DNA from: Pelagimonas phthalicica
GTDB taxonomy: Bacteria > Pseudomonadota > Alphaproteobacteria > Rhodobacterales > Rhodobacteraceae
Direction: 5' to 3'
Assembly (NCBI RefSeq): GCF_004364805.1
Contig: NZ_SOAP01000002.1
Coordinates: 806,001 to 870,000, forward strand
DNA length: 64,000 nt
Part shown: positions 1 to 64,000 of the stretch, one piece after another
Numbering within the stretch: position 1 is the first letter of the stretch
How the letters are laid out: every line of letters starts with the position of its first letter
Made by a program: the position numbers and the translations under genes
Notes under the pieces: generated by a model
The model's input: only the letters and a program-made list of their open reading frames with translations
What the model was told of the DNA's origin: nothing
Databases searched by the model: none

Positions 1-629
1 TCGGTGATTGGAAGGTGATCGATCTTGCCAATGCGGTGATGAAAGGCGTGTCACCCAAGGGCCAGCATTACTACCCCGCTTTCCCCTATAACGCTTACAA
101 CAAGATGACCGATCAGGACGTGGCGGATCTCTTTGCCTATCTGCAAAGCCTGCCCGCCGATGCGACGCCGTCGAAACCACATGATGTTGGCTTTCCTTTC
201 AATATCCGCCGCTCTTTGGGTGGTTGGAAGCTGCTGTTCTTCTCGGATGATTATGTCATGGATGTGCCCGCCGATCTGGAGCGCGGGCGTTACTTGGTCG
301 AAGCGCAGGCCCATTGCGCCGAATGCCACACACCTCGCAATGCTTTGGGTGGCTTGGACACGTCGCGCTGGATGGCGGGCGCACCGAATCCATCGGGCAA
401 AGGCACAATCCCTGCTCTGACCCCGGACAAGCTGACCTGGTCGGCTGAGGATGTCGCCTATTACCTCGAATCAGGCTTCACACCTGAATACGATTCGGTT
501 GGCGGGCATATGGCCGAAGTGGTGGACAATTTTGCCCATCTCAGCGCCGAAGATCGCGCGGCGGTTGCGGCCTATGTGAAAGCGCTGCCTGCGCCAAAGG
601 CAGACACATCTGGATCATCCAGCTACTAA
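1..629 (+). CDS. C-terminal part of a diheme c-type cytochrome (5' end outside window)
   Basis: The reading frame is open from the window edge to a stop at 627-629, so the gene is truncated on the left. What remains is the tail of one cytochrome c domain (a PAFPYNAYNKM stretch that could supply an axial Met) and then a complete second domain with one CxxCH haem site, CAECH at about 320-334. A GGHM stretch near 500 could give its Met ligand. The pattern fits the diheme cytochromes that take electrons from periplasmic dehydrogenases or sulfite/thiosulfate enzymes, so the protein should be periplasmic. The partner enzyme would lie upstream and cannot be named. The GTG at 15 is an artefact of truncation rather than the true start. 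Confidence 0.85.
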   Translation, partial: GDWKVIDLANAVMKGVSPKGQHYYPAFPYNAYNKMTDQDVADLFAYLQSLPADATPSKPHDVGFPFNIRRSLGGWKLLFFSDDYVMDVPADLERGRYLVEAQAHCAECHTPRNALGGLDTSRWMAGAPNPSGKGTIPALTPDKLTWSAEDVAYYLESGFTPEYDSVGGHMAEVVDNFAHLSAEDRAAVAAYVKALPAPKADTSGSSSY

Positions 630-630
630 C

Positions 631-697
631 GGGGATGGGGGCGCTGCCCCCGTCGCCTTTGGGCAACTCCCCAGGGATATTTTGACCAAGAAGAAGC
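631..697 (+). repeat. GC-rich hairpin plus GATATTTT-type tail, intergenic element copy A
   Basis: This directly follows the cytochrome stop codon. It starts with a stem-loop GGGGGC-GCT-GCCCCC (637-651), then CTCCCCAGGGATATTTTGACC and a purine-rich AAGAAGAAG end. A second copy with the same order of parts lies on the minus strand at 34,203-34,272, directly after ccmH. It may act as a 3' processing or termination element. No long T-run follows the stem. Confidence 0.6.
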
Positions 698-709
698 TGG
701 GCTGTGTCG

Positions 710-1660
710 CTAGACGCGGCCCAGTTTTTCTTCGCGGGCGGCACGCAGGCGTTCGAAATCATCTCCTGCGTGATAGCTCGACCGGGTCAGCGGTGTGGCA
801 GAGACCATCAAAAAGCCTTTGCCATAGGCGGCCTTTTCATAGGCTTCGAATTCATCCGGCGTCACAAAGCGGTCGACCACATGGTGTTTGGGAGTCGGTT
901 GCAGATATTGCCCGATGGTGAGGAAATCCACATCCGCCGCGCGCATGTCATCCATGACCTGGGTCACGCCTTGTTTGTCTTCGCCAAGGCCGACCATGAT
1001 GCCGGATTTAGTAAAGATCGAAGGATCGCGCTCCTTGACCCGTTGCAGCAGGCGCAGCGAATGGAAATAGCGCGCGCCGGGGCGCACGGTTGGATAGAGC
1101 CCGGGCACGGTTTCGAGGTTGTGGTTGAACACATCCGGGCGTGCATCAACAACGATGTCCAACACATCATCGTCGCATTTGAGGAAATCCGGGGTCAGGA
1201 TCTCGATCGTGGTGCCGGGGGAGCGATGGCGCACAGCGCGGATGGTCTGGGCAAAATGCTCGGCCCCACCATCTTTGAGGTCGTCGCGATCCACCGAGGT
1301 AATAACCACATGGTTCAGACCCAGTTTTTGCACCGCATCCGCAACACGCCCCGGTTCAAAAACGTCGAGCGTGTCCGGCTTGCCGGTTGCAACATTGCAA
1401 AAGGTGCAGCCACGGGTACAGATTTCGCCCATGATCATCATGGTGGCGTGGCCCTGGCTCCAGCATTCGCCAGCATTTGGGCAACCCGCTTCTTCACAAA
1501 CCGTGGTCAGGTTGTGTTCCCGCATGATCCTGCGCGTCGTGTTATACCCCTCCCCGCCAGGTGCCTTGACCCGGATCCAGGACGGTTTCTTTGGTTGCGC
1601 ATTGTCCGGCCGATGAGCTTTCTCAGGATGGCGCTCGGACGGGATTTTGAGATCACGCAT
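710..1660 (-). CDS. lipA: Lipoyl synthase
   Basis: Radical SAM enzyme that inserts two sulfurs into protein-bound octanoyl groups to make lipoyl cofactors for 2-oxoacid dehydrogenases and GcvH. The 316-residue length is normal. Both cluster-binding sites are visible: the auxiliary cluster motif C55-x4-C60-x5-C66 ([12 protein letters not shown]) and the radical SAM motif C81-x3-C85-x2-C88 (CTRGCTFC). The start at 1660 gives the usual basic N-terminus. It is convergent with the cytochrome gene and divergent from the peroxiredoxin gene. A large forward ORF over the same DNA is its antisense shadow. Confidence 0.97.
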
Positions 1661-1703
1661 GTTTTTTTCCCCGCGAAGGTTTCACGTTACGTCACTAATA
1701 AGG

Positions 1704-1785
1704 AGGTGCAGGGGGTTTTTCCAGTGAAGCTTTGCTGAGACATCAGCGGCGCATCCCCAAATGTAGCTAGTACCCCCCTGCACCT
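1704..1785. repeat. 12-bp perfect inverted repeat between lipA and the peroxiredoxin gene
   Basis: AGGTGCAGGGGG at 1704-1715 is repeated in inverted orientation as CCCCCTGCACCT at 1774-1785. The 58 bases between the arms make a simple terminator hairpin unlikely, so paired operator sites or a mobile repeat remnant are possible. It lies in the divergent lipA/peroxiredoxin promoter region (1661-1935), which holds no other feature I can support. Confidence 0.6.
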
Positions 1786-1935
1786 GCCCTTTATATAGGC
1801 GAACAGCCTTGCCCGAGACGAATGGCCGCCATGCGTGATCATTGCGTTATCGCTAAACGCTCAAATTGCCTTGCGACTCGGTCCCTCTCAGGGTAGCCCG
1901 CCTTTAGAAACGTTCCAAACTTACAAAGGTGCCCG

Positions 1936-2481
1936 ATGAAAGCTGGCTTCACCCTCCCCGAAGTGACCTTCCACACCCGTGTTCGCGACGACTCCATCGA
2001 AGGGCCAAACCCCTTCCGTTGGCAGGACATGACCACCGCCGATTATTTCAAAGGCAAGCGCGTCATCCTGTTCTCGCTGCCTGGCGCATTCACCCCGACA
2101 TGCTCCACCTACCAGCTGCCCGGCTTTGAAAAAGGCTTTGGCGATTTCGCTGAAAAGGGCATTGATGCGATTTACTGCATGTCCGTGAATGACAGCTTTG
2201 TCATGAACGCCTGGGCCAAAAACCAGGAGCTGGAAAATGTTGGCGTGATCCCGGATGGGTCCGGCGAGTTCACCCGCAAGATGGGCATGCTGGTTGCCAA
2301 GGATAACCTGGGCTTTGGCATGCGTTCCTGGCGTTACGCGGCCATCGTCAATGATGGTGTGGTCGAAGCATGGTTCGAAGAGCCCGGCCTGTCGGACAAC
2401 CACGGCGAAGACCCCTATGGTGTGTCCGCGCCTGAAAACCTGATGAAGCATCTGGAAGACGCTGCGTCCTCCGCCGCTTAA
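1936..2481 (+). CDS. Peroxiredoxin, Prx5/AhpE-like
   Basis: Thiol peroxidase that reduces hydrogen peroxide and organic hydroperoxides in the cytoplasm. The peroxidatic site is PGAFTPTCS with the catalytic Cys at residue 56, the signature of the Prx5 subgroup. The 181-residue length is a little longer than plain Prx5 proteins (about 160). The reductant (glutaredoxin or thioredoxin) cannot be told. An AAAGGTG ribosome site sits just before the ATG. The gene is transcribed alone and ends at a strong bidirectional terminator. Confidence 0.93.
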   Translation: MKAGFTLPEVTFHTRVRDDSIEGPNPFRWQDMTTADYFKGKRVILFSLPGAFTPTCSTYQLPGFEKGFGDFAEKGIDAIYCMSVNDSFVMNAWAKNQELENVGVIPDGSGEFTRKMGMLVAKDNLGFGMRSWRYAAIVNDGVVEAWFEEPGLSDNHGEDPYGVSAPENLMKHLEDAASSAA

Positions 2482-2500
2482 TTCGGTTGTGACACGATAG

Positions 2501-2530
2501 AAAAGGCCCGCCAAATTGGCGGGCCTTTTT
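2501..2530. terminator. Bidirectional intrinsic terminator
   Basis: The hairpin GGCCCGCC-AAATT-GGCGGGCC is flanked by A4 and T5 runs, so it can stop transcription of both the peroxiredoxin gene (+) and the convergent DUF6456 gene (-). Confidence 0.9.
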
Positions 2531-2541
2531 CGTTTAGTCGC

Positions 2542-3672
2542 TTAGCCGACGAGATCGCCACCCTTAGCCGATAATTCCTCGTAATGGCGGCGCAGGCGTT
2601 GCAGGGCGATGCGCAAAACAACCTTGCCCGAGCGTGCCGACCATCCCAGATGCTTTTCGGTGGTCTCCAACCCCTCAAGATAGCAGCAGCAGCGCAAGGC
2701 CACATCGCCAAGGCCCGGGCCCAGATCCTTGAGAGCCGCCTGAAGGCGTGATTGCGCGGCGCTTGGTCCTGCATCCCCCTTGTGACCGGACTCAACCCCG
2801 GCAGTCAGAAACTGATCCCAGTTCTGCGCCACGCGTGGACCCATCTGCGCAAGTTCGAAATCTTCGCGCAGCCGTTCGCCCGCCGCGACCAGAACATCTG
2901 ACAAGAACGGTGTGCCATCCTTGTCCTTGCGCCGAGCCAAAGCGGTCAGCGGGCTTTCGGCCAGTAAATACCGGCCTTTGCGGGCGCGTGGGTCACGTTC
3001 GACCTCTTCCAACGCCGCCTCAGCCTCGCGACCGGTGTCAAACCCGGCCTGCGCCTCGGCAAAGCCGCGTACTTTGTTTTCCTGTTCCGCCACCATACGG
3101 CTGAGCGCGGCCCGCCCGGCGGAGGTGATGCGATAGCGCGAAATCCGCCCCGGCGCGTCGCAGGCAATCCAGTCTTGCAGCGCCATGGCTTCGGCGATGG
3201 GGGCATCCACCACGGCTGTGCGTGTGCTGCCGCCCTCGCCTGTATCGCGCACCACGACGGCCTTTTCCATCTCGGCGGCGACCGCCAAAACGGCCCCGCT
3301 TTCGCACAAACGACGCAACACGCGCCGCGCCTCGCGGGTCAAGGTGGTTTCATCCGGGGGGGTGGGCATAGGTTTGGCAGCGCTCATCTCTGTCTTGTCC
3401 TTTCCGACATGGATCGCTGCGGCTTTGTTTTCGGACAGGGTCGACCGGGGCGTTTGGCCAAGATGACGGAGCGCGGCATCCACCAGTGGATCGTCGCGCC
3501 GGGTTTCAATCCGGCGAACCTGGCGCAACACGGTCGAGGCATGACACCCCGCCTGACGCGCCAATTCGCGGATCGTACACCCGTTTTCCGTATGCGCAAG
3601 GTAGACCCGTGCCGCGTCCGGCACCCAATTGGGTAACCCCTTGACTGCACCATCTACATTCAAATTGCTCAT
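2542..3672 (-). CDS. DUF6456 family protein with N-terminal helix-turn-helix
   Basis: A 376-residue protein of a family common in alphaproteobacteria. The first 55 residues look like a helix-turn-helix (NGCTIRELARQAGCHASTVL). The middle is charged, with a possible second winged-helix segment (GRISRYRITSAGRAAL at about 180-195). The C-terminal domain ends RIALQRLRRHYEEL, typical of DUF6456. This suggests a DNA-binding regulator, but no target is known to me. The start at 3672 lacks a strong ribosome site. The divergent spacer to the next gene (3673-3903) holds no clear operator. It contains only an imperfect DnaA-like TTATCCCCA. Confidence 0.8.
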   Translation of the reverse strand: MSNLNVDGAVKGLPNWVPDAARVYLAHTENGCTIRELARQAGCHASTVLRQVRRIETRRDDPLVDAALRHLGQTPRSTLSENKAAAIHVGKDKTEMSAAKPMPTPPDETTLTREARRVLRRLCESGAVLAVAAEMEKAVVVRDTGEGGSTRTAVVDAPIAEAMALQDWIACDAPGRISRYRITSAGRAALSRMVAEQENKVRGFAEAQAGFDTGREAEAALEEVERDPRARKGRYLLAESPLTALARRKDKDGTPFLSDVLVAAGERLREDFELAQMGPRVAQNWDQFLTAGVESGHKGDAGPSAAQSRLQAALKDLGPGLGDVALRCCCYLEGLETTEKHLGWSARSGKVVLRIALQRLRRHYEELSAKGGDLVG

Positions 3673-3903
3673 CTTGCGCTATCCCGTCTTTCTTGCCTTT
3701 TTCCACAGATTTATCCCCATGGATTAAGTCGCAACCTAGGCGTGTGTCTCTTACTGCGAGGTTAACAAAGCCGCATAAAAGCCATCTTTGTGCCCAAAGT
3801 ATAAACGTTCCTAACCCCTGCGAACGCCGTATCCGTGCGCAACGCAACACGCCACAACCTGTGCGAATGTCCTTGCGGAATCACGAATACTCGGAGAGCA
3901 GAC

Positions 3904-4206
3904 ATGAAAGATATTCTCAGCATTCTCAAAGACTTGCGCCGCCCACGCCTTTTGATCCGCGCCGCCCGTATCGGCGCGCAGGATTATCGCCGGGACCCAC
4001 AACTTCACCGTTTGTTAGGATATGGAAACCTTCCACGCCCCGGTGCCGCATTAATGCGTTTGATGGAAATTGAGGCGGATCTGAACGACAAACGCACCGG
4101 AGACGATTCGGGCTATTCCGTCAGCCGCCATGTCGAGGTTTTGGTCGCGATGATGGGCGAAGCACGCGTATTGCGCGAAACCCAATCCGGCGGTCTGATC
4201 GGCTAA
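3904..4206 (+). CDS. DUF6477 family small protein
   Basis: A 100-residue protein matching the Rhodobacterales-restricted DUF6477 family by length and by the motifs LRRPRLLIRAARIG and HVEVLVAMMGEAR. It has no signal peptide or membrane segment and is probably a cytosolic helical protein of unknown role. The ATG at 3904 is preceded by CGGAGAGCAGAC, a good ribosome site. A longer in-frame start upstream lacks one. It is convergent with the MttB-family gene. Confidence 0.75.
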   Translation: MKDILSILKDLRRPRLLIRAARIGAQDYRRDPQLHRLLGYGNLPRPGAALMRLMEIEADLNDKRTGDDSGYSVSRHVEVLVAMMGEARVLRETQSGGLIG

Positions 4207-4212
4207 CCCCAA

Positions 4213-4244
4213 AAAGAAACACCCCCTCTGACGGACAGAGAGGG
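4213..4244 (-). terminator. Terminator of the MttB-family gene
   Basis: The stem CCCTCT (4224-4229) pairs with AGAGGG (4239-4244). Read on the minus strand the hairpin is followed by GTTTCTTTTT, so it serves the gene ending at 4299. On the plus strand there is no T-run. Confidence 0.6.
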
Positions 4245-4298
4245 CGTAACAAGGTTTGACGGGTGCACAACATGCGCACCCGCCGGAAGCCTAATCAA

Positions 4299-5840
4299 TC
4301 AAGTAAAGCTGTCGGGCATCGACGCTTTCTTGTTGGCGACATAACCGGCCAAGGCCTCGGCGATGCCGGGATCCATGGACGGTTGTTTGTAATTGTCCAA
4401 CAGGAACTTCACCCGCTCGGATGCCAGGGCAACCGTGTCCTTGGACCCTTCCTCGGACCAGGTTTCAAACGGCTTGTAATCCAGCAGGTCGGTTTTCCAG
4501 AACGCATCCTTGAAGTTGGCCTGCGTATGGGCGCAACCAAGATAATGGCCACCCGGCCCCACTTCGCGGATCGCATCCATCGCCTGGGCGTTTTCGTCAA
4601 CCGACACGCCCTTGGCCAAGCCATGCAAGGTGCCCAGCTGATCGGCATCCATAACGAATTTCTCAAAGCTGGAGACAAGACCGCCTTCGAGCCAGCCGCA
4701 AGAATGCAGCATGAAGTTCACACCTGACATCAGGCCCATGTTCAGTGAGTTCGCGGTTTCATAGGCCGCCTGTGCGTCAGGCAGTTTCGAACCACAAAAG
4801 GACCCGGCAGACCGGTAAGGCAGCCCAAGACGGCGGGCCAATTGCCCGGCCCCATAGGTGATATGAGCCGCCTCTGGCGTGCCAAAGGTCGGCGCACCCG
4901 AGCCCATATCGATCGAGGTCACAAAGGCCCCCATGATCACCGGCGCACCGGGACGGATCAGCTGGCTATAGGCGATCCCCGCCAGAACCTCGGCCAGAAC
5001 CTGGGTCAAAGTGCCCGCAACCGACACCGGTGCCATGGCCCCGCCAACGATAAAGGGCGAAATGATCGCGGCCTGATTGTTCTTGGCATAGACCTCGAGC
5101 GCACCCATCATCACATCATCAAATTGCATGGGCGAGTTGATGTTGATGAGCGAGGTCATCACGGTGTTTTCCTGAACGAAGTCTTTGCCGAACAGAATCT
5201 CACACATCTCAACACTGTCTTGCGCGCGTTCTGGCGCGGTCACGGACCCCATGAACGGCTTATCCGACAGGGTCATATGGGCGTGTAGCATGTCCAGATG
5301 GCGTTTGTTCACCGGAATATCTGTCGGTTCGCAAACGGTGCCGCCGGAATGGTGCAGCCATTTCGACATATAGCCGAGCTTTACGAATTTGCGGAAATCT
5401 TCCATCGTGGCATAGCGCCGACCGCCTTCGACATCGCGTACAAAGGGCGGGCCATAGACCGGGGCAAGCACCAGATTGCGACCGCCGACGACGACGCTTT
5501 TTTCCGGGTTGCGCGCGTGCTGGGTGTATTGGCTGGGGGCCGTGGCGCAGAGCTTGCGGGCCAGACCTTTGGGCAGGCGAACGCGTTCGCCCTGAACATC
5601 TGCACCGGCCTCGCGCCAACGCTCCAACGCCGCAGGGTTATCAACGAAATTGACCCCGATCTCTTCGAGAACGGTTTCTGCGTTGGCCTCGATGATTTCC
5701 AGCGCTTCTTCGGTCAAGACTTCGAAGTTCGGGATATTGCGTTCGATGTATTTTGCAGTCTCGATGCTGATCGCTGTGCGTTCCGCCCGACGCGCGGCTC
5801 CGCCTCCGCCGCGTCCCCGTCTGCGCGCTGGTTCTGCCAT
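4299..5840 (-). CDS. Trimethylamine methyltransferase (MttB) family protein, non-pyrrolysine type
   Basis: A full-length 513-residue member of the MttB superfamily. These enzymes move a methyl group from a quaternary amine to the Co(I) of a corrinoid protein. The ORF runs through with no in-frame TAG, so it belongs to the non-pyrrolysine branch, in which characterised members use glycine betaine, proline betaine or carnitine rather than trimethylamine. The N-terminus is unusually basic and Gly-rich (RRRGRGGGGAARR). A corrinoid protein (12,876) and a homocysteine methyltransferase (10,199) within 9 kb are plausible acceptors. The substrate cannot be read from sequence. Confidence 0.9.
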   Translation of the reverse strand: MAEPARRRGRGGGGAARRAERTAISIETAKYIERNIPNFEVLTEEALEIIEANAETVLEEIGVNFVDNPAALERWREAGADVQGERVRLPKGLARKLCATAPSQYTQHARNPEKSVVVGGRNLVLAPVYGPPFVRDVEGGRRYATMEDFRKFVKLGYMSKWLHHSGGTVCEPTDIPVNKRHLDMLHAHMTLSDKPFMGSVTAPERAQDSVEMCEILFGKDFVQENTVMTSLININSPMQFDDVMMGALEVYAKNNQAAIISPFIVGGAMAPVSVAGTLTQVLAEVLAGIAYSQLIRPGAPVIMGAFVTSIDMGSGAPTFGTPEAAHITYGAGQLARRLGLPYRSAGSFCGSKLPDAQAAYETANSLNMGLMSGVNFMLHSCGWLEGGLVSSFEKFVMDADQLGTLHGLAKGVSVDENAQAMDAIREVGPGGHYLGCAHTQANFKDAFWKTDLLDYKPFETWSEEGSKDTVALASERVKFLLDNYKQPSMDPGIAEALAGYVANKKASMPDSFT

Positions 5841-5921
5841 GGTCTGTTCCGTCCTGAGTTTCGATTTTCATATTTGGTAGCCTGAACCCGGCAAATGCCC
5901 GCACGAGTTAGCGGCACTCTG

Positions 5922-5935
5922 GTCGCAAATGCGAC
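5922..5935. promoter_or_regulatory. Palindrome upstream of the MttB-family gene
   Basis: GTCGCA-AA-TGCGAC is a perfect 14-bp inverted repeat 82 bp upstream of the minus-strand start, followed by a related ATTCGCA. It is a candidate operator; the regulator is not identifiable. The rest of 5841-6089 shows nothing further. Confidence 0.4.
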
Positions 5936-6089
5936 ATTCGCAGAGCTTTGACGCCGGGAAACCGCTCCGGCCCTATCCGGCGATCACCTTTTATTGGGGC
6001 CCGGGCGGAAATGCTGATCCCTGCACAAGCTGCCCTTGTGCCAGGTGCATGTCGCAGGCCATAAAGCCGGAAACGGCAGAGGGTTCCCA

Positions 6090-6611
6090 ATGGCACATGA
6101 TCATTCCTGTTCGGCTGGTTGCGGTTGCGGCGCGCCCTCAACCGGTCCGCGCCCCGAAGTCTCCCAAGCTCCGGCCCCTTGGCGGCCCCGTCAGACTGTT
6201 CGTGTCATCAGTATCGGCATTTTCACCCGCGAGGGGCAGATTCTGGCCGCACCCGTGCATGACGATCAGGGCCAGATCAAAGGCTGGCGTCCCTTGGGCG
6301 GCGGTGTCGAATTTGGCGAAACAGCCAAAGACACGCTGATCCGCGAAATCAAGGAAGAAACGGCTCAGGATGTCACCGACCTAAAACAGATCGGCGTGCT
6401 CGAAAATCATTTTGAACATCACGGAGACAAAGGCCATGAAATCGTCTTTGTCTACCACGCCCGCTTTGCCGAAGCCGCTGTTTACCAGGCTGACCTTTTG
6501 GCCTTTTCAGAGGAGCAAAGCGGCGAGCAATATGCCAAATGGATCCCTCTGGAAAAGTTCCGCGCCAAGCGAGTCGCGCTTTACCCCGAGGGGCTGATCG
6601 ACCTTTTGTAG
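6090..6611 (+). CDS. NUDIX hydrolase
   Basis: A 173-residue protein with a complete NUDIX box, G-x5-E-x7-REIKEETAQD, in the stretch from GGGVEFGE onwards. It hydrolyses some nucleoside diphosphate linked to X; the substrate is not predictable. The N-terminus has a Cys/His-rich lead (HDHSCSAGCGCG) that could bind metal and is not part of the NUDIX fold. The ATG at 6090 follows GGCAGAGGG, so I prefer it to the upstream ATG at 6036. The gene stands alone, divergent from the MttB-family gene. Confidence 0.88.
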   Translation: MAHDHSCSAGCGCGAPSTGPRPEVSQAPAPWRPRQTVRVISIGIFTREGQILAAPVHDDQGQIKGWRPLGGGVEFGETAKDTLIREIKEETAQDVTDLKQIGVLENHFEHHGDKGHEIVFVYHARFAEAAVYQADLLAFSEEQSGEQYAKWIPLEKFRAKRVALYPEGLIDLL

Positions 6612-6758
6612 GACTTTGTTCGAGTACTTAAAGGCATGCGTTGCATAAATGCAGCGTTGTGGAGCTCACTAAAAATGCAATCATGTAAACATCTATAGTC
6701 GTCTATGTGTTTGCGTTAAAAATGCGCAAGTTTTTCTTATTAAATGGAGATTTGAACG

Positions 6759-7463
6759 ATGGTTTCGAAGATTATACTTACCTCTGCTGCCCTTGCGATT
6801 TCTGGCACCATGGCCTTTGCTGGCGACTATAATGACCCACCTGTTGATATACCCCCTACCCAACCGTCCCTTGAGTATGACTGGGACGGGTTCTTTGTCG
6901 GCCTTTCAGTAGGAGCTTCCAAGGGCACGTACGAAACCGGCGTTTCTTCTGAGGATGAAACAGGTCCCGATGTAGACGTTGATGGTGGCCTTTACGCCCT
7001 GCGCTTTGGATATAACAAACGCTCAGGCAACCACGTGTTTGGTTTCGACCTAGACATTGGTAACGGTCCGAATGGTATAACCGAGCAAGGAACAACAGGC
7101 GACGACTGGTCCTGTTTTACAGGCGATTGTAATATCGACTTCAAAACCCTCGCCTCCTTGCGCGGTCGCTATGGGGTGCTGATTTCCGAACGCACTCTGG
7201 CCTATGGTGCAGCGGGTATCGCCTTTGCAAAATACGAGGGCGGTATCGAGGATTCGGACCAACAAGGCGACTCAGAAACCACTACCGGTTACACCATCGG
7301 CCTGGGTATCGAGCACAAATTCAGCCGTGCGTTGAGCGGTTTTGCCGAAGTCAACCATTACAACTTGGGTGATCTTGAGTTTGGGGATGACGGTTCGGGG
7401 AACACTTTTGATGGTGTTGGCACCTTTAACGCCATACGGTTTGGTCTCAACTTCTCCTTTTGA
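6759..7463 (+). CDS. Outer-membrane beta-barrel protein
   Basis: A 234-residue protein with a signal peptide (cleavage after MAFA, about residue 21), then a Pro-rich linker, then alternating amphipathic strands starting [13 protein letters not shown]. It ends in Phe, the usual recognition signal for the outer-membrane assembly machinery. It resembles the 8-stranded opacity/OmpA-like porin family. Two Cys in the middle (SCFTGDC) may form a loop disulfide. The upstream 147 bp are AT-rich with TTGCG/CGCAA arms, and a GGAG site precedes the start. The gene is less GC-rich than its neighbours. Confidence 0.85.
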
Positions 7464-7485
7464 TCCGGTTCAAATCACAATCGTA

Positions 7486-7516
7486 AAACGCCGCCCAACC
7501 GGGCGGCGTTTTTTTG
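7486..7516 (+). terminator. Intrinsic terminator of the barrel gene
   Basis: The hairpin ACGCCGCCC-AACC-GGGCGGCGT is followed by T7 and lies directly after the outer-membrane protein gene. Confidence 0.9.
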
Positions 7517-7581
7517 CTATTTGGTTTCTTTACGCAAAGGGATCATATTGCACTTTATCAGGCCTGCGCCTATCAGGGCGC

Positions 7582-9153
7582 ATGACCAGCACCTCGAACA
7601 CGTCCGGGCATGATCGGCTTCTGATCATCGACTTTGGCTCTCAGGTCACGCAGCTGATTGCGCGTCGCCTGCGGGAACTTTCTGTCTATTGCGAAATCCA
7701 CCCTTATCAGAGCGTGACCATGGATATGGTCCGCGAGATGTCGCCCAAGGCGATCATCTTTTCCGGCGGCCCTGACAGTGTTACACGCGAGGGTAGCCCG
7801 CGCGCCCCGCAAGAGATCTTTGAGCTGGGTGTGCCGATCCTTGGGATTTGTTATGGCCAGCAGGTGATGATGCATCAGCTGGGCGGCAAAGTCGAAAGCG
7901 GCCATGGCACCGCCGAATTTGGCCGCGCATTCGTGACGCCCAAGGGTGAATTGAACGTGCTGGATGGCTGGTTTGCCGCGGGCGACGAACAGGTCTGGAT
8001 GAGCCATGGCGATCATGTCAGTGCCATCGCGCCAGGCTTTGAGGTCTATGGCACCTCACCCAACGCGCCCTATGCGATCACCGCTGACACAGCGCGCAAT
8101 TTCTACGCCGTGCAATTCCACCCCGAAGTGCATCACACCCCCAACGGAGCCAAGCTTTATGAGAACTTCGTGCGTCTCGCGGGCTTTAAAGGTGACTGGA
8201 CCATGGGGGCCTACCGCGAAGAGATGGTCGCCAAGATCAAGGATCAGGTTGGCGACAAAAAGGTCATCTGCGCCCTGTCCGGGGGCGTTGACAGCTCGGT
8301 TGCCGCGGCCTTGATCCACGAAGCCATTGGCGATCAACTGACATGTGTGTTTGTTGATCACGGGTTGCTGCGCAAGGATGAGGCCAAGGAAGTTGTCGGC
8401 ATGTTCCGCGACAACATGAACCTGCAGGTCATTCACGCCGATGAAACCGAGCTGTTCCTGGGCGAGTTGGAAGGCCAGTCAGACCCGGAAACCAAGCGCA
8501 AGATCATCGGCAAGCTGTTCATCGACGTGTTCCAGAAATATGCCGACCAGATCGAGGGGGCGGATTACCTCGCCCAAGGCACGCTTTACCCGGATGTGAT
8601 TGAATCCGTGTCCTTTTCCGGCGGTCCGTCTGTGACGATCAAATCTCACCACAATGTCGGCGGCCTGCCTGAAAAGATGGGTCTGAAACTGGTGGAACCG
8701 CTGCGCGAGCTCTTTAAGGATGAGGTGCGCGCCCTTGGTCGCGAGCTAGGTCTGCCTGCGTCGTTCATTGGTCGCCACCCCTTCCCCGGGCCCGGCTTGG
8801 CCATTCGTTGCCCCGGTGAAATCACCCGTGAGAAACTGGAGATCCTGCGCGAGGCCGATGCGATCTATATCGATCAGATCCGCAAACACGGTCTTTATGA
8901 TGAGATCTGGCAAGCTTTTGTGGCAATCCTGCCTGTGCGCACTGTTGGCGTGATGGGAGATGGTCGCACCTATGACTATGCCTGCGCCCTGCGCGCGGTG
9001 ACGTCCGTTGATGGGATGACAGCGGATTACTATCCGTTCAGCCACGAATTCCTTGGCGAAACCGCCACGCGCATCATCAACGAAGTCAAGGGCATCAACC
9101 GCTGCACCTATGACATCACCTCGAAACCTCCGGGCACAATCGAGTGGGAATGA
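7582..9153 (+). CDS. guaA: GMP synthase (glutamine-hydrolysing)
   Basis: Makes GMP from XMP, ATP and glutamine. The 523-residue protein has the class I glutamine amidotransferase domain first ([17 protein letters not shown]; nucleophile Cys in ILGICYGQQ), then the ATP pyrophosphatase domain with the P-loop [13 protein letters not shown] and the dimerisation domain ending KPPGTIEWE. The frame is open further upstream through the preceding terminator. The ATG at 7582 gives the family-typical N-terminus, so I use it. It overlaps the next gene by four bases. Confidence 0.97.
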
Positions 9154-9797
9154 TCCGTTGGACAATCAGGCTGAGCCTTACCGGGCTCGGCCTTTTTCTT
9201 GCGACCTATTGCGCCGCGTACGTCTGGAGCCGCCCGGCGCTCTGGATCGATATTGCCGACGCACCCAAAGCCGATGTCATCTTTTGCCTTGGCGGCGGGG
9301 CAAACCCGGCCAGCGGCGAGATCATCGGCAGTTCGATCCATCGGGCGAAAACCTGTGCTGATCTGTATTTGGCGGGCAAAGCCCCCCTAATCATCTTTAG
9401 CGGCTCAAATGGCCATGCCACGGCGGCCTCAGTGGCGGATCAAATGGCGACGCTTGCCCACGAGATGGGTGTGCCTACCTCGGCGATGAAAACGGACCCA
9501 TTGGCAAGGTCGACCTTACAAAATGCGATTTTTTCCAGAGAGTTGATGGAGAATGCCCAATCATCGCTGCTGGTCACCGATGCCTATCATCTGCCACGCA
9601 GCTGGCTGTCTTTTCGCTGGGCGGGCCTCTCTGATCTTCATCTGGTCCCAGCCCGCGACGGCCAAGGCCTGACCACCCCCGACAGGGGTGCATTGACACG
9701 GGAAACCCTGGCCATATGGTTCAATTTGCTGCGCCTCCCGGTTTATGAACTCGGCCAACTGACCGGACTCGGCGATCCTGATTTTCTGTTGCAATAG
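9150..9797 (+). CDS. YdcF family (DUF218) membrane-anchored protein
   Basis: A 215-residue protein with one N-terminal membrane segment (residues 5-22) and a DUF218 domain. Motifs visible are [10 protein letters not shown], a conserved S/N-rich nucleotide-binding-like SGSNGHA, and [12 protein letters not shown]. Members of this family have been linked to envelope biogenesis (SanA/ElyC-like), with no agreed reaction. The ATG at 9150 overlaps the guaA stop (ATGA), implying translational coupling. An alternative GTG lies at 9144. Confidence 0.85.
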
Positions 9798-9806
9798 GCA
9801 TTTTTT

Positions 9807-10082
9807 ATGACCGTGACACTCAAAGGCTTCATTTCCGTTCCCCAAGAGCGGCTGGACAGCATTCGCAACGCCCTGCCCGAGCATATTCGCCTCACCCGCG
9901 CGGAACCGGGTTGTATGTCTTTTGTCGTGACAGAATCCGACACGACTCCCGGCCGTTTTGATGTCGCCGAGGAATTCACGGATAAAGCTGCCTTTGATGC
10001 CCATCAGGCGCGGGTCAAAGCCTCTGACTGGGGCAAGATCAGTGCTGGCATTGAACGCAGTTACGAAATTCTTGGGATTTAG
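9807..10082 (+). CDS. Antibiotic biosynthesis monooxygenase (ABM) domain protein
   Basis: A single 91-residue ABM-fold domain of the YgiN type: a short ferredoxin-like fold with EPGCMSFVVTES and RFDVAEEFTDKAAFDAHQ. Proteins of this size act as quinol monooxygenases or as small structural/detoxifying proteins; the substrate is unknown. It lies 9 bp after the YdcF gene and is probably in the guaA transcript. Confidence 0.82.
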   Translation: MTVTLKGFISVPQERLDSIRNALPEHIRLTRAEPGCMSFVVTESDTTPGRFDVAEEFTDKAAFDAHQARVKASDWGKISAGIERSYEILGI

Positions 10083-10198
10083 CGGTGGATCTTTGAAAAC
10101 GCAAAACAAGGAACCTTCATAACCATCTTGCAGATTATGAGTTTGATTAAACCGACTCTATGTGAAAAACCGCGCCCAAACATACAAAGGCATATCAC

Positions 10199-11212
10199 AT
10201 GAGCAACGCACTGAGTCGCGCTTTGGAAACCCGGGATTGGCTGCTGGCCGATGGGGCCACCGGCACCAACCTGTTCAATATGGGTCTGCAATCCGGTGAT
10301 GCGCCGGAATTCTGGAACGAAATCGAGCCTGACAAGATCCGTGCCCTGTATCGTGGCGCGGTCGATGCCGGGTCTGACCTGTTTCTGACCAACTCCTTTG
10401 GGGCCAATGCGTCGCGTCTGAAACTGCATGACGCCGGGCACCGCGCCTATGAATTCTCAAAACTGGCGGCTGAGCTGGGTCGCGAAGTGGCCGATGCCTC
10501 AGATCGCGACATTATCGTTGCGGGCTCTGTCGGCCCGACCGGTGAAATCATGGGTGCAGCCGGCACGCTGAGCCATGAAAGCGCGGTCGAGATGTTTGAA
10601 GAAACCGCCAAGGGCCTGATGGATGGTGGGGCCGATGTGCTCTGGGTTGAGACGATCTCGGCCCCCGAAGAATTCCGCGCCGCCGCAGAAGCCTTTGCCA
10701 ATATCAACGCGCCCTGGTGTGGCACCATGAGCTTTGACACCGCAGGCCGCACCATGATGGGTGTGACCTCGGCGGATATGGTCAAATTGGTGGATGAGCT
10801 GCCAAACGCGCCCGTCGCCTTTGGGGCCAATTGCGGTGTCGGTGCCTCTGACCTTCTGCGCACCATCAAAGGTTTTGTGGCTCAGGGTACCGAAACGCCA
10901 ATCATCTCAAAGGGTAATGCTGGCATTCCGAAATATGTCGACGGCCATATCCATTATGATGGCACGCCTGAGTTGATGGCAGATTACGCGGTGCTTGCCC
11001 GTGATACGGGGGCCAAAATCATCGGCGGCTGTTGCGGCACCATGCCAAACCACCTGAAAGCCATGCGCGCGGCCTTGGAAGAGAGACCCAAGGGCGAGAT
11101 GCCGTCTCTTGAACTGATCGCTGAAAAGATCGGTGGTTTCAGCTCGGAAAGCGATGGCACGGGCGATAGCGCTGCCGCTCCGGCACGCCGCAGCCGCCGT
11201 CGCCGCTCGTAA
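10199..11212 (+). CDS. bmt: Homocysteine S-methyltransferase, probable Hcy-binding part of a split methionine synthase
   Basis: A 337-residue homocysteine methyltransferase domain with the Zn-thiol ligands in FGANCG and IIGGCCGTMPNH near the C-terminus, and an N-terminus LLADGATGTNLF typical of the barrel. It is often labelled betaine-homocysteine methyltransferase. The corrinoid protein 1.7 kb downstream argues that it takes methyl from methylcobalamin and serves as the MetH homocysteine module; a split MetH has been described in Phaeobacter. It ends in an Arg-rich tail (RRSRRRRS). An AAGG ribosome site lies 8 bp before the ATG. I saw no SAM riboswitch in 10,083-10,198. Confidence 0.88.
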   Translation: MSNALSRALETRDWLLADGATGTNLFNMGLQSGDAPEFWNEIEPDKIRALYRGAVDAGSDLFLTNSFGANASRLKLHDAGHRAYEFSKLAAELGREVADASDRDIIVAGSVGPTGEIMGAAGTLSHESAVEMFEETAKGLMDGGADVLWVETISAPEEFRAAAEAFANINAPWCGTMSFDTAGRTMMGVTSADMVKLVDELPNAPVAFGANCGVGASDLLRTIKGFVAQGTETPIISKGNAGIPKYVDGHIHYDGTPELMADYAVLARDTGAKIIGGCCGTMPNHLKAMRAALEERPKGEMPSLELIAEKIGGFSSESDGTGDSAAAPARRSRRRRS

Positions 11213-11255
11213 GGCGTTCATCTCTTATTAACCATGGATCGGGCAGTGTTCATAT

Positions 11256-11486
11256 ATGACCTGCCCACCCATCACCCAACGTCCCGAGGACTGGATGCGC
11301 TCGATCTTTACCGCCCGCGCGGCGGCAGAGGGTGGTATTGTGCGTCGTCAGTCTTCGGATATCGACAGGATCGTAGGACGTGACAGGTTCTTGGCAGAAT
11401 TGGACAGGCGCGGGTTTCGCGCTGTGGAAAATGCCGGTCAGATGGTCATTTTCTGCAACCAAGAGCCTGTGCGCCTCTTGCGGTGA
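11256..11486 (+). CDS. Small conserved hypothetical protein
   Basis: A 76-residue protein with no signal peptide or membrane segment. It is basic and helical, with two Cys (positions 3 and 67) and a C-terminal beta-like stretch QMVIFCNQEPVRLLR. It is a compact ORF with Rhodobacterales-like codon use, 43 bp after bmt on the same strand. I do not recognise a function. Placement after bmt suggests co-transcription. Confidence 0.6.
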   Translation: MTCPPITQRPEDWMRSIFTARAAAEGGIVRRQSSDIDRIVGRDRFLAELDRRGFRAVENAGQMVIFCNQEPVRLLR

Positions 11487-11538
11487 TGCTGGTTCAGACA
11501 CTCGAAACTGGCGCATAGCCTACCGGCGCGCGCCATCC

Positions 11539-11580
11539 AAATTCCATCCATGGAATTTGCAAATTCCGTCGACGGAATTT
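11539..11580. repeat. Tandem palindromes between convergent genes
   Basis: Two adjacent 20-bp palindromes: AAATTCCAT-CC-ATGGAATTT (11,539-11,558) and the perfect AAATTCCGTCGACGGAATTT (11,561-11,580). They are joined by GC, so the junction GGAATTTGCAAATTCC is itself palindromic. It sits where the 76-residue gene (+) and the radical SAM gene (-) converge. No T-run is present. This resembles an interspersed palindromic unit. Confidence 0.75.
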
Positions 11581-11592
11581 GTTGCGCGCCGC

Positions 11593-12678
11593 TCACAGCA
11601 ATTGCATCTGATCTCCGGCGCGCAGGGGGCGATGGAAGAGGTCCGTCCGCAGCGGTGGCGTTTCCACTGCCAGCCCAAGCGCGCGCGTCGCACGGTGAAA
11701 CCGTTGCGATACCAATTCAGCATAGACGCCCGTGCCGCGCATCCGGCGATGCCATTGGCTGGAATAGACCTCACCATCATGCATGTCGCGCAGATGGCCC
11801 ATGATACGCCCTGCCCTATCCGGGTAATGCTCGGCCAGCCAGTCTTGCCAGAGCTCGGCCACCTCCAATGGCAGGCGCAGCATGATCCAGCTCGCCGCAT
11901 CCGCCCCCGCATCGCGCCCGGCCTCAAGGATATGTTCCAGCTCCGGATCGCTCAGCGCAGGCACCATGGGCGCGGCCATGACGCGCACCGGAATACCGGC
12001 CTCGCTCAACCGTCCGATCATTGCCAAGCGACGGGCCGGCACGGGCGCGCGCGGTTCCATTTTGCGGCTCAGCTGCGCATCCAGGCTGGTGACGGAAACG
12101 CCAACACGCACAAGGCCCAGTTCAGCCATGTCCGACAAAATGTCGATGTCGCGTTCGATCAGCGCGCCTTTGGTCACAATCGCCACCGGATGGCGATAGT
12201 CGCGCAACACCTCAAGACAGGCGCGCATCAGGCCAAGATCCCGTTCAACCGGCTGATAGGGATCTGTATTCGTCCCAATCGCCAAGGTCGCCACTCGGTA
12301 AGATTTGCGGCGCAACTCACGCTCCAAAACCTCGGGCGCATTAGGCCGCGCAATCAGCCGCGTTTCGAAATCCAACCCCGGCGACAGGCCCAGATAGGCA
12401 TGGGTCGGGCGGGCAAAACAGTAAATGCAGCCATGTTCACAGCCCCGGTACGGGTTCAACGACCGGTCAAAGGGCAGATCAGGCGAACGCACGTAATTGA
12501 TCATGCTGCGCGCCTGCTCTTCACGGACCTCGGTGCGAAACGGGACCTCCTCTTCGGGGATATCCCAGCCATCACTTTCGTCCGACCGGCTAAACCGTTC
12601 AAACCTGCCGCAATCACGGCTGGTTGCTCCGCGCGCACGGCGCAGATCGGGGGCAACGGGGCGTTTGGGCTGTGTCAT
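11593..12678 (-). CDS. PA0069/SplB-like radical SAM protein, SOS-linked
   Basis: A 361-residue radical SAM protein of the COG1533 type. The cluster motif is C-x3-C-x2-C in GCEHGCIYCFARPTHAY, the CxYCFAR form shared with spore photoproduct lyase-like proteins. The exact reaction is unknown; a nucleic-acid repair role is often suspected. The ATG at 12,678 gives the family N-terminus MTQPKRP; the longer ORF start would run across the LexA box. A GAAC-N7-GAAC box lies 13-27 bp upstream, which supports DNA-damage induction. Confidence 0.85.
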   Translation of the reverse strand: MTQPKRPVAPDLRRARGATSRDCGRFERFSRSDESDGWDIPEEEVPFRTEVREEQARSMINYVRSPDLPFDRSLNPYRGCEHGCIYCFARPTHAYLGLSPGLDFETRLIARPNAPEVLERELRRKSYRVATLAIGTNTDPYQPVERDLGLMRACLEVLRDYRHPVAIVTKGALIERDIDILSDMAELGLVRVGVSVTSLDAQLSRKMEPRAPVPARRLAMIGRLSEAGIPVRVMAAPMVPALSDPELEHILEAGRDAGADAASWIMLRLPLEVAELWQDWLAEHYPDRAGRIMGHLRDMHDGEVYSSQWHRRMRGTGVYAELVSQRFHRATRALGLAVETPPLRTDLFHRPLRAGDQMQLL

Positions 12679-12690
12679 GACCTCAAAATA

Positions 12691-12705
12691 GAACACAACA
12701 AGAAC
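12691..12705 (-). promoter_or_regulatory. LexA (SOS) box of the radical SAM gene
   Basis: GAAC-ACAACAA-GAAC on the plus strand, i.e. GTTC-N7-GTTC toward the gene. This is the alphaproteobacterial LexA site, 13 bp before the start codon. The same form occurs before lexA in this window. Confidence 0.75.
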
Positions 12706-12875
12706 AAATACAATCATCGGCCAAACCAAATGGCCAAGTCGAAGTCAAGGTCGTTGCCAGATTGCCCTATGTCGCAATCTGCCATTTGTCTTTTGGAAAA
12801 AACAAAGAATAGTCCCCTAAGAACACGTGCAGCCCCCACAGCGACCCTGGGCTTGCCAGCATGAAGGAAACGCCA

Positions 12876-13577
12876 ATGTCCGACGAAGAAGACGACATCA
12901 TCCTGTCCGAACTGAACGACGAGGAACTCGTCCAACAGATGTTCGACGACCTCTATGACGGTCTCAAGGAAGAGATCGAAGAAGGCGTCAACATCCTGCT
13001 GGAACGCAAGTGGGAGCCCTATCGCATCCTGACCGAAGCGCTGGTGGGTGGCATGACCATCGTCGGGGCTGACTTCCGCGACGGTATCCTCTTTGTCCCC
13101 GAGGTTCTGCTGGCCGCCAATGCGATGAAGGGCGGCATGGCCATCCTCAAGCCGCTGCTGGCCGAAACCGGCGCGCCGCGCATGGGTAAAATGGTCATCG
13201 GCACCGTTAAGGGTGACATCCACGACATCGGCAAAAACCTGGTTTCCATGATGATGGAAGGCGCAGGCTTTGAGGTTGTCGATCTGGGCATCAACAACGC
13301 GGTTGAGGCCTATATGGATGCGATCAAGGAAGAAGAGCCTGATATCCTGGGCATGTCAGCCCTGCTGACCACCACCATGCCTTATATGAAAGTCGTCATC
13401 GACACGATGGTCGAAATGGGCATTCGCGACGACTATGTCGTGTTGGTTGGCGGTGCGCCCCTGAACGAGGAATTTGGCAAGGCCATCGGGGCCGACGCCT
13501 ATTGCCGTGACGCCGCTGTTGCCGTGGAAACCGCCAAGGAATTCATGTCGCGCAAACACAACCAGCTTTCCGCCTAA
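12876..13577 (+). CDS. Corrinoid (B12-binding) protein of a methyltransferase system
   Basis: A 233-residue protein with an N-terminal helical cap domain (about residues 15-95) and a Rossmann-like B12 domain with the base-off/His-on signature D114-I-H116-D-I-G119-K. It carries methylcobalamin between a methyl donor protein and an acceptor enzyme. By arrangement it is the B12 module of a split methionine synthase, and it may also serve the MttB-family protein. The ATG at 12,876 has AAGGAA upstream; the ATG at 12,861 has no ribosome site. The spacer before it (12,706-12,875) shows no riboswitch fold I can recognise. Confidence 0.93.
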   Translation: MSDEEDDIILSELNDEELVQQMFDDLYDGLKEEIEEGVNILLERKWEPYRILTEALVGGMTIVGADFRDGILFVPEVLLAANAMKGGMAILKPLLAETGAPRMGKMVIGTVKGDIHDIGKNLVSMMMEGAGFEVVDLGINNAVEAYMDAIKEEEPDILGMSALLTTTMPYMKVVIDTMVEMGIRDDYVVLVGGAPLNEEFGKAIGADAYCRDAAVAVETAKEFMSRKHNQLSA

Positions 13578-13698
13578 ATCAAAACATCTGGTCCCCGTCT
13601 TGGGGGCCATCCAAGACCTCGTGGGGAGATATTCCTGAAATGAGGCCTTTTTCTTTACCTCCATGTGCGACATACTGGCCCCGGAAGAGGAGACTCGA

Positions 13699-13875
13699 AT
13701 GCCAGTAACATCCTTTGCGCTATTGCTCGTGACCGTTATCGCCGCTGCGGCCGTTACGGTGATGGCTATGTCGACCTGGGGTGTGTTGAACGTGCTTCCT
13801 GTCCTTCTTGCCTTGGCGCTGTTGGCCCGTTGGGGTCTGGCGCATGTCACCCATGACGACACAAACCACCCCTGA
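13699..13875 (+). CDS. Small two-segment membrane protein
   Basis: 58 residues, almost entirely two hydrophobic segments (about 4-24 and 27-46) with a polar C-terminus. The ATG at 13,699 follows AAGAGGAGACTCGA, a strong ribosome site, whereas the longer in-frame ATG at 13,663 has none. It overlaps the DUF1638 gene by 23 bp, so the two are translationally linked. I do not recognise a function; its constant company with corrinoid and DUF1638 genes is the only clue. Confidence 0.7.
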   Translation: MPVTSFALLLVTVIAAAAVTVMAMSTWGVLNVLPVLLALALLARWGLAHVTHDDTNHP

Positions 13876-14500
13876 CGATTCCGCCCTAACCAAAAACGGT
13901 CTTGCCCCATCTGGCGATGGGCGTGTCTTGCTTTTGGCTTGCGGGGCTTTGGCGCGCGAGATTCTTGACCTCAAGCAGCGCAATGGCTGGGATCATATGG
14001 ATCTCACCTGCCTGCCCGCGATCCTGCATGTGCATCCTGAGAAAATCACCGATGCGGTGCGTGACGCAGTCGCCAAGCATCGCGATGCCTATGCCACGAT
14101 CTATGTGGTTTATGCGGATTGCGGCACGGGGGGGCTGTTGCAAGCTGCCTGCGAGGAATTGGGCGTTGAGATGGTGCCCGGCCCGCATTGCTATGCCTTC
14201 TTTGACGGGCTCGCAGCCTTTGGGAATCGCGATGAGGTCACGGCCTTTTACCTAACCGATTTCCTTGTGCGCCAGTTCGACAGTTTCGTCTGGAAACCCC
14301 TTGGCCTCGACCGTCATCCAGACCTGCGGGACATGTATTTCGGCAATTACGAAACTCTGGTCTACCTGTCGCAACTTGATGATCCGGCTCTGGTCGATCT
14401 TGCCCAACAACATGCAGATCGCATGGGCTTGGCCTTTGAACATCGCAAGTCTGGCTATGGCGATCTTGAGACGACCCTTCAGGGCTGGGCCAAGCGCTAG
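13853..14500 (+). CDS. DUF1638 domain protein, corrinoid-system partner
   Basis: A 215-residue protein of the DUF1638 family, with the motif LLLACGALAREI near the start and YVVYADCGTGGLLQ in the middle. Conserved Cys in the LACG, ADCGTG and PGPHCYAFF stretches suggest metal or cofactor binding. The family is commonly found with corrinoid methyltransferases, and a role in corrinoid reactivation or handling is inferred rather than shown. The ATG at 13,853 lies within the end of the preceding small membrane protein gene. Its stop shares CTAG with the convergent exporter gene. Confidence 0.85.
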   Translation: MTTQTTPDDSALTKNGLAPSGDGRVLLLACGALAREILDLKQRNGWDHMDLTCLPAILHVHPEKITDAVRDAVAKHRDAYATIYVVYADCGTGGLLQAACEELGVEMVPGPHCYAFFDGLAAFGNRDEVTAFYLTDFLVRQFDSFVWKPLGLDRHPDLRDMYFGNYETLVYLSQLDDPALVDLAQQHADRMGLAFEHRKSGYGDLETTLQGWAKR

Positions 14501-15381
14501 AGCGCAATCAAAGCAGTACCGAGAACAGCCAGCATGGCCCCGATCCAGGCCAATTTGTCTGGCCTGTGCCCCGTTTTGAGCCACAGGATCGGGAGAACCA
14601 TCACCGGTGACAAAGAGCCTAGCGTCACAGCTATCCCGGCCTGCATATGGGCCATCGCGACCAGCAAGAGCGACGATGACACCCCGTAGCCGATGAAGCC
14701 CGGCAAAATCGTTGCACCGACCAGTTTCGGGGTTGGGCGTTCCTTTGGTTGAAAAGCCGTGCTTGGCCAAAGCGCGATAACCGAGATCAACAGCCCCGCC
14801 CCCAGCAAGCGCACAGCGCTGACGGCCAAGGGGGCTGCGCCGTCTAACAAGGCTGGTTTTACGATCAGGAATCCCAGGCCCTGCAATATGGCCGCGGTCA
14901 GGCTGAGCAGGATCACCACGATTAGCCCTCCGCTATTCGGGTCTGATCCGCGTGATCCCCCACTGCTCATAATGGCCAGCACGATGCCCGCCAAGGTCAC
15001 CCCTGCCCCAATGCAATCCCAAAGGCTCAGCACTTCGCCCAACCAAAAATACGCCATGAGCGCGACGATCGGCGCTTTCATCGTCAGTAAGAGTTCCAGC
15101 ACCCTCGGGCCGCCGCGGCGCAAGGCCTCGATCATCGCAAGGTTACCCAAGAGGATGCCAAACAGGATGCTGATTGCGAAGGCGGGCCAATGCGCGACAT
15201 CGATGCTGCCCCACAGGCCCAGAACCGAGCAGATCACCGCCAGAATCGCCGAACAGGCCACCAGTTGGATGCGGGTGAATTCAAACGCGCCCAACCGCTT
15301 GGCCGGATCATGCGCCAGGACCGATCCGGAGGCCCAGCCAAAGGACGCCAACAAAGCTGCCAAAGCGGGAAAAAGAATCAT
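14497..15381 (-). CDS. DMT/EamA family transporter
   Basis: A 294-residue inner-membrane protein with about ten hydrophobic segments arranged as two EamA repeats, typical of the drug/metabolite exporters. The substrate is unknown. The start at 15,381 has GAGAGGGCG upstream; the longer ORF would start inside the operator region. It is divergent from an HxlR regulator across an 86-bp spacer with GATAGC repeats, so the regulator very probably controls it. Confidence 0.87.
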   Translation of the reverse strand: MILFPALAALLASFGWASGSVLAHDPAKRLGAFEFTRIQLVACSAILAVICSVLGLWGSIDVAHWPAFAISILFGILLGNLAMIEALRRGGPRVLELLLTMKAPIVALMAYFWLGEVLSLWDCIGAGVTLAGIVLAIMSSGGSRGSDPNSGGLIVVILLSLTAAILQGLGFLIVKPALLDGAAPLAVSAVRLLGAGLLISVIALWPSTAFQPKERPTPKLVGATILPGFIGYGVSSSLLLVAMAHMQAGIAVTLGSLSPVMVLPILWLKTGHRPDKLAWIGAMLAVLGTALIAL

Positions 15382-15400
15382 GAAACGCCCTCTCGAACTC

Positions 15401-15457
15401 GCTATCATTTCGATAGCAAGTGGTCGAGCGTTAGGCCGCTACAGAAAAGATAGCAAG
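15401..15457. promoter_or_regulatory. Probable HxlR operator with GATAGCAAG repeats
   Basis: An inverted repeat GCTATC-ATTTC-GATAGC lies at 15,401-15,417, and the nonamer GATAGCAAG occurs twice in direct orientation (15,412-15,420 and 15,449-15,457). All sit between the divergent exporter and regulator starts. Confidence 0.65.
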
Positions 15458-15467
15458 AGAATTTTTC

Positions 15468-15824
15468 ATGCCCGACAAAATCCCAACCCCAGGCTCCCCT
15501 GTCCGTGGCTCAAAAACCGGCAAGCCGATCATGGCGCTATTCGACCTATTGGGACGTAGCTGGGCCTTGGGGGTGATTTGGCAATTGTCCAACGGTCCCA
15601 AGACGTTCCGCGACCTGCAATCGGCCTGTGAAGGCGTGTCGCCCACGGTTTTGAACCGCCGGTTGAAAGAGCTCAAAGCCAGCGCGATCGTCGCCCATGA
15701 CGGGAACGGCTATCACCTGACCGATACGGGAAAGGCGCTGTTCTCACTCTTGCAGCCCTTTGGCCCCTGGGCCATCGACTGGGCCAAAACGCTGGAGGAG
15801 CGCGATACCTTGCCTGATGCCTGA
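15468..15824 (+). CDS. HxlR family transcriptional regulator
   Basis: A 118-residue winged-helix protein of the HxlR/MarR-like class, with LFDLLGRSWALGVIWQLSNGPKTFRDLQ and the recognition helix region SPTVLNRRLKEL. Such regulators usually respond to aldehydes, quinones or drugs and control a divergent gene, here the DMT exporter. Its last 112 bp overlap the end of the convergent Hint-domain gene. Confidence 0.92.
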   Translation: MPDKIPTPGSPVRGSKTGKPIMALFDLLGRSWALGVIWQLSNGPKTFRDLQSACEGVSPTVLNRRLKELKASAIVAHDGNGYHLTDTGKALFSLLQPFGPWAIDWAKTLEERDTLPDA

Positions 15825-16888
15825 CCCTGCCTGCGTTTCCCCTGCAACTTGAAACCCGCGATCAGCGCACGGCTCTGGCGCAGCGACAGGCAGGGATGGG
15901 CTGGCCTATCCGTCTCCAAACTGGACAAGGATTGCTGGGTGGCATTGGACAGCCGCCGCATCTGCGCGGGGCTGCAATCGGCGAGCAAAGACGGCCCCAG
16001 CAACAGGCTCTCGGAGGCGACACCATTGGCCCAGATGACCGCATGCCTGTCCAATAGGATATGATACCAATCCATCTTGCGCCGCCCCGCCATAAAGCGC
16101 ACGCCCTTCAGTTCTGTCAGCGCCTTGGCCGGAACAAAGCAAGGGGACTGCCCGCCGCCTTGCAATTGCCCATGCCCGCCCAGAACCACGCGATGTTGAG
16201 AGGATAAGATCAGCGGTTGAAAGGGTCGATCCCGCCCGAAAGCATGTGGGGCAATACGCACCGGTCTTTGATCCAGTCGGCAGGTGCCAAAGGATTGCAC
16301 ATCATGCCGGATCAGTCGGATGCGCAGCGGCTCCCCAGCCTCTCCGATCACGTGATCCCCCGGCTGCAACTTTTCGATGGGACAAGGTCCAGCAGGTGTC
16401 GCGATCAACGTACCGGCCCCGTAACAGGCTGGGATCGTTCCAGCATTGGTGATCGGCTGCCCGTAATAGGTGGCCCCGCGATCATCCGATTGCAGGGATT
16501 CCCCCATGGGGGCCGTGCCGACATCGGTGCTGGTCAACCCGGCCGCCGGACCATCAACCGCTGTGACGGTATTGCCCCAATAGGAAATGAACTGAACGGT
16601 CGTTCCCGTATCATCAACGAGCGCAATGCCGTCATCGGGATAGAGACGCCCGGTCGGATCCGCGCCGCCATCGCTGAAACCGGGTGTCGAACTATCGATG
16701 ACGTAAACATCATAGCTCGCCACCGTATCCGTCGCGGTTCCAAGCGGGAAGGAATAAATGGCGTTCCCAAACGTGTCATAGATATAGACAGAATAGCCGG
16801 ACGGGTCGGTCCCTTCGGGAAGGGCAACCTCTATGAACTCTTGCGATGAGTCCCCGTAGGGTTGGAACTCGGAAAGGTATTCGGGCAT
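15713..16888 (-). CDS. Hint-domain protein with lamin-tail-like N-terminus
   Basis: 391 residues. Residues 1-150 look like a beta-rich LTD-like module (EFIEVALPEGTDPSGYSVYIYD, DGIALVDDTGTTVQFISYWG). Residues about 153-310 are a Hint (hedgehog/intein) domain opening with ACYGAGTLIATPAG and containing LSSQHRVVL. Such proteins abound in Rhodobacterales and are thought to be secreted or surface proteins that may self-cleave; no substrate is known. Relatives usually end soon after the RQSRAL-type segment. Here about 45 more residues run antisense into the HxlR gene, as if the normal stop was lost. Confidence 0.8.
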   Translation of the reverse strand: MPEYLSEFQPYGDSSQEFIEVALPEGTDPSGYSVYIYDTFGNAIYSFPLGTATDTVASYDVYVIDSSTPGFSDGGADPTGRLYPDDGIALVDDTGTTVQFISYWGNTVTAVDGPAAGLTSTDVGTAPMGESLQSDDRGATYYGQPITNAGTIPACYGAGTLIATPAGPCPIEKLQPGDHVIGEAGEPLRIRLIRHDVQSFGTCRLDQRPVRIAPHAFGRDRPFQPLILSSQHRVVLGGHGQLQGGGQSPCFVPAKALTELKGVRFMAGRRKMDWYHILLDRHAVIWANGVASESLLLGPSLLADCSPAQMRRLSNATQQSLSSLETDRPAHPCLSLRQSRALIAGFKLQGKRRQGQASGKVSRSSSVLAQSMAQGPKGCKSENSAFPVSVR

Positions 16889-17079
16889 GCATCACCGTGA
16901 AAAGCACGGGCTGAGTGAACAAAAATTTGGTTAATATCGCTCAAATATTCACAATCTCAACTCACCCTTTTGTTAAAACTTTGAACGACTTAACGCCCCC
17001 TCCTCAAGCCGCCGTCAAAACCTGCACAAATCCTGCAAACCAACAATGGTGTTCTGTCCCGAATAAGAAAGGGACAGTC

Positions 17080-17847
17080 ATGACGAAGTTAAACCTGAGA
17101 TCCTGGATTTTGCTCTGGACAGGCCTGCCATTGGCCCTGGTCCTTTGGCTTCAGGGGTTGGCCTGGATCACCATTTTCGCGAACCCCAAAGAGCTGAATC
17201 TGCTTGTCTTGCTATGGCTGGCCTGCGCTTTGCCCTTGGCTGTGGCCTTGGCCCTGCCTTGGTGGTTGATCCGAAAACGGGTTCCGACCTATCGGCTGCA
17301 TTGGCATGCTTTCGGCTTGAGCCTGTCGGTGGCGCTGATTTTTGGCTGGGTCATGCTGGGCGAATACACGTCAGCCACGCTTTGGTTTGGTCACATGGAC
17401 GATGCGTTTTGGCGCGAATTGAACATCATTTTGCATCACGAAGATGAGGTGACGCCGATTTATCTGCAACTGCTCTCCCTGCCCTGGTGGCAATATTGGG
17501 CCAAGGTTGCAAGCTATTGTTTCTTTGCTCTTTTTGGTCCAGCCACTGTCCTGGCACTGATATCCAAACGCCCAGCTCTGATCGCAGTCAAAACGCTGAA
17601 AGCCAATATTGGCCTCATCTGCGCCTTCACCTGCGACATTTTCCTGACAAGCGTCCTGATCGGCGCGCCCGAGTTCTATTTCTGGTTTAGCCTTTTCACA
17701 CCAGACACGGCTCCGCGCCTTATGATCCTGATCTTTAGCTTCGCAATGGGCGGTGTGCTGTCTTACCCCGCCCTTATCCGGTCCCGGTTTGAGATCACTC
17801 TTGCGATGCTTCCTGCAAGACGGTCGACACTGGCACAATCGCGATAG
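17080..17847 (+). CDS. Polytopic membrane protein of unknown function
   Basis: 255 residues with about six hydrophobic segments (near 10-30, 40-65, 75-95, 135-160, 180-205 and 215-235). I recognise no family motif. The ATG at 17,080 has AAGAAAGGGA upstream; the longer frame back to 16,915 is AT-rich and lacks a ribosome site, so I reject it. The gene overlaps the end of the convergent deacetylase gene by 53 bp. The preceding 190 bp (16,889-17,079) form an AT-rich promoter region shared with the Hint-domain gene. Confidence 0.7.
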   Translation: MTKLNLRSWILLWTGLPLALVLWLQGLAWITIFANPKELNLLVLLWLACALPLAVALALPWWLIRKRVPTYRLHWHAFGLSLSVALIFGWVMLGEYTSATLWFGHMDDAFWRELNIILHHEDEVTPIYLQLLSLPWWQYWAKVASYCFFALFGPATVLALISKRPALIAVKTLKANIGLICAFTCDIFLTSVLIGAPEFYFWFSLFTPDTAPRLMILIFSFAMGGVLSYPALIRSRFEITLAMLPARRSTLAQSR

Positions 17848-19462
17848 AGGCGTTTTTGTCCTGCAAGCCCCATTGGATTAGCCCCGACAACGTATTGGCA
17901 TGCAAGCGCCCCAGCATGATCACCGCCCCCTGCTGTTTGGCACGAAACGCCCCTTGATCGAGCGAACGGCGGACATGGGCGGCATCCTGATTGTCCTTGT
18001 CCATGTCACGGAACAGGCTGGCCGAGGGCACCCCCGCCTTGGCGGCCAATTGCTGCGCGGTGTTCAAGCCTTTGGGCAACATGACCAATCCATGACCGCT
18101 TTCGGCCAGAAAGGCCGCAGTTTGGCTCGACACGGCGCGGCTTGATTGCACGCCCCCGGCCGGATCTTCGAGGATCGCAACGGCTTCGGGGATGGTTTGC
18201 AAAGTGCCGCTCAGGGTGACCTCAACATCTGATGGCGCAGCCCCCTCTGGGATGTCCGCCATGGCCAACACTTCGAAACCCAGCTTACGATAGGCTTCGG
18301 CGGTTTTGGTGGCCTCAGGATGCGAGGGGGGAATGGCGATGCTGACCGGGATCGGCAGGGTTTTGAGCGCCTCGGGGCCCCAAGTATCAACCTTGTCATC
18401 AATTAGGATCACCGAAATGCGTGGCAGATCCACCGCCGGAGCCGGATCAGGCTTGGCGGCGAATTTGCTCAGCGGTGTTTCAGTTTGCGGCGCATCCGCA
18501 CTGGCATCCGCAGTTTCCGCGCCCAAACGCGGCAGGCGCGAGGTTTGCACGCCTGTGTCGCGATCAAGGAAGGACCCCGCCGGTTTGCCGATACTCGGGC
18601 GATTGTTCTCAACCTCGGGTTCCGGCGCGGCGACGGCAACTTGCTCAGGTTCTGGCTGCGGCTCAGGGGCCTCTTGCGGCTCTGGCTCTGCAACAGGTTC
18701 AGGCGCAATCGGGGCCTCGGCGGTTTCCAAATCCGGTACAGCTTCGGGCTGTTCCAGTTCGGGCGCTGGGGCTTGTTCGGCGACATCCTCAAGCTGAGGT
18801 TCTTCGGCGACAGGAGCCTCTTCGACGATCAAAGCTGTTTCGGCTTCGGGCACCGCAGGAATTGGCGGCTGGGCCGGGTCGGTGGAAATATCGAGGCTGT
18901 CCTCGGCCACAGGCGCGCCCGGAATTTCAGCCTGCGCCAAGGGTTGCACCGGCGCATCGGTGGTCACGCTGACCTCAGCCGTTTCCGAGGCAGGATCAGC
19001 AGCCACTGGCGCATCCGGGGCCGCGCCAATCACCGGTTGTTGTGGCAGATCCGTATCCGCCTCTGCGCTAAATGGCCCATCGGGCGCATCCAAGGCACCG
19101 CCCGGCGCTTTGGGGGCCTCAAATCCGGTTTCGGCCTGCGGGCGTCGCCCGGGCTTGGCCGCGTCAGCCATCACAGCGGGTGCCGCACCAGCATCCTGTG
19201 TCTGAGGCAAGGGATCCTTGGCCGGGGGTTCCATGACTGCCGTTGTGTCAGGTTCCTTGGCGGTGTCCGCATCAACCGCTTGCTGAGGATCAGGCGTCGC
19301 GCCATCATCAACCTGTTCCGGCGCAATGACCGCCACATCATTGTCGACGGCTTGCGCAGGATCAGGACGATCCGGCGGCCCCATTGCAACCGATACCGCC
19401 CCAGCCGAGACACCAGAGACCACCACGCCCCAGATCGCGCCGCTCAGAAATCCTCGTGCCAT
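17795..19462 (-). CDS. Divergent polysaccharide deacetylase family protein
   Basis: 555 residues: an N-terminal membrane anchor (ARGFLSGAIWGVVVSGVSAGAVSVAM), then about 300 residues of low-complexity Pro/Ala/Glu/Asp-rich spacer, then a C-terminal divergent deacetylase (YibQ/DUF610) domain of about 220 residues from RISVILIDDK. The domain belongs to the NodB-like barrel superfamily but often lacks full catalytic residues, so envelope carbohydrate binding or processing is possible. The spacer probably crosses the periplasm. It is transcribed away from trpG. Confidence 0.87.
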   Translation of the reverse strand: MARGFLSGAIWGVVVSGVSAGAVSVAMGPPDRPDPAQAVDNDVAVIAPEQVDDGATPDPQQAVDADTAKEPDTTAVMEPPAKDPLPQTQDAGAAPAVMADAAKPGRRPQAETGFEAPKAPGGALDAPDGPFSAEADTDLPQQPVIGAAPDAPVAADPASETAEVSVTTDAPVQPLAQAEIPGAPVAEDSLDISTDPAQPPIPAVPEAETALIVEEAPVAEEPQLEDVAEQAPAPELEQPEAVPDLETAEAPIAPEPVAEPEPQEAPEPQPEPEQVAVAAPEPEVENNRPSIGKPAGSFLDRDTGVQTSRLPRLGAETADASADAPQTETPLSKFAAKPDPAPAVDLPRISVILIDDKVDTWGPEALKTLPIPVSIAIPPSHPEATKTAEAYRKLGFEVLAMADIPEGAAPSDVEVTLSGTLQTIPEAVAILEDPAGGVQSSRAVSSQTAAFLAESGHGLVMLPKGLNTAQQLAAKAGVPSASLFRDMDKDNQDAAHVRRSLDQGAFRAKQQGAVIMLGRLHANTLSGLIQWGLQDKNASIAIVPVSTVLQEASQE

Positions 19463-19605
19463 GTGCCACTCCTCACCCGTTTATACGGCTTTGCGCCCTT
19501 GTTTGCCTTGTGGTCGCACCTTTGCGCCCCTTGACGCCGGTCTGACTGCCTGTGCATGTATACCGCGACCATGCGGCTAGCCGCCAGACATAAGAGCGCA
19601 ATATC

Positions 19606-20187
19606 ATGCTTCTTCTGATAGATAACTATGACAGCTTTACCTACAACCTTGTTCATTACCTTGGGGAACTTGGGGCCGATGTGGTGGTGCACCGCAACGA
19701 CGCCCTGAACGTTCAAGAGGCAATGGCGCTGAAACCGTCATCAATTCTGCTCTCCCCCGGCCCCTGTGACCCGGATCAGGCCGGGATTTGTCTGGCCCTG
19801 ACCGAAGCCGCCGCCGAAACCCGCACGCCCTTGATGGGGGTTTGTCTGGGACATCAAACCATTGGCCAGGCCTTTGGCGGCACCGTGGTGCGCCATGACG
19901 AGATTGTGCATGGCAAAATGGGCGAAATCCATCACGAGGGCAAAGGCGTGTTCAAAGGCCTGCCCTCACCGCTGCTGGGCACCCGCTATCATTCGCTGGT
20001 CGTGCGCCGCGACGATCTGCCGTCCTGCCTGCAAGTCACTGCCGAGCTTGAGGATGGCACGATCATGGGCCTTCAACATGAGAGCCTGCCCATCCAGGGC
20101 GTGCAGTTCCATCCGGAATCGATCCGCTCGGAACATGGGCATGCGATGCTGCAGAACTTCCTCGATCTGGCAAAGGAACCGGCATGA
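19606..20187 (+). CDS. trpG: Anthranilate synthase component II (glutamine amidotransferase)
   Basis: 193 residues of a class I glutamine amidotransferase with [13 protein letters not shown], the nucleophile Cys in [12 protein letters not shown] and the His/Glu pair in GVQFHPESI. It supplies ammonia to anthranilate synthase and may also serve aminodeoxychorismate synthase. The ATG overlap with trpD shows operon structure. I saw no leader peptide or attenuator in 19,463-19,605. Confidence 0.95.
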
Positions 20188-21203
20188 GTGACCTCTTGAA
20201 ACCGCTGATCGGGGCCGCCGCCGACCGCGCTTTGACCCGTGAAGAGGCGGAAGCCGCCTTTACCGTTCTGTTCGAAGGCGACGCCACCCCAGCCCAAATT
20301 GCCGGCCTGTTGATGGCATTGCGCACGCGTGGTGAAACCGTCGACGAATACAGCGCCGCCGCCGCCGTGATGCGTGCTAAATGCAACAAGGTCGCCGCTC
20401 CCGAGGGCGCGATGGACATTGTCGGGACAGGCGGCGATGGCAAAGGCACACTGAACATCTCAACCGCGACGGCTTTTGTTGTGGCCGGGGCCGGTCAGGT
20501 CGTGGCCAAACATGGCAACCGCAACCTGTCCTCAAAATCCGGCGCGGCGGATGCGCTGGGGCAGATGGGCATCAATGTGATGATCGGGGCCGATGCGGTG
20601 GAAAAGGCGCTGGCCGAGGTTGGCATCTGCTTCATGATGGCCCCGATGCACCACCCGGCGATGAAACATGTGATGCCGGTGCGGATGGAGCTGGGCACCC
20701 GCACAATCTTTAACATCCTCGGACCACTGACCAACCCGGCCGGGGCAAAACGCCAGCTGACCGGAGCCTTCACTCGCGACCTGATCCGGCCCATGGCGGA
20801 GACGCTGGGGCAGCTTGGCTCGGAACGCGCCTGGCTGGTGCATGGCTCGGATGGCACAGACGAGCTGGCAATTTCCGGCATCAGCTGGGTCGCCGCTCTG
20901 GAAGAGGATGGCAGTGTCACTGAAACAGAACTGCACCCTGAAGATGCTGGCCTGCCTGTTCATCCGTTCGAGGATATTCTGGGTGGCACACCTGAGGAAA
21001 ACGCGGTGGCTTTCCGCGCTTTGCTGGGGGGAGAGCAAAGCGCCTATCGCGATGCGGTTTTGTTCAACTCAGCCGCAGCTCTGACCGTGGCAGGCAAAGC
21101 GGACGATCTGAGACAAGGCGCTGAAATGGCGCGCGAAAGCATTGATAGCGGTGCCGCCAAAGCCAAGATCGACGCGCTGGCAAAGGCAACGCAGGCCGCC
21201 TGA
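20184..21203 (+). CDS. trpD: Anthranilate phosphoribosyltransferase
   Basis: Second step of tryptophan synthesis: joins anthranilate and PRPP. The 339-residue protein has the PRPP-binding loop [15 protein letters not shown] and the [15 protein letters not shown] anthranilate-site motif. It starts four bases inside trpG and is followed by ung, then trpC. Confidence 0.97.
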
Positions 21204-21214
21204 GGCCTGCTCAT

Positions 21215-21230
21215 CCCGCCGATTGGCGGG
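21215..21230 (+). other. Intercistronic hairpin between trpD and ung
   Basis: The stem-loop CCCGCC-GATT-GGCGGG has no T-run after it, so it is more likely an mRNA stability or partial attenuation element than a terminator. The downstream trp operon gene trpC still needs readthrough. Confidence 0.55.
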
Positions 21231-21253
21231 CCTCGCAAATGTCTAGGGGAAAC

Positions 21254-21901
21254 ATGGATTTACGCGTTCCAAAAGACTGGGCACATCTACCGTTCTTTGC
21301 AGAGGACCTGCCTGCCATCGCCAAACAACTGGCGCAGGAGAGTCGCCAAATCTTTCCCCCGCAGCAGCAAATCTTTGCCGCCTTTGACGCCTGCGCACCC
21401 GACGCCGTCAAAGTGGTCATTCTGGGCCAAGACCCCTACCCCACACACGGCCATGCCCATGGTTTGGCTTTTTCGGTAGAACCCGGCGTGAAACTGCCGC
21501 GTAGTTTGAGCAATATCTACAAAGAAATGGTTGAGGATCTGGGCAGCGCGCCCATCACCGGTGACTTGCGCCCCTGGGCGCGCCAGGGTGTGATGCTGCT
21601 GAACACCGCGCTGACCGTTCCCGCGGGCGAGGCCAATGCGCATCAGAAACTCGGCTGGGCCAAGCTGACCGAACAGGTCATCGCCTTCCTTTCTGACCGC
21701 CCCCGCGCCTTTGTGCTTTGGGGCGGCCATGCGCAGGGCTTTGCCAAGCATATTCAAGGTGACAATCACCTGATCCTGAAAACCGCGCATCCCTCGCCTT
21801 TGTCCGCCCGGCGCGGCTTTTTCGGCTCGCGCCCCTTTTCCACGGTCAATGACTGGCTTAAAGCCAATGGACAGACAGAAATCGACTGGACAACCCCATG
21901 A
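21254..21901 (+). CDS. ung: Uracil-DNA glycosylase, family 1
   Basis: Removes uracil from DNA at the start of base-excision repair. The water-activating motif GQDPYPTHG (Asp60) and the leucine-loop motif [11 protein letters not shown] are intact, and the length of 215 residues is normal. The ATG at 21,254 has AGGGGA just upstream and gives the typical N-terminus; the ATG at 21,239 lies in the previous hairpin region. It is embedded between trpD and trpC and overlaps trpC by four bases. Confidence 0.95.
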
Positions 21902-22701
21902 GCACCACCATTCTTGACAAGATCAAAGCCTATAAGCTTGAGGAAGTGGCCGCTGACAAAGCCGCCCGTTCTTTGGCCGATGTCGAAGAAGCCGCGCGCA
22001 ATGCAACTCCCGTGCGTGGCTTTGCAGATCGGTTGTTTGCCGCTGAGAAAACAGGCTACGGGTTGATTTCCGAGGTCAAGAAAGCCTCCCCCTCAAAGGG
22101 GCTGATCCGCGCTGATTTCGAGCCAGCCAAGCTAGCCAAAGCCTATGAGGATGGCGGTGCAACCTGCCTGTCGGTCCTGACTGACACCCCGTCTTTCCAA
22201 GGGGCCAAGGAGTTTCTGGTTCAGGCGCGCGCGGCCACCAATATGCCTGCCCTGCGCAAGGATTTCATGTATGACACCTATCAGGTCGCCGAGGCGCGCG
22301 CGCTTGGGGCGGATTGTATCCTGATCATCATGGCCTCTGTGTCTGATGCACAGGCGCAAGAACTTGAAGATGCCGCGTTTTCCTGGGGCATGGATGCGTT
22401 GATCGAAACCCATGATGCCGATGAAATGGAACGTGCCTTGCGGCTGAAATCCAAGCTGATCGGGGTGAATAACCGCAATCTCAAGACCTTTGAGACGACG
22501 TTGGACACAACGCGCGAATTGTCCAAGATGGTGCCTGCGGACCGTATGCTGATCTCGGAAAGCGGGCTGAACAGCCCGGCTGATCTGGCCGATATGGCGG
22601 CATATGGCGCGCGCACCTTCCTGATTGGCGAAAGCCTGATGCGTCAAGAGGATGTCAGGAGCGCCACCGAGACCCTGCTTGCCAACCCCGTGCCCGCCTA
22701 A
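21898..22701 (+). CDS. trpC: Indole-3-glycerol phosphate synthase
   Basis: Closes the indole ring from CdRP in tryptophan synthesis. A 267-residue TIM barrel with the catalytic Lys motifs [10 protein letters not shown] and LRKDFMYD, plus [10 protein letters not shown] and SESGL near the phosphate site. It is a stand-alone enzyme, not fused to TrpF. The start overlaps the ung stop (ATGA). Confidence 0.97.
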
Positions 22702-22710
22702 GGAGATGTC

Positions 22711-23187
22711 ATGAGCGATCTGACCCATTTCAACGAAGACGGCAACGCCCATATGGTCGATGTCTCTGACAAGGCTGTCACCTCGCGCATTGCCACCGCC
22801 GAAGGCTGGGTCAAGATGACCCCGGAAACCTTTGATTTGATTACAGAAGGGCGCGCCAAGAAGGGTGACGTGATCGGGGTCGCCCGGCTGGCAGGTATCA
22901 TGGGGGCCAAGAAAACCCCGGATCTGATCCCGCTCTGCCACCCGCTGCCTGTCACCAAGGTGTCAGTTGACCTGACCCAAGACCCAGACCTGCCCGGCCT
23001 CCGTATCAAAGCCACCGTGAAAACCACCGGCCAAACCGGTGTCGAGATGGAAGCGCTGACCGCGGTGTCCGTCACCGCGCTGACCGTCTATGACATGGTC
23101 AAGGCCGTCGACAAAGCCATGGAAATCGGCGGCACCCGTGTGATCCTGAAAGATGGCGGAAAGTCAGGGCGTTACGAGGCAGAGTGA
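22711..23187 (+). CDS. moaC: Cyclic pyranopterin monophosphate synthase
   Basis: Molybdenum cofactor synthesis, second half of the first step (with MoaA). 158 residues, with the family motifs LIPLCHPLP and [21 protein letters not shown] near-consensus AAGGAG precedes the start. It follows trpC by 9 bp, so the trp and moa/moe genes are probably one transcript. Confidence 0.97.
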
Positions 23188-23259
23188 AACTGACAACCAA
23201 GTGACAGTCACAGCAATTCCAGCCCCGTATCGCCACTATGCCAAAGGAAAGGCCCGGCC

Positions 23260-24423
23260 ATGATTTCGGTTTCCCAAGCGCTTGATCACCTCTTTGCCCT
23301 TGCCCGCCCGCTGGGTCAGGAAGAGGTGCCGCTGATCCAGGCGGCTGGGCGGGTGATGGTCAAACCTGTGCAGGCGCGGCGGGATCAGCCGCCTTTTGCG
23401 GCCTCGGCAATGGATGGCTATGCGACGGTCAACCCACAAGTCGGGCAAACGCTAGAGGTCATTGGCGAAGCCGCTGCCGGGCATCGCTTTGATGGCGAGG
23501 TGACCGCCAGCACCTGCGTGCGCATCTTCACCGGGGCCCCCGTTCCGAAGGGCGCGACCCATGTCACGATTCAAGAGGATGTCACCCGCTCGGGCGATCA
23601 CATCACCATCAATGAGGCCGAGCACGGCACCAATATCCGCCCCGCCGGCGGTGATTTTCAAGATGGACAGATCGTGGGTGCGCCGCGCCTGCTGGGTGCG
23701 AATGACGTCGCTTTGCTGGCGGCCATGAACATTCCGACGGTCACCGTTGCCAGGAAACCCAAGGTCGCCTTGATCTCGACCGGTGACGAGTTGGTCATGC
23801 CTGGCGAAGACCCCGGCCCCGATCAAATCATCGCCTCAAACACCTTTGGCCTGCATGCCATGCTTTGCGAACTCGGGGCGGAACCGCGGCTCTTGCCGAT
23901 TGCGCGCGACAATGAGGCATCGCTGGCGACCGTGTTCGGCCTGATTGATGACGCGGATCTGGTGATCACCATCGGGGGGGCTTCGGTCGGGGATCATGAT
24001 CTGGTCGCCAAGGTGGCGGGTGATCTTGGGATGGAGCGCGCCTTTTACAAGGTGGCCATGCGCCCCGGCAAACCGCTGATGTCGGGCCGTTTGGGGAGTG
24101 CCATGATGATGGGCCTGCCCGGTAATCCGGTCTCGGCCATGGTCTGCGGCCATGTTTTTGTCGCGCCGGTGATCCGCGCCATGCTTGGTCTGGGCAACGC
24201 GCCCGCGCCGCGTCTGCAGGCCAAACTGGCCGCCCCCGTCGCTGCCAATGGCCCGCGTGAACACTACATGCGCGCCGAGGTGACGCCAAAGGGGCTGACA
24301 GCCTTTGAGCGACAGGATTCCAGCCTGCTCAGCGTTTTGGGCCAATCCAACGCGCTTTTGGTGCGCGCACCAAAAGATCCTGAGCGCCAGGTTGGTGACG
24401 CCGTCGACTACATCCCGCTGTGA
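23260..24423 (+). CDS. moeA: Molybdopterin molybdenumtransferase
   Basis: Inserts molybdate into adenylylated molybdopterin. 387 residues, with FAASAMDGYA near the start, GDELV, and the MoeA-type loop GGASVGDHDLV followed by GLPGNPVSAMV. The length is close to the family norm of about 400. It is preceded by AAAGGAAAGG. It is the last gene before the lexA promoter. Confidence 0.95.
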   Translation: MISVSQALDHLFALARPLGQEEVPLIQAAGRVMVKPVQARRDQPPFAASAMDGYATVNPQVGQTLEVIGEAAAGHRFDGEVTASTCVRIFTGAPVPKGATHVTIQEDVTRSGDHITINEAEHGTNIRPAGGDFQDGQIVGAPRLLGANDVALLAAMNIPTVTVARKPKVALISTGDELVMPGEDPGPDQIIASNTFGLHAMLCELGAEPRLLPIARDNEASLATVFGLIDDADLVITIGGASVGDHDLVAKVAGDLGMERAFYKVAMRPGKPLMSGRLGSAMMMGLPGNPVSAMVCGHVFVAPVIRAMLGLGNAPAPRLQAKLAAPVAANGPREHYMRAEVTPKGLTAFERQDSSLLSVLGQSNALLVRAPKDPERQVGDAVDYIPL

Positions 24424-24428
24424 TTGAA

Positions 24429-24437
24429 TTATCCACA
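24429..24437 (+). promoter_or_regulatory. DnaA-box match (TTATCCACA)
   Basis: A perfect 9-mer match to the DnaA box just after moeA and upstream of the lexA promoter. It is single and isolated, so it is not an origin. A role in lexA control is only a possibility. Confidence 0.3.
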
Positions 24438-24443
24438 GCCTCA

Positions 24444-24472
24444 TTGACACAAAACGAGAACAGGGGTAGAAC
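24444..24472 (+). promoter_or_regulatory. lexA promoter with autoregulatory LexA box
   Basis: The -35 element TTGACA is at 24,444-24,449. The LexA box GAAC-AGGGGTA-GAAC is at 24,458-24,472 and covers the expected -10 position 17 bp further on. Binding there would block RNA polymerase, the standard lexA feedback arrangement. Confidence 0.85.
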
Positions 24473-24501
24473 AAAACCTGACACAAGGTTGGGAGCAGAC
24501 C

Positions 24502-25194
24502 ATGCTGACGAAAAAGCAATTGGACCTTTTGGACTTTATCAACAAGCGTTTGGCCAAGGATGGCGTACCGCCCAGTTTTGATGAGATGAAGGATGCGCTC
24601 GATCTGCGGTCAAAATCCGGCATTCACCGGCTGATTACCGCTTTGGAGGAACGTGGTTTCATTCGCCGCTTGGCCCACCGGGCACGCGCGATTGAGATTG
24701 TAAAACTGCCCGAAAGCCTTGGGGGCGCGCCCGCTGGCTTTCGGCCTCAGGTGATTGAGGGGGACCGCCCGGACACGCCGTCAAATGCGATTGAGATTTC
24801 CAAGGGGGCAATTGCTGAGCTACCTTTGATGGGGCGCATTGCCGCCGGTCGCCCGATTGAAGCGATCAATGATGTGCCACCCGGCGTGATGGTGCCCGGT
24901 CAGATGGTACAAGGCGCGGGCAAGCACTATGCGCTTGAGGTCAAAGGCGATTCAATGATCGATGCTGGCATCAATGATGGCGATGTGGTGGTGATCCGTG
25001 AAAGCAGCGACGCCGCTGAGGGCGACATTGTGGTAGCTCAGGTCGAAGGCTACGAGGCGACGCTGAAACGGTTTCGCCGTCGCGGTGGTATGATTGTGCT
25101 TGAGGCGGCCAACCCTGCCTATGAACCACGCGTTCTGCCCGAGGGATCGGTCAGCGTTCAGGGCCGATTGGTCGGGCTGATCCGCACCTATTGA
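24502..25194 (+). CDS. lexA: SOS repressor LexA
   Basis: 230 residues: winged-helix DNA-binding domain (1-70), linker, and self-cleavage domain. The scissile Ala115-Gly116 pair is in GRIAAGRP, with the nucleophile Ser151 ([10 protein letters not shown]) and the general base Lys189 (EATLKRF). It represses DNA-damage genes until RecA filaments trigger cleavage. GGGAGCAGACC precedes the ATG. Its end overlaps the convergent comEC end by 7 bp. Confidence 0.98.
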
Positions 25195-27260
25195 GTTTGA
25201 GAGGCCAGTTTGAAGTCGTCCTTTGGCATCCCATGCCACAGGCGGTGGCCTGAAATCTGACGATCCGTGACCATTTTGATCCCTGTATCACTGGCCCAAA
25301 AGGCCAGTGATCCAGTGCTACGCAATGTTGTCGGATCAAAGATCTGACAGCCACCGGAAAGCGTAATTGGCGTGCTGGCGATAATGATCTGCCCCTTGTG
25401 GCAGCTCGACCAACGCCCGACCGCGCGTTTGCCTTGTAAATGCACCACTTCCAGGTCGCCCAGCCCGCTCAACGCGATGCGGGCCTCAACCGTTCCGGGC
25501 CATCTTTGGGCGGCCTCCTGTTGACTGCCGCCAAACCCGTCATTTTCCAGCCAGTTTTCCGCAACAAAGCCAGCCCCTTTGGGGCGTGACAATCCCCGGC
25601 CTTGTTCTGTCATCAGACCTACCAAGGTGCCGGTATCCGAGACAAGCAAGACAGGCCGATCCGTCTGCGACCACAGCACCACCGCAAGGATCATGGGGAC
25701 CAAGCCAACTGCCCGCCCTCCTCCGCGCCATAGGCATAGGATCAGGCCTCCGAAGGCCAATAAGGGCAAGACCTGCCAATCCGGGGCGATGATTGCGCGG
25801 GTTGCGCCGTCCCAGGATGCGATAACCTCTGCAACACCCAGGATCCAATCCAGGCCCAGCCCCATAATCGCCAAAGCGATCCAATCCAGCCCAAACGGCA
25901 TCAACAAGGCCGCCAAAACGGCCAAGGGCACAACAATGGCCCCCATCACCGGCACCGATAGCAAGTTCGCGATCAATCCGTATTGCGACAACATGTTGAA
26001 ATGCGCCATGGCCACGGGGGCCGTCGCAGCCCCAGCAACCGCTGAGGAGACAACCAACCCAACAACCGGGTTTAACCATCGCGGCACCTGCCGCCCCTGC
26101 TGCCAAAGCGAGACTTGCTCAAACACCGCCACCAAGGCGGTTGTTGCGGCAAAGGACATTTGGAATCCCGGCGACACCAGAGCTTCGGGTCGCAAGGCCA
26201 AAACGACCAAGGCCGCCATCGCCACAGAGCGTAAGGACAAGGCCCGCCGGTCCAGCATCATCGCGGTCAGGGCGGCGGCGGCCATGATAAAGGCGCGCTG
26301 TGTGGCAACACTTCCCCCGCTCAGCGACAGGTAGCCAAGGGCCGCCAACAGGGCCACGGCAGCGGCAATCTTTTTCACCGGCCAATTGTGGCGCGTATGG
26401 CCGTTCAGCAACAGACCAAAGCGCACAGCGGCAAAGACAAACCCCGCCAAGAGCCCCATATGCAACCCGGAGATCGCCAGCAAATGCGCGAGGTTGGTTT
26501 CGCGCAGCGTCTGCAAGGTGCCCTGCCCCATGCCCGAACGGTCGCCTGTCATCAACGCGGCGGCAAAGGCCCCGGTTTCGCCGGGCAATTGGGCCTGAAC
26601 GCGGGCAGACAGCCACATTCGGGCCTTGAACAACCATTGGCCTGCGCCCGGTTCTTCGAGCAACAGAACCGGCGTGCGGGTGTATCCCACCGCGCCGAGC
26701 CGCAAAAACCAGGCGTGTCGGCGGAAATCAAACCCGCCGGGTTCCACTGAACCACCAGGGGGTGACAAATGCCCGGTCAGAATCACCACGGCACCGGGTC
26801 GCGGCTCCATGTAGCCTTGCTGCCCATGCAAAGAGACACGAACCCGTTCAGGCGTCACTGCCGGATCCATGCGTTCCAGAACCACACGGTCCAAAGTCAA
26901 ACGAACCGCATCCGAGCCAGACCGGTCAATCGCAACAATCCGCCCCTCAATCGCGCCGTAATAGCGAAAATCCAGCACCGGGCCCGAAACCAAATGCGCC
27001 CGCGCACCCGCCAGAGAAAAGCCGACAGCCGCCAACGCCAGCGCGCTCAGCAAGGGGGCGAAAACCGGACCAACGCGCGCGCTGAGCAGCACCGTTATCA
27101 ATCCGCAAAGAGCGAGTGTGATCAGAACCCAAAGCTGCGGCTCCACCCGCAGGGCAAAATAGCAGCCAATGCCGACGGCCAGACAGACCGGCGACCAGGG
27201 AAAGAGGTGACCGCGCTGCGCTAGCATCACCCCCGCAAACATGTCAAAGGCGTGCCTCAT
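25188..27260 (-). CDS. comEC: ComEC/Rec2 family DNA-uptake channel protein
   Basis: 690 residues from the chosen start at 27,260: an N-terminal DUF4131-like membrane and OB-fold region ([13 protein letters not shown]), then the competence membrane domain with MTGDRSGM and [19 protein letters not shown], many membrane segments and a short C-terminal soluble part. The usual metallo-beta-lactamase-like C-terminal domain is not convincing here. It would move single-stranded DNA across the inner membrane during transformation. The ORF extends to 27,332, but the MRHAFDMF start is more family-like. Confidence 0.9.
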
Positions 27261-27368
27261 GCCAGACCTTTGCTGATCCGCACCATGGCTCCACTTGCCC
27301 AAGGGCGGACCTGTGTTTAAGGAACAGCCCAAGCTACCCCTTTCCTTGTTAGCAAAAGGTTAACCAAG

Positions 27369-28778
27369 ATGACGCAAGTCGTGACCCGTTTTGCCCCTTC
27401 GCCCACGGGCTATCTTCATATCGGCGGTGCCCGCACGGCGCTGTTCAACTGGCTTTATGCCCGCGGTCGCGGCGGCAAATTCCTGCTGCGCATCGAGGAT
27501 ACCGACCGCGCCCGTTCAACCCCCGAAGCGACAGAGGCGATCCTGAAAGGCATGGACTGGCTGGGGCTGGACCATGATGGCGAGGCTGTCAGCCAGTTCG
27601 CCCGCGCAGATCGCCATGTCGAGGTCGCCAATGAGCTGCTCGCCAAAGGCGCGGCTTACAAGTGTTTCTCGACACAGGAAGACATCGAAGCCTTTCGTGA
27701 AAAGGCCCGCGCCGAGGGGACATCGACCCATTTCCAAAGCCCCTGGCGTGATGCAGACCCAAGCACCTTCCCAGATGCCCCCTTTGTGGTGCGACTGAAA
27801 ACCCCTCAGGACGGCGAAACCGTGATTGAGGATGAGGTTCAGGGCATTGTGCGCATCAAGAATGCCAATCTTGATGACATGATCCTGTTACGCTCCGACG
27901 CTACGCCCGTCTACATGTTGGCTGTTGTGGTGGATGATCACGATATGGGCGTGACCCATGTCATTCGCGGGGATGATCACCTGAACAATGCTGCGCGCCA
28001 GATGGGCATCTACACGGCCATGGGCTGGGACCTGCCGGTCTATGCCCATATTCCGCTGATTCACGGGCCCGATGGCAAAAAACTGTCCAAGCGTCACGGC
28101 GCGCTGGGGGTCGAGGAATATCAGGCCATGGGTTACCCTGCGGCGGGCATGCGCAACTATCTTGCGCGTCTGGGCTGGAGCCATGGCGATGACGAATTCT
28201 TTACCGATGATCAGGCAAAGGAGTGGTTCGGGACCGATGGAATCGGCAAATCACCCGCCCGATTTGACTTTAAGAAGCTGGAGAATATCTGTGGCCAACA
28301 TATTGCGATCACTGACGATGCTGCATTGCTGCAAGAGATCGTGATGTATCGTGCGGTTGCGGGATTGCCGGACCTGACAGACGTTCAGTCACAGCGGCTG
28401 AACGCCGCGCTTTACTGCCTGAAAGACCGGGCCAAGACTTTCCCGGAACTCATTGAAAAGGCTCACTTTGCCCTGATTGAAGGCGCGGTTGTTCCTGATG
28501 AAAAAGCCGCAAAAAACCTTGATAGTGTATCCCGTGGTATACTGAGTTCATTGACGCCGCAGCTGCAAAATGCTAGCTGGTCGCGGGATGACCTAGAAAC
28601 GGTCCTGAACCGTTTCGCAGAGGAAAATGGCATGAAATTCGGCAAGCTGGCCGGACCGCTGCGCGCGGCCCTGGCAGGCCGGGCTGCCACACCGAGCGTT
28701 TTTGACATGATGCTCGTACTTGGCAAGGAGACCAGCCTGGAACGGCTGACCCAAGCCGCAACTGGGGGAGACAGCTGA
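27369..28778 (+). CDS. gltX: Glutamate--tRNA ligase
   Basis: Charges tRNA-Glu (and possibly tRNA-Gln in organisms using the amidotransferase route). 469 residues; class I signatures HIGH (YLHIGGART) and KMSKS (KKLSKRHG) are intact, along with a C-terminal anticodon-binding region. AAAGG precedes the start. It is divergent from comEC and followed by gltA. Confidence 0.97.
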
Positions 28779-28868
28779 GGGCATTTCGCCGCAGCCTTCC
28801 CCAAAGAACAAAACACTTGCGGGCTGCAGGACGTGGCCCGCTTCGTTCGAGAATAAGGGAAGACACGC

Positions 28869-30164
28869 ATGGCTGAATCGACAAAATCCGCGACATTGAC
28901 GATTGATGGGGAATCCTACGACCTGCCAATCCATTCGCCGACTGCCGGCCCTGATGTGCTGGATATCCGTAAATTGTATGCCCAGGCGGGCGTGTTCACC
29001 TATGACCCGGGCTTCACCTCCACTGCGAGCTGTGACAGCACAATCACCTTTATCGACGGTGGCAAGGGCGAGCTGCTGCATCGCGGTTATCCGATTGATC
29101 AACTGGCTGGCAAATCGCATTACCTCGAAGTGTGCTACCTGCTGCTTTACGGTGAACTGCCGACCGCCGCTGATCTGGAAAAGTTCGAGAACACCATCAC
29201 GAACCACACCATGATCCACGAGCAGATGCACAACTTCTTCCGTGGGTTCCGTCGCGATGCGCATCCGATGGCCACCATGGTGGGTGTTGTGGGTGCGATG
29301 TCGGCCTTCTATCATGACTCCACCGACATTTCTGATCCGCGCCAGCGCGAGATCGCGTCGCACCGTCTGATCGCCAAGATGCCAACCATCGCTGCGATGG
29401 CCTATAAATACTCTATCGGCCAGCCTTTCATGTACCCTCGCAACGATCTCGATTACGCGGCGAACTTCCTGTATATGTGCTTTGCCGTTCCGGCCGAGGA
29501 ATATCAGGTTGATCCGATCCTGGCCCGCGCCATGGACCGTATCTTTACCCTGCATGCGGATCACGAACAGAACGCCTCGACCTCGACCGTGCGTCTGGCC
29601 TCCTCGTCCGGTGCCAACCCGTTCGCCTGTATTGCTGCGGGCATCGCCTGCCTTTGGGGTCCGGCCCATGGTGGTGCAAACCAGGCGTGCCTGGAGATGC
29701 TCAAGGAGATCGGGTCACCCGATCGCATTCCTGAATTCATCGCCCGTGCCAAAGACAAGAACGATCCGTTCCGCCTGATGGGCTTTGGTCACCGCGTCTA
29801 CAAGAACTTTGACCCGCGCGCGACCGTGATGAAACAGTCCGCCGACGAGGTTCTGGATCTGCTGGGTGTTGAAAACAACCCAATCTTGGCAACCGCCAAG
29901 GCGCTGGAAGAGGCCGCTTTGGCCGATCCGTACTTTGCCGAAAAGAAGCTGTTCCCGAATGTGGACTTCTATTCGGGCATCATCCTTGAGGCGATGGGCT
30001 TCCCAACCTCGATGTTCACCCCGATCTTTGCGCTGAGCCGGACCGTTGGTTGGATCTCCCAGTGGAAAGAGCAGCTGTCTGATCCAGCGCATAAAATCGG
30101 TCGCCCGCGTCAGCTCTATCTCGGTGAGACCGAGCGTGACTATACGGATATCGAAAAGCGCTAA
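28869..30164 (+). CDS. gltA: Citrate synthase
   Basis: Condenses acetyl-CoA and oxaloacetate in the TCA cycle. 431 residues of the hexameric type II form, with GYPIDQLA, the active-site His regions ([25 protein letters not shown]) and [13 protein letters not shown] containing a further active-site His and Arg. The strong ribosome site AAGGGAAG lies upstream. It is followed by its own terminator. Confidence 0.98.
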
Positions 30165-30188
30165 ACGCCTCCGAATCGAACCAAGAAG

Positions 30189-30220
30189 AACCCGGCCTTG
30201 AGAAAGGTCGGGTTTTTCTT
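30189..30220 (+). terminator. Intrinsic terminator of gltA
   Basis: The hairpin AACCCGGCCTT-GAG-AAAGGTCGGGTT is followed by T4C and TT. The remaining 200 bp to the next gene (30,221-30,421) are AT-richer and presumably carry the promoter of the repeat protein; I see no clear operator. Confidence 0.85.
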
Positions 30221-30421
30221 TGCCCAAATCCCGCCACCTTTCATCGAAACAATTCAATTGGTTGCGAGTTACTGTTCCCGTAACGTCAGCGGTCCATCAC
30301 CAATTGTGGCACCAAAATGGCTGAAACGGATTGTTTCCATCATATTTCGAGCGTTTGAGGACAGATTTCGGCATGAATTGGTCAAATTTTTAACGTTTGC
30401 CCGTTTGTGCAGGAGCTGACC

Positions 30422-32596
30422 ATGTCCACAGGAAACACCACCGAGATCCTTTTGGGTTGCGAACCTCAGGTTCGTGTCGAGATCATCGAAGATAACGGCA
30501 ATCTCTTTATGCGCGTTGTCGCGCCCGATCCGGATGCCGTGGACATTGACGCGCTGTTCTTCAACCTTGCCGATGATGTCGATGCCAGCGCGCTGACCAT
30601 CTACCCCGATTATGACGAGGCGATCGGCTCTAACGGTGAAAATGTCACCGGCTTTACAGTGGCGACCGGCACCTTGAACCAGATGGACAATGGCGCGCAG
30701 GTTCAGGAACCTTATGACGTGCGTCTGGAATTCGGCACCACGCCCTATTCGTCGCAGGGCGATGTGAACGAGGCGACGCTGACCTTCTATATTGACGGTG
30801 GCGGCTCTAACCTGACCGCGGATAGCATTGACCTGTCCAACCTGACAGCGGTTGTAAACACCGACAATGGCGGCGGCATGGCCCTGACCGGTGGTATCGG
30901 CAATACAGGCGATGATCAGGCTGCGGTGTACGAGACCAACGTCCTTGCCTCTGACGATTTCAACGGCATCTCTTATGCCTCGCAAAGCGATATCGTCTCT
31001 TATGGCGGTTACTGGCAGGCGACCAATGGCGAACTCGAGGCCAATGGCTGCCATGACGGCAATATCTGGTTCGAGCCGGTAGCCGTGAACGGCGATGCTG
31101 AAATCTCTTTTGACGCCCGCGCGCCACATACCGAGTATTTCGAAAATGGCGGCTGCTATGGTGACAGCCTCGAAGTCTGGGCGCTGGTTGATGGCAATGA
31201 ATGGGTCCTGATGGACACGTTTGTGGTCAATGACGAAGGTACGGCTCTGGTGGGCGACACAACCGGCCAGACCATCACAGCCGACAGCCAGACCCTGACC
31301 TATTCCGGCGGTGCACTGGATGGCGCGAGCTCGGTTCAGCTGGTTCTGGATGCCGATATCTCTGCGGGTAACGAAGAGATCTTTATCGACAATGTCGAGG
31401 TCAGCGAAACCGTTCTTGTCGAAGGCAATGACAGCGGCGCAACAACCACCGAGACTGTCGAAGAGGTTGTTCTGGCTGAGAATTTTGATGGCGTTTCCAA
31501 CCTGCAAGACGCACAAAACGTGGCGTGGAACGGCGGATGGCATGGCGGCTGGCAGGCCACCAATGGCGAAGCCGAGGCCAATGGCTGCCACGATGGCAAC
31601 CTGTGGTTTGAAACTGCACAAGTAAACGGCGACGCTGAAGTCTCCTTTGACGCCCGGGCCCCGCACACCGAGTATTTCGAAAATGGCGGCTGCTATGGTG
31701 ACAGCCTCGAAGTTTGGGCGCTGGTTGACGGCAATGAATGGGTCCTGATGGACACCTTTGTCGTCAATGATGAAGGCACCGCGCTGGTGGGCGACACAAC
31801 CGGCCAGACCATCACAGCCGACAGCCAAACCCTGACCTATTCCGGCGGCGCTCTGGATGGCGCAAGCTCGGTTCAGCTGGTTCTGGACGCTGACATCTCC
31901 GCGGGTAACGAAGAGATCTTTATCGACAATGTCGAGGTCAGCACATTGACCGAAGTCGAAGTGCCCGTCGACGAACACGGCACTTGCGAAGATTTCGAAG
32001 ATGCCGCAGCAGGCGAAACCGCCGCTCTGCAGTTTGACGGCTTTACCGTGACCGCTCAGCGCGCCGGTGATGCCGCTGACAGCGAAAACGACGCGATGAT
32101 CTTTGACACGGCCAACCCAACCGGTGGCGACAGCGATCTCGGCTATGCCGATCAGGGCAATGCGATCATTATCTCCGAAGACAATGACGCAACCGATCCT
32201 GACGACAATGCGGGCGGCGGCACCATCACCTTTGACTTTGCAGCACCCAGCGATGTTGTCAGCCTGAACGTGCTCGACATCGAAGAAGAGGGCGGCGCGA
32301 TCGACCTTTATGACAGCGAAGGCGAGTTGATCGACTCCATCGCCATTCCGGCGGCGGGCGACAATTCGGTGCAAACCATCGACATCGCCGTTGATGGCGT
32401 GGCTTCGATGCAGGTCACTCTGGCCGGCTCCGGCGCGGTTGACGATCTGTGCTATGCCTCCGAAACCGGCGGCAATTGTGGCCAATATGACGTCACCTAT
32501 GATGATCTGATGAAAGACGCAGATCCGGCGGCAGTCGCGGATGACCAGACCACTGCCGATGATCAGGTCGATGATATGGCCGACGCGATGGTCTAA
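30422..32596 (+). CDS. Large acidic repeat protein, probably exported
   Basis: 724 residues, very rich in Asp, Glu and Gly, with no classical signal peptide and no RTX nonapeptides. Residues 1-150 form an N-terminal beta domain. Two near-identical modules of about 132 residues (197-328 and 376-507) each carry paired Cys in NGCHDGN and NGGCYGDS and look like lectin/jelly-roll modules. A C-terminal beta domain (about 520-690) ends in an acidic tail DDQVDDMADAMV, reminiscent of type I secretion signals. The ATG at 30,422 follows CAGGAGCTGACC. Surface adhesion or matrix function is inferred. No secretion genes are adjacent. Confidence 0.8.
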   Translation: MSTGNTTEILLGCEPQVRVEIIEDNGNLFMRVVAPDPDAVDIDALFFNLADDVDASALTIYPDYDEAIGSNGENVTGFTVATGTLNQMDNGAQVQEPYDVRLEFGTTPYSSQGDVNEATLTFYIDGGGSNLTADSIDLSNLTAVVNTDNGGGMALTGGIGNTGDDQAAVYETNVLASDDFNGISYASQSDIVSYGGYWQATNGELEANGCHDGNIWFEPVAVNGDAEISFDARAPHTEYFENGGCYGDSLEVWALVDGNEWVLMDTFVVNDEGTALVGDTTGQTITADSQTLTYSGGALDGASSVQLVLDADISAGNEEIFIDNVEVSETVLVEGNDSGATTTETVEEVVLAENFDGVSNLQDAQNVAWNGGWHGGWQATNGEAEANGCHDGNLWFETAQVNGDAEVSFDARAPHTEYFENGGCYGDSLEVWALVDGNEWVLMDTFVVNDEGTALVGDTTGQTITADSQTLTYSGGALDGASSVQLVLDADISAGNEEIFIDNVEVSTLTEVEVPVDEHGTCEDFEDAAAGETAALQFDGFTVTAQRAGDAADSENDAMIFDTANPTGGDSDLGYADQGNAIIISEDNDATDPDDNAGGGTITFDFAAPSDVVSLNVLDIEEEGGAIDLYDSEGELIDSIAIPAAGDNSVQTIDIAVDGVASMQVTLAGSGAVDDLCYASETGGNCGQYDVTYDDLMKDADPAAVADDQTTADDQVDDMADAMV
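31010..31942 (+). repeat. Two direct repeats, 537-bp period, inside the repeat protein gene
   Basis: The block at 31,010-31,405 recurs at 31,547-31,942 with an exact period of 537 bp (179 codons). Long runs are identical at DNA level, for example the segment beginning CCGAGTATTTCGAAAATGG at 31,131 and 31,668. The high nucleotide identity points to recent duplication or gene conversion. Confidence 0.93.
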
Positions 32597-32617
32597 TCAT
32601 CACAGGGTTGAAAAAAG

Positions 32618-32650
32618 AAGGGGCGCGAAATTCTCGCGCCCCTTTTTTTT
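32618..32650. terminator. Bidirectional terminator
   Basis: The hairpin AGGGGCGCGA-AATT-TCGCGCCCCT (approximate arms) is followed by T8 on the plus strand and preceded by A-rich sequence, between the repeat protein gene and the convergent isomerase gene. Confidence 0.9.
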
Positions 32651-32665
32651 GCAATAAGGCCAGAG

Positions 32666-33442
32666 TTAGCGCCCTTCGTAATCCGGCGCACGTTTGTCGA
32701 GAAACGCCATGACCCCTTCCATGAAGTCGCGCGTCTTGCCCGCCTGACCTTGCAAGCTCGCCTCAAGCGACAGCTGATCCTCTAGCGTATTGTCAAAGGA
32801 GGCGCGCATGGCCTGTTTGATCCGCGCATAGGCCTGGGTTGGCCCCTTGGCCAGATGCGCCGCGCGGGCCTTCCAGATGATCTCGAACTCACCATCTGGG
32901 ACGGCTTCCCAGATCATGCCCCATTCATCCGCCTGACGCGCACTGATTTTCTCCGCAAACAGCGCCTTGCCCATCGCCTTGGCCAGACCGATCTGGCGCG
33001 GCAGGAACCAGGTGCCGCCCGCATCCGGGATCAACCCGATCTTGCTAAAGGCCTGCAGGAAATAGGCGCTTTCAGTCGCGATCACCACATCCGCCGCAAG
33101 CGCCAGATTGGCCCCAGCCCCAGCAGCGGGACCATTGACCGCCGCAATGGTCGGCACCGGGCATTCATAGATCGCCCGCAACATCGGCACATATTCGTCA
33201 TTCAGCGTCCGTTGCAGATCAAGCTGAGCGACATTCTTGCCATCGCCCAGATCCTGCCCGGAACAAAACGCCTTGCCATTGCCCGTGAGCACCACAACCC
33301 GCGCCTCTTTGCCGCCGCGTGTAAACGCATCCGCCAATTCGGCGCGCATTTGCGTGTTGAGCGCATTCATCACATCGGGCCGATTGATCGAGATCGTCGC
33401 AATGTCATCTTCAACCACATAGGTGATCGCATCGTATTTCAT
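32666..33442 (-). CDS. paaG: Enoyl-CoA hydratase/isomerase family protein, PaaG-like
   Basis: A 258-residue crotonase-fold enzyme. The substrate-pocket motif SGQDLGD, the oxyanion-hole segment NGPAAGAGANLALAADV and the acid motif IGLIPDAGGTWFLPR with its catalytic Asp match PaaG, the isomerase that converts ring-epoxyphenylacetyl-CoA to the oxepin. No other phenylacetate genes are in the window, so a generic fatty-acid role cannot be excluded. GGAG precedes the ATG. Confidence 0.85.
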   Translation of the reverse strand: MKYDAITYVVEDDIATISINRPDVMNALNTQMRAELADAFTRGGKEARVVVLTGNGKAFCSGQDLGDGKNVAQLDLQRTLNDEYVPMLRAIYECPVPTIAAVNGPAAGAGANLALAADVVIATESAYFLQAFSKIGLIPDAGGTWFLPRQIGLAKAMGKALFAEKISARQADEWGMIWEAVPDGEFEIIWKARAAHLAKGPTQAYARIKQAMRASFDNTLEDQLSLEASLQGQAGKTRDFMEGVMAFLDKRAPDYEGR

Positions 33443-33524
33443 GAGAACTCCGTTAACCTGTTGCGCCCATCAAATACTGCTGGCGCGGGATTGGCAAAGC
33501 GAAACGCCGCGTCAGCAATATTCC

Positions 33525-34016
33525 TCAGGGCAATTGCGCGATTAGGGCGCGCGCTTCTGGTGGTGGGGCCTGTTCGATACGCTCATAGGCCGACCCGTCC
33601 AGATTGCGCATCACCAAGCGATGTTCGATCATGCCACGCCGAATTTGCGCGGCATCGCGAAACAAGGTCATGTCGTCAATGGCTTGGCTGATCTCGCGCT
33701 CACGCATCACCTGACGCGCGGGCAAACGCGACCACAGGACCCACAGGCACAAGGCCTGAATACGTGTCTTGCCAGGCCAGCGTTTCAAAAACCCATTGTC
33801 GTCAAAATGCTCCAAGGCCCGCGCCACCAGCTTGTCATCGGCAACAGGCTTTGGCGCATTGCGGGCGCGCAGATGTTGAAAATTGCGATACCCCGCCGCG
33901 CGGGCCACCAGACCCAAGGTTTCGACATGGCTGGGCTTATGGGGCAATTCCGCCCGCAAGCTGCGCGCAAATTGCGTGAGATCCTTGATCTCGAGTGTAA
34001 TCGTCTCCCGACTCAT
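33525..34016 (-). CDS. DUF2087 domain protein
   Basis: 163 residues with an N-terminal TLGLVARAAGYRNFQHLRAR segment and a DUF2087 domain (FDDNGFLKRWPGKTRIQALCLWVLWSRLP), which resembles the C-terminal part of some ArsR-type regulators. It may bind nucleic acid; function unknown. The start at 34,016 has CGGAGGACCCG upstream, far better than the longer ORF start at 34,094. Confidence 0.85.
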   Translation of the reverse strand: MSRETITLEIKDLTQFARSLRAELPHKPSHVETLGLVARAAGYRNFQHLRARNAPKPVADDKLVARALEHFDDNGFLKRWPGKTRIQALCLWVLWSRLPARQVMREREISQAIDDMTLFRDAAQIRRGMIEHRLVMRNLDGSAYERIEQAPPPEARALIAQLP

Positions 34017-34202
34017 CGGGTCCTCCGTTCTGACGATACCAAACCCGACATGGGAAGGAGGTCCGCCCTTGTCCAGAGGTATCGCCCGAAACATCAGGGA
34101 AACGCAGAAGAAAACGACAGGTTTAGCAAGTGGCGGCGCCTAGGGTCCCTGTCACCCTTGCCTCAGAGCTATAGCTTCCAGGCAAACAGGTCAACGCCCA
34201 GG

Positions 34203-34272
34203 CTTCTTTGGGCCAAAAATATCCCGGGGAGTCCCGAGCTTGCTCGGGGCGGGGCAGCGCCCCTTCCCCGCC
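34203..34272 (-). repeat. GC-rich hairpin plus GATATTTTT tail, intergenic element copy B
   Basis: Read on the minus strand, directly after the ccmH stop: GGGGAAGGGGCGCTGCCCC, an extra hairpin CCCGAG-CAAG-CTCGGG, then CTCCCCGGGATATTTTTGG and a purine-rich end. The order of parts equals copy A at 631-697. The remaining spacer to the DUF2087 gene (34,017-34,202) shows nothing else. Confidence 0.6.
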
Positions 34273-34282
34273 TCAGGCCAAC

Positions 34283-34747
34283 TCAGCCCTTCATGATCTC
34301 GTCCAAACGCGCCTGCTCTTCGGCGCTCAAGCCCTCAACAGGCTTCACCGGAGCCTTGGAGCGCGCGCGCAAATAACCCGCCGCAATCAGCAGCGCCAGA
34401 ACAAACCCAATCGGCCCGGTCGCCCAAAGTACCCAGTTCCAACCGCCGGTGGTTGGCTGCAGCAAGACAAATTCACCATAGCGCGCAACGATATAGTCGA
34501 CCACTTCGGTGTCGCTATCACCTTCGCTCAGCCGTTCCCGCACCAGAATGCGCAGGTCTTTGGCCAGCGATGCGTTGGATTCATCAATGCTCTCATTCTG
34601 ACAGACAAGGCAGCGCAACCCGTCAGAGATATGGCGTGCCCGCTTTTCCAGCAGCGGGTCATCCAGCATTTCATCCGGTTCCACCGCCGCCAAAGGCGCA
34701 GCCAAAGCAATCAGCAAGACCGAGATCCACAGACGCAACACAGTCAT
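34283..34747 (-). CDS. ccmH: Cytochrome c maturation protein CcmH
   Basis: 154 residues: signal/anchor at the N-terminus, the redox motif LRCLVCQN that keeps apocytochrome thiols reduced or transfers them, and one C-terminal membrane segment. It acts on the periplasmic face with CcmF to attach haem. It overlaps the ccmF stop by four bases, so the two form an operon. Confidence 0.97.
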   Translation of the reverse strand: MTVLRLWISVLLIALAAPLAAVEPDEMLDDPLLEKRARHISDGLRCLVCQNESIDESNASLAKDLRILVRERLSEGDSDTEVVDYIVARYGEFVLLQPTTGGWNWVLWATGPIGFVLALLIAAGYLRARSKAPVKPVEGLSAEEQARLDEIMKG

Positions 34748-36717
34748 TCCGCAGGCACCCCTTTGATCGGAGCGGCTTTGCGTGCGCCCGCGGCTACGCG
34801 ATAACGTCTGTCAGAAAGGCTTAGCAAGCCCCCCAGCGACATCAGGATACAGCCCGCCCAAATCCAATTGGCCAGCGGTTTGATATAAATGCGCATGACA
34901 TAGCCGCCGTCATTCTGGGCATCACCAATCACCACATAGATATCGCGCAAAAAGCGGTAATCGATCGCCGCTTCGGTGGTTGGCATCTGCTGCACCGGAT
35001 AGTTGCGTTTTTCTGGGAAGACGCGCACGATCTCTTTGCCACCACGCAGCACCGCCACCTCGGCCATGTCCGAGACATAGTTCGGCCCCTGAACGGTTTC
35101 GACGCCTTTCAAAACAAAGTCGAATTGCCCAACGGTGAAAGGTTCATCGATCTGGGCGACCAAAACGCGCTCTTCCTCCCAGGCCATCAGGCCGGCGATT
35201 CCCAGCATGGTAATGCCCAGCCCACCATGGGCCACCGCCTTGCCCCACTCAGCGCGTGGCAAACGGAACAGGCGGGACAGGTCGCGGTTACGCCCGGTTT
35301 TGGCGATCAGATCAATGATCGAACCCGAGACCAGCCAGGCCCCAAGGAAAACCCCAACCGGCCCCAGCATGGTGCGCCCGGTTTGCATCGACCAAACCAG
35401 ACCGGCCAAGGCCAGTGACAGGATCAAAGCCGGAGCCAATTGGCGCAAAACCTTGTCGGCGCGCCCGCGCTTCCAGCTCAGCATCGCGCCAACCGGCAAA
35501 AGCAGCCCCAGCAGCACCATGAAGGGTGTAAAGGCCATGTTAAAGAAGGGCGGTCCAACCGAAAGCTTGCGGGCAAAGGCCATTTCGGCCACCAGCGGCC
35601 ACATGGTCCCGACAAAGACCACAAGGCTGGCCACTGCCAATAGGATGTTGTTGGCCACCAGCGCGCTCTCGCGGCTGACGACACCAAAGACGCCCTTGGC
35701 CTCCATCACACTAGCGCGGCCTGCAAACAAGGTCAGCGCGCCACCTGTGAAAAAGACCAAGATGCCCAGAATAAAGACCCCCCGCTCAGGATCGGTGGCA
35801 AAGGCATGGACCGAGGTCAGAACGCCGGAGCGCACGATAAAGGTGCCGATCAAGGAAAAGCTGAACGCCATGATCGCCAGTAGAATGGTCCAGCTTTTCA
35901 GGCTTTCGCGCTTTTCGACAACGATGGCTGAATGCAGCAAGGCCGCCGCAAAGAGCCAGGGCATGAAGGAGGCGTTTTCGACCGGATCCCAGAACCAGAA
36001 ACCACCCCAGCCAAGTTCGTAATAAGCCCACCAAGAGCCAAGCGCGATGCCGATGGTCAGAAACACCCAGGATATCAAAGTCCAGGGCCGAACCCAGCGC
36101 CCCCAGGCTGCATCAACGCGACCTTCGATCAGGGCCGCCACCGCAAAGCTAAAGCAGATCGAAAGACCGACATAGCCCAGATACAAAAACGGGGGATGAA
36201 AGGCGAGGCCCGGGTCCTGCAGAAGCGGGTTCAGATCCTGTCCGTTCATCGGTACCACATTCAGGCGCAAGAACGGGTTCGAGGTGAACAGGATAAAGGC
36301 ATAAAACGCCGCCCCGACCGAGGCTTGCACCCCCAAAACCCGTGCGCGCAATGTCGGTGGCAGATTGTCGCCAAACCAGGCCGCCATCGCCCCGAACAGG
36401 GCCAGGATAAAGACCCAAAGCAGCAGGGACCCCTCATGGTTGCCCCAAACACCGCTAATTTTGTAAAGCATCGGCTTTTCAGAATGGCTGTTGGCGTAAA
36501 CCAGTTGCACCGAGAAATCCGAAACCACAAAGGCATAGGTCAAGGCTGCAAAAGACGCCGCCACCAGCACAAATTGCGTGGTGGCAGCGGGCTCCGCGAC
36601 GGCCATCCAGCCGGGCAGACGTTTATGGGCACCGATCAAAGGGACCACCGCCTGGACGATGGACACCATGAAGGCGAGGATCAGGGTGAAGTGGCCGAGC
36701 TCTGTAATCATGGGCAT
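34744..36717 (-). CDS. ccmF: Cytochrome c haem lyase subunit CcmF
   Basis: A 657-residue inner-membrane protein of about 15 segments. The haem-handling WWD-type motif is present (WAYYELGWGGFWFWDPVENASFMPW), and the periplasmic His-rich positions are in the usual order. It takes haem from CcmE and ligates it to apocytochrome c with CcmH. The start at 36,717 has GGGCG upstream; 36,711 (MITELGH) is the alternative. No ccmE or ccmI is next to it. Confidence 0.96.
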   Translation of the reverse strand: MPMITELGHFTLILAFMVSIVQAVVPLIGAHKRLPGWMAVAEPAATTQFVLVAASFAALTYAFVVSDFSVQLVYANSHSEKPMLYKISGVWGNHEGSLLLWVFILALFGAMAAWFGDNLPPTLRARVLGVQASVGAAFYAFILFTSNPFLRLNVVPMNGQDLNPLLQDPGLAFHPPFLYLGYVGLSICFSFAVAALIEGRVDAAWGRWVRPWTLISWVFLTIGIALGSWWAYYELGWGGFWFWDPVENASFMPWLFAAALLHSAIVVEKRESLKSWTILLAIMAFSFSLIGTFIVRSGVLTSVHAFATDPERGVFILGILVFFTGGALTLFAGRASVMEAKGVFGVVSRESALVANNILLAVASLVVFVGTMWPLVAEMAFARKLSVGPPFFNMAFTPFMVLLGLLLPVGAMLSWKRGRADKVLRQLAPALILSLALAGLVWSMQTGRTMLGPVGVFLGAWLVSGSIIDLIAKTGRNRDLSRLFRLPRAEWGKAVAHGGLGITMLGIAGLMAWEEERVLVAQIDEPFTVGQFDFVLKGVETVQGPNYVSDMAEVAVLRGGKEIVRVFPEKRNYPVQQMPTTEAAIDYRFLRDIYVVIGDAQNDGGYVMRIYIKPLANWIWAGCILMSLGGLLSLSDRRYRVAAGARKAAPIKGVPAE

Positions 36718-36800
36718 GTTTATACGCCCATCAATTTCAGCGTCCAATGACTTATGTTAGGCCAACCTGTTCACATTGTCGCGCATTTGGGCGCGTGCAG

Positions 36801-37376
36801 TTACGACTTGGTCTTTGCGCTCCAATCGGCCAGGGCGGGATTGTCAGAAAACTGCGCATCTGGGATGTCCTCTTGGGCGTCATCCTGCCCGACCGGCTCT
36901 GGCGTAACGTGGCGCAGTGATTCCACCTCGCGCACCGTTTGCACCACTTGAGGAACAGCCGCCATGGTCGCGGCCAGTTGGTTTCGGAACTCCTGCCCTT
37001 TCGCCTGATGGCGTGCGCCAAAGTAGAATGACACAATCGCCCCGAGCAGCCACCAAAGCGGCTCGGGCACCAAGGCGATTCCGGCCATGCGCGCGGCAAA
37101 CCACACCGGATCGACCATGGCGGCCACAAACAAACCCAATGTCCCCAAGGCCATGGCCGGGCGCGGCACACGATTCAGAGCATCCATAAACCGATCAAAC
37201 CAGCTGCGCCGGACAATGCGGAACTCTTGGCCAAATTGCTGCAAGGCCGAGCTGCGCAAATCATGATTGCGCGCGGCCTCGGCCTCGGCATTCACGCGAA
37301 AGACTTCGGCGGTTTCGGCAACGACATTGCGCCCGCCGCCAAAAACCAATCCCAGCAACCGTTCGATCAGGCCCAT
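36801..37376 (-). CDS. Holin family protein (3TM phage holin type), possible GTA lysis holin
   Basis: 191 residues with two clear hydrophobic segments (near 75-95 and 105-130) between a long amphipathic N-terminal region and a charged tail, matching the 3TM holin family. It overlaps the adjacent GH108 endolysin gene by 10 bp. In Rhodobacter capsulatus a holin/endolysin pair of this kind, located away from the capsid genes, releases gene transfer agents; I infer the same role here. The start at 37,376 (MGLIERLL) lies within the end of the endolysin gene. Confidence 0.82.
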   Translation of the reverse strand: MGLIERLLGLVFGGGRNVVAETAEVFRVNAEAEAARNHDLRSSALQQFGQEFRIVRRSWFDRFMDALNRVPRPAMALGTLGLFVAAMVDPVWFAARMAGIALVPEPLWWLLGAIVSFYFGARHQAKGQEFRNQLAATMAAVPQVVQTVREVESLRHVTPEPVGQDDAQEDIPDAQFSDNPALADWSAKTKS

Positions 37377-37990
37377 GACGCCACCCGCGCTGCAAATTGC
37401 GCCTCGGTCAGGTGATATTTCGGCGAAATGAACTCTTCGGCGCGTTTGATCCAACCGCCTTTGCCCCCGGCACGGGTGCGCGCATATTTGCGGCTGGCCG
37501 GACGCCGATCCGCAATGCCAAAGTAATAATTGCGCCGCGCGATCCCATAGGCGTCCACGATGTGATCCGGGGCCTTGTTAAAGGCGCGCACCGTCGCAGC
37601 AATGGTCAGTGGACCAATCGCCCCATCAACGCTGACCTCTTCGCCCATCTGACGCAACATGCGCTGCAAGATCTTCACCGCATTGCCCCCGGCATTGACA
37701 TACATGTCAAAAACCGTGCTGTGCAAAACCGAGGGCAGCTCGGCGATGCGCGGGCGAATGAAGTAATGTTCCAGAAAGATATTCACCGCCTGATTCCGGC
37801 TCAGACGTTTGACATCATTGGGGGTCACCTTGCCGTCACCATCCAGATCAATGCCCAACCGACGCATGGTGTGGATCGTGACCCCATATTTGGTCGCCCC
37901 GCCCGGATCGTCTGGATCATTCACATAGCCACCCTCGCGGGCAACGATCTCTTCGGCCATCTGCCGAACATCTTTCTTGAGTGCCGCCAT
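37367..37990 (-). CDS. GH108 N-acetylmuramidase (holin-associated endolysin)
   Basis: A 207-residue lysozyme-like enzyme with the catalytic Glu in REGGYVNDPDDPGG (Glu19), followed by KYGVT and a peptidoglycan-binding C-terminus. It would cut the glycan backbone of murein. An unusual EF-hand-like loop, D48-x-D50-x-D52-G-x5-D59, interrupts the catalytic domain and may bind calcium. There is no signal peptide, so release needs the neighbouring holin. A strong AGGAGG site precedes the ATG. Confidence 0.9.
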   Translation of the reverse strand: MAALKKDVRQMAEEIVAREGGYVNDPDDPGGATKYGVTIHTMRRLGIDLDGDGKVTPNDVKRLSRNQAVNIFLEHYFIRPRIAELPSVLHSTVFDMYVNAGGNAVKILQRMLRQMGEEVSVDGAIGPLTIAATVRAFNKAPDHIVDAYGIARRNYYFGIADRRPASRKYARTRAGGKGGWIKRAEEFISPKYHLTEAQFAARVASWA

Positions 37991-38070
37991 TTGTGCCTCC
38001 TGCTCGAAGCGGTTAGGAATGCGGCAAAGGGTGACCCCGGTTCGTTAACCAACTCTGAGAGGAACGCACG

Positions 38071-38496
38071 GTGCTGACAGCGGATGATATCATTGCCAAG
38101 CTCAACCTGGCCCCGCATCCCGAAGGCGGGTATTACCGCCAGACCTGGATTGCCGAGGCGACTGGCGATGATCGACCAGCCGGGACCTGCATCTATTTCC
38201 TGCTGAAAGGCGGCGAGCGCAGTCATTGGCATCGAGTGGATGCGGCGGAGATCTGGCATTACTACGCGGGTGCGCCGCTGGTGCTATCCCTGGCGGCAAC
38301 CGAGGCTGGCCCACGTCAAGATTTGACCTTGGGACCCGACCTTTCGTCAAATCAACAGCCGCAAATTATCGTTCCCACCGGTCATTGGCAGGCTGCCAAG
38401 AGCGTGGGAGATTGGACTTTGGTGGGGTGTACCGTCTCACCCGCGTTTCAGTTTTCAGGCTTTGAATTGGCCGAGGCCGGTTTCGATATTCCCTGA
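38071..38496 (+). CDS. Cupin_5 (DUF985) family protein
   Basis: A 141-residue single-domain cupin: HPEGGYYRQTW at the start, then SHWHRVDAAEIWHYYAG as the metal-site strand. Function unknown; members resemble sugar-binding epimerase-like cupins. It uses a GTG start with GAGAGGAACGCAC upstream. It is divergent from the endolysin gene. A TTAACCA motif at 38,045-38,051 resembles a CtrA half-site, weakly. Confidence 0.85.
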   Translation: MLTADDIIAKLNLAPHPEGGYYRQTWIAEATGDDRPAGTCIYFLLKGGERSHWHRVDAAEIWHYYAGAPLVLSLAATEAGPRQDLTLGPDLSSNQQPQIIVPTGHWQAAKSVGDWTLVGCTVSPAFQFSGFELAEAGFDIP

Positions 38497-38703
38497 AACC
38501 ACATCCGGGAATCACCTTAAAGGATCTGAAACGTCACGACTTTCCCCTATTGGACAAGGGTGACCCAGGCTCGGCCAACCATGCGGTGTCAAGCCCTTTC
38601 GGGTCGAATGAACCAAAGTACCATACCCCCATTGCAGCCCCGAAACTAACGTTCCGGCGCCGGTCAAGCCGTTCTGGCGTGACCGGAAAAATGGGAGGAA
38701 ACT

Positions 38704-39210
38704 ATGAATCTAATCAACGCACTTGCGATCTCGATCGGCGTGTTGGCAGCCATTGCAACCTGGCTGTGTTTGGGCAACGGCTATGGTCTTCAGGTCTGGG
38801 CCCTGTTCATCGGATGGGGAAGCTTTTATCACACCGGTGGCGGATCAGACGGGTTGACGAAATCTGCGATCAACCATGTTTGGGGGGCTCTGGTTGCGAC
38901 GGTCGCGCTGGTTGTCGTCGGCACTGTTGGCGGATCAGTCGAGGTCACGTCGCTCTTGGTCGGAGCGTCCGTTATTGTCCTGGTGCTTGGGGCGCATTTG
39001 CCGGTTTTGTCGACGATCCCGGCGGCGGTTTACGGCTATGCATCGACAGCGGCCTTCTGCCTGTTGACCGGTGTTGCAATTGGCGACATCGCCGCCACGG
39101 GCCAAGCTGCCGCAATGGTCGTCGCTTCGCTGATCCTGGGCAATCTGTTTGGCTTTGTCAGCGAAAAGCTTGCCGGAGCCATGGTCAAAGCCGAGCCGCA
39201 AGAGGCGTAA
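38704..39210 (+). CDS. DUF1097 family membrane protein
   Basis: 168 residues with five or six hydrophobic segments and the family-type opening (GLQVWALFIGWGSFYHTGGG). Function unknown; a small-molecule transport or channel role is possible. GGGAGGAAACT precedes the ATG. The 207-bp upstream spacer (38,497-38,703) carries no hairpin or operator I can support. Confidence 0.8.
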   Translation: MNLINALAISIGVLAAIATWLCLGNGYGLQVWALFIGWGSFYHTGGGSDGLTKSAINHVWGALVATVALVVVGTVGGSVEVTSLLVGASVIVLVLGAHLPVLSTIPAAVYGYASTAAFCLLTGVAIGDIAATGQAAAMVVASLILGNLFGFVSEKLAGAMVKAEPQEA

Positions 39211-39267
39211 AAGGTAAAGCGGCGGGCATGGTCCGCCCGCCGCAATTTATGCCTGTGAACTTGCAGG

Positions 39268-40848
39268 TTACGCGTTATGGCGTAGAAAGAAGGAAACCAA
39301 CTGCTGCGTCGACCCGTCTTTATCGGCGGCGGACGCATCTCCCGTAACCACAGGGCCCAGCGCAGTTGCCAACTCTTTGCCCAGCTCAACACCCCATTGG
39401 TCATAGGAATTGATCCCCAAGATCACTCCTTCGACAAAGACGCGATGCTCATATAGCGCGATGATCTTGCCTAGGATTTCCGGATCGAGCTGATCATAGA
39501 TCAAGGTCGTCGACGGGCGGTTTCCGGGGAACACGCGATGACGCGCCTGGCGTTCCAATTCATCACCTTCGAACTTGCCCGCCACTTTGGCCCGCGCCTC
39601 GTCCAAGGTCCGACCACGCATCAGGGCCTCGGATTGCGCAAAGCAATTGGCAACCAGCAATTGATGATGGTGCTTGAGGTCCTGCTCATGACCTTGGGCC
39701 GCAACAAGGAATTCGCAAGGGACAACGGCAGTGCCCTGATGGATCAACTGGTAAAAGGCGTGCTGACCATTGGTCCCCGGTTCACCCCAGACAATCGGCC
39801 CAGATTGGACTGCCAGATCGGACCCGTCCATGGCGACACCTTTGCCATTGCTCTCCATCTCGAGTTGCTGGAGATAGGCGGGCAGCCGCATCAGGCGATT
39901 GTCATAGGGCAGCACAGCGCGCGAGGCATAACCCATGCCCTGATTGTGCCAGATCCCAACCAAAGCCAGCAGAACCGGAAGGTTCTCATGCAGCTCGGCG
40001 GCTTGGAAATGCCGATCCATGGCCTGACCACCACGCAGAAAGGCCCTGAAGGCCGCGCCGCCAATGGCGATCATCATGGACAGGCCAATCGGGCCCCACA
40101 TGGAATAGCGACCGCCAACCCAATCCTCGAACCCAAAGACACGCTCGGCCGGGATACCAAAGGCCCCTGCCCCGTCCACATTGGAACTCAGCGCAACAAA
40201 GCGCCCCTCTTCGGACACGCCCTTATCGGCCAACCACGCTTTGGCCGTGCGGGCATTGGTCATGGTTTCGATGGTGGTAAAGGTCTTGGAGGCGACGATA
40301 AACATCGTCTTTTCCGGATCACAGCCGCGCAGCGTATCGGCGATATCCGCCCCATCCACATTGGACACAAAGTGGCATCGCGGACCGTCATGATACGGAG
40401 CAAGCGCCAGCACACCCATGACCGGCCCAAGGTCAGAACCGCCAATCCCGATATTCACCACATCAGTGATGTCACCCGCTCGGATCTCTTCGGCCAGTGC
40501 TTCCATCCGATCCAGAGTGCCCAGCACCTCGGGCATCACATCCGCCCCGTCGACCTCAATCGCGCCGCCATCAAGGTTACGCAAAGCTGTGTGCAGCACT
40601 GCGCGCCCTTCGGTCTCGTTGATCTTGTCACCGCGGAACATGGCATCGCGCCGCGCTTCGACCTCTGACGCTTTGGCCAAGGCAATGAGCGTGTCCATCA
40701 CATCGGCATCAATCTGGGTTTTAGAATAGTCAAACAACATGCCCAGCGCCGTCGTGCTATAGGTTTGGGCGCGGCTGTCATCTGCAAACAGCTCTTCGAT
40801 ACGCCGATCCGCAACGCGCGTGGCGTGGTTCTTTAGATCAATCCACAT
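39268..40848 (-). CDS. pgi: Glucose-6-phosphate isomerase
   Basis: Interconverts glucose-6-P and fructose-6-P. 526 residues with GIGGSDLGPVM, the catalytic Glu in WGEPGTNGQHAF, His in IHQGT and the SYDQWGVELGKELA signature. The start at 40,848 has GGCGGAGTAACATC upstream. It is third in the zwf-pgl-pgi operon, 4 bp after pgl. Confidence 0.97.
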   Translation of the reverse strand: MWIDLKNHATRVADRRIEELFADDSRAQTYSTTALGMLFDYSKTQIDADVMDTLIALAKASEVEARRDAMFRGDKINETEGRAVLHTALRNLDGGAIEVDGADVMPEVLGTLDRMEALAEEIRAGDITDVVNIGIGGSDLGPVMGVLALAPYHDGPRCHFVSNVDGADIADTLRGCDPEKTMFIVASKTFTTIETMTNARTAKAWLADKGVSEEGRFVALSSNVDGAGAFGIPAERVFGFEDWVGGRYSMWGPIGLSMMIAIGGAAFRAFLRGGQAMDRHFQAAELHENLPVLLALVGIWHNQGMGYASRAVLPYDNRLMRLPAYLQQLEMESNGKGVAMDGSDLAVQSGPIVWGEPGTNGQHAFYQLIHQGTAVVPCEFLVAAQGHEQDLKHHHQLLVANCFAQSEALMRGRTLDEARAKVAGKFEGDELERQARHRVFPGNRPSTTLIYDQLDPEILGKIIALYEHRVFVEGVILGINSYDQWGVELGKELATALGPVVTGDASAADKDGSTQQLVSFFLRHNA

Positions 40849-40852
40849 GATG

Positions 40853-41530
40853 TTACTCCGCCCAATGAACCTTGGCACCGTTCAAGACGGCATTGATGGG
40901 GGCCTCTACTGGCGATAGCCCCTTGGCTTTCTCCAGGGCCGCACGCTTGCCCGCCCCAAAGATCAACACATGTTTGCGCAAAGCGCCGTCAAGAACACGC
41001 GCCGACAGGGTAATGCGCGGCTCGGGCGCACCGGGCGCGCGCATCGGAAGCAGGATCGGAGCCTTTGGCGACAAGGCGTCTTCTAGACGATCAGCCTCGG
41101 GGAAAATCGAGGCTGTATGCATGTCCTCGCCCATCCCCAAGAGCACAACCGCCAAAGGCAATTCAGGCGCAATCATGCTTTCCAGCTCAGGCAGAACCTC
41201 TCCTGGTGTGGGTTTGGGTGCATACATGGGCAGGAGATTCGCCTTGGCCGCTCGCTCGACCAACAGTCTTTGACGCAACAGCCGGGTGTTGGAGCGCTCA
41301 TGTTCTTCGGGCAGCCAACGCTCATCGCTCAGCATGACGTCAACACGGGTCCAATCAAGGTCAGCATTGCACAGATCGTCAAAGACAGGACCGGGCGAGG
41401 TTCCTCCGGGCACGGCCATTGCCACACGGTCCTCGTGCAGCAACGCCTCTTCCAGATCGGTGGCAAGCTGGTTGGCCAAATCAATGGCCAGCATATCCCG
41501 ATCCGGGTATTCGATGAATTCGTAGCTCAC
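40853..41530 (-). CDS. pgl: 6-phosphogluconolactonase
   Basis: Hydrolyses the lactone made by Zwf. 225 residues, DevB type, with AMAVPGGTSPGPVFDDL and DVMLSDERWLP. I choose the GTG at 41,530: it forms a 4-bp overlap (GTGA) with the zwf stop and has GGGAG seven bases upstream. The ATG at 41,548 lies inside zwf without a ribosome site. Confidence 0.94.
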   Translation of the reverse strand: MSYEFIEYPDRDMLAIDLANQLATDLEEALLHEDRVAMAVPGGTSPGPVFDDLCNADLDWTRVDVMLSDERWLPEEHERSNTRLLRQRLLVERAAKANLLPMYAPKPTPGEVLPELESMIAPELPLAVVLLGMGEDMHTASIFPEADRLEDALSPKAPILLPMRAPGAPEPRITLSARVLDGALRKHVLIFGAGKRAALEKAKGLSPVEAPINAVLNGAKVHWAE

Positions 41531-42981
41531 GCTTTGATCTCCCGCCATTTGCGCCCATCCCGGTGCATCAACATCAGGGCATCCTCAGGTCCGCTAGAGC
41601 CTGGCTCATAAGGTTTGGGCACTTCGCCCCGGTTTTGCCAGCCCTCGATAATGGGATCTGTCCAGGCCCAGGCAGCCTCGACCTCGTCACCACGCATAAA
41701 CAGGGTCTGGTTGCCACGGATCACATCCATGATCAAACGCTCATAGGCATCTGGTACCTCATCCGCTTCTGCGCCCAGCGCTTCGGCAAAGCTCATATCC
41801 AATGGCACATCCAACAGACGCATGCCCCCTGGACCGGGTTCCTTGATGGTTACATCCAGCGTCATGCCCTCATTGGGTTGCAAGCGGATGACAAGCACGT
41901 TGCGGTGTTGCCCAGCATCCGTGCCAAAGATCGAATGCGGCGCGTCCTTGAACACCACAGCGATCTCGCTGGTGCGTGCCTTCAGCTTCTTACCGGTGCG
42001 CAAATAAAACGGCGTTCCCGCCCAACGCCAATTGGAGATATGGCATTTCAGCGCCACGAAGCTTTCGGTGCGCGACCGCGGGTCCTCGACATGGGCGCGA
42101 TAACCCGGCTGGTTTTCATCCGCCCCGTATTGGCCGCGCACAATATGATGATAGTCTACCGGATCCAGCGCACGGATCACCTTGAGCTTTTCATCCCGAA
42201 CCGCATCCGGTTCAAAACGCGCCGGCGGTTCCATGGCGATCAGGCACAAGAGCTGCATCAAATGGTTTTGCACCATATCCCGCATGGCACCCGATTTATC
42301 GTAATAGCCCCCGCGCCCCCCAACATCGACGGTTTCCGCCACAGTGATCTGGATGTGATCGACGTATTGCGCATTCCACAGCGGTTCGAACAGCATATTG
42401 CCAAAGCGCACCGCCATCAGGTTCTGAACAGTCTCCTTACCCAGGTAATGGTCAATCCGGTAGATCTGGTGTTCGTCAAAATGCTGCGCCAGGGTTTGGT
42501 TCAGGGCGCGGGCGGTTTCCAGATTGTGGCCAAAGGGCTTTTCAACAACCACGCGGCTGTCATCATCCGCCAAGCCAAAGCTGCGCAAACGCTCAGCCAG
42601 GGCCCCAAACAGGCTGGGGGCGACGGAAAAGTAAAACGCCTTGATCACATTGTCGCGCAAGCGCCCCTTGAGCTCCTGCCACCCGGCCTCTCCCATCGCG
42701 TCCACACGCTCGTAATGGATGCACTCAAGAAACTGGTCCAAGGTACCGTCTTCGCAATGGCTGCCGCTGCCAAATTCGCGGATCGCCTCGGCAACGGTTT
42801 TGCGAAACCCCTCATCCCCTTCATCAGACCGCGCGGCCCCGATGATCTGGGACCCTTCGGGGATTTGCCCCGCGCAATAGCGGCGGAATAGACCGGGGAG
42901 AATCTTGCGGCGGGCAAGATCGCCGGTCGCCCCAAAAATGACGAGGTCGAAGTTTTCGACCGGAATGACGCGTGATACCAT
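41527..42981 (-). CDS. zwf: Glucose-6-phosphate 1-dehydrogenase
   Basis: First step of the oxidative pentose phosphate and Entner-Doudoroff routes. 484 residues, with the NADP-binding GATGDLARRK and the active-site signature RIDHYLGKE. GAGGGGCCAGCC precedes the ATG. It is the first gene of zwf-pgl-pgi, with a LacI-type palindrome 20 bp before its start. Confidence 0.98.
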   Translation of the reverse strand: MVSRVIPVENFDLVIFGATGDLARRKILPGLFRRYCAGQIPEGSQIIGAARSDEGDEGFRKTVAEAIREFGSGSHCEDGTLDQFLECIHYERVDAMGEAGWQELKGRLRDNVIKAFYFSVAPSLFGALAERLRSFGLADDDSRVVVEKPFGHNLETARALNQTLAQHFDEHQIYRIDHYLGKETVQNLMAVRFGNMLFEPLWNAQYVDHIQITVAETVDVGGRGGYYDKSGAMRDMVQNHLMQLLCLIAMEPPARFEPDAVRDEKLKVIRALDPVDYHHIVRGQYGADENQPGYRAHVEDPRSRTESFVALKCHISNWRWAGTPFYLRTGKKLKARTSEIAVVFKDAPHSIFGTDAGQHRNVLVIRLQPNEGMTLDVTIKEPGPGGMRLLDVPLDMSFAEALGAEADEVPDAYERLIMDVIRGNQTLFMRGDEVEAAWAWTDPIIEGWQNRGEVPKPYEPGSSGPEDALMLMHRDGRKWREIKA

Positions 42982-43000
42982 GGCTGGCCCCTCTTAGGAT

Positions 43001-43014
43001 CGTTAGCGCTAACG
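43001..43014. promoter_or_regulatory. LacI-family operator upstream of zwf-pgl-pgi
   Basis: CGTTAGCGCTAACG is a perfect 14-bp palindrome with the central CG step typical of LacI-family sites, placed 20-33 bp before the zwf start codon where a repressor would block transcription. The regulator is not encoded in the window. Confidence 0.75.
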
Positions 43015-43162
43015 GGTTCATTCACCGGCGCGTTTACCCGATCTTTTCGCAAGAGTCTAACATCCAATTGATCCATCACAATGGCGTCAGCAAAATATTC
43101 ATGGGCTGGTCACACAGTGATGGAGGCAATAGGTCTGTTTGAACAGCGAGTTGAGGACGACC

Positions 43163-44110
43163 ATGAAAGACAGCGCGACGACAAATATCGGAAAGTTCGA
43201 GCATCCCGGCATCACCGCCAAGGGGGATCAGCGCGCACGTGTCGCCCTGACCGATCCGCAAACGCTGTGGTTCAATACCGGTACCTTGTGCAACATCACT
43301 TGCGCCAATTGCTACATCGAAAGCTCGCCCACCAATGACCGGCTTGTCTATCTGACAACGGATGAGGTCAGTGACTATCTGGACCAGTTGCAGGATCGCA
43401 ATTGGGGCGTGCGTGAGATCGCATTTACCGGCGGCGAACCCTTTATGAATCCGGACATGATCGACATGGCCCGTGTATCGCTGGACCGTGGCTATGAGGT
43501 GTTGATCCTGACCAATGCCATGCTGCCGATGATGCGCCGCCGCGTCCAAGAGGGTTTGCGCGATCTGAATGCGGCCTATCCCGGCAAACTGACCCTGCGC
43601 ATCTCGGTCGATCATCACAGCGCGCGGTTCCATGACGAAGAACGTGGCACTGGTGCCTTTGAGAAAACCCTGATCGGTATGCGCTGGTTGCGGGATGCGG
43701 GCATTCCGATGGCCGTGGCCGGGCGCAGCATGTGGGATGAAACGGATAAGCAAGCGCGCGATGGCTTTGCCGCGCTATTCCTCAGCGAAGGGTTCGATAT
43801 CGATGCTTACAACCCAGGCCAGACCGTCCTCTTCCCCGAGATGGACGAAACTGTTGAGGTCCCCGAGATCACCACGGAGTGCTGGTCGATCCTCAACAAG
43901 TCGCCCGAAAGCGTCATGTGTGCATCGTCCCGTATGGTGGTCAAACGAAAAGGGGCAGAAAAACCAACGGTTCTGGCCTGTACCTTGCTGCCCTATGACC
44001 CGCAATTCGAATTGGGGGAAACCCTGAAAGACGCCGAACGCGCCGTTCCCCTGAACCACCCCCATTGCGCCAAATTCTGTGTTCTCGGCGGAGCCAGCTG
44101 CTCCGCCTGA
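43163..44110 (+). CDS. Radical SAM protein with C-terminal Cys-rich extension
   Basis: 315 residues. The radical SAM motif is C43-x3-C47-x2-C50 (CNITCANC), followed by GGEPFMNPDM. The C-terminus holds further Cys (MCASSR, ACTLL, HCAKFC, GASCSA) that could bind an auxiliary iron-sulfur cluster, as in SPASM-type enzymes. The substrate is unknown and no small peptide precursor is visible next to it. The ATG at 43,163 follows TTGAGGACGACC; the start at 43,139 has no ribosome site. Confidence 0.88.
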   Translation: MKDSATTNIGKFEHPGITAKGDQRARVALTDPQTLWFNTGTLCNITCANCYIESSPTNDRLVYLTTDEVSDYLDQLQDRNWGVREIAFTGGEPFMNPDMIDMARVSLDRGYEVLILTNAMLPMMRRRVQEGLRDLNAAYPGKLTLRISVDHHSARFHDEERGTGAFEKTLIGMRWLRDAGIPMAVAGRSMWDETDKQARDGFAALFLSEGFDIDAYNPGQTVLFPEMDETVEVPEITTECWSILNKSPESVMCASSRMVVKRKGAEKPTVLACTLLPYDPQFELGETLKDAERAVPLNHPHCAKFCVLGGASCSA

Positions 44111-44150
44111 ACCATCTGGCTCAACTGTCTCGCCTTTTTTCTGTAACAGG

Positions 44151-44327
44151 TTAGCGCCCCATCCAGTCAGTGTTCAAATAGACGACCATTCCCAACCCGA
44201 CCGCAAGGATGACCCAAAACAGGATGCGGTTCAGAAACGACGTCGGCTTAAAACAATAACTGCAGGTACGCGCACCAAACTTGTTTACGTGATTACAGTG
44301 TTTGCATCTTATTAGTCTTATGCCCAT
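44151..44327 (-). CDS. Small zinc-ribbon membrane protein, 58 residues
   Basis: An uninterrupted minus-strand frame, read codon by codon: MGIRLIRCKHCNHVNKF at the start, then a second CSYC pair, giving C8-x2-C11-x10-C22-x2-C25, a standard zinc ribbon. A hydrophobic segment (about 31-50, ILFWVILAVGLGMVVYL) and a short tail NTDWMGR follow. The layout, a cytosolic zinc ribbon joined to one membrane anchor, is coherent and unlikely by chance. The ribosome site is weak (AAAAAGG about 14 bp upstream). It lies in the 415-bp space between the radical SAM and nucleoside hydrolase genes, convergent with the former. The rest of that space (44,328-44,525) shows only AT-rich promoter-like sequence. Confidence 0.6.
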   Translation of the reverse strand: MGIRLIRCKHCNHVNKFGARTCSYCFKPTSFLNRILFWVILAVGLGMVVYLNTDWMGR

Positions 44328-44525
44328 TTTTTACTCAGTACCTTTTTGAACGACCAAATCAACTATTCCAAAGCATAGTTAGGGGAAAGGTGACGCTCCG
44401 TTCCCTTCTGAACGGCCACACTGATGATGGCGCGACTGCGCCTTCCTCCGCCGATAGCGCTGACATTTGCTTGATCATGCGGACCCGTCATGTAACCAAT
44501 CTTGCCAAAGAATAGGTGAATCCCA

Positions 44526-45476
44526 ATGACAACAACAAAACCGCGCAAGATCATCATCGACACGGATCCCGGGCAGGACGATGCCGTGGCCATTCTGCTG
44601 GCACTGGCCTCTCCCGAAGAGATTGATGTGCTTGGCATTGTCAGCGTGGCGGGCAATGTGCCGCTGGAACTGACCACGCTGAATGCGCGCAAAATCTGCG
44701 AGCTTGCCGGTAAACCCGAAACGGCGATTTACGCGGGCTGTGATCGCCCGCTGGCCCATAGCCTGGTGACGGCTGAGCACGTGCACGGCAAAACCGGGCT
44801 GGATGGCCCGGACCTGCCCGAGCCTCACATGCCGGTACAGGACAAACACGGGGTTGATTTCATAGTCGACACCCTGCGCGAACAGCCCCCTGGCACTGTC
44901 ACGCTGTGCCCTCTTGGCCCGCTGACCAATATTGCAACGGCCTTGCAAAAGGCCCCGGATATTGCTGAGCGCATTCAGGAAATCGTGCTGATGGGCGGGG
45001 CCTATTTCGAGGTGGGCAACATCACGCCCGCAGCCGAATTCAACATCTATGTGGATCCCGAAGCCGCCGAGATCGTTTTCAAATGCGGTGCGCCGATCAG
45101 CGTTATGCCTTTGGATGTCACCCATAAGGCACTGGTGACCAAGCCGCGCAACGATGCCTTTCGCGCGCTTGGCAACCCGGCCGGGATCGCATCAGCCGAG
45201 ATGACCGATTTCTTTGAACGGTTCGACAAGGAAAAATACGGCTCAGCCGGGGCTCCACTGCATGATCCTTGTGTCACCGCCTATGTGATCAACCCCGACC
45301 TCTTTTCAGGGCGTCACATCAATGTTGAGATCGAAACCAAGTCCGAACTCACCCGCGGCATGACCGTTGCGGATTGGTGGGGCGTCACGGATCGCCCCAA
45401 GAACGCGACCTTTATGGGGGATCTTGATGCGGATGGGTTCTTTGCTCTGATCACACAAAGGCTGGCGCGGCTATGA
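44526..45476 (+). CDS. rihA: Inosine-uridine preferring nucleoside hydrolase family protein
   Basis: 316 residues. The calcium/ribose-binding cluster DTDPGQDDA (Asp12, 14, 18, 19) is intact, as are the VSVAGN and active-site HDP segments. It cleaves the N-glycosidic bond of ribonucleosides for salvage; pyrimidine or purine preference cannot be settled, so the symbol is tentative. The stop overlaps the next start (ATGA), marking an operon with the GNAT and NADAR genes. Confidence 0.9.
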   Translation: MTTTKPRKIIIDTDPGQDDAVAILLALASPEEIDVLGIVSVAGNVPLELTTLNARKICELAGKPETAIYAGCDRPLAHSLVTAEHVHGKTGLDGPDLPEPHMPVQDKHGVDFIVDTLREQPPGTVTLCPLGPLTNIATALQKAPDIAERIQEIVLMGGAYFEVGNITPAAEFNIYVDPEAAEIVFKCGAPISVMPLDVTHKALVTKPRNDAFRALGNPAGIASAEMTDFFERFDKEKYGSAGAPLHDPCVTAYVINPDLFSGRHINVEIETKSELTRGMTVADWWGVTDRPKNATFMGDLDADGFFALITQRLARL

Positions 45477-45919
45477 AATCCCTGCAACTCGCAAACGAAG
45501 GGGACGCGGCAAAACTCTTGCCGCTCGTCGCGGCCTTTCACCAAGAGATGGGATTTGCCACCACCGAAGAGCAGCAGACGGCCGCCGTTGCGCCGCTGCT
45601 GACCGGGTCGCCCCATGGGGCTATCTGGTTGATCGGCCCGCGCAAGGCCCCGGTTGGATATATCGCCGTCACCTTTGGCTGGTCGCTGGAGTTTGGCGGC
45701 ATGGATGCCTTTGTCGACGAGTTGTTCATTCGTCCCGCCGTGCGCAAACGCGGCATGGGCGGTGAAGCCTTGGCAGGTATTGCCAAAGCCCTGGGCGAAG
45801 GCGGTGTGCGCGCGCTCCACCTTGAGGTCGACCGCGAGGACGAGGCCACGCAACGCTTCTACCGCCGCGCCCATTTTCAGAAACGCGACAAATATGTGCT
45901 GATGAGCAAGGAGCTGTAA
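45473..45919 (+). CDS. GNAT family N-acetyltransferase
   Basis: 148 residues with a complete GNAT fold. The acetyl-CoA loop is RPAVRKRGMGGEAL, preceded by the strand MDAFVDELFI. The acceptor is unknown. It is translationally coupled to the nucleoside hydrolase and followed 4 bp later by the NADAR gene. Confidence 0.9.
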   Translation: MKSLQLANEGDAAKLLPLVAAFHQEMGFATTEEQQTAAVAPLLTGSPHGAIWLIGPRKAPVGYIAVTFGWSLEFGGMDAFVDELFIRPAVRKRGMGGEALAGIAKALGEGGVRALHLEVDREDEATQRFYRRAHFQKRDKYVLMSKEL

Positions 45920-45923
45920 GCTT

Positions 45924-46373
45924 ATGTCTGAGAACGAGAAAATCTATTTCTATTCTCAGACTGATGCCTATTCGGAATTCTCAAACTTTGCCCCCTATGG
46001 CGTGGCCATGGACGGCGCATGGTGGCCCACTGTTGAACATTACTTTCAAGCCCAGAAGTTTGAGGATCAGGACTATCGCCGCAAAATCCGCCTTTCCAAT
46101 CGCCCCAAAGATGCCAAAGCGCTTGGCATGACTCGCTCACTGCCGCTGCGCGATGATTGGGAAGAGGTCAAAGATGGCATCATGCTCAGCGCGGTGCGAA
46201 CAAAGTTCCAAACACATGACCATTGTCGCGACTTGCTTTTGTCGACCGGCAAGCGGGAGATCATCGAAAATGCGCCCATGGATGCCTATTGGGGCTGTGG
46301 GCCGGACGGGAACGGGTTGAACAAGCTTGGGAAAATTCTGATGCAAGTGCGTCAAGACCTGCAAACACCCTGA
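45924..46373 (+). CDS. NADAR (YbiA-like) family N-glycosidase
   Basis: 149 residues, the normal size of a single NADAR domain, with YSEFSNFAPYGVAMDG, WPTVEHYFQAQKF and YWGCGPDGNGLNKLGKILM. YbiA-type members cleave N-glycosidic bonds in riboflavin intermediates, and some NADAR proteins remove ADP-ribose from guanine. Placement directly after a nucleoside hydrolase and an acetyltransferase fits a nucleotide-damage or salvage role. I see no DarT-like toxin beside it. Confidence 0.92.
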   Translation: MSENEKIYFYSQTDAYSEFSNFAPYGVAMDGAWWPTVEHYFQAQKFEDQDYRRKIRLSNRPKDAKALGMTRSLPLRDDWEEVKDGIMLSAVRTKFQTHDHCRDLLLSTGKREIIENAPMDAYWGCGPDGNGLNKLGKILMQVRQDLQTP

Positions 46374-46404
46374 CAAAGGCACATCTCTGCCCTATCTATT
46401 GCCC

Positions 46405-47823
46405 ATGACCATGCACATCCCTTTTGACAACAGCTATGCCCGCCTCCCCGAGGCGTTCTTCAGCCGCCAGGCACCGATGCCGGTCGCCAAACCCTCTTTG
46501 ATCGCCTTCAATGAAGATCTGGCCAAAGAGCTTGGCATCACGGGCCACCCCACATCTGACGATATTGCCGCCTTGGCCGGGAATGCACTGCCTGAGGGGG
46601 CCGAGCCCATAGCGCAGCTTTATGCTGGGCATCAATTTGGCCAATTCAACCCGCAACTCGGCGACGGACGCGCGGTTTTGCTGGGCGAAGTAGTTGATAC
46701 GCATGGTGTTCGGCGCGACATCCAGCTCAAAGGATCGGGTCAAACCCCCTATAGCCGTCGTGGCGATGGGCGGGCGTGGTTGGGGCCGGTCCTGCGCGAA
46801 TATGTGGTGTCCGAGGCCATGCATGCGCTTGGTGTGCCGACCACCCGCGCCCTGGCCGCCACCCGAACTGGTCAGGATGTCATCCGCGAACGCCCCATGC
46901 CCGGTGCGGTTCTGACACGCGTGGCGCAAAGCCATATCCGGGTGGGCACCTTTCAGATCTTTGCCGCACGCCGCGATGTACAATCTCTGCAGACCCTGTT
47001 CGACTACACCGTCGCGCGCCACTACCCCGCGGCCAAGGACCCCGGCGATCTATTGCAAATGGTCATCGACCGTCAGGCGGCCCTGATCCCGCATTGGATG
47101 TCCTTTGGGTTCATCCACGGGGTCATGAACACCGACAATTGCACACTCTCGGGTGAGACCATCGACTATGGGCCCTGTGCCTTCCTGGATGGGTTTGACG
47201 CCCATGGCCGCTATTCCTCGATCGATCATCATGGTCGTTATGCCTATAGCGCCCAGGCCGATATCATCGTTTGGAACATTGCGCAGTTGGCCACGTCGCT
47301 TGTGCTGCTGACGCCTGACACCGATGCTGCGATTGAACAATTCACTTCCCAAATCAACGCCATGCCCGAGTTGATCCGCAACAACTGGCTGACGCGTTTT
47401 GCCGCCAAGATCGGCATTGCGGCCCCCAAACCCGAGGATGAGGCGCTGGTGAGCGACCTGCTCAAGCTCATGCATCAGGACCGGGCCGATTTCACCAATA
47501 CGTTCCGGGCCTTGACCGCCGGGTCCGCACGCGAAGAATTCTCGGACCAAGCCGGATATGACGCCTGGCACATGCGCTGGCAGACCCGGTTGTCCAATGA
47601 AACCGCCCCGACCAAAGTGATGACCCGGGCCAACCCGGCCTTTATTCCGCGCAATCACCAGATCGAAGAAATGATTGCCGCCGCAGTCGAAGGCGATGAC
47701 AGCCTGTTCCATCGTTTGAACAAAGTGCTCGCCACCCCTTTTGACGAACAACCGGCACATTCCGACCTGCAATCACCGCCCCGCCCGGAAGAGGAAGTCA
47801 AAGCCACCTTCTGCGGCACCTGA
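46405..47823 (+). CDS. selO: SelO/YdiU protein adenylyltransferase
   Basis: A 472-residue pseudokinase that transfers AMP to Ser/Thr/Tyr of target proteins. Visible are LYAGHQFGQFNPQLGDGRA, KGSGQTPYSRRGDGRA and the metal motif TIDYGPCAFLDGF. The C-terminus ends FCGT with the Cys third from the end, the position held by selenocysteine in animal SelO. I use the ATG at 46,405; a TTG at 46,399 is less likely and 46,411 is possible. It follows the NADAR gene by 31 bp. Confidence 0.95.
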   Translation: MTMHIPFDNSYARLPEAFFSRQAPMPVAKPSLIAFNEDLAKELGITGHPTSDDIAALAGNALPEGAEPIAQLYAGHQFGQFNPQLGDGRAVLLGEVVDTHGVRRDIQLKGSGQTPYSRRGDGRAWLGPVLREYVVSEAMHALGVPTTRALAATRTGQDVIRERPMPGAVLTRVAQSHIRVGTFQIFAARRDVQSLQTLFDYTVARHYPAAKDPGDLLQMVIDRQAALIPHWMSFGFIHGVMNTDNCTLSGETIDYGPCAFLDGFDAHGRYSSIDHHGRYAYSAQADIIVWNIAQLATSLVLLTPDTDAAIEQFTSQINAMPELIRNNWLTRFAAKIGIAAPKPEDEALVSDLLKLMHQDRADFTNTFRALTAGSAREEFSDQAGYDAWHMRWQTRLSNETAPTKVMTRANPAFIPRNHQIEEMIAAAVEGDDSLFHRLNKVLATPFDEQPAHSDLQSPPRPEEEVKATFCGT

Positions 47824-47914
47824 GCGCAGCACCCGCAACACCACAAATTTTCCCCTACACTTTTGCGCATCCCATGGCACTCTGACCCCAGTTAGTCTGG
47901 GAAAGGAATGTGTC

Positions 47915-48697
47915 ATGGGTCTGATGGGAACACTGGCAAAGGTGGCTTTGGGATATGCGGCGGCGCGCGGGGTCGACAAACTGTCAGGCGGCGCAGGCCT
48001 TGCCGGGTTGATTGGTGGTGGGGCCCAGATCAAGGGACAGGAACCAACCTCGCAAATGCAAGCGCAGATGGGCCAATTGATGTCGGGGCAAATGCCCGAC
48101 GGGGCTGGCAACCCGATGCAGGAGATGATGGAAAAATTCCAGCAAGGCGGGCTTGGCGCGATGATGGGCGGTGACAGCAACCCCATGGCCGAGATGATGG
48201 ACAAGGTCACCGGTGGTTTCGATCTTTCCTCTCTCATGGGGGGCGGAGGGGCTGGCTTGGCCGGAGCCATGGCCGCGGCCCAGGGCGGCGGGCTTTCCAG
48301 CATGTTGGATGCCTTCAACAACAAGGACACCACGCCCGAAAGCGAAGAAATGGCCAGCCTGATGTTGCGCGCCATGATCCAGGCCGCCAAGGCAGATGGT
48401 GGCATTGACCAGGCGGAAAAGGCCAAATTGCTGGAAACCATCGGCGAGGATGCCGCCCCCGAGGACATGGCCTTTGTCCAGGCGCAACTGGCCGCACCGG
48501 TCAATCCCGAAGCCTTGGCCAATGACACGCCCGAGGCCCAGCGCATGCAGGTTTATTCCGCATCTCTTATGACCATCAAGGTCGACACCCAGGCCGAAGC
48601 GGAATATCTGCACGACCTTGCCGGGGCCATGGGATTGGATGAAAACACAGTCAATATGCTGCATATGCAGATGGGCATGCAGCCGCTTTACAACTGA
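47915..48697 (+). CDS. TerB/DUF533-like protein
   Basis: 260 residues. The first 140 are Gly/Met-rich and low in complexity (repeats of GGG, MGGDSNPMAEMM). The last 115 form an all-helical TerB-like domain (SLMLRAMIQAAKADGGIDQAEKAKLLETIG). It resembles YebE-type DUF533 proteins of unknown role. A possible N-terminal hydrophobic segment is weak. GGGAAAGGAATGTGTC precedes the ATG; the longer frame upstream overlaps selO and is rejected. Confidence 0.8.
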   Translation: MGLMGTLAKVALGYAAARGVDKLSGGAGLAGLIGGGAQIKGQEPTSQMQAQMGQLMSGQMPDGAGNPMQEMMEKFQQGGLGAMMGGDSNPMAEMMDKVTGGFDLSSLMGGGGAGLAGAMAAAQGGGLSSMLDAFNNKDTTPESEEMASLMLRAMIQAAKADGGIDQAEKAKLLETIGEDAAPEDMAFVQAQLAAPVNPEALANDTPEAQRMQVYSASLMTIKVDTQAEAEYLHDLAGAMGLDENTVNMLHMQMGMQPLYN

Positions 48698-48702
48698 AAC
48701 AC

Positions 48703-48711
48703 TTATCCACA
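48703..48711 (+). promoter_or_regulatory. DnaA-box match before the Fur-family gene
   Basis: TTATCCACA, a perfect 9-mer match, stands alone in the 91-bp spacer upstream of the Fur-family gene. No cluster of boxes is seen. Confidence 0.25.
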
Positions 48712-48788
48712 ACGCGCGCCTTTGGTCTTGGCCTGAGGCGCGACTTTGCCTATGAGAGGCGAAATTTTTCGAGCCGGGGCTGGACCAA

Positions 48789-49208
48789 ATGACCGACACC
48801 ATCATCGCGCGTTGCGCCGCCAAGGGTTTGCGCATGACAGGCCAGCGCCGGATCATTGCCGAAGTTCTGGAAAGCTCCAAAGATCACCCGGATGTCGAAG
48901 AACTTTATGCCCGCGCCTCGGCCCGCGATGACGGGATTTCCATCGCAACCGTCTATCGGACGGTGAAACTGTTCGAAGAGGCCGGGATTCTGGAACGGGT
49001 GGATTTTGGCGATGGGCGCGCGCGCTACGAAGATGCCGAGCGCGAGCACCACGATCACCTGATCGACATGAATTCTGGCGAAGTCATTGAATTCGTTGAC
49101 CCCGAGATTGAAGCCCTGCAGGAAAAGATCGCTGCGAAATTGGGTTACAAGCTCAAGGGTCACAAGCTTGAGCTATATGGCGTTCCGCTCAAGAAAGACG
49201 AAAACTAG
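48789..49208 (+). CDS. fur: Fur family metalloregulator, Mur/Fur-like
   Basis: 139 residues: a winged helix with GISIATVYRTVKLFEEAGI, then the metal-sensing part with EREHHDHLIDMNSGEVIEF. It lacks the CxxC zinc pairs of many Fur proteins, as do alphaproteobacterial Fur/Mur proteins that answer to manganese or iron. The C-terminal LELYGVPLKKDE is typical of that branch. The sensed metal cannot be told from sequence. It is convergent with the decarboxylase-like gene, sharing 4 bp. Confidence 0.92.
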   Translation: MTDTIIARCAAKGLRMTGQRRIIAEVLESSKDHPDVEELYARASARDDGISIATVYRTVKLFEEAGILERVDFGDGRARYEDAEREHHDHLIDMNSGEVIEFVDPEIEALQEKIAAKLGYKLKGHKLELYGVPLKKDEN

Positions 49209-49594
49209 GCGTTTTCCCCCTCGTCAAAGACCTTCTTCGCCACACGGAAACACTCCAAGGCCTGCGGAACCCCGCAATAGATTCCGATCACATGAATGAT
49301 CGCGCGCACTTCTTCCTTGGTGACGCCATTATTGATCGCGCCCCGGCAGTGAATTTCCCATTCATGCATTTTGCCCAAGGCCCCGATCATTGAAAGGTTC
49401 ATCATCGACCGGGTTTTGGCATCGATGACATCATCCCCCCAGCCAAAGCCCCAACACCAGGCGGTCATGGCCTCTTGAAACGGGCGGGTAAACTCATCCG
49501 CCGCCGCCAGGTTCTTTTCGACATATTCCGCGCCCAGTGTGGATTTGCGTTGTTCCAATCCTTTGAGGAACAGATCCTCGTCAAATGTGCTCAT
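49205..49594 (-). CDS. Carboxymuconolactone decarboxylase family protein
   Basis: 129 residues, PcaC-like in size, with SMIGALGKMHEWEIHCRGAINNGVTKEEVRAIIHVIGIYCG. There is no AhpD CxxC redox pair, so it is not a peroxidase partner. It is the last gene of the RpiR-Rieske-aldehyde dehydrogenase operon, 3 bp after the dehydrogenase. A lactone or tautomer step in the same catabolic pathway is possible, but the reaction is not readable. AAGGGG precedes the ATG. Confidence 0.85.
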   Translation of the reverse strand: MSTFDEDLFLKGLEQRKSTLGAEYVEKNLAAADEFTRPFQEAMTAWCWGFGWGDDVIDAKTRSMMNLSMIGALGKMHEWEIHCRGAINNGVTKEEVRAIIHVIGIYCGVPQALECFRVAKKVFDEGENA

Positions 49595-49597
49595 GAT

Positions 49598-51073
49598 TTA
49601 CCCCTTGAGTTTGATGGCGACGTTTTTGGTCTGCACATAATTCCACAGTGCCTCGCGCCCTTTCTCTCGTCCATAACCGGATTTGCCATAACCGCCAAAG
49701 GGTGTTTCAACCCCGCCCGCATACCATTCGTTGACAAAGACCTGACCAGCGCGAATTTGCCGGGCTGCCGATGTCGCTCGGTCGAGATCGCGGGTAAAGA
49801 CACCACCGACCAGCCCATAGGGCGTGCCATTGGCGATTTTGATCGCCTCGTCATCTGACGAGAATTTCAACACCGACAGGACCGGGCCGAACACTTCGTC
49901 ATTGGCGATGGTCATGTCTGGACTAACGTCTGTCAGGATTGTTGGCTCAAGACAGGCACCGGGCGTGTTGAGCCGTCGACCACCCGTCGCAACCTGCGCC
50001 CCATCAGCTTCGGCTTGTGCCACCATCGCCTCGGCCCGGTCCCGTTGTCCAACCGACACCATCGCCCCCATGGTCGGCCCAAACTCCGGCTGATCAATGC
50101 CGGGTTTTACGATCAAGGATTTGGCCACCCCAACCATGCGGTCGACCAAGTCGTCATGCACGCTTTCATGCACAATCACCCGGCTCATGGCGGAACATAC
50201 CTGTCCTGCGTTGAAAAAGATCCCCCAGCGCAGGTCGTTTTCAAAGGCATCCAAATCCGCATCATTGTGCACAATCGCAGCGGATTTCCCGCCCAGTTCC
50301 AACACGCAAGGCACAACATTACGCGCCGCCGCCGTAGCAATGGCGACACCCGTTGGCACTGAACCGGTAAAGACAATCTGGTTGACCATGGGATGGCCGG
50401 ACAGGGCCGCGCCTGCCTCATGGCCCAAACCACACAGGATATTGACCGCCCCGCTTGGCAATCCAACCGCTTCGGCAGCATGCGCGAACCAGGCATTGGT
50501 GAGAGGGGTCAGTTCGGGCGTTTTGATCACGCAGGTATTGCCCGTGGCCAGGGCCGCAGACAAAGATCGTGCAGTCATCTCCACCGGGTAATTCCACGGG
50601 ATGATTTGGGCAGAGACCCCAAAGGGCTCGTAAGTGGTGAAATCAAAGTAGCCCTTGCCCAGCGGAATCGAACGCCCCTCAACCGTTTCAGCCTGATTAC
50701 CGTAATATTCGAAATAGCGCGCGGCCCCCTCAATCTCGATCCTGGATTCCCAGAGTGGCTTGCCCTGCTCCAGGGTCAGGACCCGCGCGATGTCACCGAT
50801 GTTTTCAAGCAGATAACGCCCCATGGCCTGCACCATGCGGCCACGTTCCACCGGGCGCAGATCCGACAATGCGCCTGACAGATGCACCCGGCGCGCCGCC
50901 ATTACAGCGCGATCGACATCCCCCGCATCCGCCAAGGCGTGCTCGGCCAGTTTTTCGCCGGTGGCAGGGTCGATCACATCGATCCGCCCTGCCCCGCCAT
51001 CAACCCACGCACCATCAATGTAATTCTGCCAATAGGGCTTCATCGCCTGTCCGTCCATTTCATGTGAGGTCAT
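49598..51073 (-). CDS. NAD(P)-dependent aldehyde dehydrogenase
   Basis: 491 residues (481 if the start is 51,043, MKPYWQNYIDG, which is more family-like). The active-site Glu is in LELGGKSAAIVHN and the nucleophilic Cys in FNAGQVCSAMSR. NAD-binding residues IIPWNYP are present. In this operon it probably oxidises an aldehyde formed by the oxygenase or aminotransferase; the exact substrate is unknown. The ATG at 51,073 abuts the Rieske gene stop. Confidence 0.92.
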   Translation of the reverse strand: MTSHEMDGQAMKPYWQNYIDGAWVDGGAGRIDVIDPATGEKLAEHALADAGDVDRAVMAARRVHLSGALSDLRPVERGRMVQAMGRYLLENIGDIARVLTLEQGKPLWESRIEIEGAARYFEYYGNQAETVEGRSIPLGKGYFDFTTYEPFGVSAQIIPWNYPVEMTARSLSAALATGNTCVIKTPELTPLTNAWFAHAAEAVGLPSGAVNILCGLGHEAGAALSGHPMVNQIVFTGSVPTGVAIATAAARNVVPCVLELGGKSAAIVHNDADLDAFENDLRWGIFFNAGQVCSAMSRVIVHESVHDDLVDRMVGVAKSLIVKPGIDQPEFGPTMGAMVSVGQRDRAEAMVAQAEADGAQVATGGRRLNTPGACLEPTILTDVSPDMTIANDEVFGPVLSVLKFSSDDEAIKIANGTPYGLVGGVFTRDLDRATSAARQIRAGQVFVNEWYAGGVETPFGGYGKSGYGREKGREALWNYVQTKNVAIKLKG

Positions 51074-52162
51074 TCAAACCTGCGGAGTATCCACAGCTTC
51101 GCGCATCCAGCGCTGCAGATGCATGACCGGATGTTCGGAATTCACCCCGCCACAAGGGTCAATCACCAGCGGACCGGGCACATATCCACGTGAGCCAAGG
51201 CCACGCTGCACCGATTCCACCAGATGAATGTCCTCTTCGACGGTGGTTTCCCGGTCCTGCACCGCCAATTGCCGGATCTTGGCATCTTCGACACCACCGA
51301 CCGAATACCAACCACGCCAGACCACCACATGATCGGCATCAACAGCGCGCCAATGATAGGTGTTCAGCACGTTGCCGGGATAGACCTGAAAGGAAAACAT
51401 CGGCCATAGGAACCAACTGGAATACTCGTTCTGATGAGCAAAGCCGGATTGGATGTCATAGGTCATCTGATCCAGAGATTGGCATTGCGTTGTGTGGCGC
51501 AGGCACATGCCTTGGGGTTGAATGTCATAGGTTTCCGGCTTGATCACCCCATTGGCAAACGTCGGGTGGTTCAACGAACAGTGGTAACATTCGGAATAGT
51601 TCTCGACCGAAACCTTCCAGTTGCAGTTCTCTGGGATTTCCACCCATTCCAGCGGTTTCAGATCAGCCCAATTGGGCACCCATTCCTCGAGCTCAGCCCG
51701 CGCATTGGGAAACCATTCCTCCATCGGCGCGGCATCGGGGTCAAGATTGACAAAGACAAAGCCCAGAAACTCTTCGGCGCGCACTTCGGTCAGGCAAACC
51801 TTGGATTTATCAAACCCATCCACCGCCTTGATATTTGGCCCTGCCCGCAATTCGCCGGTCAATTCATAGGTCCAGGCGTGGTAAGGGCAAACGACCACGC
51901 GGGTCGACCCCTTGCCGCTGACCAATTGATGGGCGCGGTGTTGGCAGACATTGTAGAACACCCGGATCTTGTCATCACGTCCGCGGATGGCAAACAGGCT
52001 TTCACCGGCGATCTCAAAACAGGCGTAATCGCCGGTATTGGTCAGGTCAGACCCATGGCAGCCGAATTGCCAAGTCCGTGCCAATAGCCCCTCGGTTTCT
52101 AACCGGAAAACCTGCGGATCGGTGTAATACCGCGCCGCCAAAGACGTGATCGGGTCGTTCAT
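51074..52162 (-). CDS. Rieske-type oxygenase alpha subunit, quaternary-amine type
   Basis: 362 residues. The [2Fe-2S] ligands are C73-x-H75 and C92-x2-H95 (CQHRAH and CPYHAW). The mononuclear iron site is ENYSECYHCSLNH, with His194 and His199 as ligands and Glu191 in place of the usual bridging Asp. That Glu is a mark of oxygenases acting on carnitine, glycine betaine or stachydrine, which remove methyl groups or cleave the amine. No reductase subunit is encoded nearby, so a distant one must serve. The ATGA overlap with the regulator gene shows an operon. Confidence 0.92.
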   Translation of the reverse strand: MNDPITSLAARYYTDPQVFRLETEGLLARTWQFGCHGSDLTNTGDYACFEIAGESLFAIRGRDDKIRVFYNVCQHRAHQLVSGKGSTRVVVCPYHAWTYELTGELRAGPNIKAVDGFDKSKVCLTEVRAEEFLGFVFVNLDPDAAPMEEWFPNARAELEEWVPNWADLKPLEWVEIPENCNWKVSVENYSECYHCSLNHPTFANGVIKPETYDIQPQGMCLRHTTQCQSLDQMTYDIQSGFAHQNEYSSWFLWPMFSFQVYPGNVLNTYHWRAVDADHVVVWRGWYSVGGVEDAKIRQLAVQDRETTVEEDIHLVESVQRGLGSRGYVPGPLVIDPCGGVNSEHPVMHLQRWMREAVDTPQV

Positions 52163-53046
52163 TTTTCCTCCGCTTGGTATAGCCCCAATTGATGGCGGCG
52201 CTTGTGAAAGGTCTCGACCCGTTCGACGATTTCATCGCTCGCCACGGCAACGACGAATGACAGCAGCGTTTCAAGCAAGGCAATGATGCTGACGCTGGAC
52301 GGGAAGAATTGCGGCGTGTCGACTGAGACAACAAAGCCGTGATCCGCCGCATGAATGATCGGACTGGCCGGGCTGTCAGACAGGGCAATGATCGTCATGC
52401 CCTGTTCGCGCGCAATATTCACGGCCTCGACCACTTCGCTCCGGTAGGGTTTGCAGGTGATCGCAATCAGAACGTCACGCTTATCGGCCCAGGCCAGATC
52501 ATCCACAGGGGTCGATCCCGGCCTTGGGATGGCGTGAAATTCGGTCATCCCGGTTGAGGCCAGATAGGTAAAGTTGCGCGCCACCGAATTGTTGACCCCA
52601 ACCCCAAGCGTAAAGACGCGCCGCGCGTTCCAGATAGCGTCTGCTGCAGATTTCAACGCATCTGTCGAGATATCGGCAAAAGTCGCTTCGACATTGGCCA
52701 GCACATCACGCACCATATCCGCATAAAGCCCACCAAGATCCCCGGATTTGGAAATGTCCTGCAACCAACGGGCACGATCCGGAAAATCAGCCGCGCCACG
52801 CCGGATCGCATCGCGGAACGGCGCGCGAAAATCCTCGTAACCGTCAAACCCCACCTGACGCGCCATGCGCACCACGGTGTTGGGTTTTACATTTGCAGCC
52901 TCAGCAATCTCGCGCACCGTGGACACCCCCACATCGCGGGGGTTTTCCAACACATAGGTTGCGGCCTTGCGGGCTTCGGGCGTCAGCTCGGGCAATTCGC
53001 CCGCCAGCCGCTCCAGAATCGATTTTGATATGTTTGTACCATTCAT
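52159..53046 (-). CDS. MurR/RpiR family transcriptional regulator
   Basis: 295 residues: an HTH_6 domain (about 1-80, with VSTVREIAEAANVKPNTVVRMARQVGF) and a SIS ligand-binding domain (about 120-260, with FTLGVGVNNSVARN and ITCKPYRSEVVEA). It is first in the minus-strand operon with the Rieske, aldehyde dehydrogenase and decarboxylase-like genes, and divergent from the flavoprotein operon. It probably controls both. The ATG at 53,046 is chosen because the longer frame crosses the divergent promoter. Confidence 0.92.
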   Translation of the reverse strand: MNGTNISKSILERLAGELPELTPEARKAATYVLENPRDVGVSTVREIAEAANVKPNTVVRMARQVGFDGYEDFRAPFRDAIRRGAADFPDRARWLQDISKSGDLGGLYADMVRDVLANVEATFADISTDALKSAADAIWNARRVFTLGVGVNNSVARNFTYLASTGMTEFHAIPRPGSTPVDDLAWADKRDVLIAITCKPYRSEVVEAVNIAREQGMTIIALSDSPASPIIHAADHGFVVSVDTPQFFPSSVSIIALLETLLSFVVAVASDEIVERVETFHKRRHQLGLYQAEEK

Positions 53047-53078
53047 GATTGACGATGGTATTTTTGTTTGCTTAGCCT

Positions 53079-53098
53079 GTCGAGTGTAAATCGACTCG
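53079..53098. promoter_or_regulatory. Overlapping inverted repeats in the divergent promoter
   Basis: GTCGA-N7-TCGAC (53,079-53,095) and CGAGT-N8-ACTCG (53,081-53,098) overlap in the 67-bp spacer between the RpiR regulator and the flavoprotein gene. They form a likely operator for the regulator. Confidence 0.6.
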
Positions 53099-53113
53099 AA
53101 AAGGAATGTTGTC

Positions 53114-55558
53114 GTGGCGAATGAATTTCCGAGCACCGCACGGGTTGTCATTGTGGGCGGCGGTGTCATGGGGGTGGGGCTAGCCTACCATTTGGGCCAT
53201 GAGGGCTGGGGTGCAGACACGGTTCTGCTGGAAAAGTCCGAACTGACATCGGGCAGCACCTGGCACGCAGCCGGGCAGATCACCCATTCGACCAGTTCCT
53301 TTGGTCTTGGCAAATGTGTTGATTACAATATCAGCTTGTATTCCGGGGTGTTAGAGGCCGAAACGGGCCAGCCCGTCACCTGGCATGGCTGCGGTTCTTT
53401 CCGCCTAGCCTATACCGAAGATGAAATGGACTGGCTGCGTCACACCTTATCCGTGGGGCGGGCGCTTGGATTTAACATCGAGCTTGTCGGGCCCGAGGAG
53501 ATTGCCAAACAGCATCCGTTTTACAATCTCGACGGGGTTCTTGGTGCGTTGCACACCCCGGATGACGGGCATGTTGACCCGACCAATGTGACCATGGCCA
53601 TGGCGGCGGGCGCACGGCAAAAAGGCGTGCGGATCATCCGCCAGTGCCGCGCCACCAATATCACGCAACTGCCCTCGGGTGAGTGGCAAGTCGAGACAGA
53701 GCGCGGCGCGATCACCTGCGAACATGTGGTGAATGCGGGCGGGACCTATGCGCGCCAGATGGGCGAGTGGTCCGGCCTTCAATTGCCCATGACCTCGATG
53801 ACCCACCATTATTTCGTCACCGAACCGGTGCCGGAGTTTCAGGGGCTGGAGCGTGAATTACCAGTCATCCGCGATGACAAAAAAGTCTCGGGCTATATCC
53901 GGATGGAGCAAAACCGCGGCTTGATCGGGATTTACGAAAAGGAAAACCCGAACTCCGTCTGGCATGATCATTGCCCTTGGGAATATGAGAACTGGCTGTT
54001 TGACGCAGATTACGACCGGGTCATGCCCTATCTTGAAGAAAGCCTGAACCGCATGCCGGTCTTTGCTGAACTCGGCATTCAGCGCGATGTGCACGGCGCG
54101 ATCAGCCACCCGCCAGATGGCAACCCGTTGATCGGCCCTGCCCCGGGCGTGCGCAATTATTGGTGCTGCTGTGGCACTCAAATCGGCATCGGCTGGGGGC
54201 CTGGCCTGACCCGAGAATTGGCGCGCTGGATGGTGCATGGTTCGGCTGACATCTCCATGCGCGACTTTGACCCGCGCCGTTTTGGCAGTTACGCGACCAA
54301 AGACTGGCAGGTTGTGAAAGCCGAAGAGGATTATTGCCTGCGCCACGAAATCCCGTTCCCGCATTTCAACCGCTTGGCGGGGCGTCCGATCAAACCCTCC
54401 CCCTTGCATGAGCTGCTGAAAGCCAAAGGGGCCGTACATGAAGAGGTCTATGGTTTTGAACGCCCCCGCTTTTTCGCCAAGGGCATCGCCCAAGAGGATC
54501 ACTATTCCTTCAACCGCACCCCGGTGGACGACATGATTGCGTCCGAGGTCAAAGCGGTGCGTGAGGCTGTCGGGATCATGGATGTCACCGCCTTTACCAA
54601 GGTCATGGTCCAAGGGCCAGACGCTTATGCGCTGCTGGACCGTTTGACCGCCAACCGTATGCCACAAAAGGTCGGAGCGATCACGCTCACTCATATGTTA
54701 AACCGCGCCGGGCGAATTGAGTTGGAAACAACCATTGTTCGCATGGGAGAGGACCGGTTCTATCTGGTCTGCGCCGCCTTCTTTGAGCAGCGTTTGTTGG
54801 ATCACCTCGCGCATCAACGCGACGGCGAAGATGTTACAATCACAGCACTTTCTGCGAATTGGAGCGCCCTGTCCCTGAACGGCCCCCTAGCGCGCGATGT
54901 CTTGGCAAACTGCACAGATGCCGATCTGTCCAATGCCGGGTTCCGCTGGCTCTCTGCGCAGGAAATCAACGTTGCGGGCCATTCGATCTGGGCCTTGCGT
55001 ATGTCTTATGCCGGCGAATTGGGCTGGGAATTCCACATGCCCAATGCCGCCTGTTTGGATGTTTACAACGCGCTTTGGACCGCTGGTGAACCCCATGGCA
55101 TCACAGATTACGGCTCTTTCGCGATGAATGCCATGCGGATGGAAAAAGGATTCAAAGGGGCCGGAGAGTTGACTAACGAGGTCACCCTTGCCGAAGCAGA
55201 CGTCTTGCGCTTTGCCCGTCAGGACAAAGACTATCTGGGGCGTGACAAGACCCTGAACACCGATCTGCCCTGGATCTGCGCCTATCTGGAAATCGAACCG
55301 GATGGAAAAGCAGACGGCCATGGTGGCGAAGCGGTCATGCTGGATGGCGATGTGGTGGGGGCAACTGCCTCGGTTGTGTTTGGCCCGACGGTGGGAAAAA
55401 TCCTCGCCTTTGCCTATGTCAAACCATCTGCCGCAACACCGGGCACAGAGCTCGAAGTCGTCATTCACGGCCAAGCGCGCGCCGCACGTGTTTTGGGGGA
55501 ACCAGCCTATGACCCCAATTCCGACAAACCCAGAACAGATGCAAAGGTGAGCGCATGA
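53114..55558 (+). CDS. Dimethylglycine dehydrogenase-like FAD oxidoreductase with GcvT domain
   Basis: 814 residues. An FAD-binding DAO domain opens with VVIVGGGVMGVGLAYHL. STWHAAGQ supplies a His at the position that binds FAD covalently in dimethylglycine oxidase. The C-terminal half is a folate-binding GcvT-type domain (about 430-800) that would capture the formaldehyde unit on tetrahydrofolate. It oxidatively demethylates a secondary or tertiary N-methyl amine. The GTG start at 53,114 has AAAAGGAATG upstream; no in-frame ATG is close. The stop overlaps the cupin start. Confidence 0.93.
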   Translation: MANEFPSTARVVIVGGGVMGVGLAYHLGHEGWGADTVLLEKSELTSGSTWHAAGQITHSTSSFGLGKCVDYNISLYSGVLEAETGQPVTWHGCGSFRLAYTEDEMDWLRHTLSVGRALGFNIELVGPEEIAKQHPFYNLDGVLGALHTPDDGHVDPTNVTMAMAAGARQKGVRIIRQCRATNITQLPSGEWQVETERGAITCEHVVNAGGTYARQMGEWSGLQLPMTSMTHHYFVTEPVPEFQGLERELPVIRDDKKVSGYIRMEQNRGLIGIYEKENPNSVWHDHCPWEYENWLFDADYDRVMPYLEESLNRMPVFAELGIQRDVHGAISHPPDGNPLIGPAPGVRNYWCCCGTQIGIGWGPGLTRELARWMVHGSADISMRDFDPRRFGSYATKDWQVVKAEEDYCLRHEIPFPHFNRLAGRPIKPSPLHELLKAKGAVHEEVYGFERPRFFAKGIAQEDHYSFNRTPVDDMIASEVKAVREAVGIMDVTAFTKVMVQGPDAYALLDRLTANRMPQKVGAITLTHMLNRAGRIELETTIVRMGEDRFYLVCAAFFEQRLLDHLAHQRDGEDVTITALSANWSALSLNGPLARDVLANCTDADLSNAGFRWLSAQEINVAGHSIWALRMSYAGELGWEFHMPNAACLDVYNALWTAGEPHGITDYGSFAMNAMRMEKGFKGAGELTNEVTLAEADVLRFARQDKDYLGRDKTLNTDLPWICAYLEIEPDGKADGHGGEAVMLDGDVVGATASVVFGPTVGKILAFAYVKPSAATPGTELEVVIHGQARAARVLGEPAYDPNSDKPRTDAKVSA

Positions 55559-56151
55559 CACAGGCCTCTGTCTGGGCGCAAGCGGCAACCGAGCTTGAGC
55601 ATTGTTTTGCCACCCACCCCACTCTTGCACAATTCAGCGCCTTTCCGACCGACCTCAGGCCTCAAAATACAATGGCGCGGGGATTGCCTGCACGCGATTT
55701 GTTGACAGCGGATCAAGCGCTTAGCCATGGCTCATCTTCATCTTTGCGTGACGCAGTGCTGGCGCTTGCACCGGTTGCACATTGGCTTGATCATTACCGA
55801 GACAGCGAAATTGGCGATGATTTTCTGAATCGTTTCGGCTGTTTCTGTCTGGTCGGCGATCAAGGAGGCTTTGCTTCGGATCAATTGCGCGCCTGGCTGG
55901 TCTACATGCCGCCGCACCTGCACTATCCGTGGCATCACCACCCGGCAGAAGAGCTGTACCTTGTTCTTGCTGGGAAGGCCGAATTCCTGCGCGCCGGGCA
56001 AGACCCGCAGTGGCTGACCGTTGGTGACACAGTCTTTCATGCCCCCAACCAGCCACATGCGATGACCACAGGCACAGACCCGGTTCTGTGTCTGGTGTTT
56101 TGGCGGGATCAATTTGAAACCGGTCCGCAACTCACAGCACAAGAGGCATAG
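55555..56151 (+). CDS. dddQ: DddQ-like cupin (DMSP lyase family)
   Basis: A 198-residue single-domain cupin like DddQ, which splits dimethylsulfoniopropionate into acrylate and dimethyl sulfide. The metal motif HxH-x3-E is at His127, His129 and Glu133 in HYPWHHHPAEELY, with Tyr135 nearby and His168 in HAPNQPHAM. These match the DddQ metal and catalytic positions. The operon is built for N-methyl amine breakdown rather than acrylate use, so the true substrate may be something else. The ATGA overlap ties it to the flavoprotein gene. The symbol is tentative. Confidence 0.8.
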   Translation: MTQASVWAQAATELEHCFATHPTLAQFSAFPTDLRPQNTMARGLPARDLLTADQALSHGSSSSLRDAVLALAPVAHWLDHYRDSEIGDDFLNRFGCFCLVGDQGGFASDQLRAWLVYMPPHLHYPWHHHPAEELYLVLAGKAEFLRAGQDPQWLTVGDTVFHAPNQPHAMTTGTDPVLCLVFWRDQFETGPQLTAQEA

Positions 56152-56152
56152 G

Positions 56153-57256
56153 ATGAAGATCTCTCGGCTTTCACTTTGGTCCTGTGACCTGACCAGCCAT
56201 GAAACCTATCACATGTCCGAGGGCAAGACCTGTGACACGGTCAAAACCCATATCCTCTGCCTGGAGGCCGATACAGGGCTGAAGGGCTGGGGGGAGGTCT
56301 GCCCGATCCCGCATTATCTGCCCGCCTTTGCCGATGGGGTTCCCAGTGCCGTCACCGAAATGGCACCTGAAATATTGGGCCAGTCGCCACTGGGGGTAGA
56401 CAGCCTGATGCACCGGTTGGACAAATACCTGATTGGGCATTCCTTTGCCAAATCTTTGGTGGACATGGCGCTGTGGGATCTGTTTGGCAAAGCCGTTGAC
56501 CAGCCGCTCTATGCCTTGCTGGGCGGTCGGATGCAGGCTGATATGCCGCTTTATCATTCGATCACATGCATTGCCCCGGATGACATGGCGCGGATCGCGC
56601 GCGAGGCTTATGGGACCGGGATCCGGCAGTTTCAGGTCAAACTGGGAGCCGATCAGGATTGGCAAGCCGATGCGGAACGCCTGATCAAGGTGCGCGAAGC
56701 GGTGGGCGATGGCCCGCTTGTCTATGGCGATTGGAATTGCGGCGCGACCAAGTTGCAGGCCACCCGCACAGGCCGGGCCGTTGCCCATCTGGATATTATG
56801 CTGGAGCAGCCCTGCAAGACGCTAGAAGACTGCGCCGCCGTACGACAAGCTACGGGTCTGCCAATGAAAGTCGACGAGAATGCTTTTGATATGGCTTCGC
56901 TTTTGCGCGCAGCCGACCTAGGCGTTCTCGATGCAGTCGCGCTGAAACTCAGCAAATTTGGTGGTCTCTCTGCGATGCGCCGCGCCCGCGATCTGACGGT
57001 TCACCTGGGGGCCGAAATCTGCGCTGAATGCACCTGGGGGTCTGACATAGTCACTGCCGCCGCGTTGCATTTCGCGGCCTCGACCCCGCCCAATGCCTTG
57101 CTGAACACCTGTGATCTGTCCTCCTACGTTGGCCCGCGCATCGCCCCCGATGGCCCGACCCGCAAAAATGGCCGCATTGCTCCGCCCAAAGGTCCCGGCC
57201 TTGGCGTTTCTCCTGATTTGGACTTTCTTGGCTCCCCCTTGCTTGAACTGGCTTAA
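56153..57256 (+). CDS. Enolase-superfamily (MR/MLE) enzyme, betaine racemase/epimerase-like
   Basis: 367 residues with an N-terminal capping domain and a barrel. Acid/base Lys163 (FQVKLG) and Lys265 (ALKLSKFGG) face each other. Metal ligands are Asp193 (YGDWN), Glu219 (LEQP) and Asp241 or Glu242 (VDEN). This Lys pair, together with the GSDI loop, resembles hydroxyproline-betaine 2-epimerase/proline-betaine racemase. It could set the stereochemistry of a betaine before demethylation. The ATG at 56,153 follows AGAGGCATAGG; the ORF could start earlier inside the cupin gene, but that is less likely. Confidence 0.88.
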   Translation: MKISRLSLWSCDLTSHETYHMSEGKTCDTVKTHILCLEADTGLKGWGEVCPIPHYLPAFADGVPSAVTEMAPEILGQSPLGVDSLMHRLDKYLIGHSFAKSLVDMALWDLFGKAVDQPLYALLGGRMQADMPLYHSITCIAPDDMARIAREAYGTGIRQFQVKLGADQDWQADAERLIKVREAVGDGPLVYGDWNCGATKLQATRTGRAVAHLDIMLEQPCKTLEDCAAVRQATGLPMKVDENAFDMASLLRAADLGVLDAVALKLSKFGGLSAMRRARDLTVHLGAEICAECTWGSDIVTAAALHFAASTPPNALLNTCDLSSYVGPRIAPDGPTRKNGRIAPPKGPGLGVSPDLDFLGSPLLELA

Positions 57257-57259
57257 CTC

Positions 57260-58537
57260 ATGCAGAAACTTACCTCTCAGTCCGAATGGATCGCCCGTGC
57301 GCAGACCGTGTTACCCGCCGGTGGTTTCGGGAATTTTGACCCTGGCATCATCATTTCTCATGGCCAGGGTAGCCGTGTCTGGGATGAGGATGGCACGGAA
57401 TATGTCGATTACCTGATTGGCTCTGGCCCAATGTTGTTGGGGCATGGGCACCCCGAAGTCATGGAGGCCGTGCTGGAACAACTGCCAAAGGGCATGACGT
57501 TTTTCGCAAATAATTCCAAAGGCATCGAACTAGCCGAAGCCATCGTCACTGCCGTGCCTTGTTGCGAACAGGTGCGTTTTGTGGCCTCGGGCGGCGAGGC
57601 GGATATGTATGCGATCCGGTTGGCCCGTGCCTATACAGGGCGCAACAAGATCCTGAAATTCGAAGGCGGCTATCATGGGATGAGCGCCGAGGCACAAATG
57701 AGCCTCGCCCCCGAGGCGCGGGTGAACTTTCCCCAGGCTGTGCCGGACAGTGCCGGTATCCCGCAGGGCGTGGCCGATCAGATGCTGATTGCACCCTATA
57801 ATGACCTCAGCGCGGTCGAGGCCTTATTGGCCGAGCACAGTGATATTGCCGCAATCATTGTTGAACCGTTGCAACGGATCATTCCGCCCGAACCCGGCTA
57901 TCTGCAAGGGCTGCGCGATCTTTGTACCAAACACCATGTTCTGCTGATCTTTGACGAGATCGTCACCGGGTTTCGCCTGGCCTTTGGCGGGGCGCAAGAG
58001 CGCTATGGCGTGGTGCCGGATATCTGCACCATGGGCAAAATCATCGGTGGGGGTTTTCCCCTGGCAGCGCTTGGGGCCAGTGCCGAGATCATGATGCATT
58101 TCGACAAATCCATCGTGGGAGCTGAAAAATGGCTGATGCAATTGGGTACGCTGTCGGGCAATCCGATTGCGGCCGCAGCAGGATTGAAAACGATGGAGAT
58201 ATTGGGGCGCGCGGGGAATTATGAGCGGCTGCGCGAGACGGGAAAAACCCTGCAAGACATGCAGAGTACCGCGCTGAGTAAGGCAGGCATCCCACATCAG
58301 ATTTGCGGTGATGAAACCCTATTCGACATTTACTTCACCGATGCGCATTGCCGCGATTACCGCAGCGCGCATCATGACGATCCCGGTCGAAATACGCTAT
58401 ATAACAAGACTTTGCGCAGCCATGGCGTGTTCAAATCGCCGGGCAAACTCTATGCATCACTGGCCATCACCCAAGAGGATCTGGAGCTCACACAAAATGC
58501 AGTCATGCAGGCCGTTCAGGCAATCTGCGCCACCTAA
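57260..58537 (+). CDS. Class III PLP-dependent aminotransferase
   Basis: 425 residues with the fold of aspartate aminotransferase-family or glutamate-1-semialdehyde aminomutase-like enzymes. FVASGGEADMYAIRLARAYTG forms part of the cofactor site, LIFDEIVTGFR holds the PLP Asp, and the Schiff-base Lys is in TMGKIIGGGFP. The amine substrate is unknown; in this operon it may process an amino acid left after demethylation. It starts 3 bp after the enolase-superfamily gene and ends the operon. Confidence 0.9.
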   Translation: MQKLTSQSEWIARAQTVLPAGGFGNFDPGIIISHGQGSRVWDEDGTEYVDYLIGSGPMLLGHGHPEVMEAVLEQLPKGMTFFANNSKGIELAEAIVTAVPCCEQVRFVASGGEADMYAIRLARAYTGRNKILKFEGGYHGMSAEAQMSLAPEARVNFPQAVPDSAGIPQGVADQMLIAPYNDLSAVEALLAEHSDIAAIIVEPLQRIIPPEPGYLQGLRDLCTKHHVLLIFDEIVTGFRLAFGGAQERYGVVPDICTMGKIIGGGFPLAALGASAEIMMHFDKSIVGAEKWLMQLGTLSGNPIAAAAGLKTMEILGRAGNYERLRETGKTLQDMQSTALSKAGIPHQICGDETLFDIYFTDAHCRDYRSAHHDDPGRNTLYNKTLRSHGVFKSPGKLYASLAITQEDLELTQNAVMQAVQAICAT

Positions 58538-58539
58538 AC

Positions 58540-58633
58540 CGTTTCCAGTTTTTGGTGAAACAAAGCATTAGCTTTCTGCGTTTGAGCCAAAGGCGAAAGG
58601 CAGCGAAAGCTGATCCAAAATAAACTGGAAACG
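58540..58633. repeat. Nested long hairpin, possible MITE-like element
   Basis: Outer arms CGTTTCCAGTTT (58,540-58,551) and AAACTGGAAACG (58,622-58,633) are a perfect 12-bp inverted repeat. Inner arms AGCTTTC (58,570-58,576) and GAAAGCT (58,605-58,611) pair within it. The 94-nt unit lies between the convergent aminotransferase and alanyl-tRNA editing genes. It could terminate transcription in both directions or be a small mobile repeat. Confidence 0.65.
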
Positions 58634-58654
58634 CTCTAAGCCCAAGGCACTCCA

Positions 58655-59371
58655 TCACTCCAAAGTAATGGAGACCCGGCGGTTTTGCTTGCCTTTGTTT
58701 TGAACCTTGGTGATGCGTACCGTGCCGATCTCACCGGTGCGCGCCACATGGGTGCCGCCGCAGGGTTGCAAATCGACCTGTTCGGTGCCGCTGCCAATCC
58801 GCACAAGGCGCACTTTGCCTGCCCCACGCGGCGGTTGCACCGACATGGTCTTGACCAGACCGGGATTGGCATCCAGGTCCGCGTCTGAAATCCAGCCCTC
58901 GGTGACTTCAAGATCCCGGTCGATCAGCTTGTTCAGGCTGTCCTCAAGGCTGGTCACGTCCTGCGGTGCCTCGGGCATGTTGAAATCCAACCGCCCTGTC
59001 CCGGCCCCAATCGCGCCGCCAGTCACCGGCAAAGGGATGACGACGCTGAGCAAATGCAGGGCCGTATGCACGCGCATGTGTTTGTGACGCCGCTCCCAAT
59101 CCAGAACCTGCACCACTTTGGTTCCAACGGCTGGTAAAGGCAAAGGTTCTGCCGCCACCAACACGCTTTCCCCCTGCTCGCCCTTGACGGCGGTTGCGAT
59201 GGGAAAGCGCAGACCGTCCCATTCCAGCCAACCGCTATCGCCGGGCTGTCCGCCGCCCGTGGGATAAAACAGGTTGGGTTCCACGATCACCCCACCCTCT
59301 TCGGTATGGGCCACGACCGTACCAGCGACATCACGGATATAGGCGTCTTCGCGATACAACAGCTGGGTCAT
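58655..59371 (-). CDS. Alanyl-tRNA editing protein (AlaX-like)
   Basis: 238 residues of a stand-alone editing domain that hydrolyses Ser- or Gly-tRNA-Ala. The zinc motifs are HTALH (MRVHTALHLL) and CGGTH (QPCGGTHVAR), and the N-terminal FYPTGGGQPGD is conserved. Its start overlaps the mscS stop (ATGA), so it is the last gene of cysK-mscS-alaX. GAAGGAG precedes the ATG. Confidence 0.94.
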   Translation of the reverse strand: MTQLLYREDAYIRDVAGTVVAHTEEGGVIVEPNLFYPTGGGQPGDSGWLEWDGLRFPIATAVKGEQGESVLVAAEPLPLPAVGTKVVQVLDWERRHKHMRVHTALHLLSVVIPLPVTGGAIGAGTGRLDFNMPEAPQDVTSLEDSLNKLIDRDLEVTEGWISDADLDANPGLVKTMSVQPPRGAGKVRLVRIGSGTEQVDLQPCGGTHVARTGEIGTVRITKVQNKGKQNRRVSITLE

Positions 59372-61710
59372 TCCGGGGCTCCTTCATCCTTATTCGCCTC
59401 ACCTGTCAGGGCTTCGGGGTTGCGCAACCAGACATCGCGCTGCGCAAACGGGATCTCGATCCCTTCTTCGGTAAAGCGTTCTGCGATCTGGTGGTTGATT
59501 TCAGTTCGTACGCTGAGACCTTTGTTCACGTCACGCAGGATCATCCGCACTTCGAAATCCAGGGAATCCGCGCCAAAGCCACGGAATACCACATAGGGGG
59601 CCGGGTTCATCAGAACCATGTCGTGGTCGCGTGCGATATTCATCAGGATCTTTTCAACCCGGCGCGTATCAGTTCCGTAGGCCACACCAACCGGCACAAT
59701 GATCCGCCCCAGAACGTTGCCTCGTGTGTAGTTCGATACGGTGCCCGATACCAGATCGGCGTTGGGCACGATCATGTCGTAGCGATCAAAAGTCTCGATC
59801 CGAGTCGAGCGTACCGAGATATCGCGTACGGTTCCATGAACACCGTTAACCTCGATCCAGTCGCCTTCGGAAATCGGGCGTTCGATCAGCAGGATGATGC
59901 CTGAAACAAAGTTCGACACGATATTTTGCAGGCCGAAACCAATACCGACAGACAGGGCACCAGCGACAATGGCCAGCGATGACAGGTCCAGCCCGCCCAT
60001 GGTGATCGCCACAATTGCCGCGACAAAAATCCCGATATAGCCGATCCCGGACACAATCGCAGTTTGCCCGCCTTGATCGATTTTCGTCCGTGGCAGCACT
60101 GAACTGCGCAAGGCCCCTTGCAAGAGCCGGGTCAGCATGTAGCCCAGCACAAAGACCACAACGACGACCAAGAAATCGCTGGGCGAAAAGCGCGTTTCGC
60201 CGATTTGGAACCCTTCGCGGAACCGTGTCCACAGCTCGGTCAGGTCCGCCTCACGCGCGCCCCAGATCAGGGCCAGGATTGGCAGGGAGGCGATGGTCAG
60301 AATGAACCCAGCCAGAACCGGCAAGAGACCTTCGTTTTCATTCTGGTCGTCAGGCTGGCGGGTGATCAGCGCATAGAGATCGTTGATAAAGCTCTGCAAA
60401 ACCAGAATGGCACCAATAACCGCCAGTGATGCGATGGCCGGGTAAACAGTGGCGCTGCCCACACGCAGATAGCCAATCGCCGCCAGAACAGGGCCAACAA
60501 CGCCCAACACCATGGCCGCGCGCCCCAACAGCCGGGCAAAACGCAAGCGGAATAGCCCGGCATCCCCTTCTTTTGCCGCCTTGCTACCCACCATGGCCGC
60601 GTCATTGCGCACGCGTCCAAGCCGGAACAGGTACAGCCCTGATAGCAGCAACAACGGGTATTCGATGACCGCCAATGTTTCGGCAGAAAAGCGGTCATAC
60701 TGGATGAGAACTTCTAAAAGGCCGCGCGCCACGTAAAGCGCCGCCAAAACGTCCGAGAACCAGCGAGCTTTGACCCGTTCTTCGGGGGCCAAGGGCATGA
60801 CTGCGATGCTGTCATCATCGTTAAAGGCCCATTCCGCCAGCCAGTGGATCCCTAGCAACACCGCCGCCCAAACCGGCAGACTTTCCAGGAACAGGCTCCA
60901 ACGGGGGCCAGCCAGCCCAGAAACCAGAACCGCTTGGGTCAAGGCATAGATACCCGCCATAGGCAGTAGGATTTGACCCAGTGAAATCAGAAAGCGCCAA
61001 ACCGCCCGACGGTTACGACCAAACTTATCCGCGCCTCGGGCCAAGCTACGCGCCCAGCCGCGGCCGCGCGTCAGCAGGACAAACCCTAAAGCGGCCAGCA
61101 GGATGATGGCGGGCAATTGCGTCTTGGCTTTGTTGCGCAACAGGTCCGAGGCCCAGCGGCGCTCCAACTCCGCCCAGGATTTGGACAAGGAGGACCGCAA
61201 ATCCTCCCAGGCTTGCCCCCAATGTGCGGGGTTCAAGGGGGACGGACCCAGCTCCAGCAACGCATCGGCCTGACGGGCCCGGATAATATCGTCAATCTCG
61301 CCAATCACACCATTGGCCCGGCGATAGGCTTCGTCCGCTTGTTTGACGGGTGCAGACAGGAACGCAAGCCGATCTGTCAACTCCTTGCGCCGTTGCGTGA
61401 TCTCGCTGGCTTCTTCCTGCCCCTCTTCGGGCACCGGTCCCAAAGCATCCAGCTGAGATTGCAGCGTTTCAATCCGCGCAGCATTGGCTTCGCTGGCCTC
61501 AAGGAAGTTGTCGCGCCAAATCGCAACCTGACTGCGCAGGTTTTCCAGGCGCAGGTCTGATGCCTGCCCCAGTTCCAGATCAGCCTCAACCTCTGAGGCC
61601 AGGCGTTCCCAGGCCGCGTAGTCGGGGCCGTTATCCTGAGCAGAGGCCTGAAAAGCCAGGCACATCAGGGCAACAAGCGCCCAACTTAGAACGCGGCGCA
61701 GGATCGGCAT
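59368..61710 (-). CDS. MscS-type mechanosensitive channel with DUF3772 domain
   Basis: 780 residues: signal peptide (cleavage near SAQ, about residue 25), a coiled-coil periplasmic DUF3772 region (about 30-190), several membrane segments, and a C-terminal MscS core with the pore helix GALSVGIGFGLQNIVSNFVSG and VRDISVRSTRIETFD. It opens under membrane tension to release solutes. It is coupled to cysK by a 1-bp TGATG overlap. Confidence 0.93.
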   Translation of the reverse strand: MPILRRVLSWALVALMCLAFQASAQDNGPDYAAWERLASEVEADLELGQASDLRLENLRSQVAIWRDNFLEASEANAARIETLQSQLDALGPVPEEGQEEASEITQRRKELTDRLAFLSAPVKQADEAYRRANGVIGEIDDIIRARQADALLELGPSPLNPAHWGQAWEDLRSSLSKSWAELERRWASDLLRNKAKTQLPAIILLAALGFVLLTRGRGWARSLARGADKFGRNRRAVWRFLISLGQILLPMAGIYALTQAVLVSGLAGPRWSLFLESLPVWAAVLLGIHWLAEWAFNDDDSIAVMPLAPEERVKARWFSDVLAALYVARGLLEVLIQYDRFSAETLAVIEYPLLLLSGLYLFRLGRVRNDAAMVGSKAAKEGDAGLFRLRFARLLGRAAMVLGVVGPVLAAIGYLRVGSATVYPAIASLAVIGAILVLQSFINDLYALITRQPDDQNENEGLLPVLAGFILTIASLPILALIWGAREADLTELWTRFREGFQIGETRFSPSDFLVVVVVFVLGYMLTRLLQGALRSSVLPRTKIDQGGQTAIVSGIGYIGIFVAAIVAITMGGLDLSSLAIVAGALSVGIGFGLQNIVSNFVSGIILLIERPISEGDWIEVNGVHGTVRDISVRSTRIETFDRYDMIVPNADLVSGTVSNYTRGNVLGRIIVPVGVAYGTDTRRVEKILMNIARDHDMVLMNPAPYVVFRGFGADSLDFEVRMILRDVNKGLSVRTEINHQIAERFTEEGIEIPFAQRDVWLRNPEALTGEANKDEGAPE

Positions 61711-62735
61711 CAGTCTTCAAAAACGCCAGGGATGCTGGCCGGTGCTTTGGTCAACCATGGTGGGGTCGGCAGGCCTTTGTCCTTGAGGAATTCCGGGTTG
61801 AACAGCTTGGACTGATAGCGTGTGCCATAATCGCAAAGGATGGTCACAATGGTGTGGCCCGGCCCCATTTCCTTGGCCATGCGAATGGCACCTGCAACGT
61901 TGACACCAGAGGATCCGCCAAGGCAAAGCCCCTCGTCGGTCAGCAGGTCAAACACAACCGGCAAAGCTTCGGCGTCAGGAACGCGATAGGTGAAATCCGG
62001 TTTGAACCCTTCGAGATTGGCGGTGATGCGGCCCTGCCCGATCCCTTCGGTGATCGAGTTGCCCGGGTTCTCTTCGCCGGTATAGATTTTGAACAGGCCC
62101 GCGCCTTCTGGGTCTGCCATGGCAATCTTGACCCCTTTGGGCTGCAAGGCTTCGGCGACACCGGCCAATGTCCCCCCCGATCCAACCGCGCAAACAAACC
62201 CGTCAACCTTGCCGCCCAGTTGTTCCCAGATTTCGGGGCCGGTGGTTTCCACATGGGCCTGTCGGTTGGCGACATTGTCGAACTGATTGGCCCAGATTGC
62301 GCCATTGGGTTCGGTCTTGGCCAATTCCTCGGCCAGGCGGCCGGAATAACGCACATAGTTATTGGGGTTCGAATAAGGAGCCGCAGGAACCTGAACCAAC
62401 TCAGCGCCGGCAAGGCGGATCATATCCTTTTTCTCTTGGCTTTGGGTTTCTGGGATCACGATGACGGTTTTGAACCCCATCGATGCCCCAACCAGAGCCA
62501 GACCAATCCCGGTATTACCGGCGGTGCCTTCGACAATGGTGCCACCGGGTTTCAGCAGGCCCTTGGCAACCGCATCGCGAATGATGAACAGGGCGGCCCG
62601 GTCCTTGACCGATTGGCCCGGATTCATGAATTCCGCCTTGCCCAGAATCTCGCACCCCGTTTCTTCGGACGCCTTGTTGAGGCGGATAAGCGGGGTGTTT
62701 CCAATGGCCTGAGCCAAATCAGAGGCAATGCGCAT
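61710..62735 (-). CDS. cysK: Cysteine synthase A-type PLP enzyme
   Basis: 341 residues. The PLP Lys is in NPGQSVKDRAA and the phosphate-cup region is GTAGNTGIGLALVG; GSGGTLAGV is the second cofactor loop. It makes cysteine from O-acetylserine and sulfide. It is longer than classic CysK (about 320) and may belong to a related beta-replacing branch. The start at 62,735 has AAAGGACTCGGC upstream; the ORF start at 62,762 does not. Confidence 0.9.
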   Translation of the reverse strand: MRIASDLAQAIGNTPLIRLNKASEETGCEILGKAEFMNPGQSVKDRAALFIIRDAVAKGLLKPGGTIVEGTAGNTGIGLALVGASMGFKTVIVIPETQSQEKKDMIRLAGAELVQVPAAPYSNPNNYVRYSGRLAEELAKTEPNGAIWANQFDNVANRQAHVETTGPEIWEQLGGKVDGFVCAVGSGGTLAGVAEALQPKGVKIAMADPEGAGLFKIYTGEENPGNSITEGIGQGRITANLEGFKPDFTYRVPDAEALPVVFDLLTDEGLCLGGSSGVNVAGAIRMAKEMGPGHTIVTILCDYGTRYQSKLFNPEFLKDKGLPTPPWLTKAPASIPGVFED

Positions 62736-62804
62736 GCCGAGTCCTTTCGTCACGTTTACCAAACAGGTGTAGGGCGCGCGCGCACTGAACTCAAGGCGCA
62801 GAAA

Positions 62805-63944
62805 TCACGAGATCGTTCCTGTTTTTGCGCGCAATGTGGAACGTTGTCGATAAAGCCAAAGCAACATCATCGCCAAGGGCGCAACATTGACCTCGCCGCT
62901 ATCCACAAGGCGCATCGCATGGTCAAAGGACAGCACGTGACTGCGGATATCTTCGTTTTCCTCAGCCAAACCGCCCTGCCCCTGTCCGCGCCCGGTCAGG
63001 TCACAAAGCGCGAGATAGCAGTGGAAGAATTCCGTCGAATAGCCGGGCGACGCATAAACCTTTGGCATGGTTATCAATTCTGCCAGATCCAAGCCTGCTT
63101 CTTCCTGTGCTTCGCGAATGCCGGCCTGTTTGGGGTCTTCGCCCGCATCAACCAGCCCGGCAATCGGTTCGAGGACCCAAGGGGCCGGATCACCCCGGTT
63201 AAATGTGCCCAGACGCAATTGTTCGACCAGCAGAACCTGATCATTGACCGGGTCATAGGGCAGAACAAGCGTCACATCAAAAGACATAAAGGTCTCGCGC
63301 TGAAGGACGTTGCTTTGCCCGCCATCGAACCGTTTATGCGTCGCCTCAAAGGCCTTGAGGCGAAAGAAACCGTCAAAGCCCGGGCGTTCCTTGGTGATTG
63401 TTACATCACGCGCGCTCATCTGGCTGCGAACGGTCTGCGGCGCGCCCTCGGCTGCCAGTTCCTGCGCCCAGGCACGGGCGCGGAAAAACGGCAAAAGCGG
63501 TTGGATGTCACCAGCTGAAAACCGATCTCGGCGGGTCATCACCTCTTGGGCAGCGTGCAGTGTCATCTGTCCCCAACGCGCGGCCCAATCCTGCAAGGAC
63601 CAAAGATCGCCCAGCGCCCAACGATCATCCTGCGGAACATAGACATCGGCCTCACACGGACCGGTCTCTGTTTGAACGGTCTTGCGCACCAGATCGTAGG
63701 CAAAGCCGCCTTCGTAATAATTCAGGCTGTCCAGATCGTCGCGGCTCAGGTCGCGCAGCAATAGACCTGTGGCCTTTGCGCCGGGCTTGGATACGATAAA
63801 TGGAAAGGCTTCGTCCTTGGCCCAATGCACCGCATGGTCCGGCAAGGTCGCCGCGGCCCCGTTCAAGGTCTCAAAAGGACGTCCCAGAACCAAAGAAAGC
63901 AGCGGCTCGTAACGCAACGTGCCGTAAAGGAATAAATCAGTCAG
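62805..63944 (-). CDS. Gamma-glutamylcyclotransferase-like/NUDIX fusion, probable CTG start
   Basis: About 379 residues. The N-terminal part is a GGCT-like domain with the substrate-loop motif LFLYGTLRYEP. The C-terminal part is a NUDIX domain with the box G-x5-E-x7-REAQEEAGL, ADP-ribose pyrophosphatase-like (EPIAGLVDAGE). The TTG at 63,917 would delete the YGTLR loop. In frame, the CTG at 63,942-63,944 restores MTDLFLYGTLR, has GGAG six bases upstream, and lies two bases after the stop of the preceding frame. I take CTG as the start, with caution. Confidence 0.8.
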   Translation of the reverse strand: MTDLFLYGTLRYEPLLSLVLGRPFETLNGAAATLPDHAVHWAKDEAFPFIVSKPGAKATGLLLRDLSRDDLDSLNYYEGGFAYDLVRKTVQTETGPCEADVYVPQDDRWALGDLWSLQDWAARWGQMTLHAAQEVMTRRDRFSAGDIQPLLPFFRARAWAQELAAEGAPQTVRSQMSARDVTITKERPGFDGFFRLKAFEATHKRFDGGQSNVLQRETFMSFDVTLVLPYDPVNDQVLLVEQLRLGTFNRGDPAPWVLEPIAGLVDAGEDPKQAGIREAQEEAGLDLAELITMPKVYASPGYSTEFFHCYLALCDLTGRGQGQGGLAEENEDIRSHVLSFDHAMRLVDSGEVNVAPLAMMLLWLYRQRSTLRAKTGTIS

Positions 63945-63946
63945 AG

Positions 63947-64000
63947 TTATCTCCAGTGGCGAGATACAGTTTCGCTAATCATGCCCGACGCAATAGCGCC
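63947..64000 (-). CDS. 3' end of an upstream minus-strand gene (partial)
   Basis: The last 17 codons of an open minus-strand frame (ending GMISETVSRHWR) run off the right edge, with a TAA at 63,947-63,949 two bases before the fusion gene's CTG. It is too short to identify. Its position as a coupled upstream gene supports the CTG start. Confidence 0.4.
   Translation of the reverse strand, partial: GAIASGMISETVSRHWR

Follow-up and report, generated by a model that had tools for sequence, protein, structure and literature searches.

A conserved marine bacterial gene cluster, probably for breakdown of an N-methylated osmolyte, that includes DddQ in some genomes

Described relatives and extent of the cluster

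Several described systems share parts with the locus examined here. The closest to its oxygenase is the group Va carnitine monooxygenase CntA, which has the iron ligands, the bridging Glu, and the cation-pi Tyr in common with the cluster Rieske enzyme; the two are nevertheless only 35% identical, and the six residues around the substrate tail of CntA are another, nearly invariant set in the cluster. The HpbD/proline-betaine and LhpJ cis-3-hydroxyproline dehydratase clusters share with the window (i.e., the whole 64,000-nucleotide stretch of DNA analysed) an MLE-subgroup enzyme with a two-Lys site and, we assume, a similar logic of Rieske demethylation, whereas the window has a different Rieske group and an aminotransferase in place of hydroxyproline genes. 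Dimethylglycine and sarcosine oxidases with a folate domain have the same DAO-FAO_M-GCV_T-GCV_T_C order as the cluster flavoprotein, which differs from them in an invariant Glu for Asp and is below the cut-off in every NCBIfam family listed. Glutamate-1-semialdehyde aminomutase provides the best family and PDB matches of the aminotransferase (2cfb, 313.6 bits), but what we take to be its N-terminal SPVR-type motif is absent from the window protein, which has GFGNFDPG instead. Lastly, the DddQ DMSP lyases (4la2, 4b29, and 5cu1) have family and catalytic residues in common with the window cupin. By sequence, 4la2 and 4b29 belong to clade Q2 and the window cupin, a putative DMSP lyase, to clade Q1, its nearest structure being 5cu1.

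The ORFs, assigned to families with Pfam and NCBIfam profiles, are listed in Table 1. An earlier note on this DNA had described eight genes in two tightly coupled operons around an RpiR-type regulator, and the layout agrees: all eight ORFs were found where it had placed them (49205-58537), the RpiR/Rieske and flavoprotein/cupin pairs overlap by 4 bp, the other gaps are 0-3 bp, and 67 bp separate the divergent operons. The RpiR start is most likely at 53046 (MNGTN...); relatives in L133, L143, and L144 start with or contain MNDTN. Ten flanking ORFs were tested and are unrelated to the cluster (the left flank includes Fur, SelO, DUF533, and NADAR, and the right tRNA_SAD, MscS, PALP, and NUDIX), and its boundaries thus hold.

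Table 1. Genes and intergenic region of the cluster in window coordinates, with supporting profile matches.
Feature	Coordinates	Strand	Evidence
CMD-family protein (PcaC paralogue), 129 aa	49205..49594	-	PF02627 67.6 bits
Aldehyde dehydrogenase (ALDH), 491 aa	49598..51073	-	PF00171 509.9 bits
Rieske oxygenase alpha subunit (362 aa), quaternary-amine type of group Va as judged by residues	51074..52162	-	PF00355, PF00848
RpiR-type regulator	52159..53046 (start revised from 53169)	-	PF01418 + PF01380 (HTH_6+SIS)
Putative divergent promoter region, common to both operons	53047..53113	.	compared in 40 extracted regions
DMGO-like FAD oxidoreductase, folate-binding GcvT domains, 814 aa	53114..55558	+	PF01266, PF16350, PF01571, PF08669
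DddQ-family cupin (clade Q1), 198 aa	55555..56151	+	PF16867 75.3 bits (DMSP_lyase)
MR/MLE enolase-superfamily enzyme	56153..57256 (start revised from 56114)	+	PF13378, PF02746
Class III aminotransferase, GSAM-like, 425 aa	57260..58537	+	PF00202 212 bits

Aliiroseovarius sp. PrR006 (L002) has all eight genes in identical order at 71-93% identity. The eight also recur, at 67-92% identity, in Ruegeria conchae (L003), where ALDH is matched only in part. A five-gene core (Rieske, RpiR, flavoprotein, MLE, and aminotransferase) occurs in 47 of 57 Rieske-anchored loci, one per genus; these represent 57 of the 63 Rieske-positive genomes (G102, G139, G160, G198, G236, and G312 were left out), and genes were counted only if they lay on the retrieved sequence, which spanned no more than about 20 kb per locus. 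The aminotransferase or MLE gene is missing from nine loci, six of them on stretches shorter than 16 kb. A CMD orthologue is found in 40/57 loci, a GFA-type gene, which adjoins the Rieske gene in relatives, in 15/57, and an arylmalonate-decarboxylase-like protein, absent from the window, in 13/57. The two eight-gene matches and the recurring core argue that the cluster is not a product of chance. The eight genes are a conserved, uncharacterised marine bacterial pathway, which probably degrades an N-methylated osmolyte.

Side-by-side reading of the extracted intergenic regions revealed a conserved element, TTGACGATGGTATTTTTGT, at 53049-53067, and TTAGCC at 53072-53077, 17 bp past TTGACG. The exact element occurs once per genome in 8/8 genomes searched, all of them picked for having the cluster; with two mismatches allowed, it matched at many further sites, above the reversed-pattern control. 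We infer that the element is the promoter/operator of the divergent operons. No TCGA/GTCG-containing dyads were found upstream of RpiR by the search rule used.

The Rieske oxygenase and the proposed pathway

On balance, we favour the reading that the locus is a single regulon, under RpiR control, for the catabolism of a trimethylammonium carboxylic acid, a betaine that most likely has a C2 stereocentre and an ammonium distal to the carboxylate (at the beta position or beyond). We infer the reactions, their order, the RpiR control, and the substrate as follows. Uptake would be by a BCCT transporter in some relatives and by a transporter elsewhere in this genome. The MLE enzyme would catalyse epimerisation or beta-elimination at C2, and the Rieske enzyme would attack the quaternary nitrogen, either by N-demethylation to formaldehyde or by CntA-like C-N cleavage. 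The flavoprotein would strip the remaining N-methyls and pass them to folate; the freed amine could then be transaminated to a semialdehyde for oxidation by ALDH, with the CMD protein acting on the oxo- or dicarboxylate so formed. DddQ would be an accessory lyase, taking a beta-onium group off a related intermediate or isomer. That the regulon combines an aminotransferase of class III with an ALDH fits a terminal amine.

The nearest PDB match of the Rieske enzyme is CntA (6y8j, 213.6 bits; 120 of 339 aligned positions identical), and the window enzyme keeps CntA residues Y203, E205, H208, H213, and D323. Glu205 and the iron ligands are present in 57/57 loci, and Tyr203 in 56/57 (the window has Tyr; one locus has His). 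An aromatic residue at CntA position 203 together with the bridging Glu205 marks clade Va of group V, according to PMC7948474, and Tyr203 and Glu205 place the cluster enzyme there. In contrast, the CntA tail pocket Y225, F258, N270, Y295, Y315, and F319 is replaced by T, Y, Q, R, D, and T, each in 56-57 of 57 loci, which is not the pocket of a carnitine monooxygenase. Retained group Va residues with a replaced tail pocket suggest the same head group on a different acid; the Rieske residues point to a distal trimethylammonio acid as the substrate.

These same data bear on a CntA-like pathway, in which a carnitine-like acid would lose trimethylamine through the Rieske enzyme and the semialdehyde would be oxidised by the neighbouring ALDH. 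The similarity to CntA, its retained catalytic residues, and the position of ALDH directly downstream of the Rieske gene in the window all favour this, but the pocket replacements do not, and the flavoprotein and aminotransferase would be superfluous. Indeed, if the Rieske enzyme does cleave C-N like CntA, those two enzymes are difficult to fit into a single linear route. There is also no Rieske reductase gene among the eight, and the best GbcB-type match genome-wide (120.6 bits; cut-off 500) is on another contig. We consider the CntA-like pathway unlikely.

The broader claim of the earlier note, catabolism of an N-methylated betaine, is supported by the group V residues, by the DMGO-like flavoprotein with its folate domains, by the GFA-type gene adjoining the Rieske gene in relatives, and by a betaine transporter of the BCCT type that five related loci have in the operon (L199, L200, L232, L234, and L240; in L199 it lies between ALDH and CMD, PF02028 502.3 bits). 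The transporter argues for a betaine substrate; the statement that the cluster has none is correct for the window but not for these relatives. As far as searched, it also stands that no pathway is known end to end for this complement, and the substrate is not settled by the available portions of PMC7221440, PMC9038784, PMC4437653, PMC4809877, PMC4113996, and PMC8163506. A homarine pathway was rejected, no report of a homarine gene cluster having turned up among the literature matches listed.

MLE, flavoprotein, and accompanying enzymes

Another candidate is a proline or hydroxyproline betaine pathway of the HpbD type, in which MLE epimerises C2, the Rieske enzyme and flavoprotein demethylate, and the amino acid is then degraded. 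MLE lies in the right sequence neighbourhood (4mgg 264.5 bits, 4e8g 210 bits, and 4h2h 198.9 bits, which we take to be LhpJ for the first and HpbD for the others) and has both catalytic Lys, the D/E/D metal site (FQVKLG, GDWNC, LEQPC, KVDEN, and ALKLSK), and a WG[GS]D motif with its Trp in place. The two-Lys and metal-site set, however, is common to other MLE-subgroup enzymes and not specific to HpbD betaine 2-epimerase; 4mgg and 2rdx are closer to MLE than is HpbD, identity to 4h2h does not exceed 37% across the searched loci, and NF043002 gave 318.4 bits, under its cut-off of 500. No hydroxyproline-pathway gene besides MLE is present among the eight, and a class III aminotransferase is unexpected for a secondary ring amine. 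The Rieske enzyme has Tyr at 203 (window and 56/57), where the group Vb enzymes, including the proline-betaine demethylase Stc2 and GbcA, have Asn; it scores 149.2 bits with the GbcA family NF058607 (cut-off 670). Tyr203 thus argues against plain group Vb demethylation, and the Rieske residues make a proline-betaine-like model less likely. With an aromatic residue of the CntA/choline type, demethylation as on proline betaine is no longer the first choice, and the enzyme may either cleave C-N or demethylate a distal ammonium. We regard the proline betaine pathway as quite improbable.

In the flavoprotein, WHAAG, presumably the FAD-attachment His region, is kept in 39/39 sequences, and Glu538 occupies in 39/39 what we take to be the position of the folate-domain catalytic Asp of dimethylglycine oxidase. 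Four other DMGO-like proteins have Asp there; folate transfer may be altered by the replacement. The aminotransferase scored 381.8 bits with PRK00062 (cut-off 398) and 363.5 with hemL (cut-off 527.3), so it does not classify as glutamate-1-semialdehyde aminomutase; with scores below the cut-offs and orthologues tied to the cluster, a role in heme biosynthesis was rejected. ALDH did not reach the cut-off in any of the 25 NCBIfam families listed (of 43). The CMD protein is below the cut-off for PcaC, 4-carboxymuconolactone decarboxylase (TIGR02425, 117.4 versus 155.7 bits), and has three other matches in the genome, 30-35% identical.

The enolase-superfamily structures 2rdx and 2qdd are encoded inside the same cluster type. 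To our knowledge, 2rdx, 2qdd, and the 3eez orthologue group were deposited without known function, and identification of the substrate would supply functions for them; the pathway itself would be a further route in marine organic nitrogen cycling.

DddQ inside and outside the cluster

The call of a DddQ-like cupin was well founded. Its PDB matches are 5cu1 (171.9 bits), 4b29 (133.4), 5jso (123.5), and 4la2 (123.1), and the metal-ligand and catalytic Tyr residues of RlDddQ (Y120, H125, E129, Y131, and H163), as well as its W178, are all present in the window protein (P0006). Over the 89 DddQ rows of a tree (matches of >=38% identity and >=130 aa, with three PDB fragments, two of which duplicate the sequence of a locus row), Y120, H123, E129, Y131, and H163 were found in 89/89 and H125 in 88/89. 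DddQ is an accessory member of the cluster, present in 20/57 Rieske loci. The eight genes, which the earlier note treated as one complement, thus include one accessory member. RlDddQ (4la2) and the 4b29 DddQ, over the fragments used, are 100% identical to proteins of L133 and L134, respectively, and both are thus encoded inside the same cluster type. This was not known to the earlier note. No link between DddQ and a betaine cluster was found in a literature search that did not include the texts of Todd 2011, Lei 2018, Zhao 2013, and Kumar 2014.

The locus could instead serve DMSP catabolism, with DddQ the physiological DMSP lyase and its neighbours either co-inherited passengers or enzymes acting on DMSP-like compounds. 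According to PMC5395565, a dddQ mutant of R. pomeroyi made 97% less DMS, and dddQ was DMSP-induced in both R. pomeroyi and R. nubinhibens. DMSOP is also cleaved by DddQ, often better than DMSP (PMC10686828). Against this, most Rieske loci are without DddQ, and besides the cupin no DMSP/acrylate family was found among the eight genes of the window or the ten ORFs tested on either side of them. The R. nubinhibens mutant, moreover, made only 20% less DMS, and RlDddQ has a reported Km of 22 mM for DMSP (PMC5395565). Ocean surveys nevertheless score dddQ as a gene for DMS production. We give this explanation little credence. An acrylate/AcuI link was rejected: the MDR neighbour of DddQ in relatives scored 41.5 bits (AcuI cut-off 440), and MDR is absent from the window.

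The original job of the DMS-making DddQ relatives may differ from DMSP cleavage. A tentative and rather doubtful proposal is that DddQ arose not as a DMSP lyase but as a beta-onium lyase belonging to a quaternary-amine pathway that has yet to be described, with cleavage of DMSP and DMSOP secondary. The DMSP induction lowers the probability of this proposal, and the sharp loss of DMS production in the R. pomeroyi mutant also speaks against a non-DMSP role. As native substrate, the proposal calls for a beta-trimethylammonio acid substituted at C2, e.g., the DGTA head group, HOCH2-CH(COO-)-CH2-N+Me3, which comes from an algal betaine lipid. This example is our guess, and a very improbable one. 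It would give a sensible task to MLE (as C2 epimerase/dehydratase), DddQ (beta-elimination), the Rieske enzyme, and the flavoprotein, and also to the aminotransferase, ALDH, and the arylmalonate-decarboxylase-like protein; bacterial breakdown of the head group was not found in literature on DGTA and beta-alanine betaine, searched by title. We rate the locus as a variant of quaternary-amine catabolism that makes the native substrate of DddQ testable: with structurally studied DddQs in a conserved betaine cluster, the neighbouring enzymes can be used to find that substrate, or to confirm DMSP.

The dddQ of 4b29 lies inside this cluster, which, together with the DMSP induction reported for dddQ of R. 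pomeroyi and of R. nubinhibens (PMC5395565), weighs against the favoured reading. The R. pomeroyi dddQ locus itself was not found, 3eez being matched at no more than 90% in the 54 genomes searched; we take 3eez to be an R. pomeroyi protein. MDR reductase accompanies DddQ in 17 of the 20 DddQ-bearing Rieske loci, often with extra MLE paralogues. It is a further point against that reading that 21 of 76 DddQ loci (selected matches with 8 duplicates removed, so that fractions are not frequencies) have none of the other scored genes nearby. In its favour, some DddQs outside the cluster also adjoin quaternary-amine genes: the L084 DddQ is near DMGO, TauD, two homocysteine methyltransferases, MTTB, and a partial Rieske match, and the L078 DddQ is near two Rieske enzymes with F203. 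Three reduced Ruegeria loci (L135, L143, and L144) have RpiR-MDR-DddQ-MLE without Rieske or flavoprotein, which again speaks against it, although the same genomes carry a DddQ-free locus with Rieske and flavoprotein elsewhere (L198-L200).

Gene content and distribution of the cluster

The eight ORFs of the cluster are present in the window as the earlier note had them, and its account of both the ORFs and their families is correct; the start codons of the RpiR and enolase-superfamily (MLE) genes were revised. Ten flanking ORFs are unrelated to the cluster (Fur and others on the left; tRNA_SAD, MscS and others on the right), and the window contains no tRNA and no Rfam family reaching its gathering threshold.

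Features of the cluster in the window, families being from family searches, and segments of loci from relatives
Feature	Coordinates	Strand
Eight-gene cluster	49205-58537	
Carboxymuconolactone-decarboxylase-like protein (CMD)	49205-49594	minus
Aldehyde dehydrogenase (ALDH)		minus
Rieske oxygenase		minus
RpiR regulator	revised start 53046	minus
Divergent intergenic region	53047-53113	
Dimethylglycine-oxidase-like FAD/folate flavoprotein (DMGO)	53114-55558	divergent
DMSP_lyase cupin (DddQ)		divergent
MR/MLE enzyme	revised start 56153	divergent
Class III aminotransferase (AT3)		divergent
L004 (Pelagimonas MAG), MTTB-family methyltransferase and two SDR genes after the aminotransferase	16776-19868	
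L013, sulfotransferase-like and arylmalonate-decarboxylase-like genes	1653-4324	
L084, DddQ locus	4669-17000	

A cupin-anchored scan of named genomes gave 24 loci. All eight genes occur in the window's arrangement in Aliiroseovarius sp. PrR006 (L002); Ruegeria conchae (L003) has the same arrangement with seven genes full-length and only a partial ALDH match, and ten further loci (L004, L009, L012, L013, L016, L017, L018, L020, L022, and L023) hold an extended or incompletely sequenced cluster. In the family sample, 186/394 genomes gave a cupin match at E<=0.001, often a weak one, but only 63/394 had a Rieske orthologue at E<=1e-100. Loci from 57 of these 63 were scored for gene presence at identity thresholds of 30-80%, depending on the gene. 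The complete core (Rieske, RpiR, flavoprotein, MLE, and aminotransferase) is kept in 47/57; individually, RpiR was found in 56, DMGO in 55, any MLE in 51, the aminotransferase in 48, CMD in 40, MDR in 36, DddQ in 20, ALDH in 19, GFA in 15, AMD and SULT in 13 each, and BCCT in 3. Not every member of the genus has the cluster: G218, a genome congeneric with that of the window, gave neither a cupin match (E<=0.001) nor a Rieske match (E<=1e-100).

Relatives carry an MDR reductase inserted between flavoprotein and cupin, and a single locus may hold as many as three additional MLE paralogues and as many as three DddQs. Other added genes are GFA, DSBA-like, sulfotransferase-like, and arylmalonate-decarboxylase-like, the last assigned at 27.4 bits against a gathering threshold of 25.9; the latter two co-occur in 13/57 loci, never one alone. 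Conservation of the CMD protein is unusually high, most identities between genera being 80-95%; by contrast, cupin identity is 30-53% for most loci outside L002 and L003.

The Rieske oxygenase and its partner enzymes

The nearest solved relative of the window Rieske enzyme is CntA (120/339 aligned positions identical). According to the available text of PMC7948474, position 203 divides quaternary-amine Rieske enzymes into Va (aromatic), with carnitine, choline, and benzalkonium as substrates, and Vb (Asn), which demethylate glycine betaine and proline betaine, the carboxylate in Stc2 sitting on the iron. Of the 57 Rieske loci, 56 have Tyr203 and all have Glu205 together with the iron ligands. 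The positions of the CntA tail pocket hold different residues, T (one S), Y, Q, R, D, and T, the last five being invariant in the 57, and the position of CntA Tyr295, a substrate contact in the same source, is Arg. Because the former residues are kept and the tail pocket is replaced, we read the enzyme as predicted to bind the quaternary ammonium of an acid other than carnitine. On sequence, C-N cleavage by the enzyme is also possible; demethylation is favored by the presence of the flavoprotein and by GFA adjoining the Rieske gene in relatives.

The MLE protein has both lysines and all three metal ligands, scores under the NF043002 cut-off, and has as its closest structure match 4mgg, which we take to be an LhpJ-type enzyme. 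An LhpJ-type enzyme is described in the available text of PMC5144071. The flavoprotein WHAAG motif is conserved in 39/39 sequences, and Glu538, likewise invariant in 39/39, replaces the Asp of four other DMGO-like proteins. The aminotransferase is GSAM-like but falls under family cut-offs. The general idea of the earlier note, catabolism of an N-methylated betaine, holds, but the stereo-inversion and demethylation in the manner of proline betaine that it proposed are not established, and Tyr203 makes them less likely. Titles and abstract openings on DddQ neighborhoods and promiscuity and on (hydroxy)proline-betaine Rieske/epimerase systems, a scope outside which key subscription papers lie, contained no description of the cluster.

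DddQ within and outside the cluster

All catalytic residues of RlDddQ (4la2) are found in the window cupin. A midpoint-rooted DddQ tree of 89 rows has two deep clades; the window protein groups with 5cu1, and 4la2 and 4b29 lie in the other. The 4la2 and 4b29 fragments match at 100% in genomes G421 and G478, respectively, and both genes are located inside this cluster, at L133 (AT3, MLE, MLEd, DddQ, MDR, DMGO / RpiR, Rieske, CMD) and L134 (AT3, MLE, MLEd, MLEc, MLEb, DddQ, DddQ, MDR, DMGO / RpiR, Rieske). L134 also encodes the enolase-superfamily proteins 2rdx and 2qdd (99.7% each). The R. lacuscaerulensis DddQ structure has been solved, and 4LA3 is a DddQ-DMSP structure (PMC5395565 and PMC10686828, available text). 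In the Ruegeria group (54 genomes), 45 genomes match DddQ strongly (E<1e-50), and in 43 of these an orthologue of 3eez (84-90%) lies within 3 kb of DddQ. The exceptions are G445, where the orthologue is on a different contig, and G450, where the only MLE near DddQ is a more distant one.

DddQ is accessory to the cluster, as 37/57 Rieske loci lack it. Fisher tests over the 57 loci, which count related genomes as if they were independent, associate its presence with MLEc (p 0.0002), MLEd (p 0.002), and MDR (p 0.02), but not with CMD (p 0.56), ALDH (p 0.24), or AMD (p 0.18). A lone CMD adjoins a DddQ in L065 and L088, as does a lone ALDH in L019 and L061.

In their available text, published DddQ data cut both ways on its native role. 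A role other than DMSP cleavage is disfavored by the reported 97% loss of DMS in an R. pomeroyi dddQ mutant and by the reported DMSP induction of dddQ in R. pomeroyi and R. nubinhibens (PMC5395565), but is favored by a loss of only 20% in the R. nubinhibens mutant, by the RlDddQ Km of 22 mM (PMC5395565), and by the more efficient use of DMSOP reported for DddQ enzymes (PMC10686828), which implies that substrate specificity is not strict.

Among the DddQs without the cluster, those of, e.g., L005, L010, and L075 have neighbors that look, by eye, like housekeeping genes, which disfavors one shared role for all family members. Others are flanked by further quaternary-amine genes. L084 lacks the cluster, and its DddQ lies beside TauD (distantly similar to trimethyllysine/butyrobetaine dioxygenases), two homocysteine S-methyltransferases, DMGO, MTTB, and a partial Rieske match, together with ferredoxin reductase-like and phenol-hydroxylase-like genes; it is possibly another betaine locus. 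In L078, also without the cluster, DddQ is near two Rieske enzymes, both Phe203, and a DMGO-like gene adjoins DddQ in L006 and lies nearby in L008. Four genomes (G086, G141, G176, and G200) have the Rieske cluster and a lone or partial DddQ locus at separate sites.

Transport and the divergent intergenic region

The DddQ loci of G443, G439, and G440 (Ruegeria group) are without Rieske and flavoprotein genes, which are held in these genomes by separate, DddQ-free loci (L198-L200) whose class III aminotransferase differs from that of the cluster. A BCCT transporter sits between ALDH and CMD in L199 and L200, its match being split in two pieces in L200, and BCCT also occurs in L232, L234, and L240; in L198, neither RpiR nor ALDH was matched.

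Across genera, the divergent intergenic region keeps a common element, seen as GATTGAC on one strand or the other in 37/40 extracted regions; we infer a putative promoter here, with an RpiR operator within the spacer. The pattern TTGACGATGGTANNNNTGT has one exact match per genome in 8/8 cluster-bearing genomes, in each case at the DddQ/cluster locus. When up to two mismatches were allowed, its matches outnumbered those to the backwards pattern in every genome: 7 vs 4 (G000), 7 vs 1 (G394), 24 vs 1 (G395), 8 vs 0 (G421), 5 vs 3 (G478), 17 vs 3 (G398), 13 vs 1 (G443), and 17 vs 3 (G439), and the divergent intergenic stretches of L198 and L199 account for two of the two-mismatch matches.
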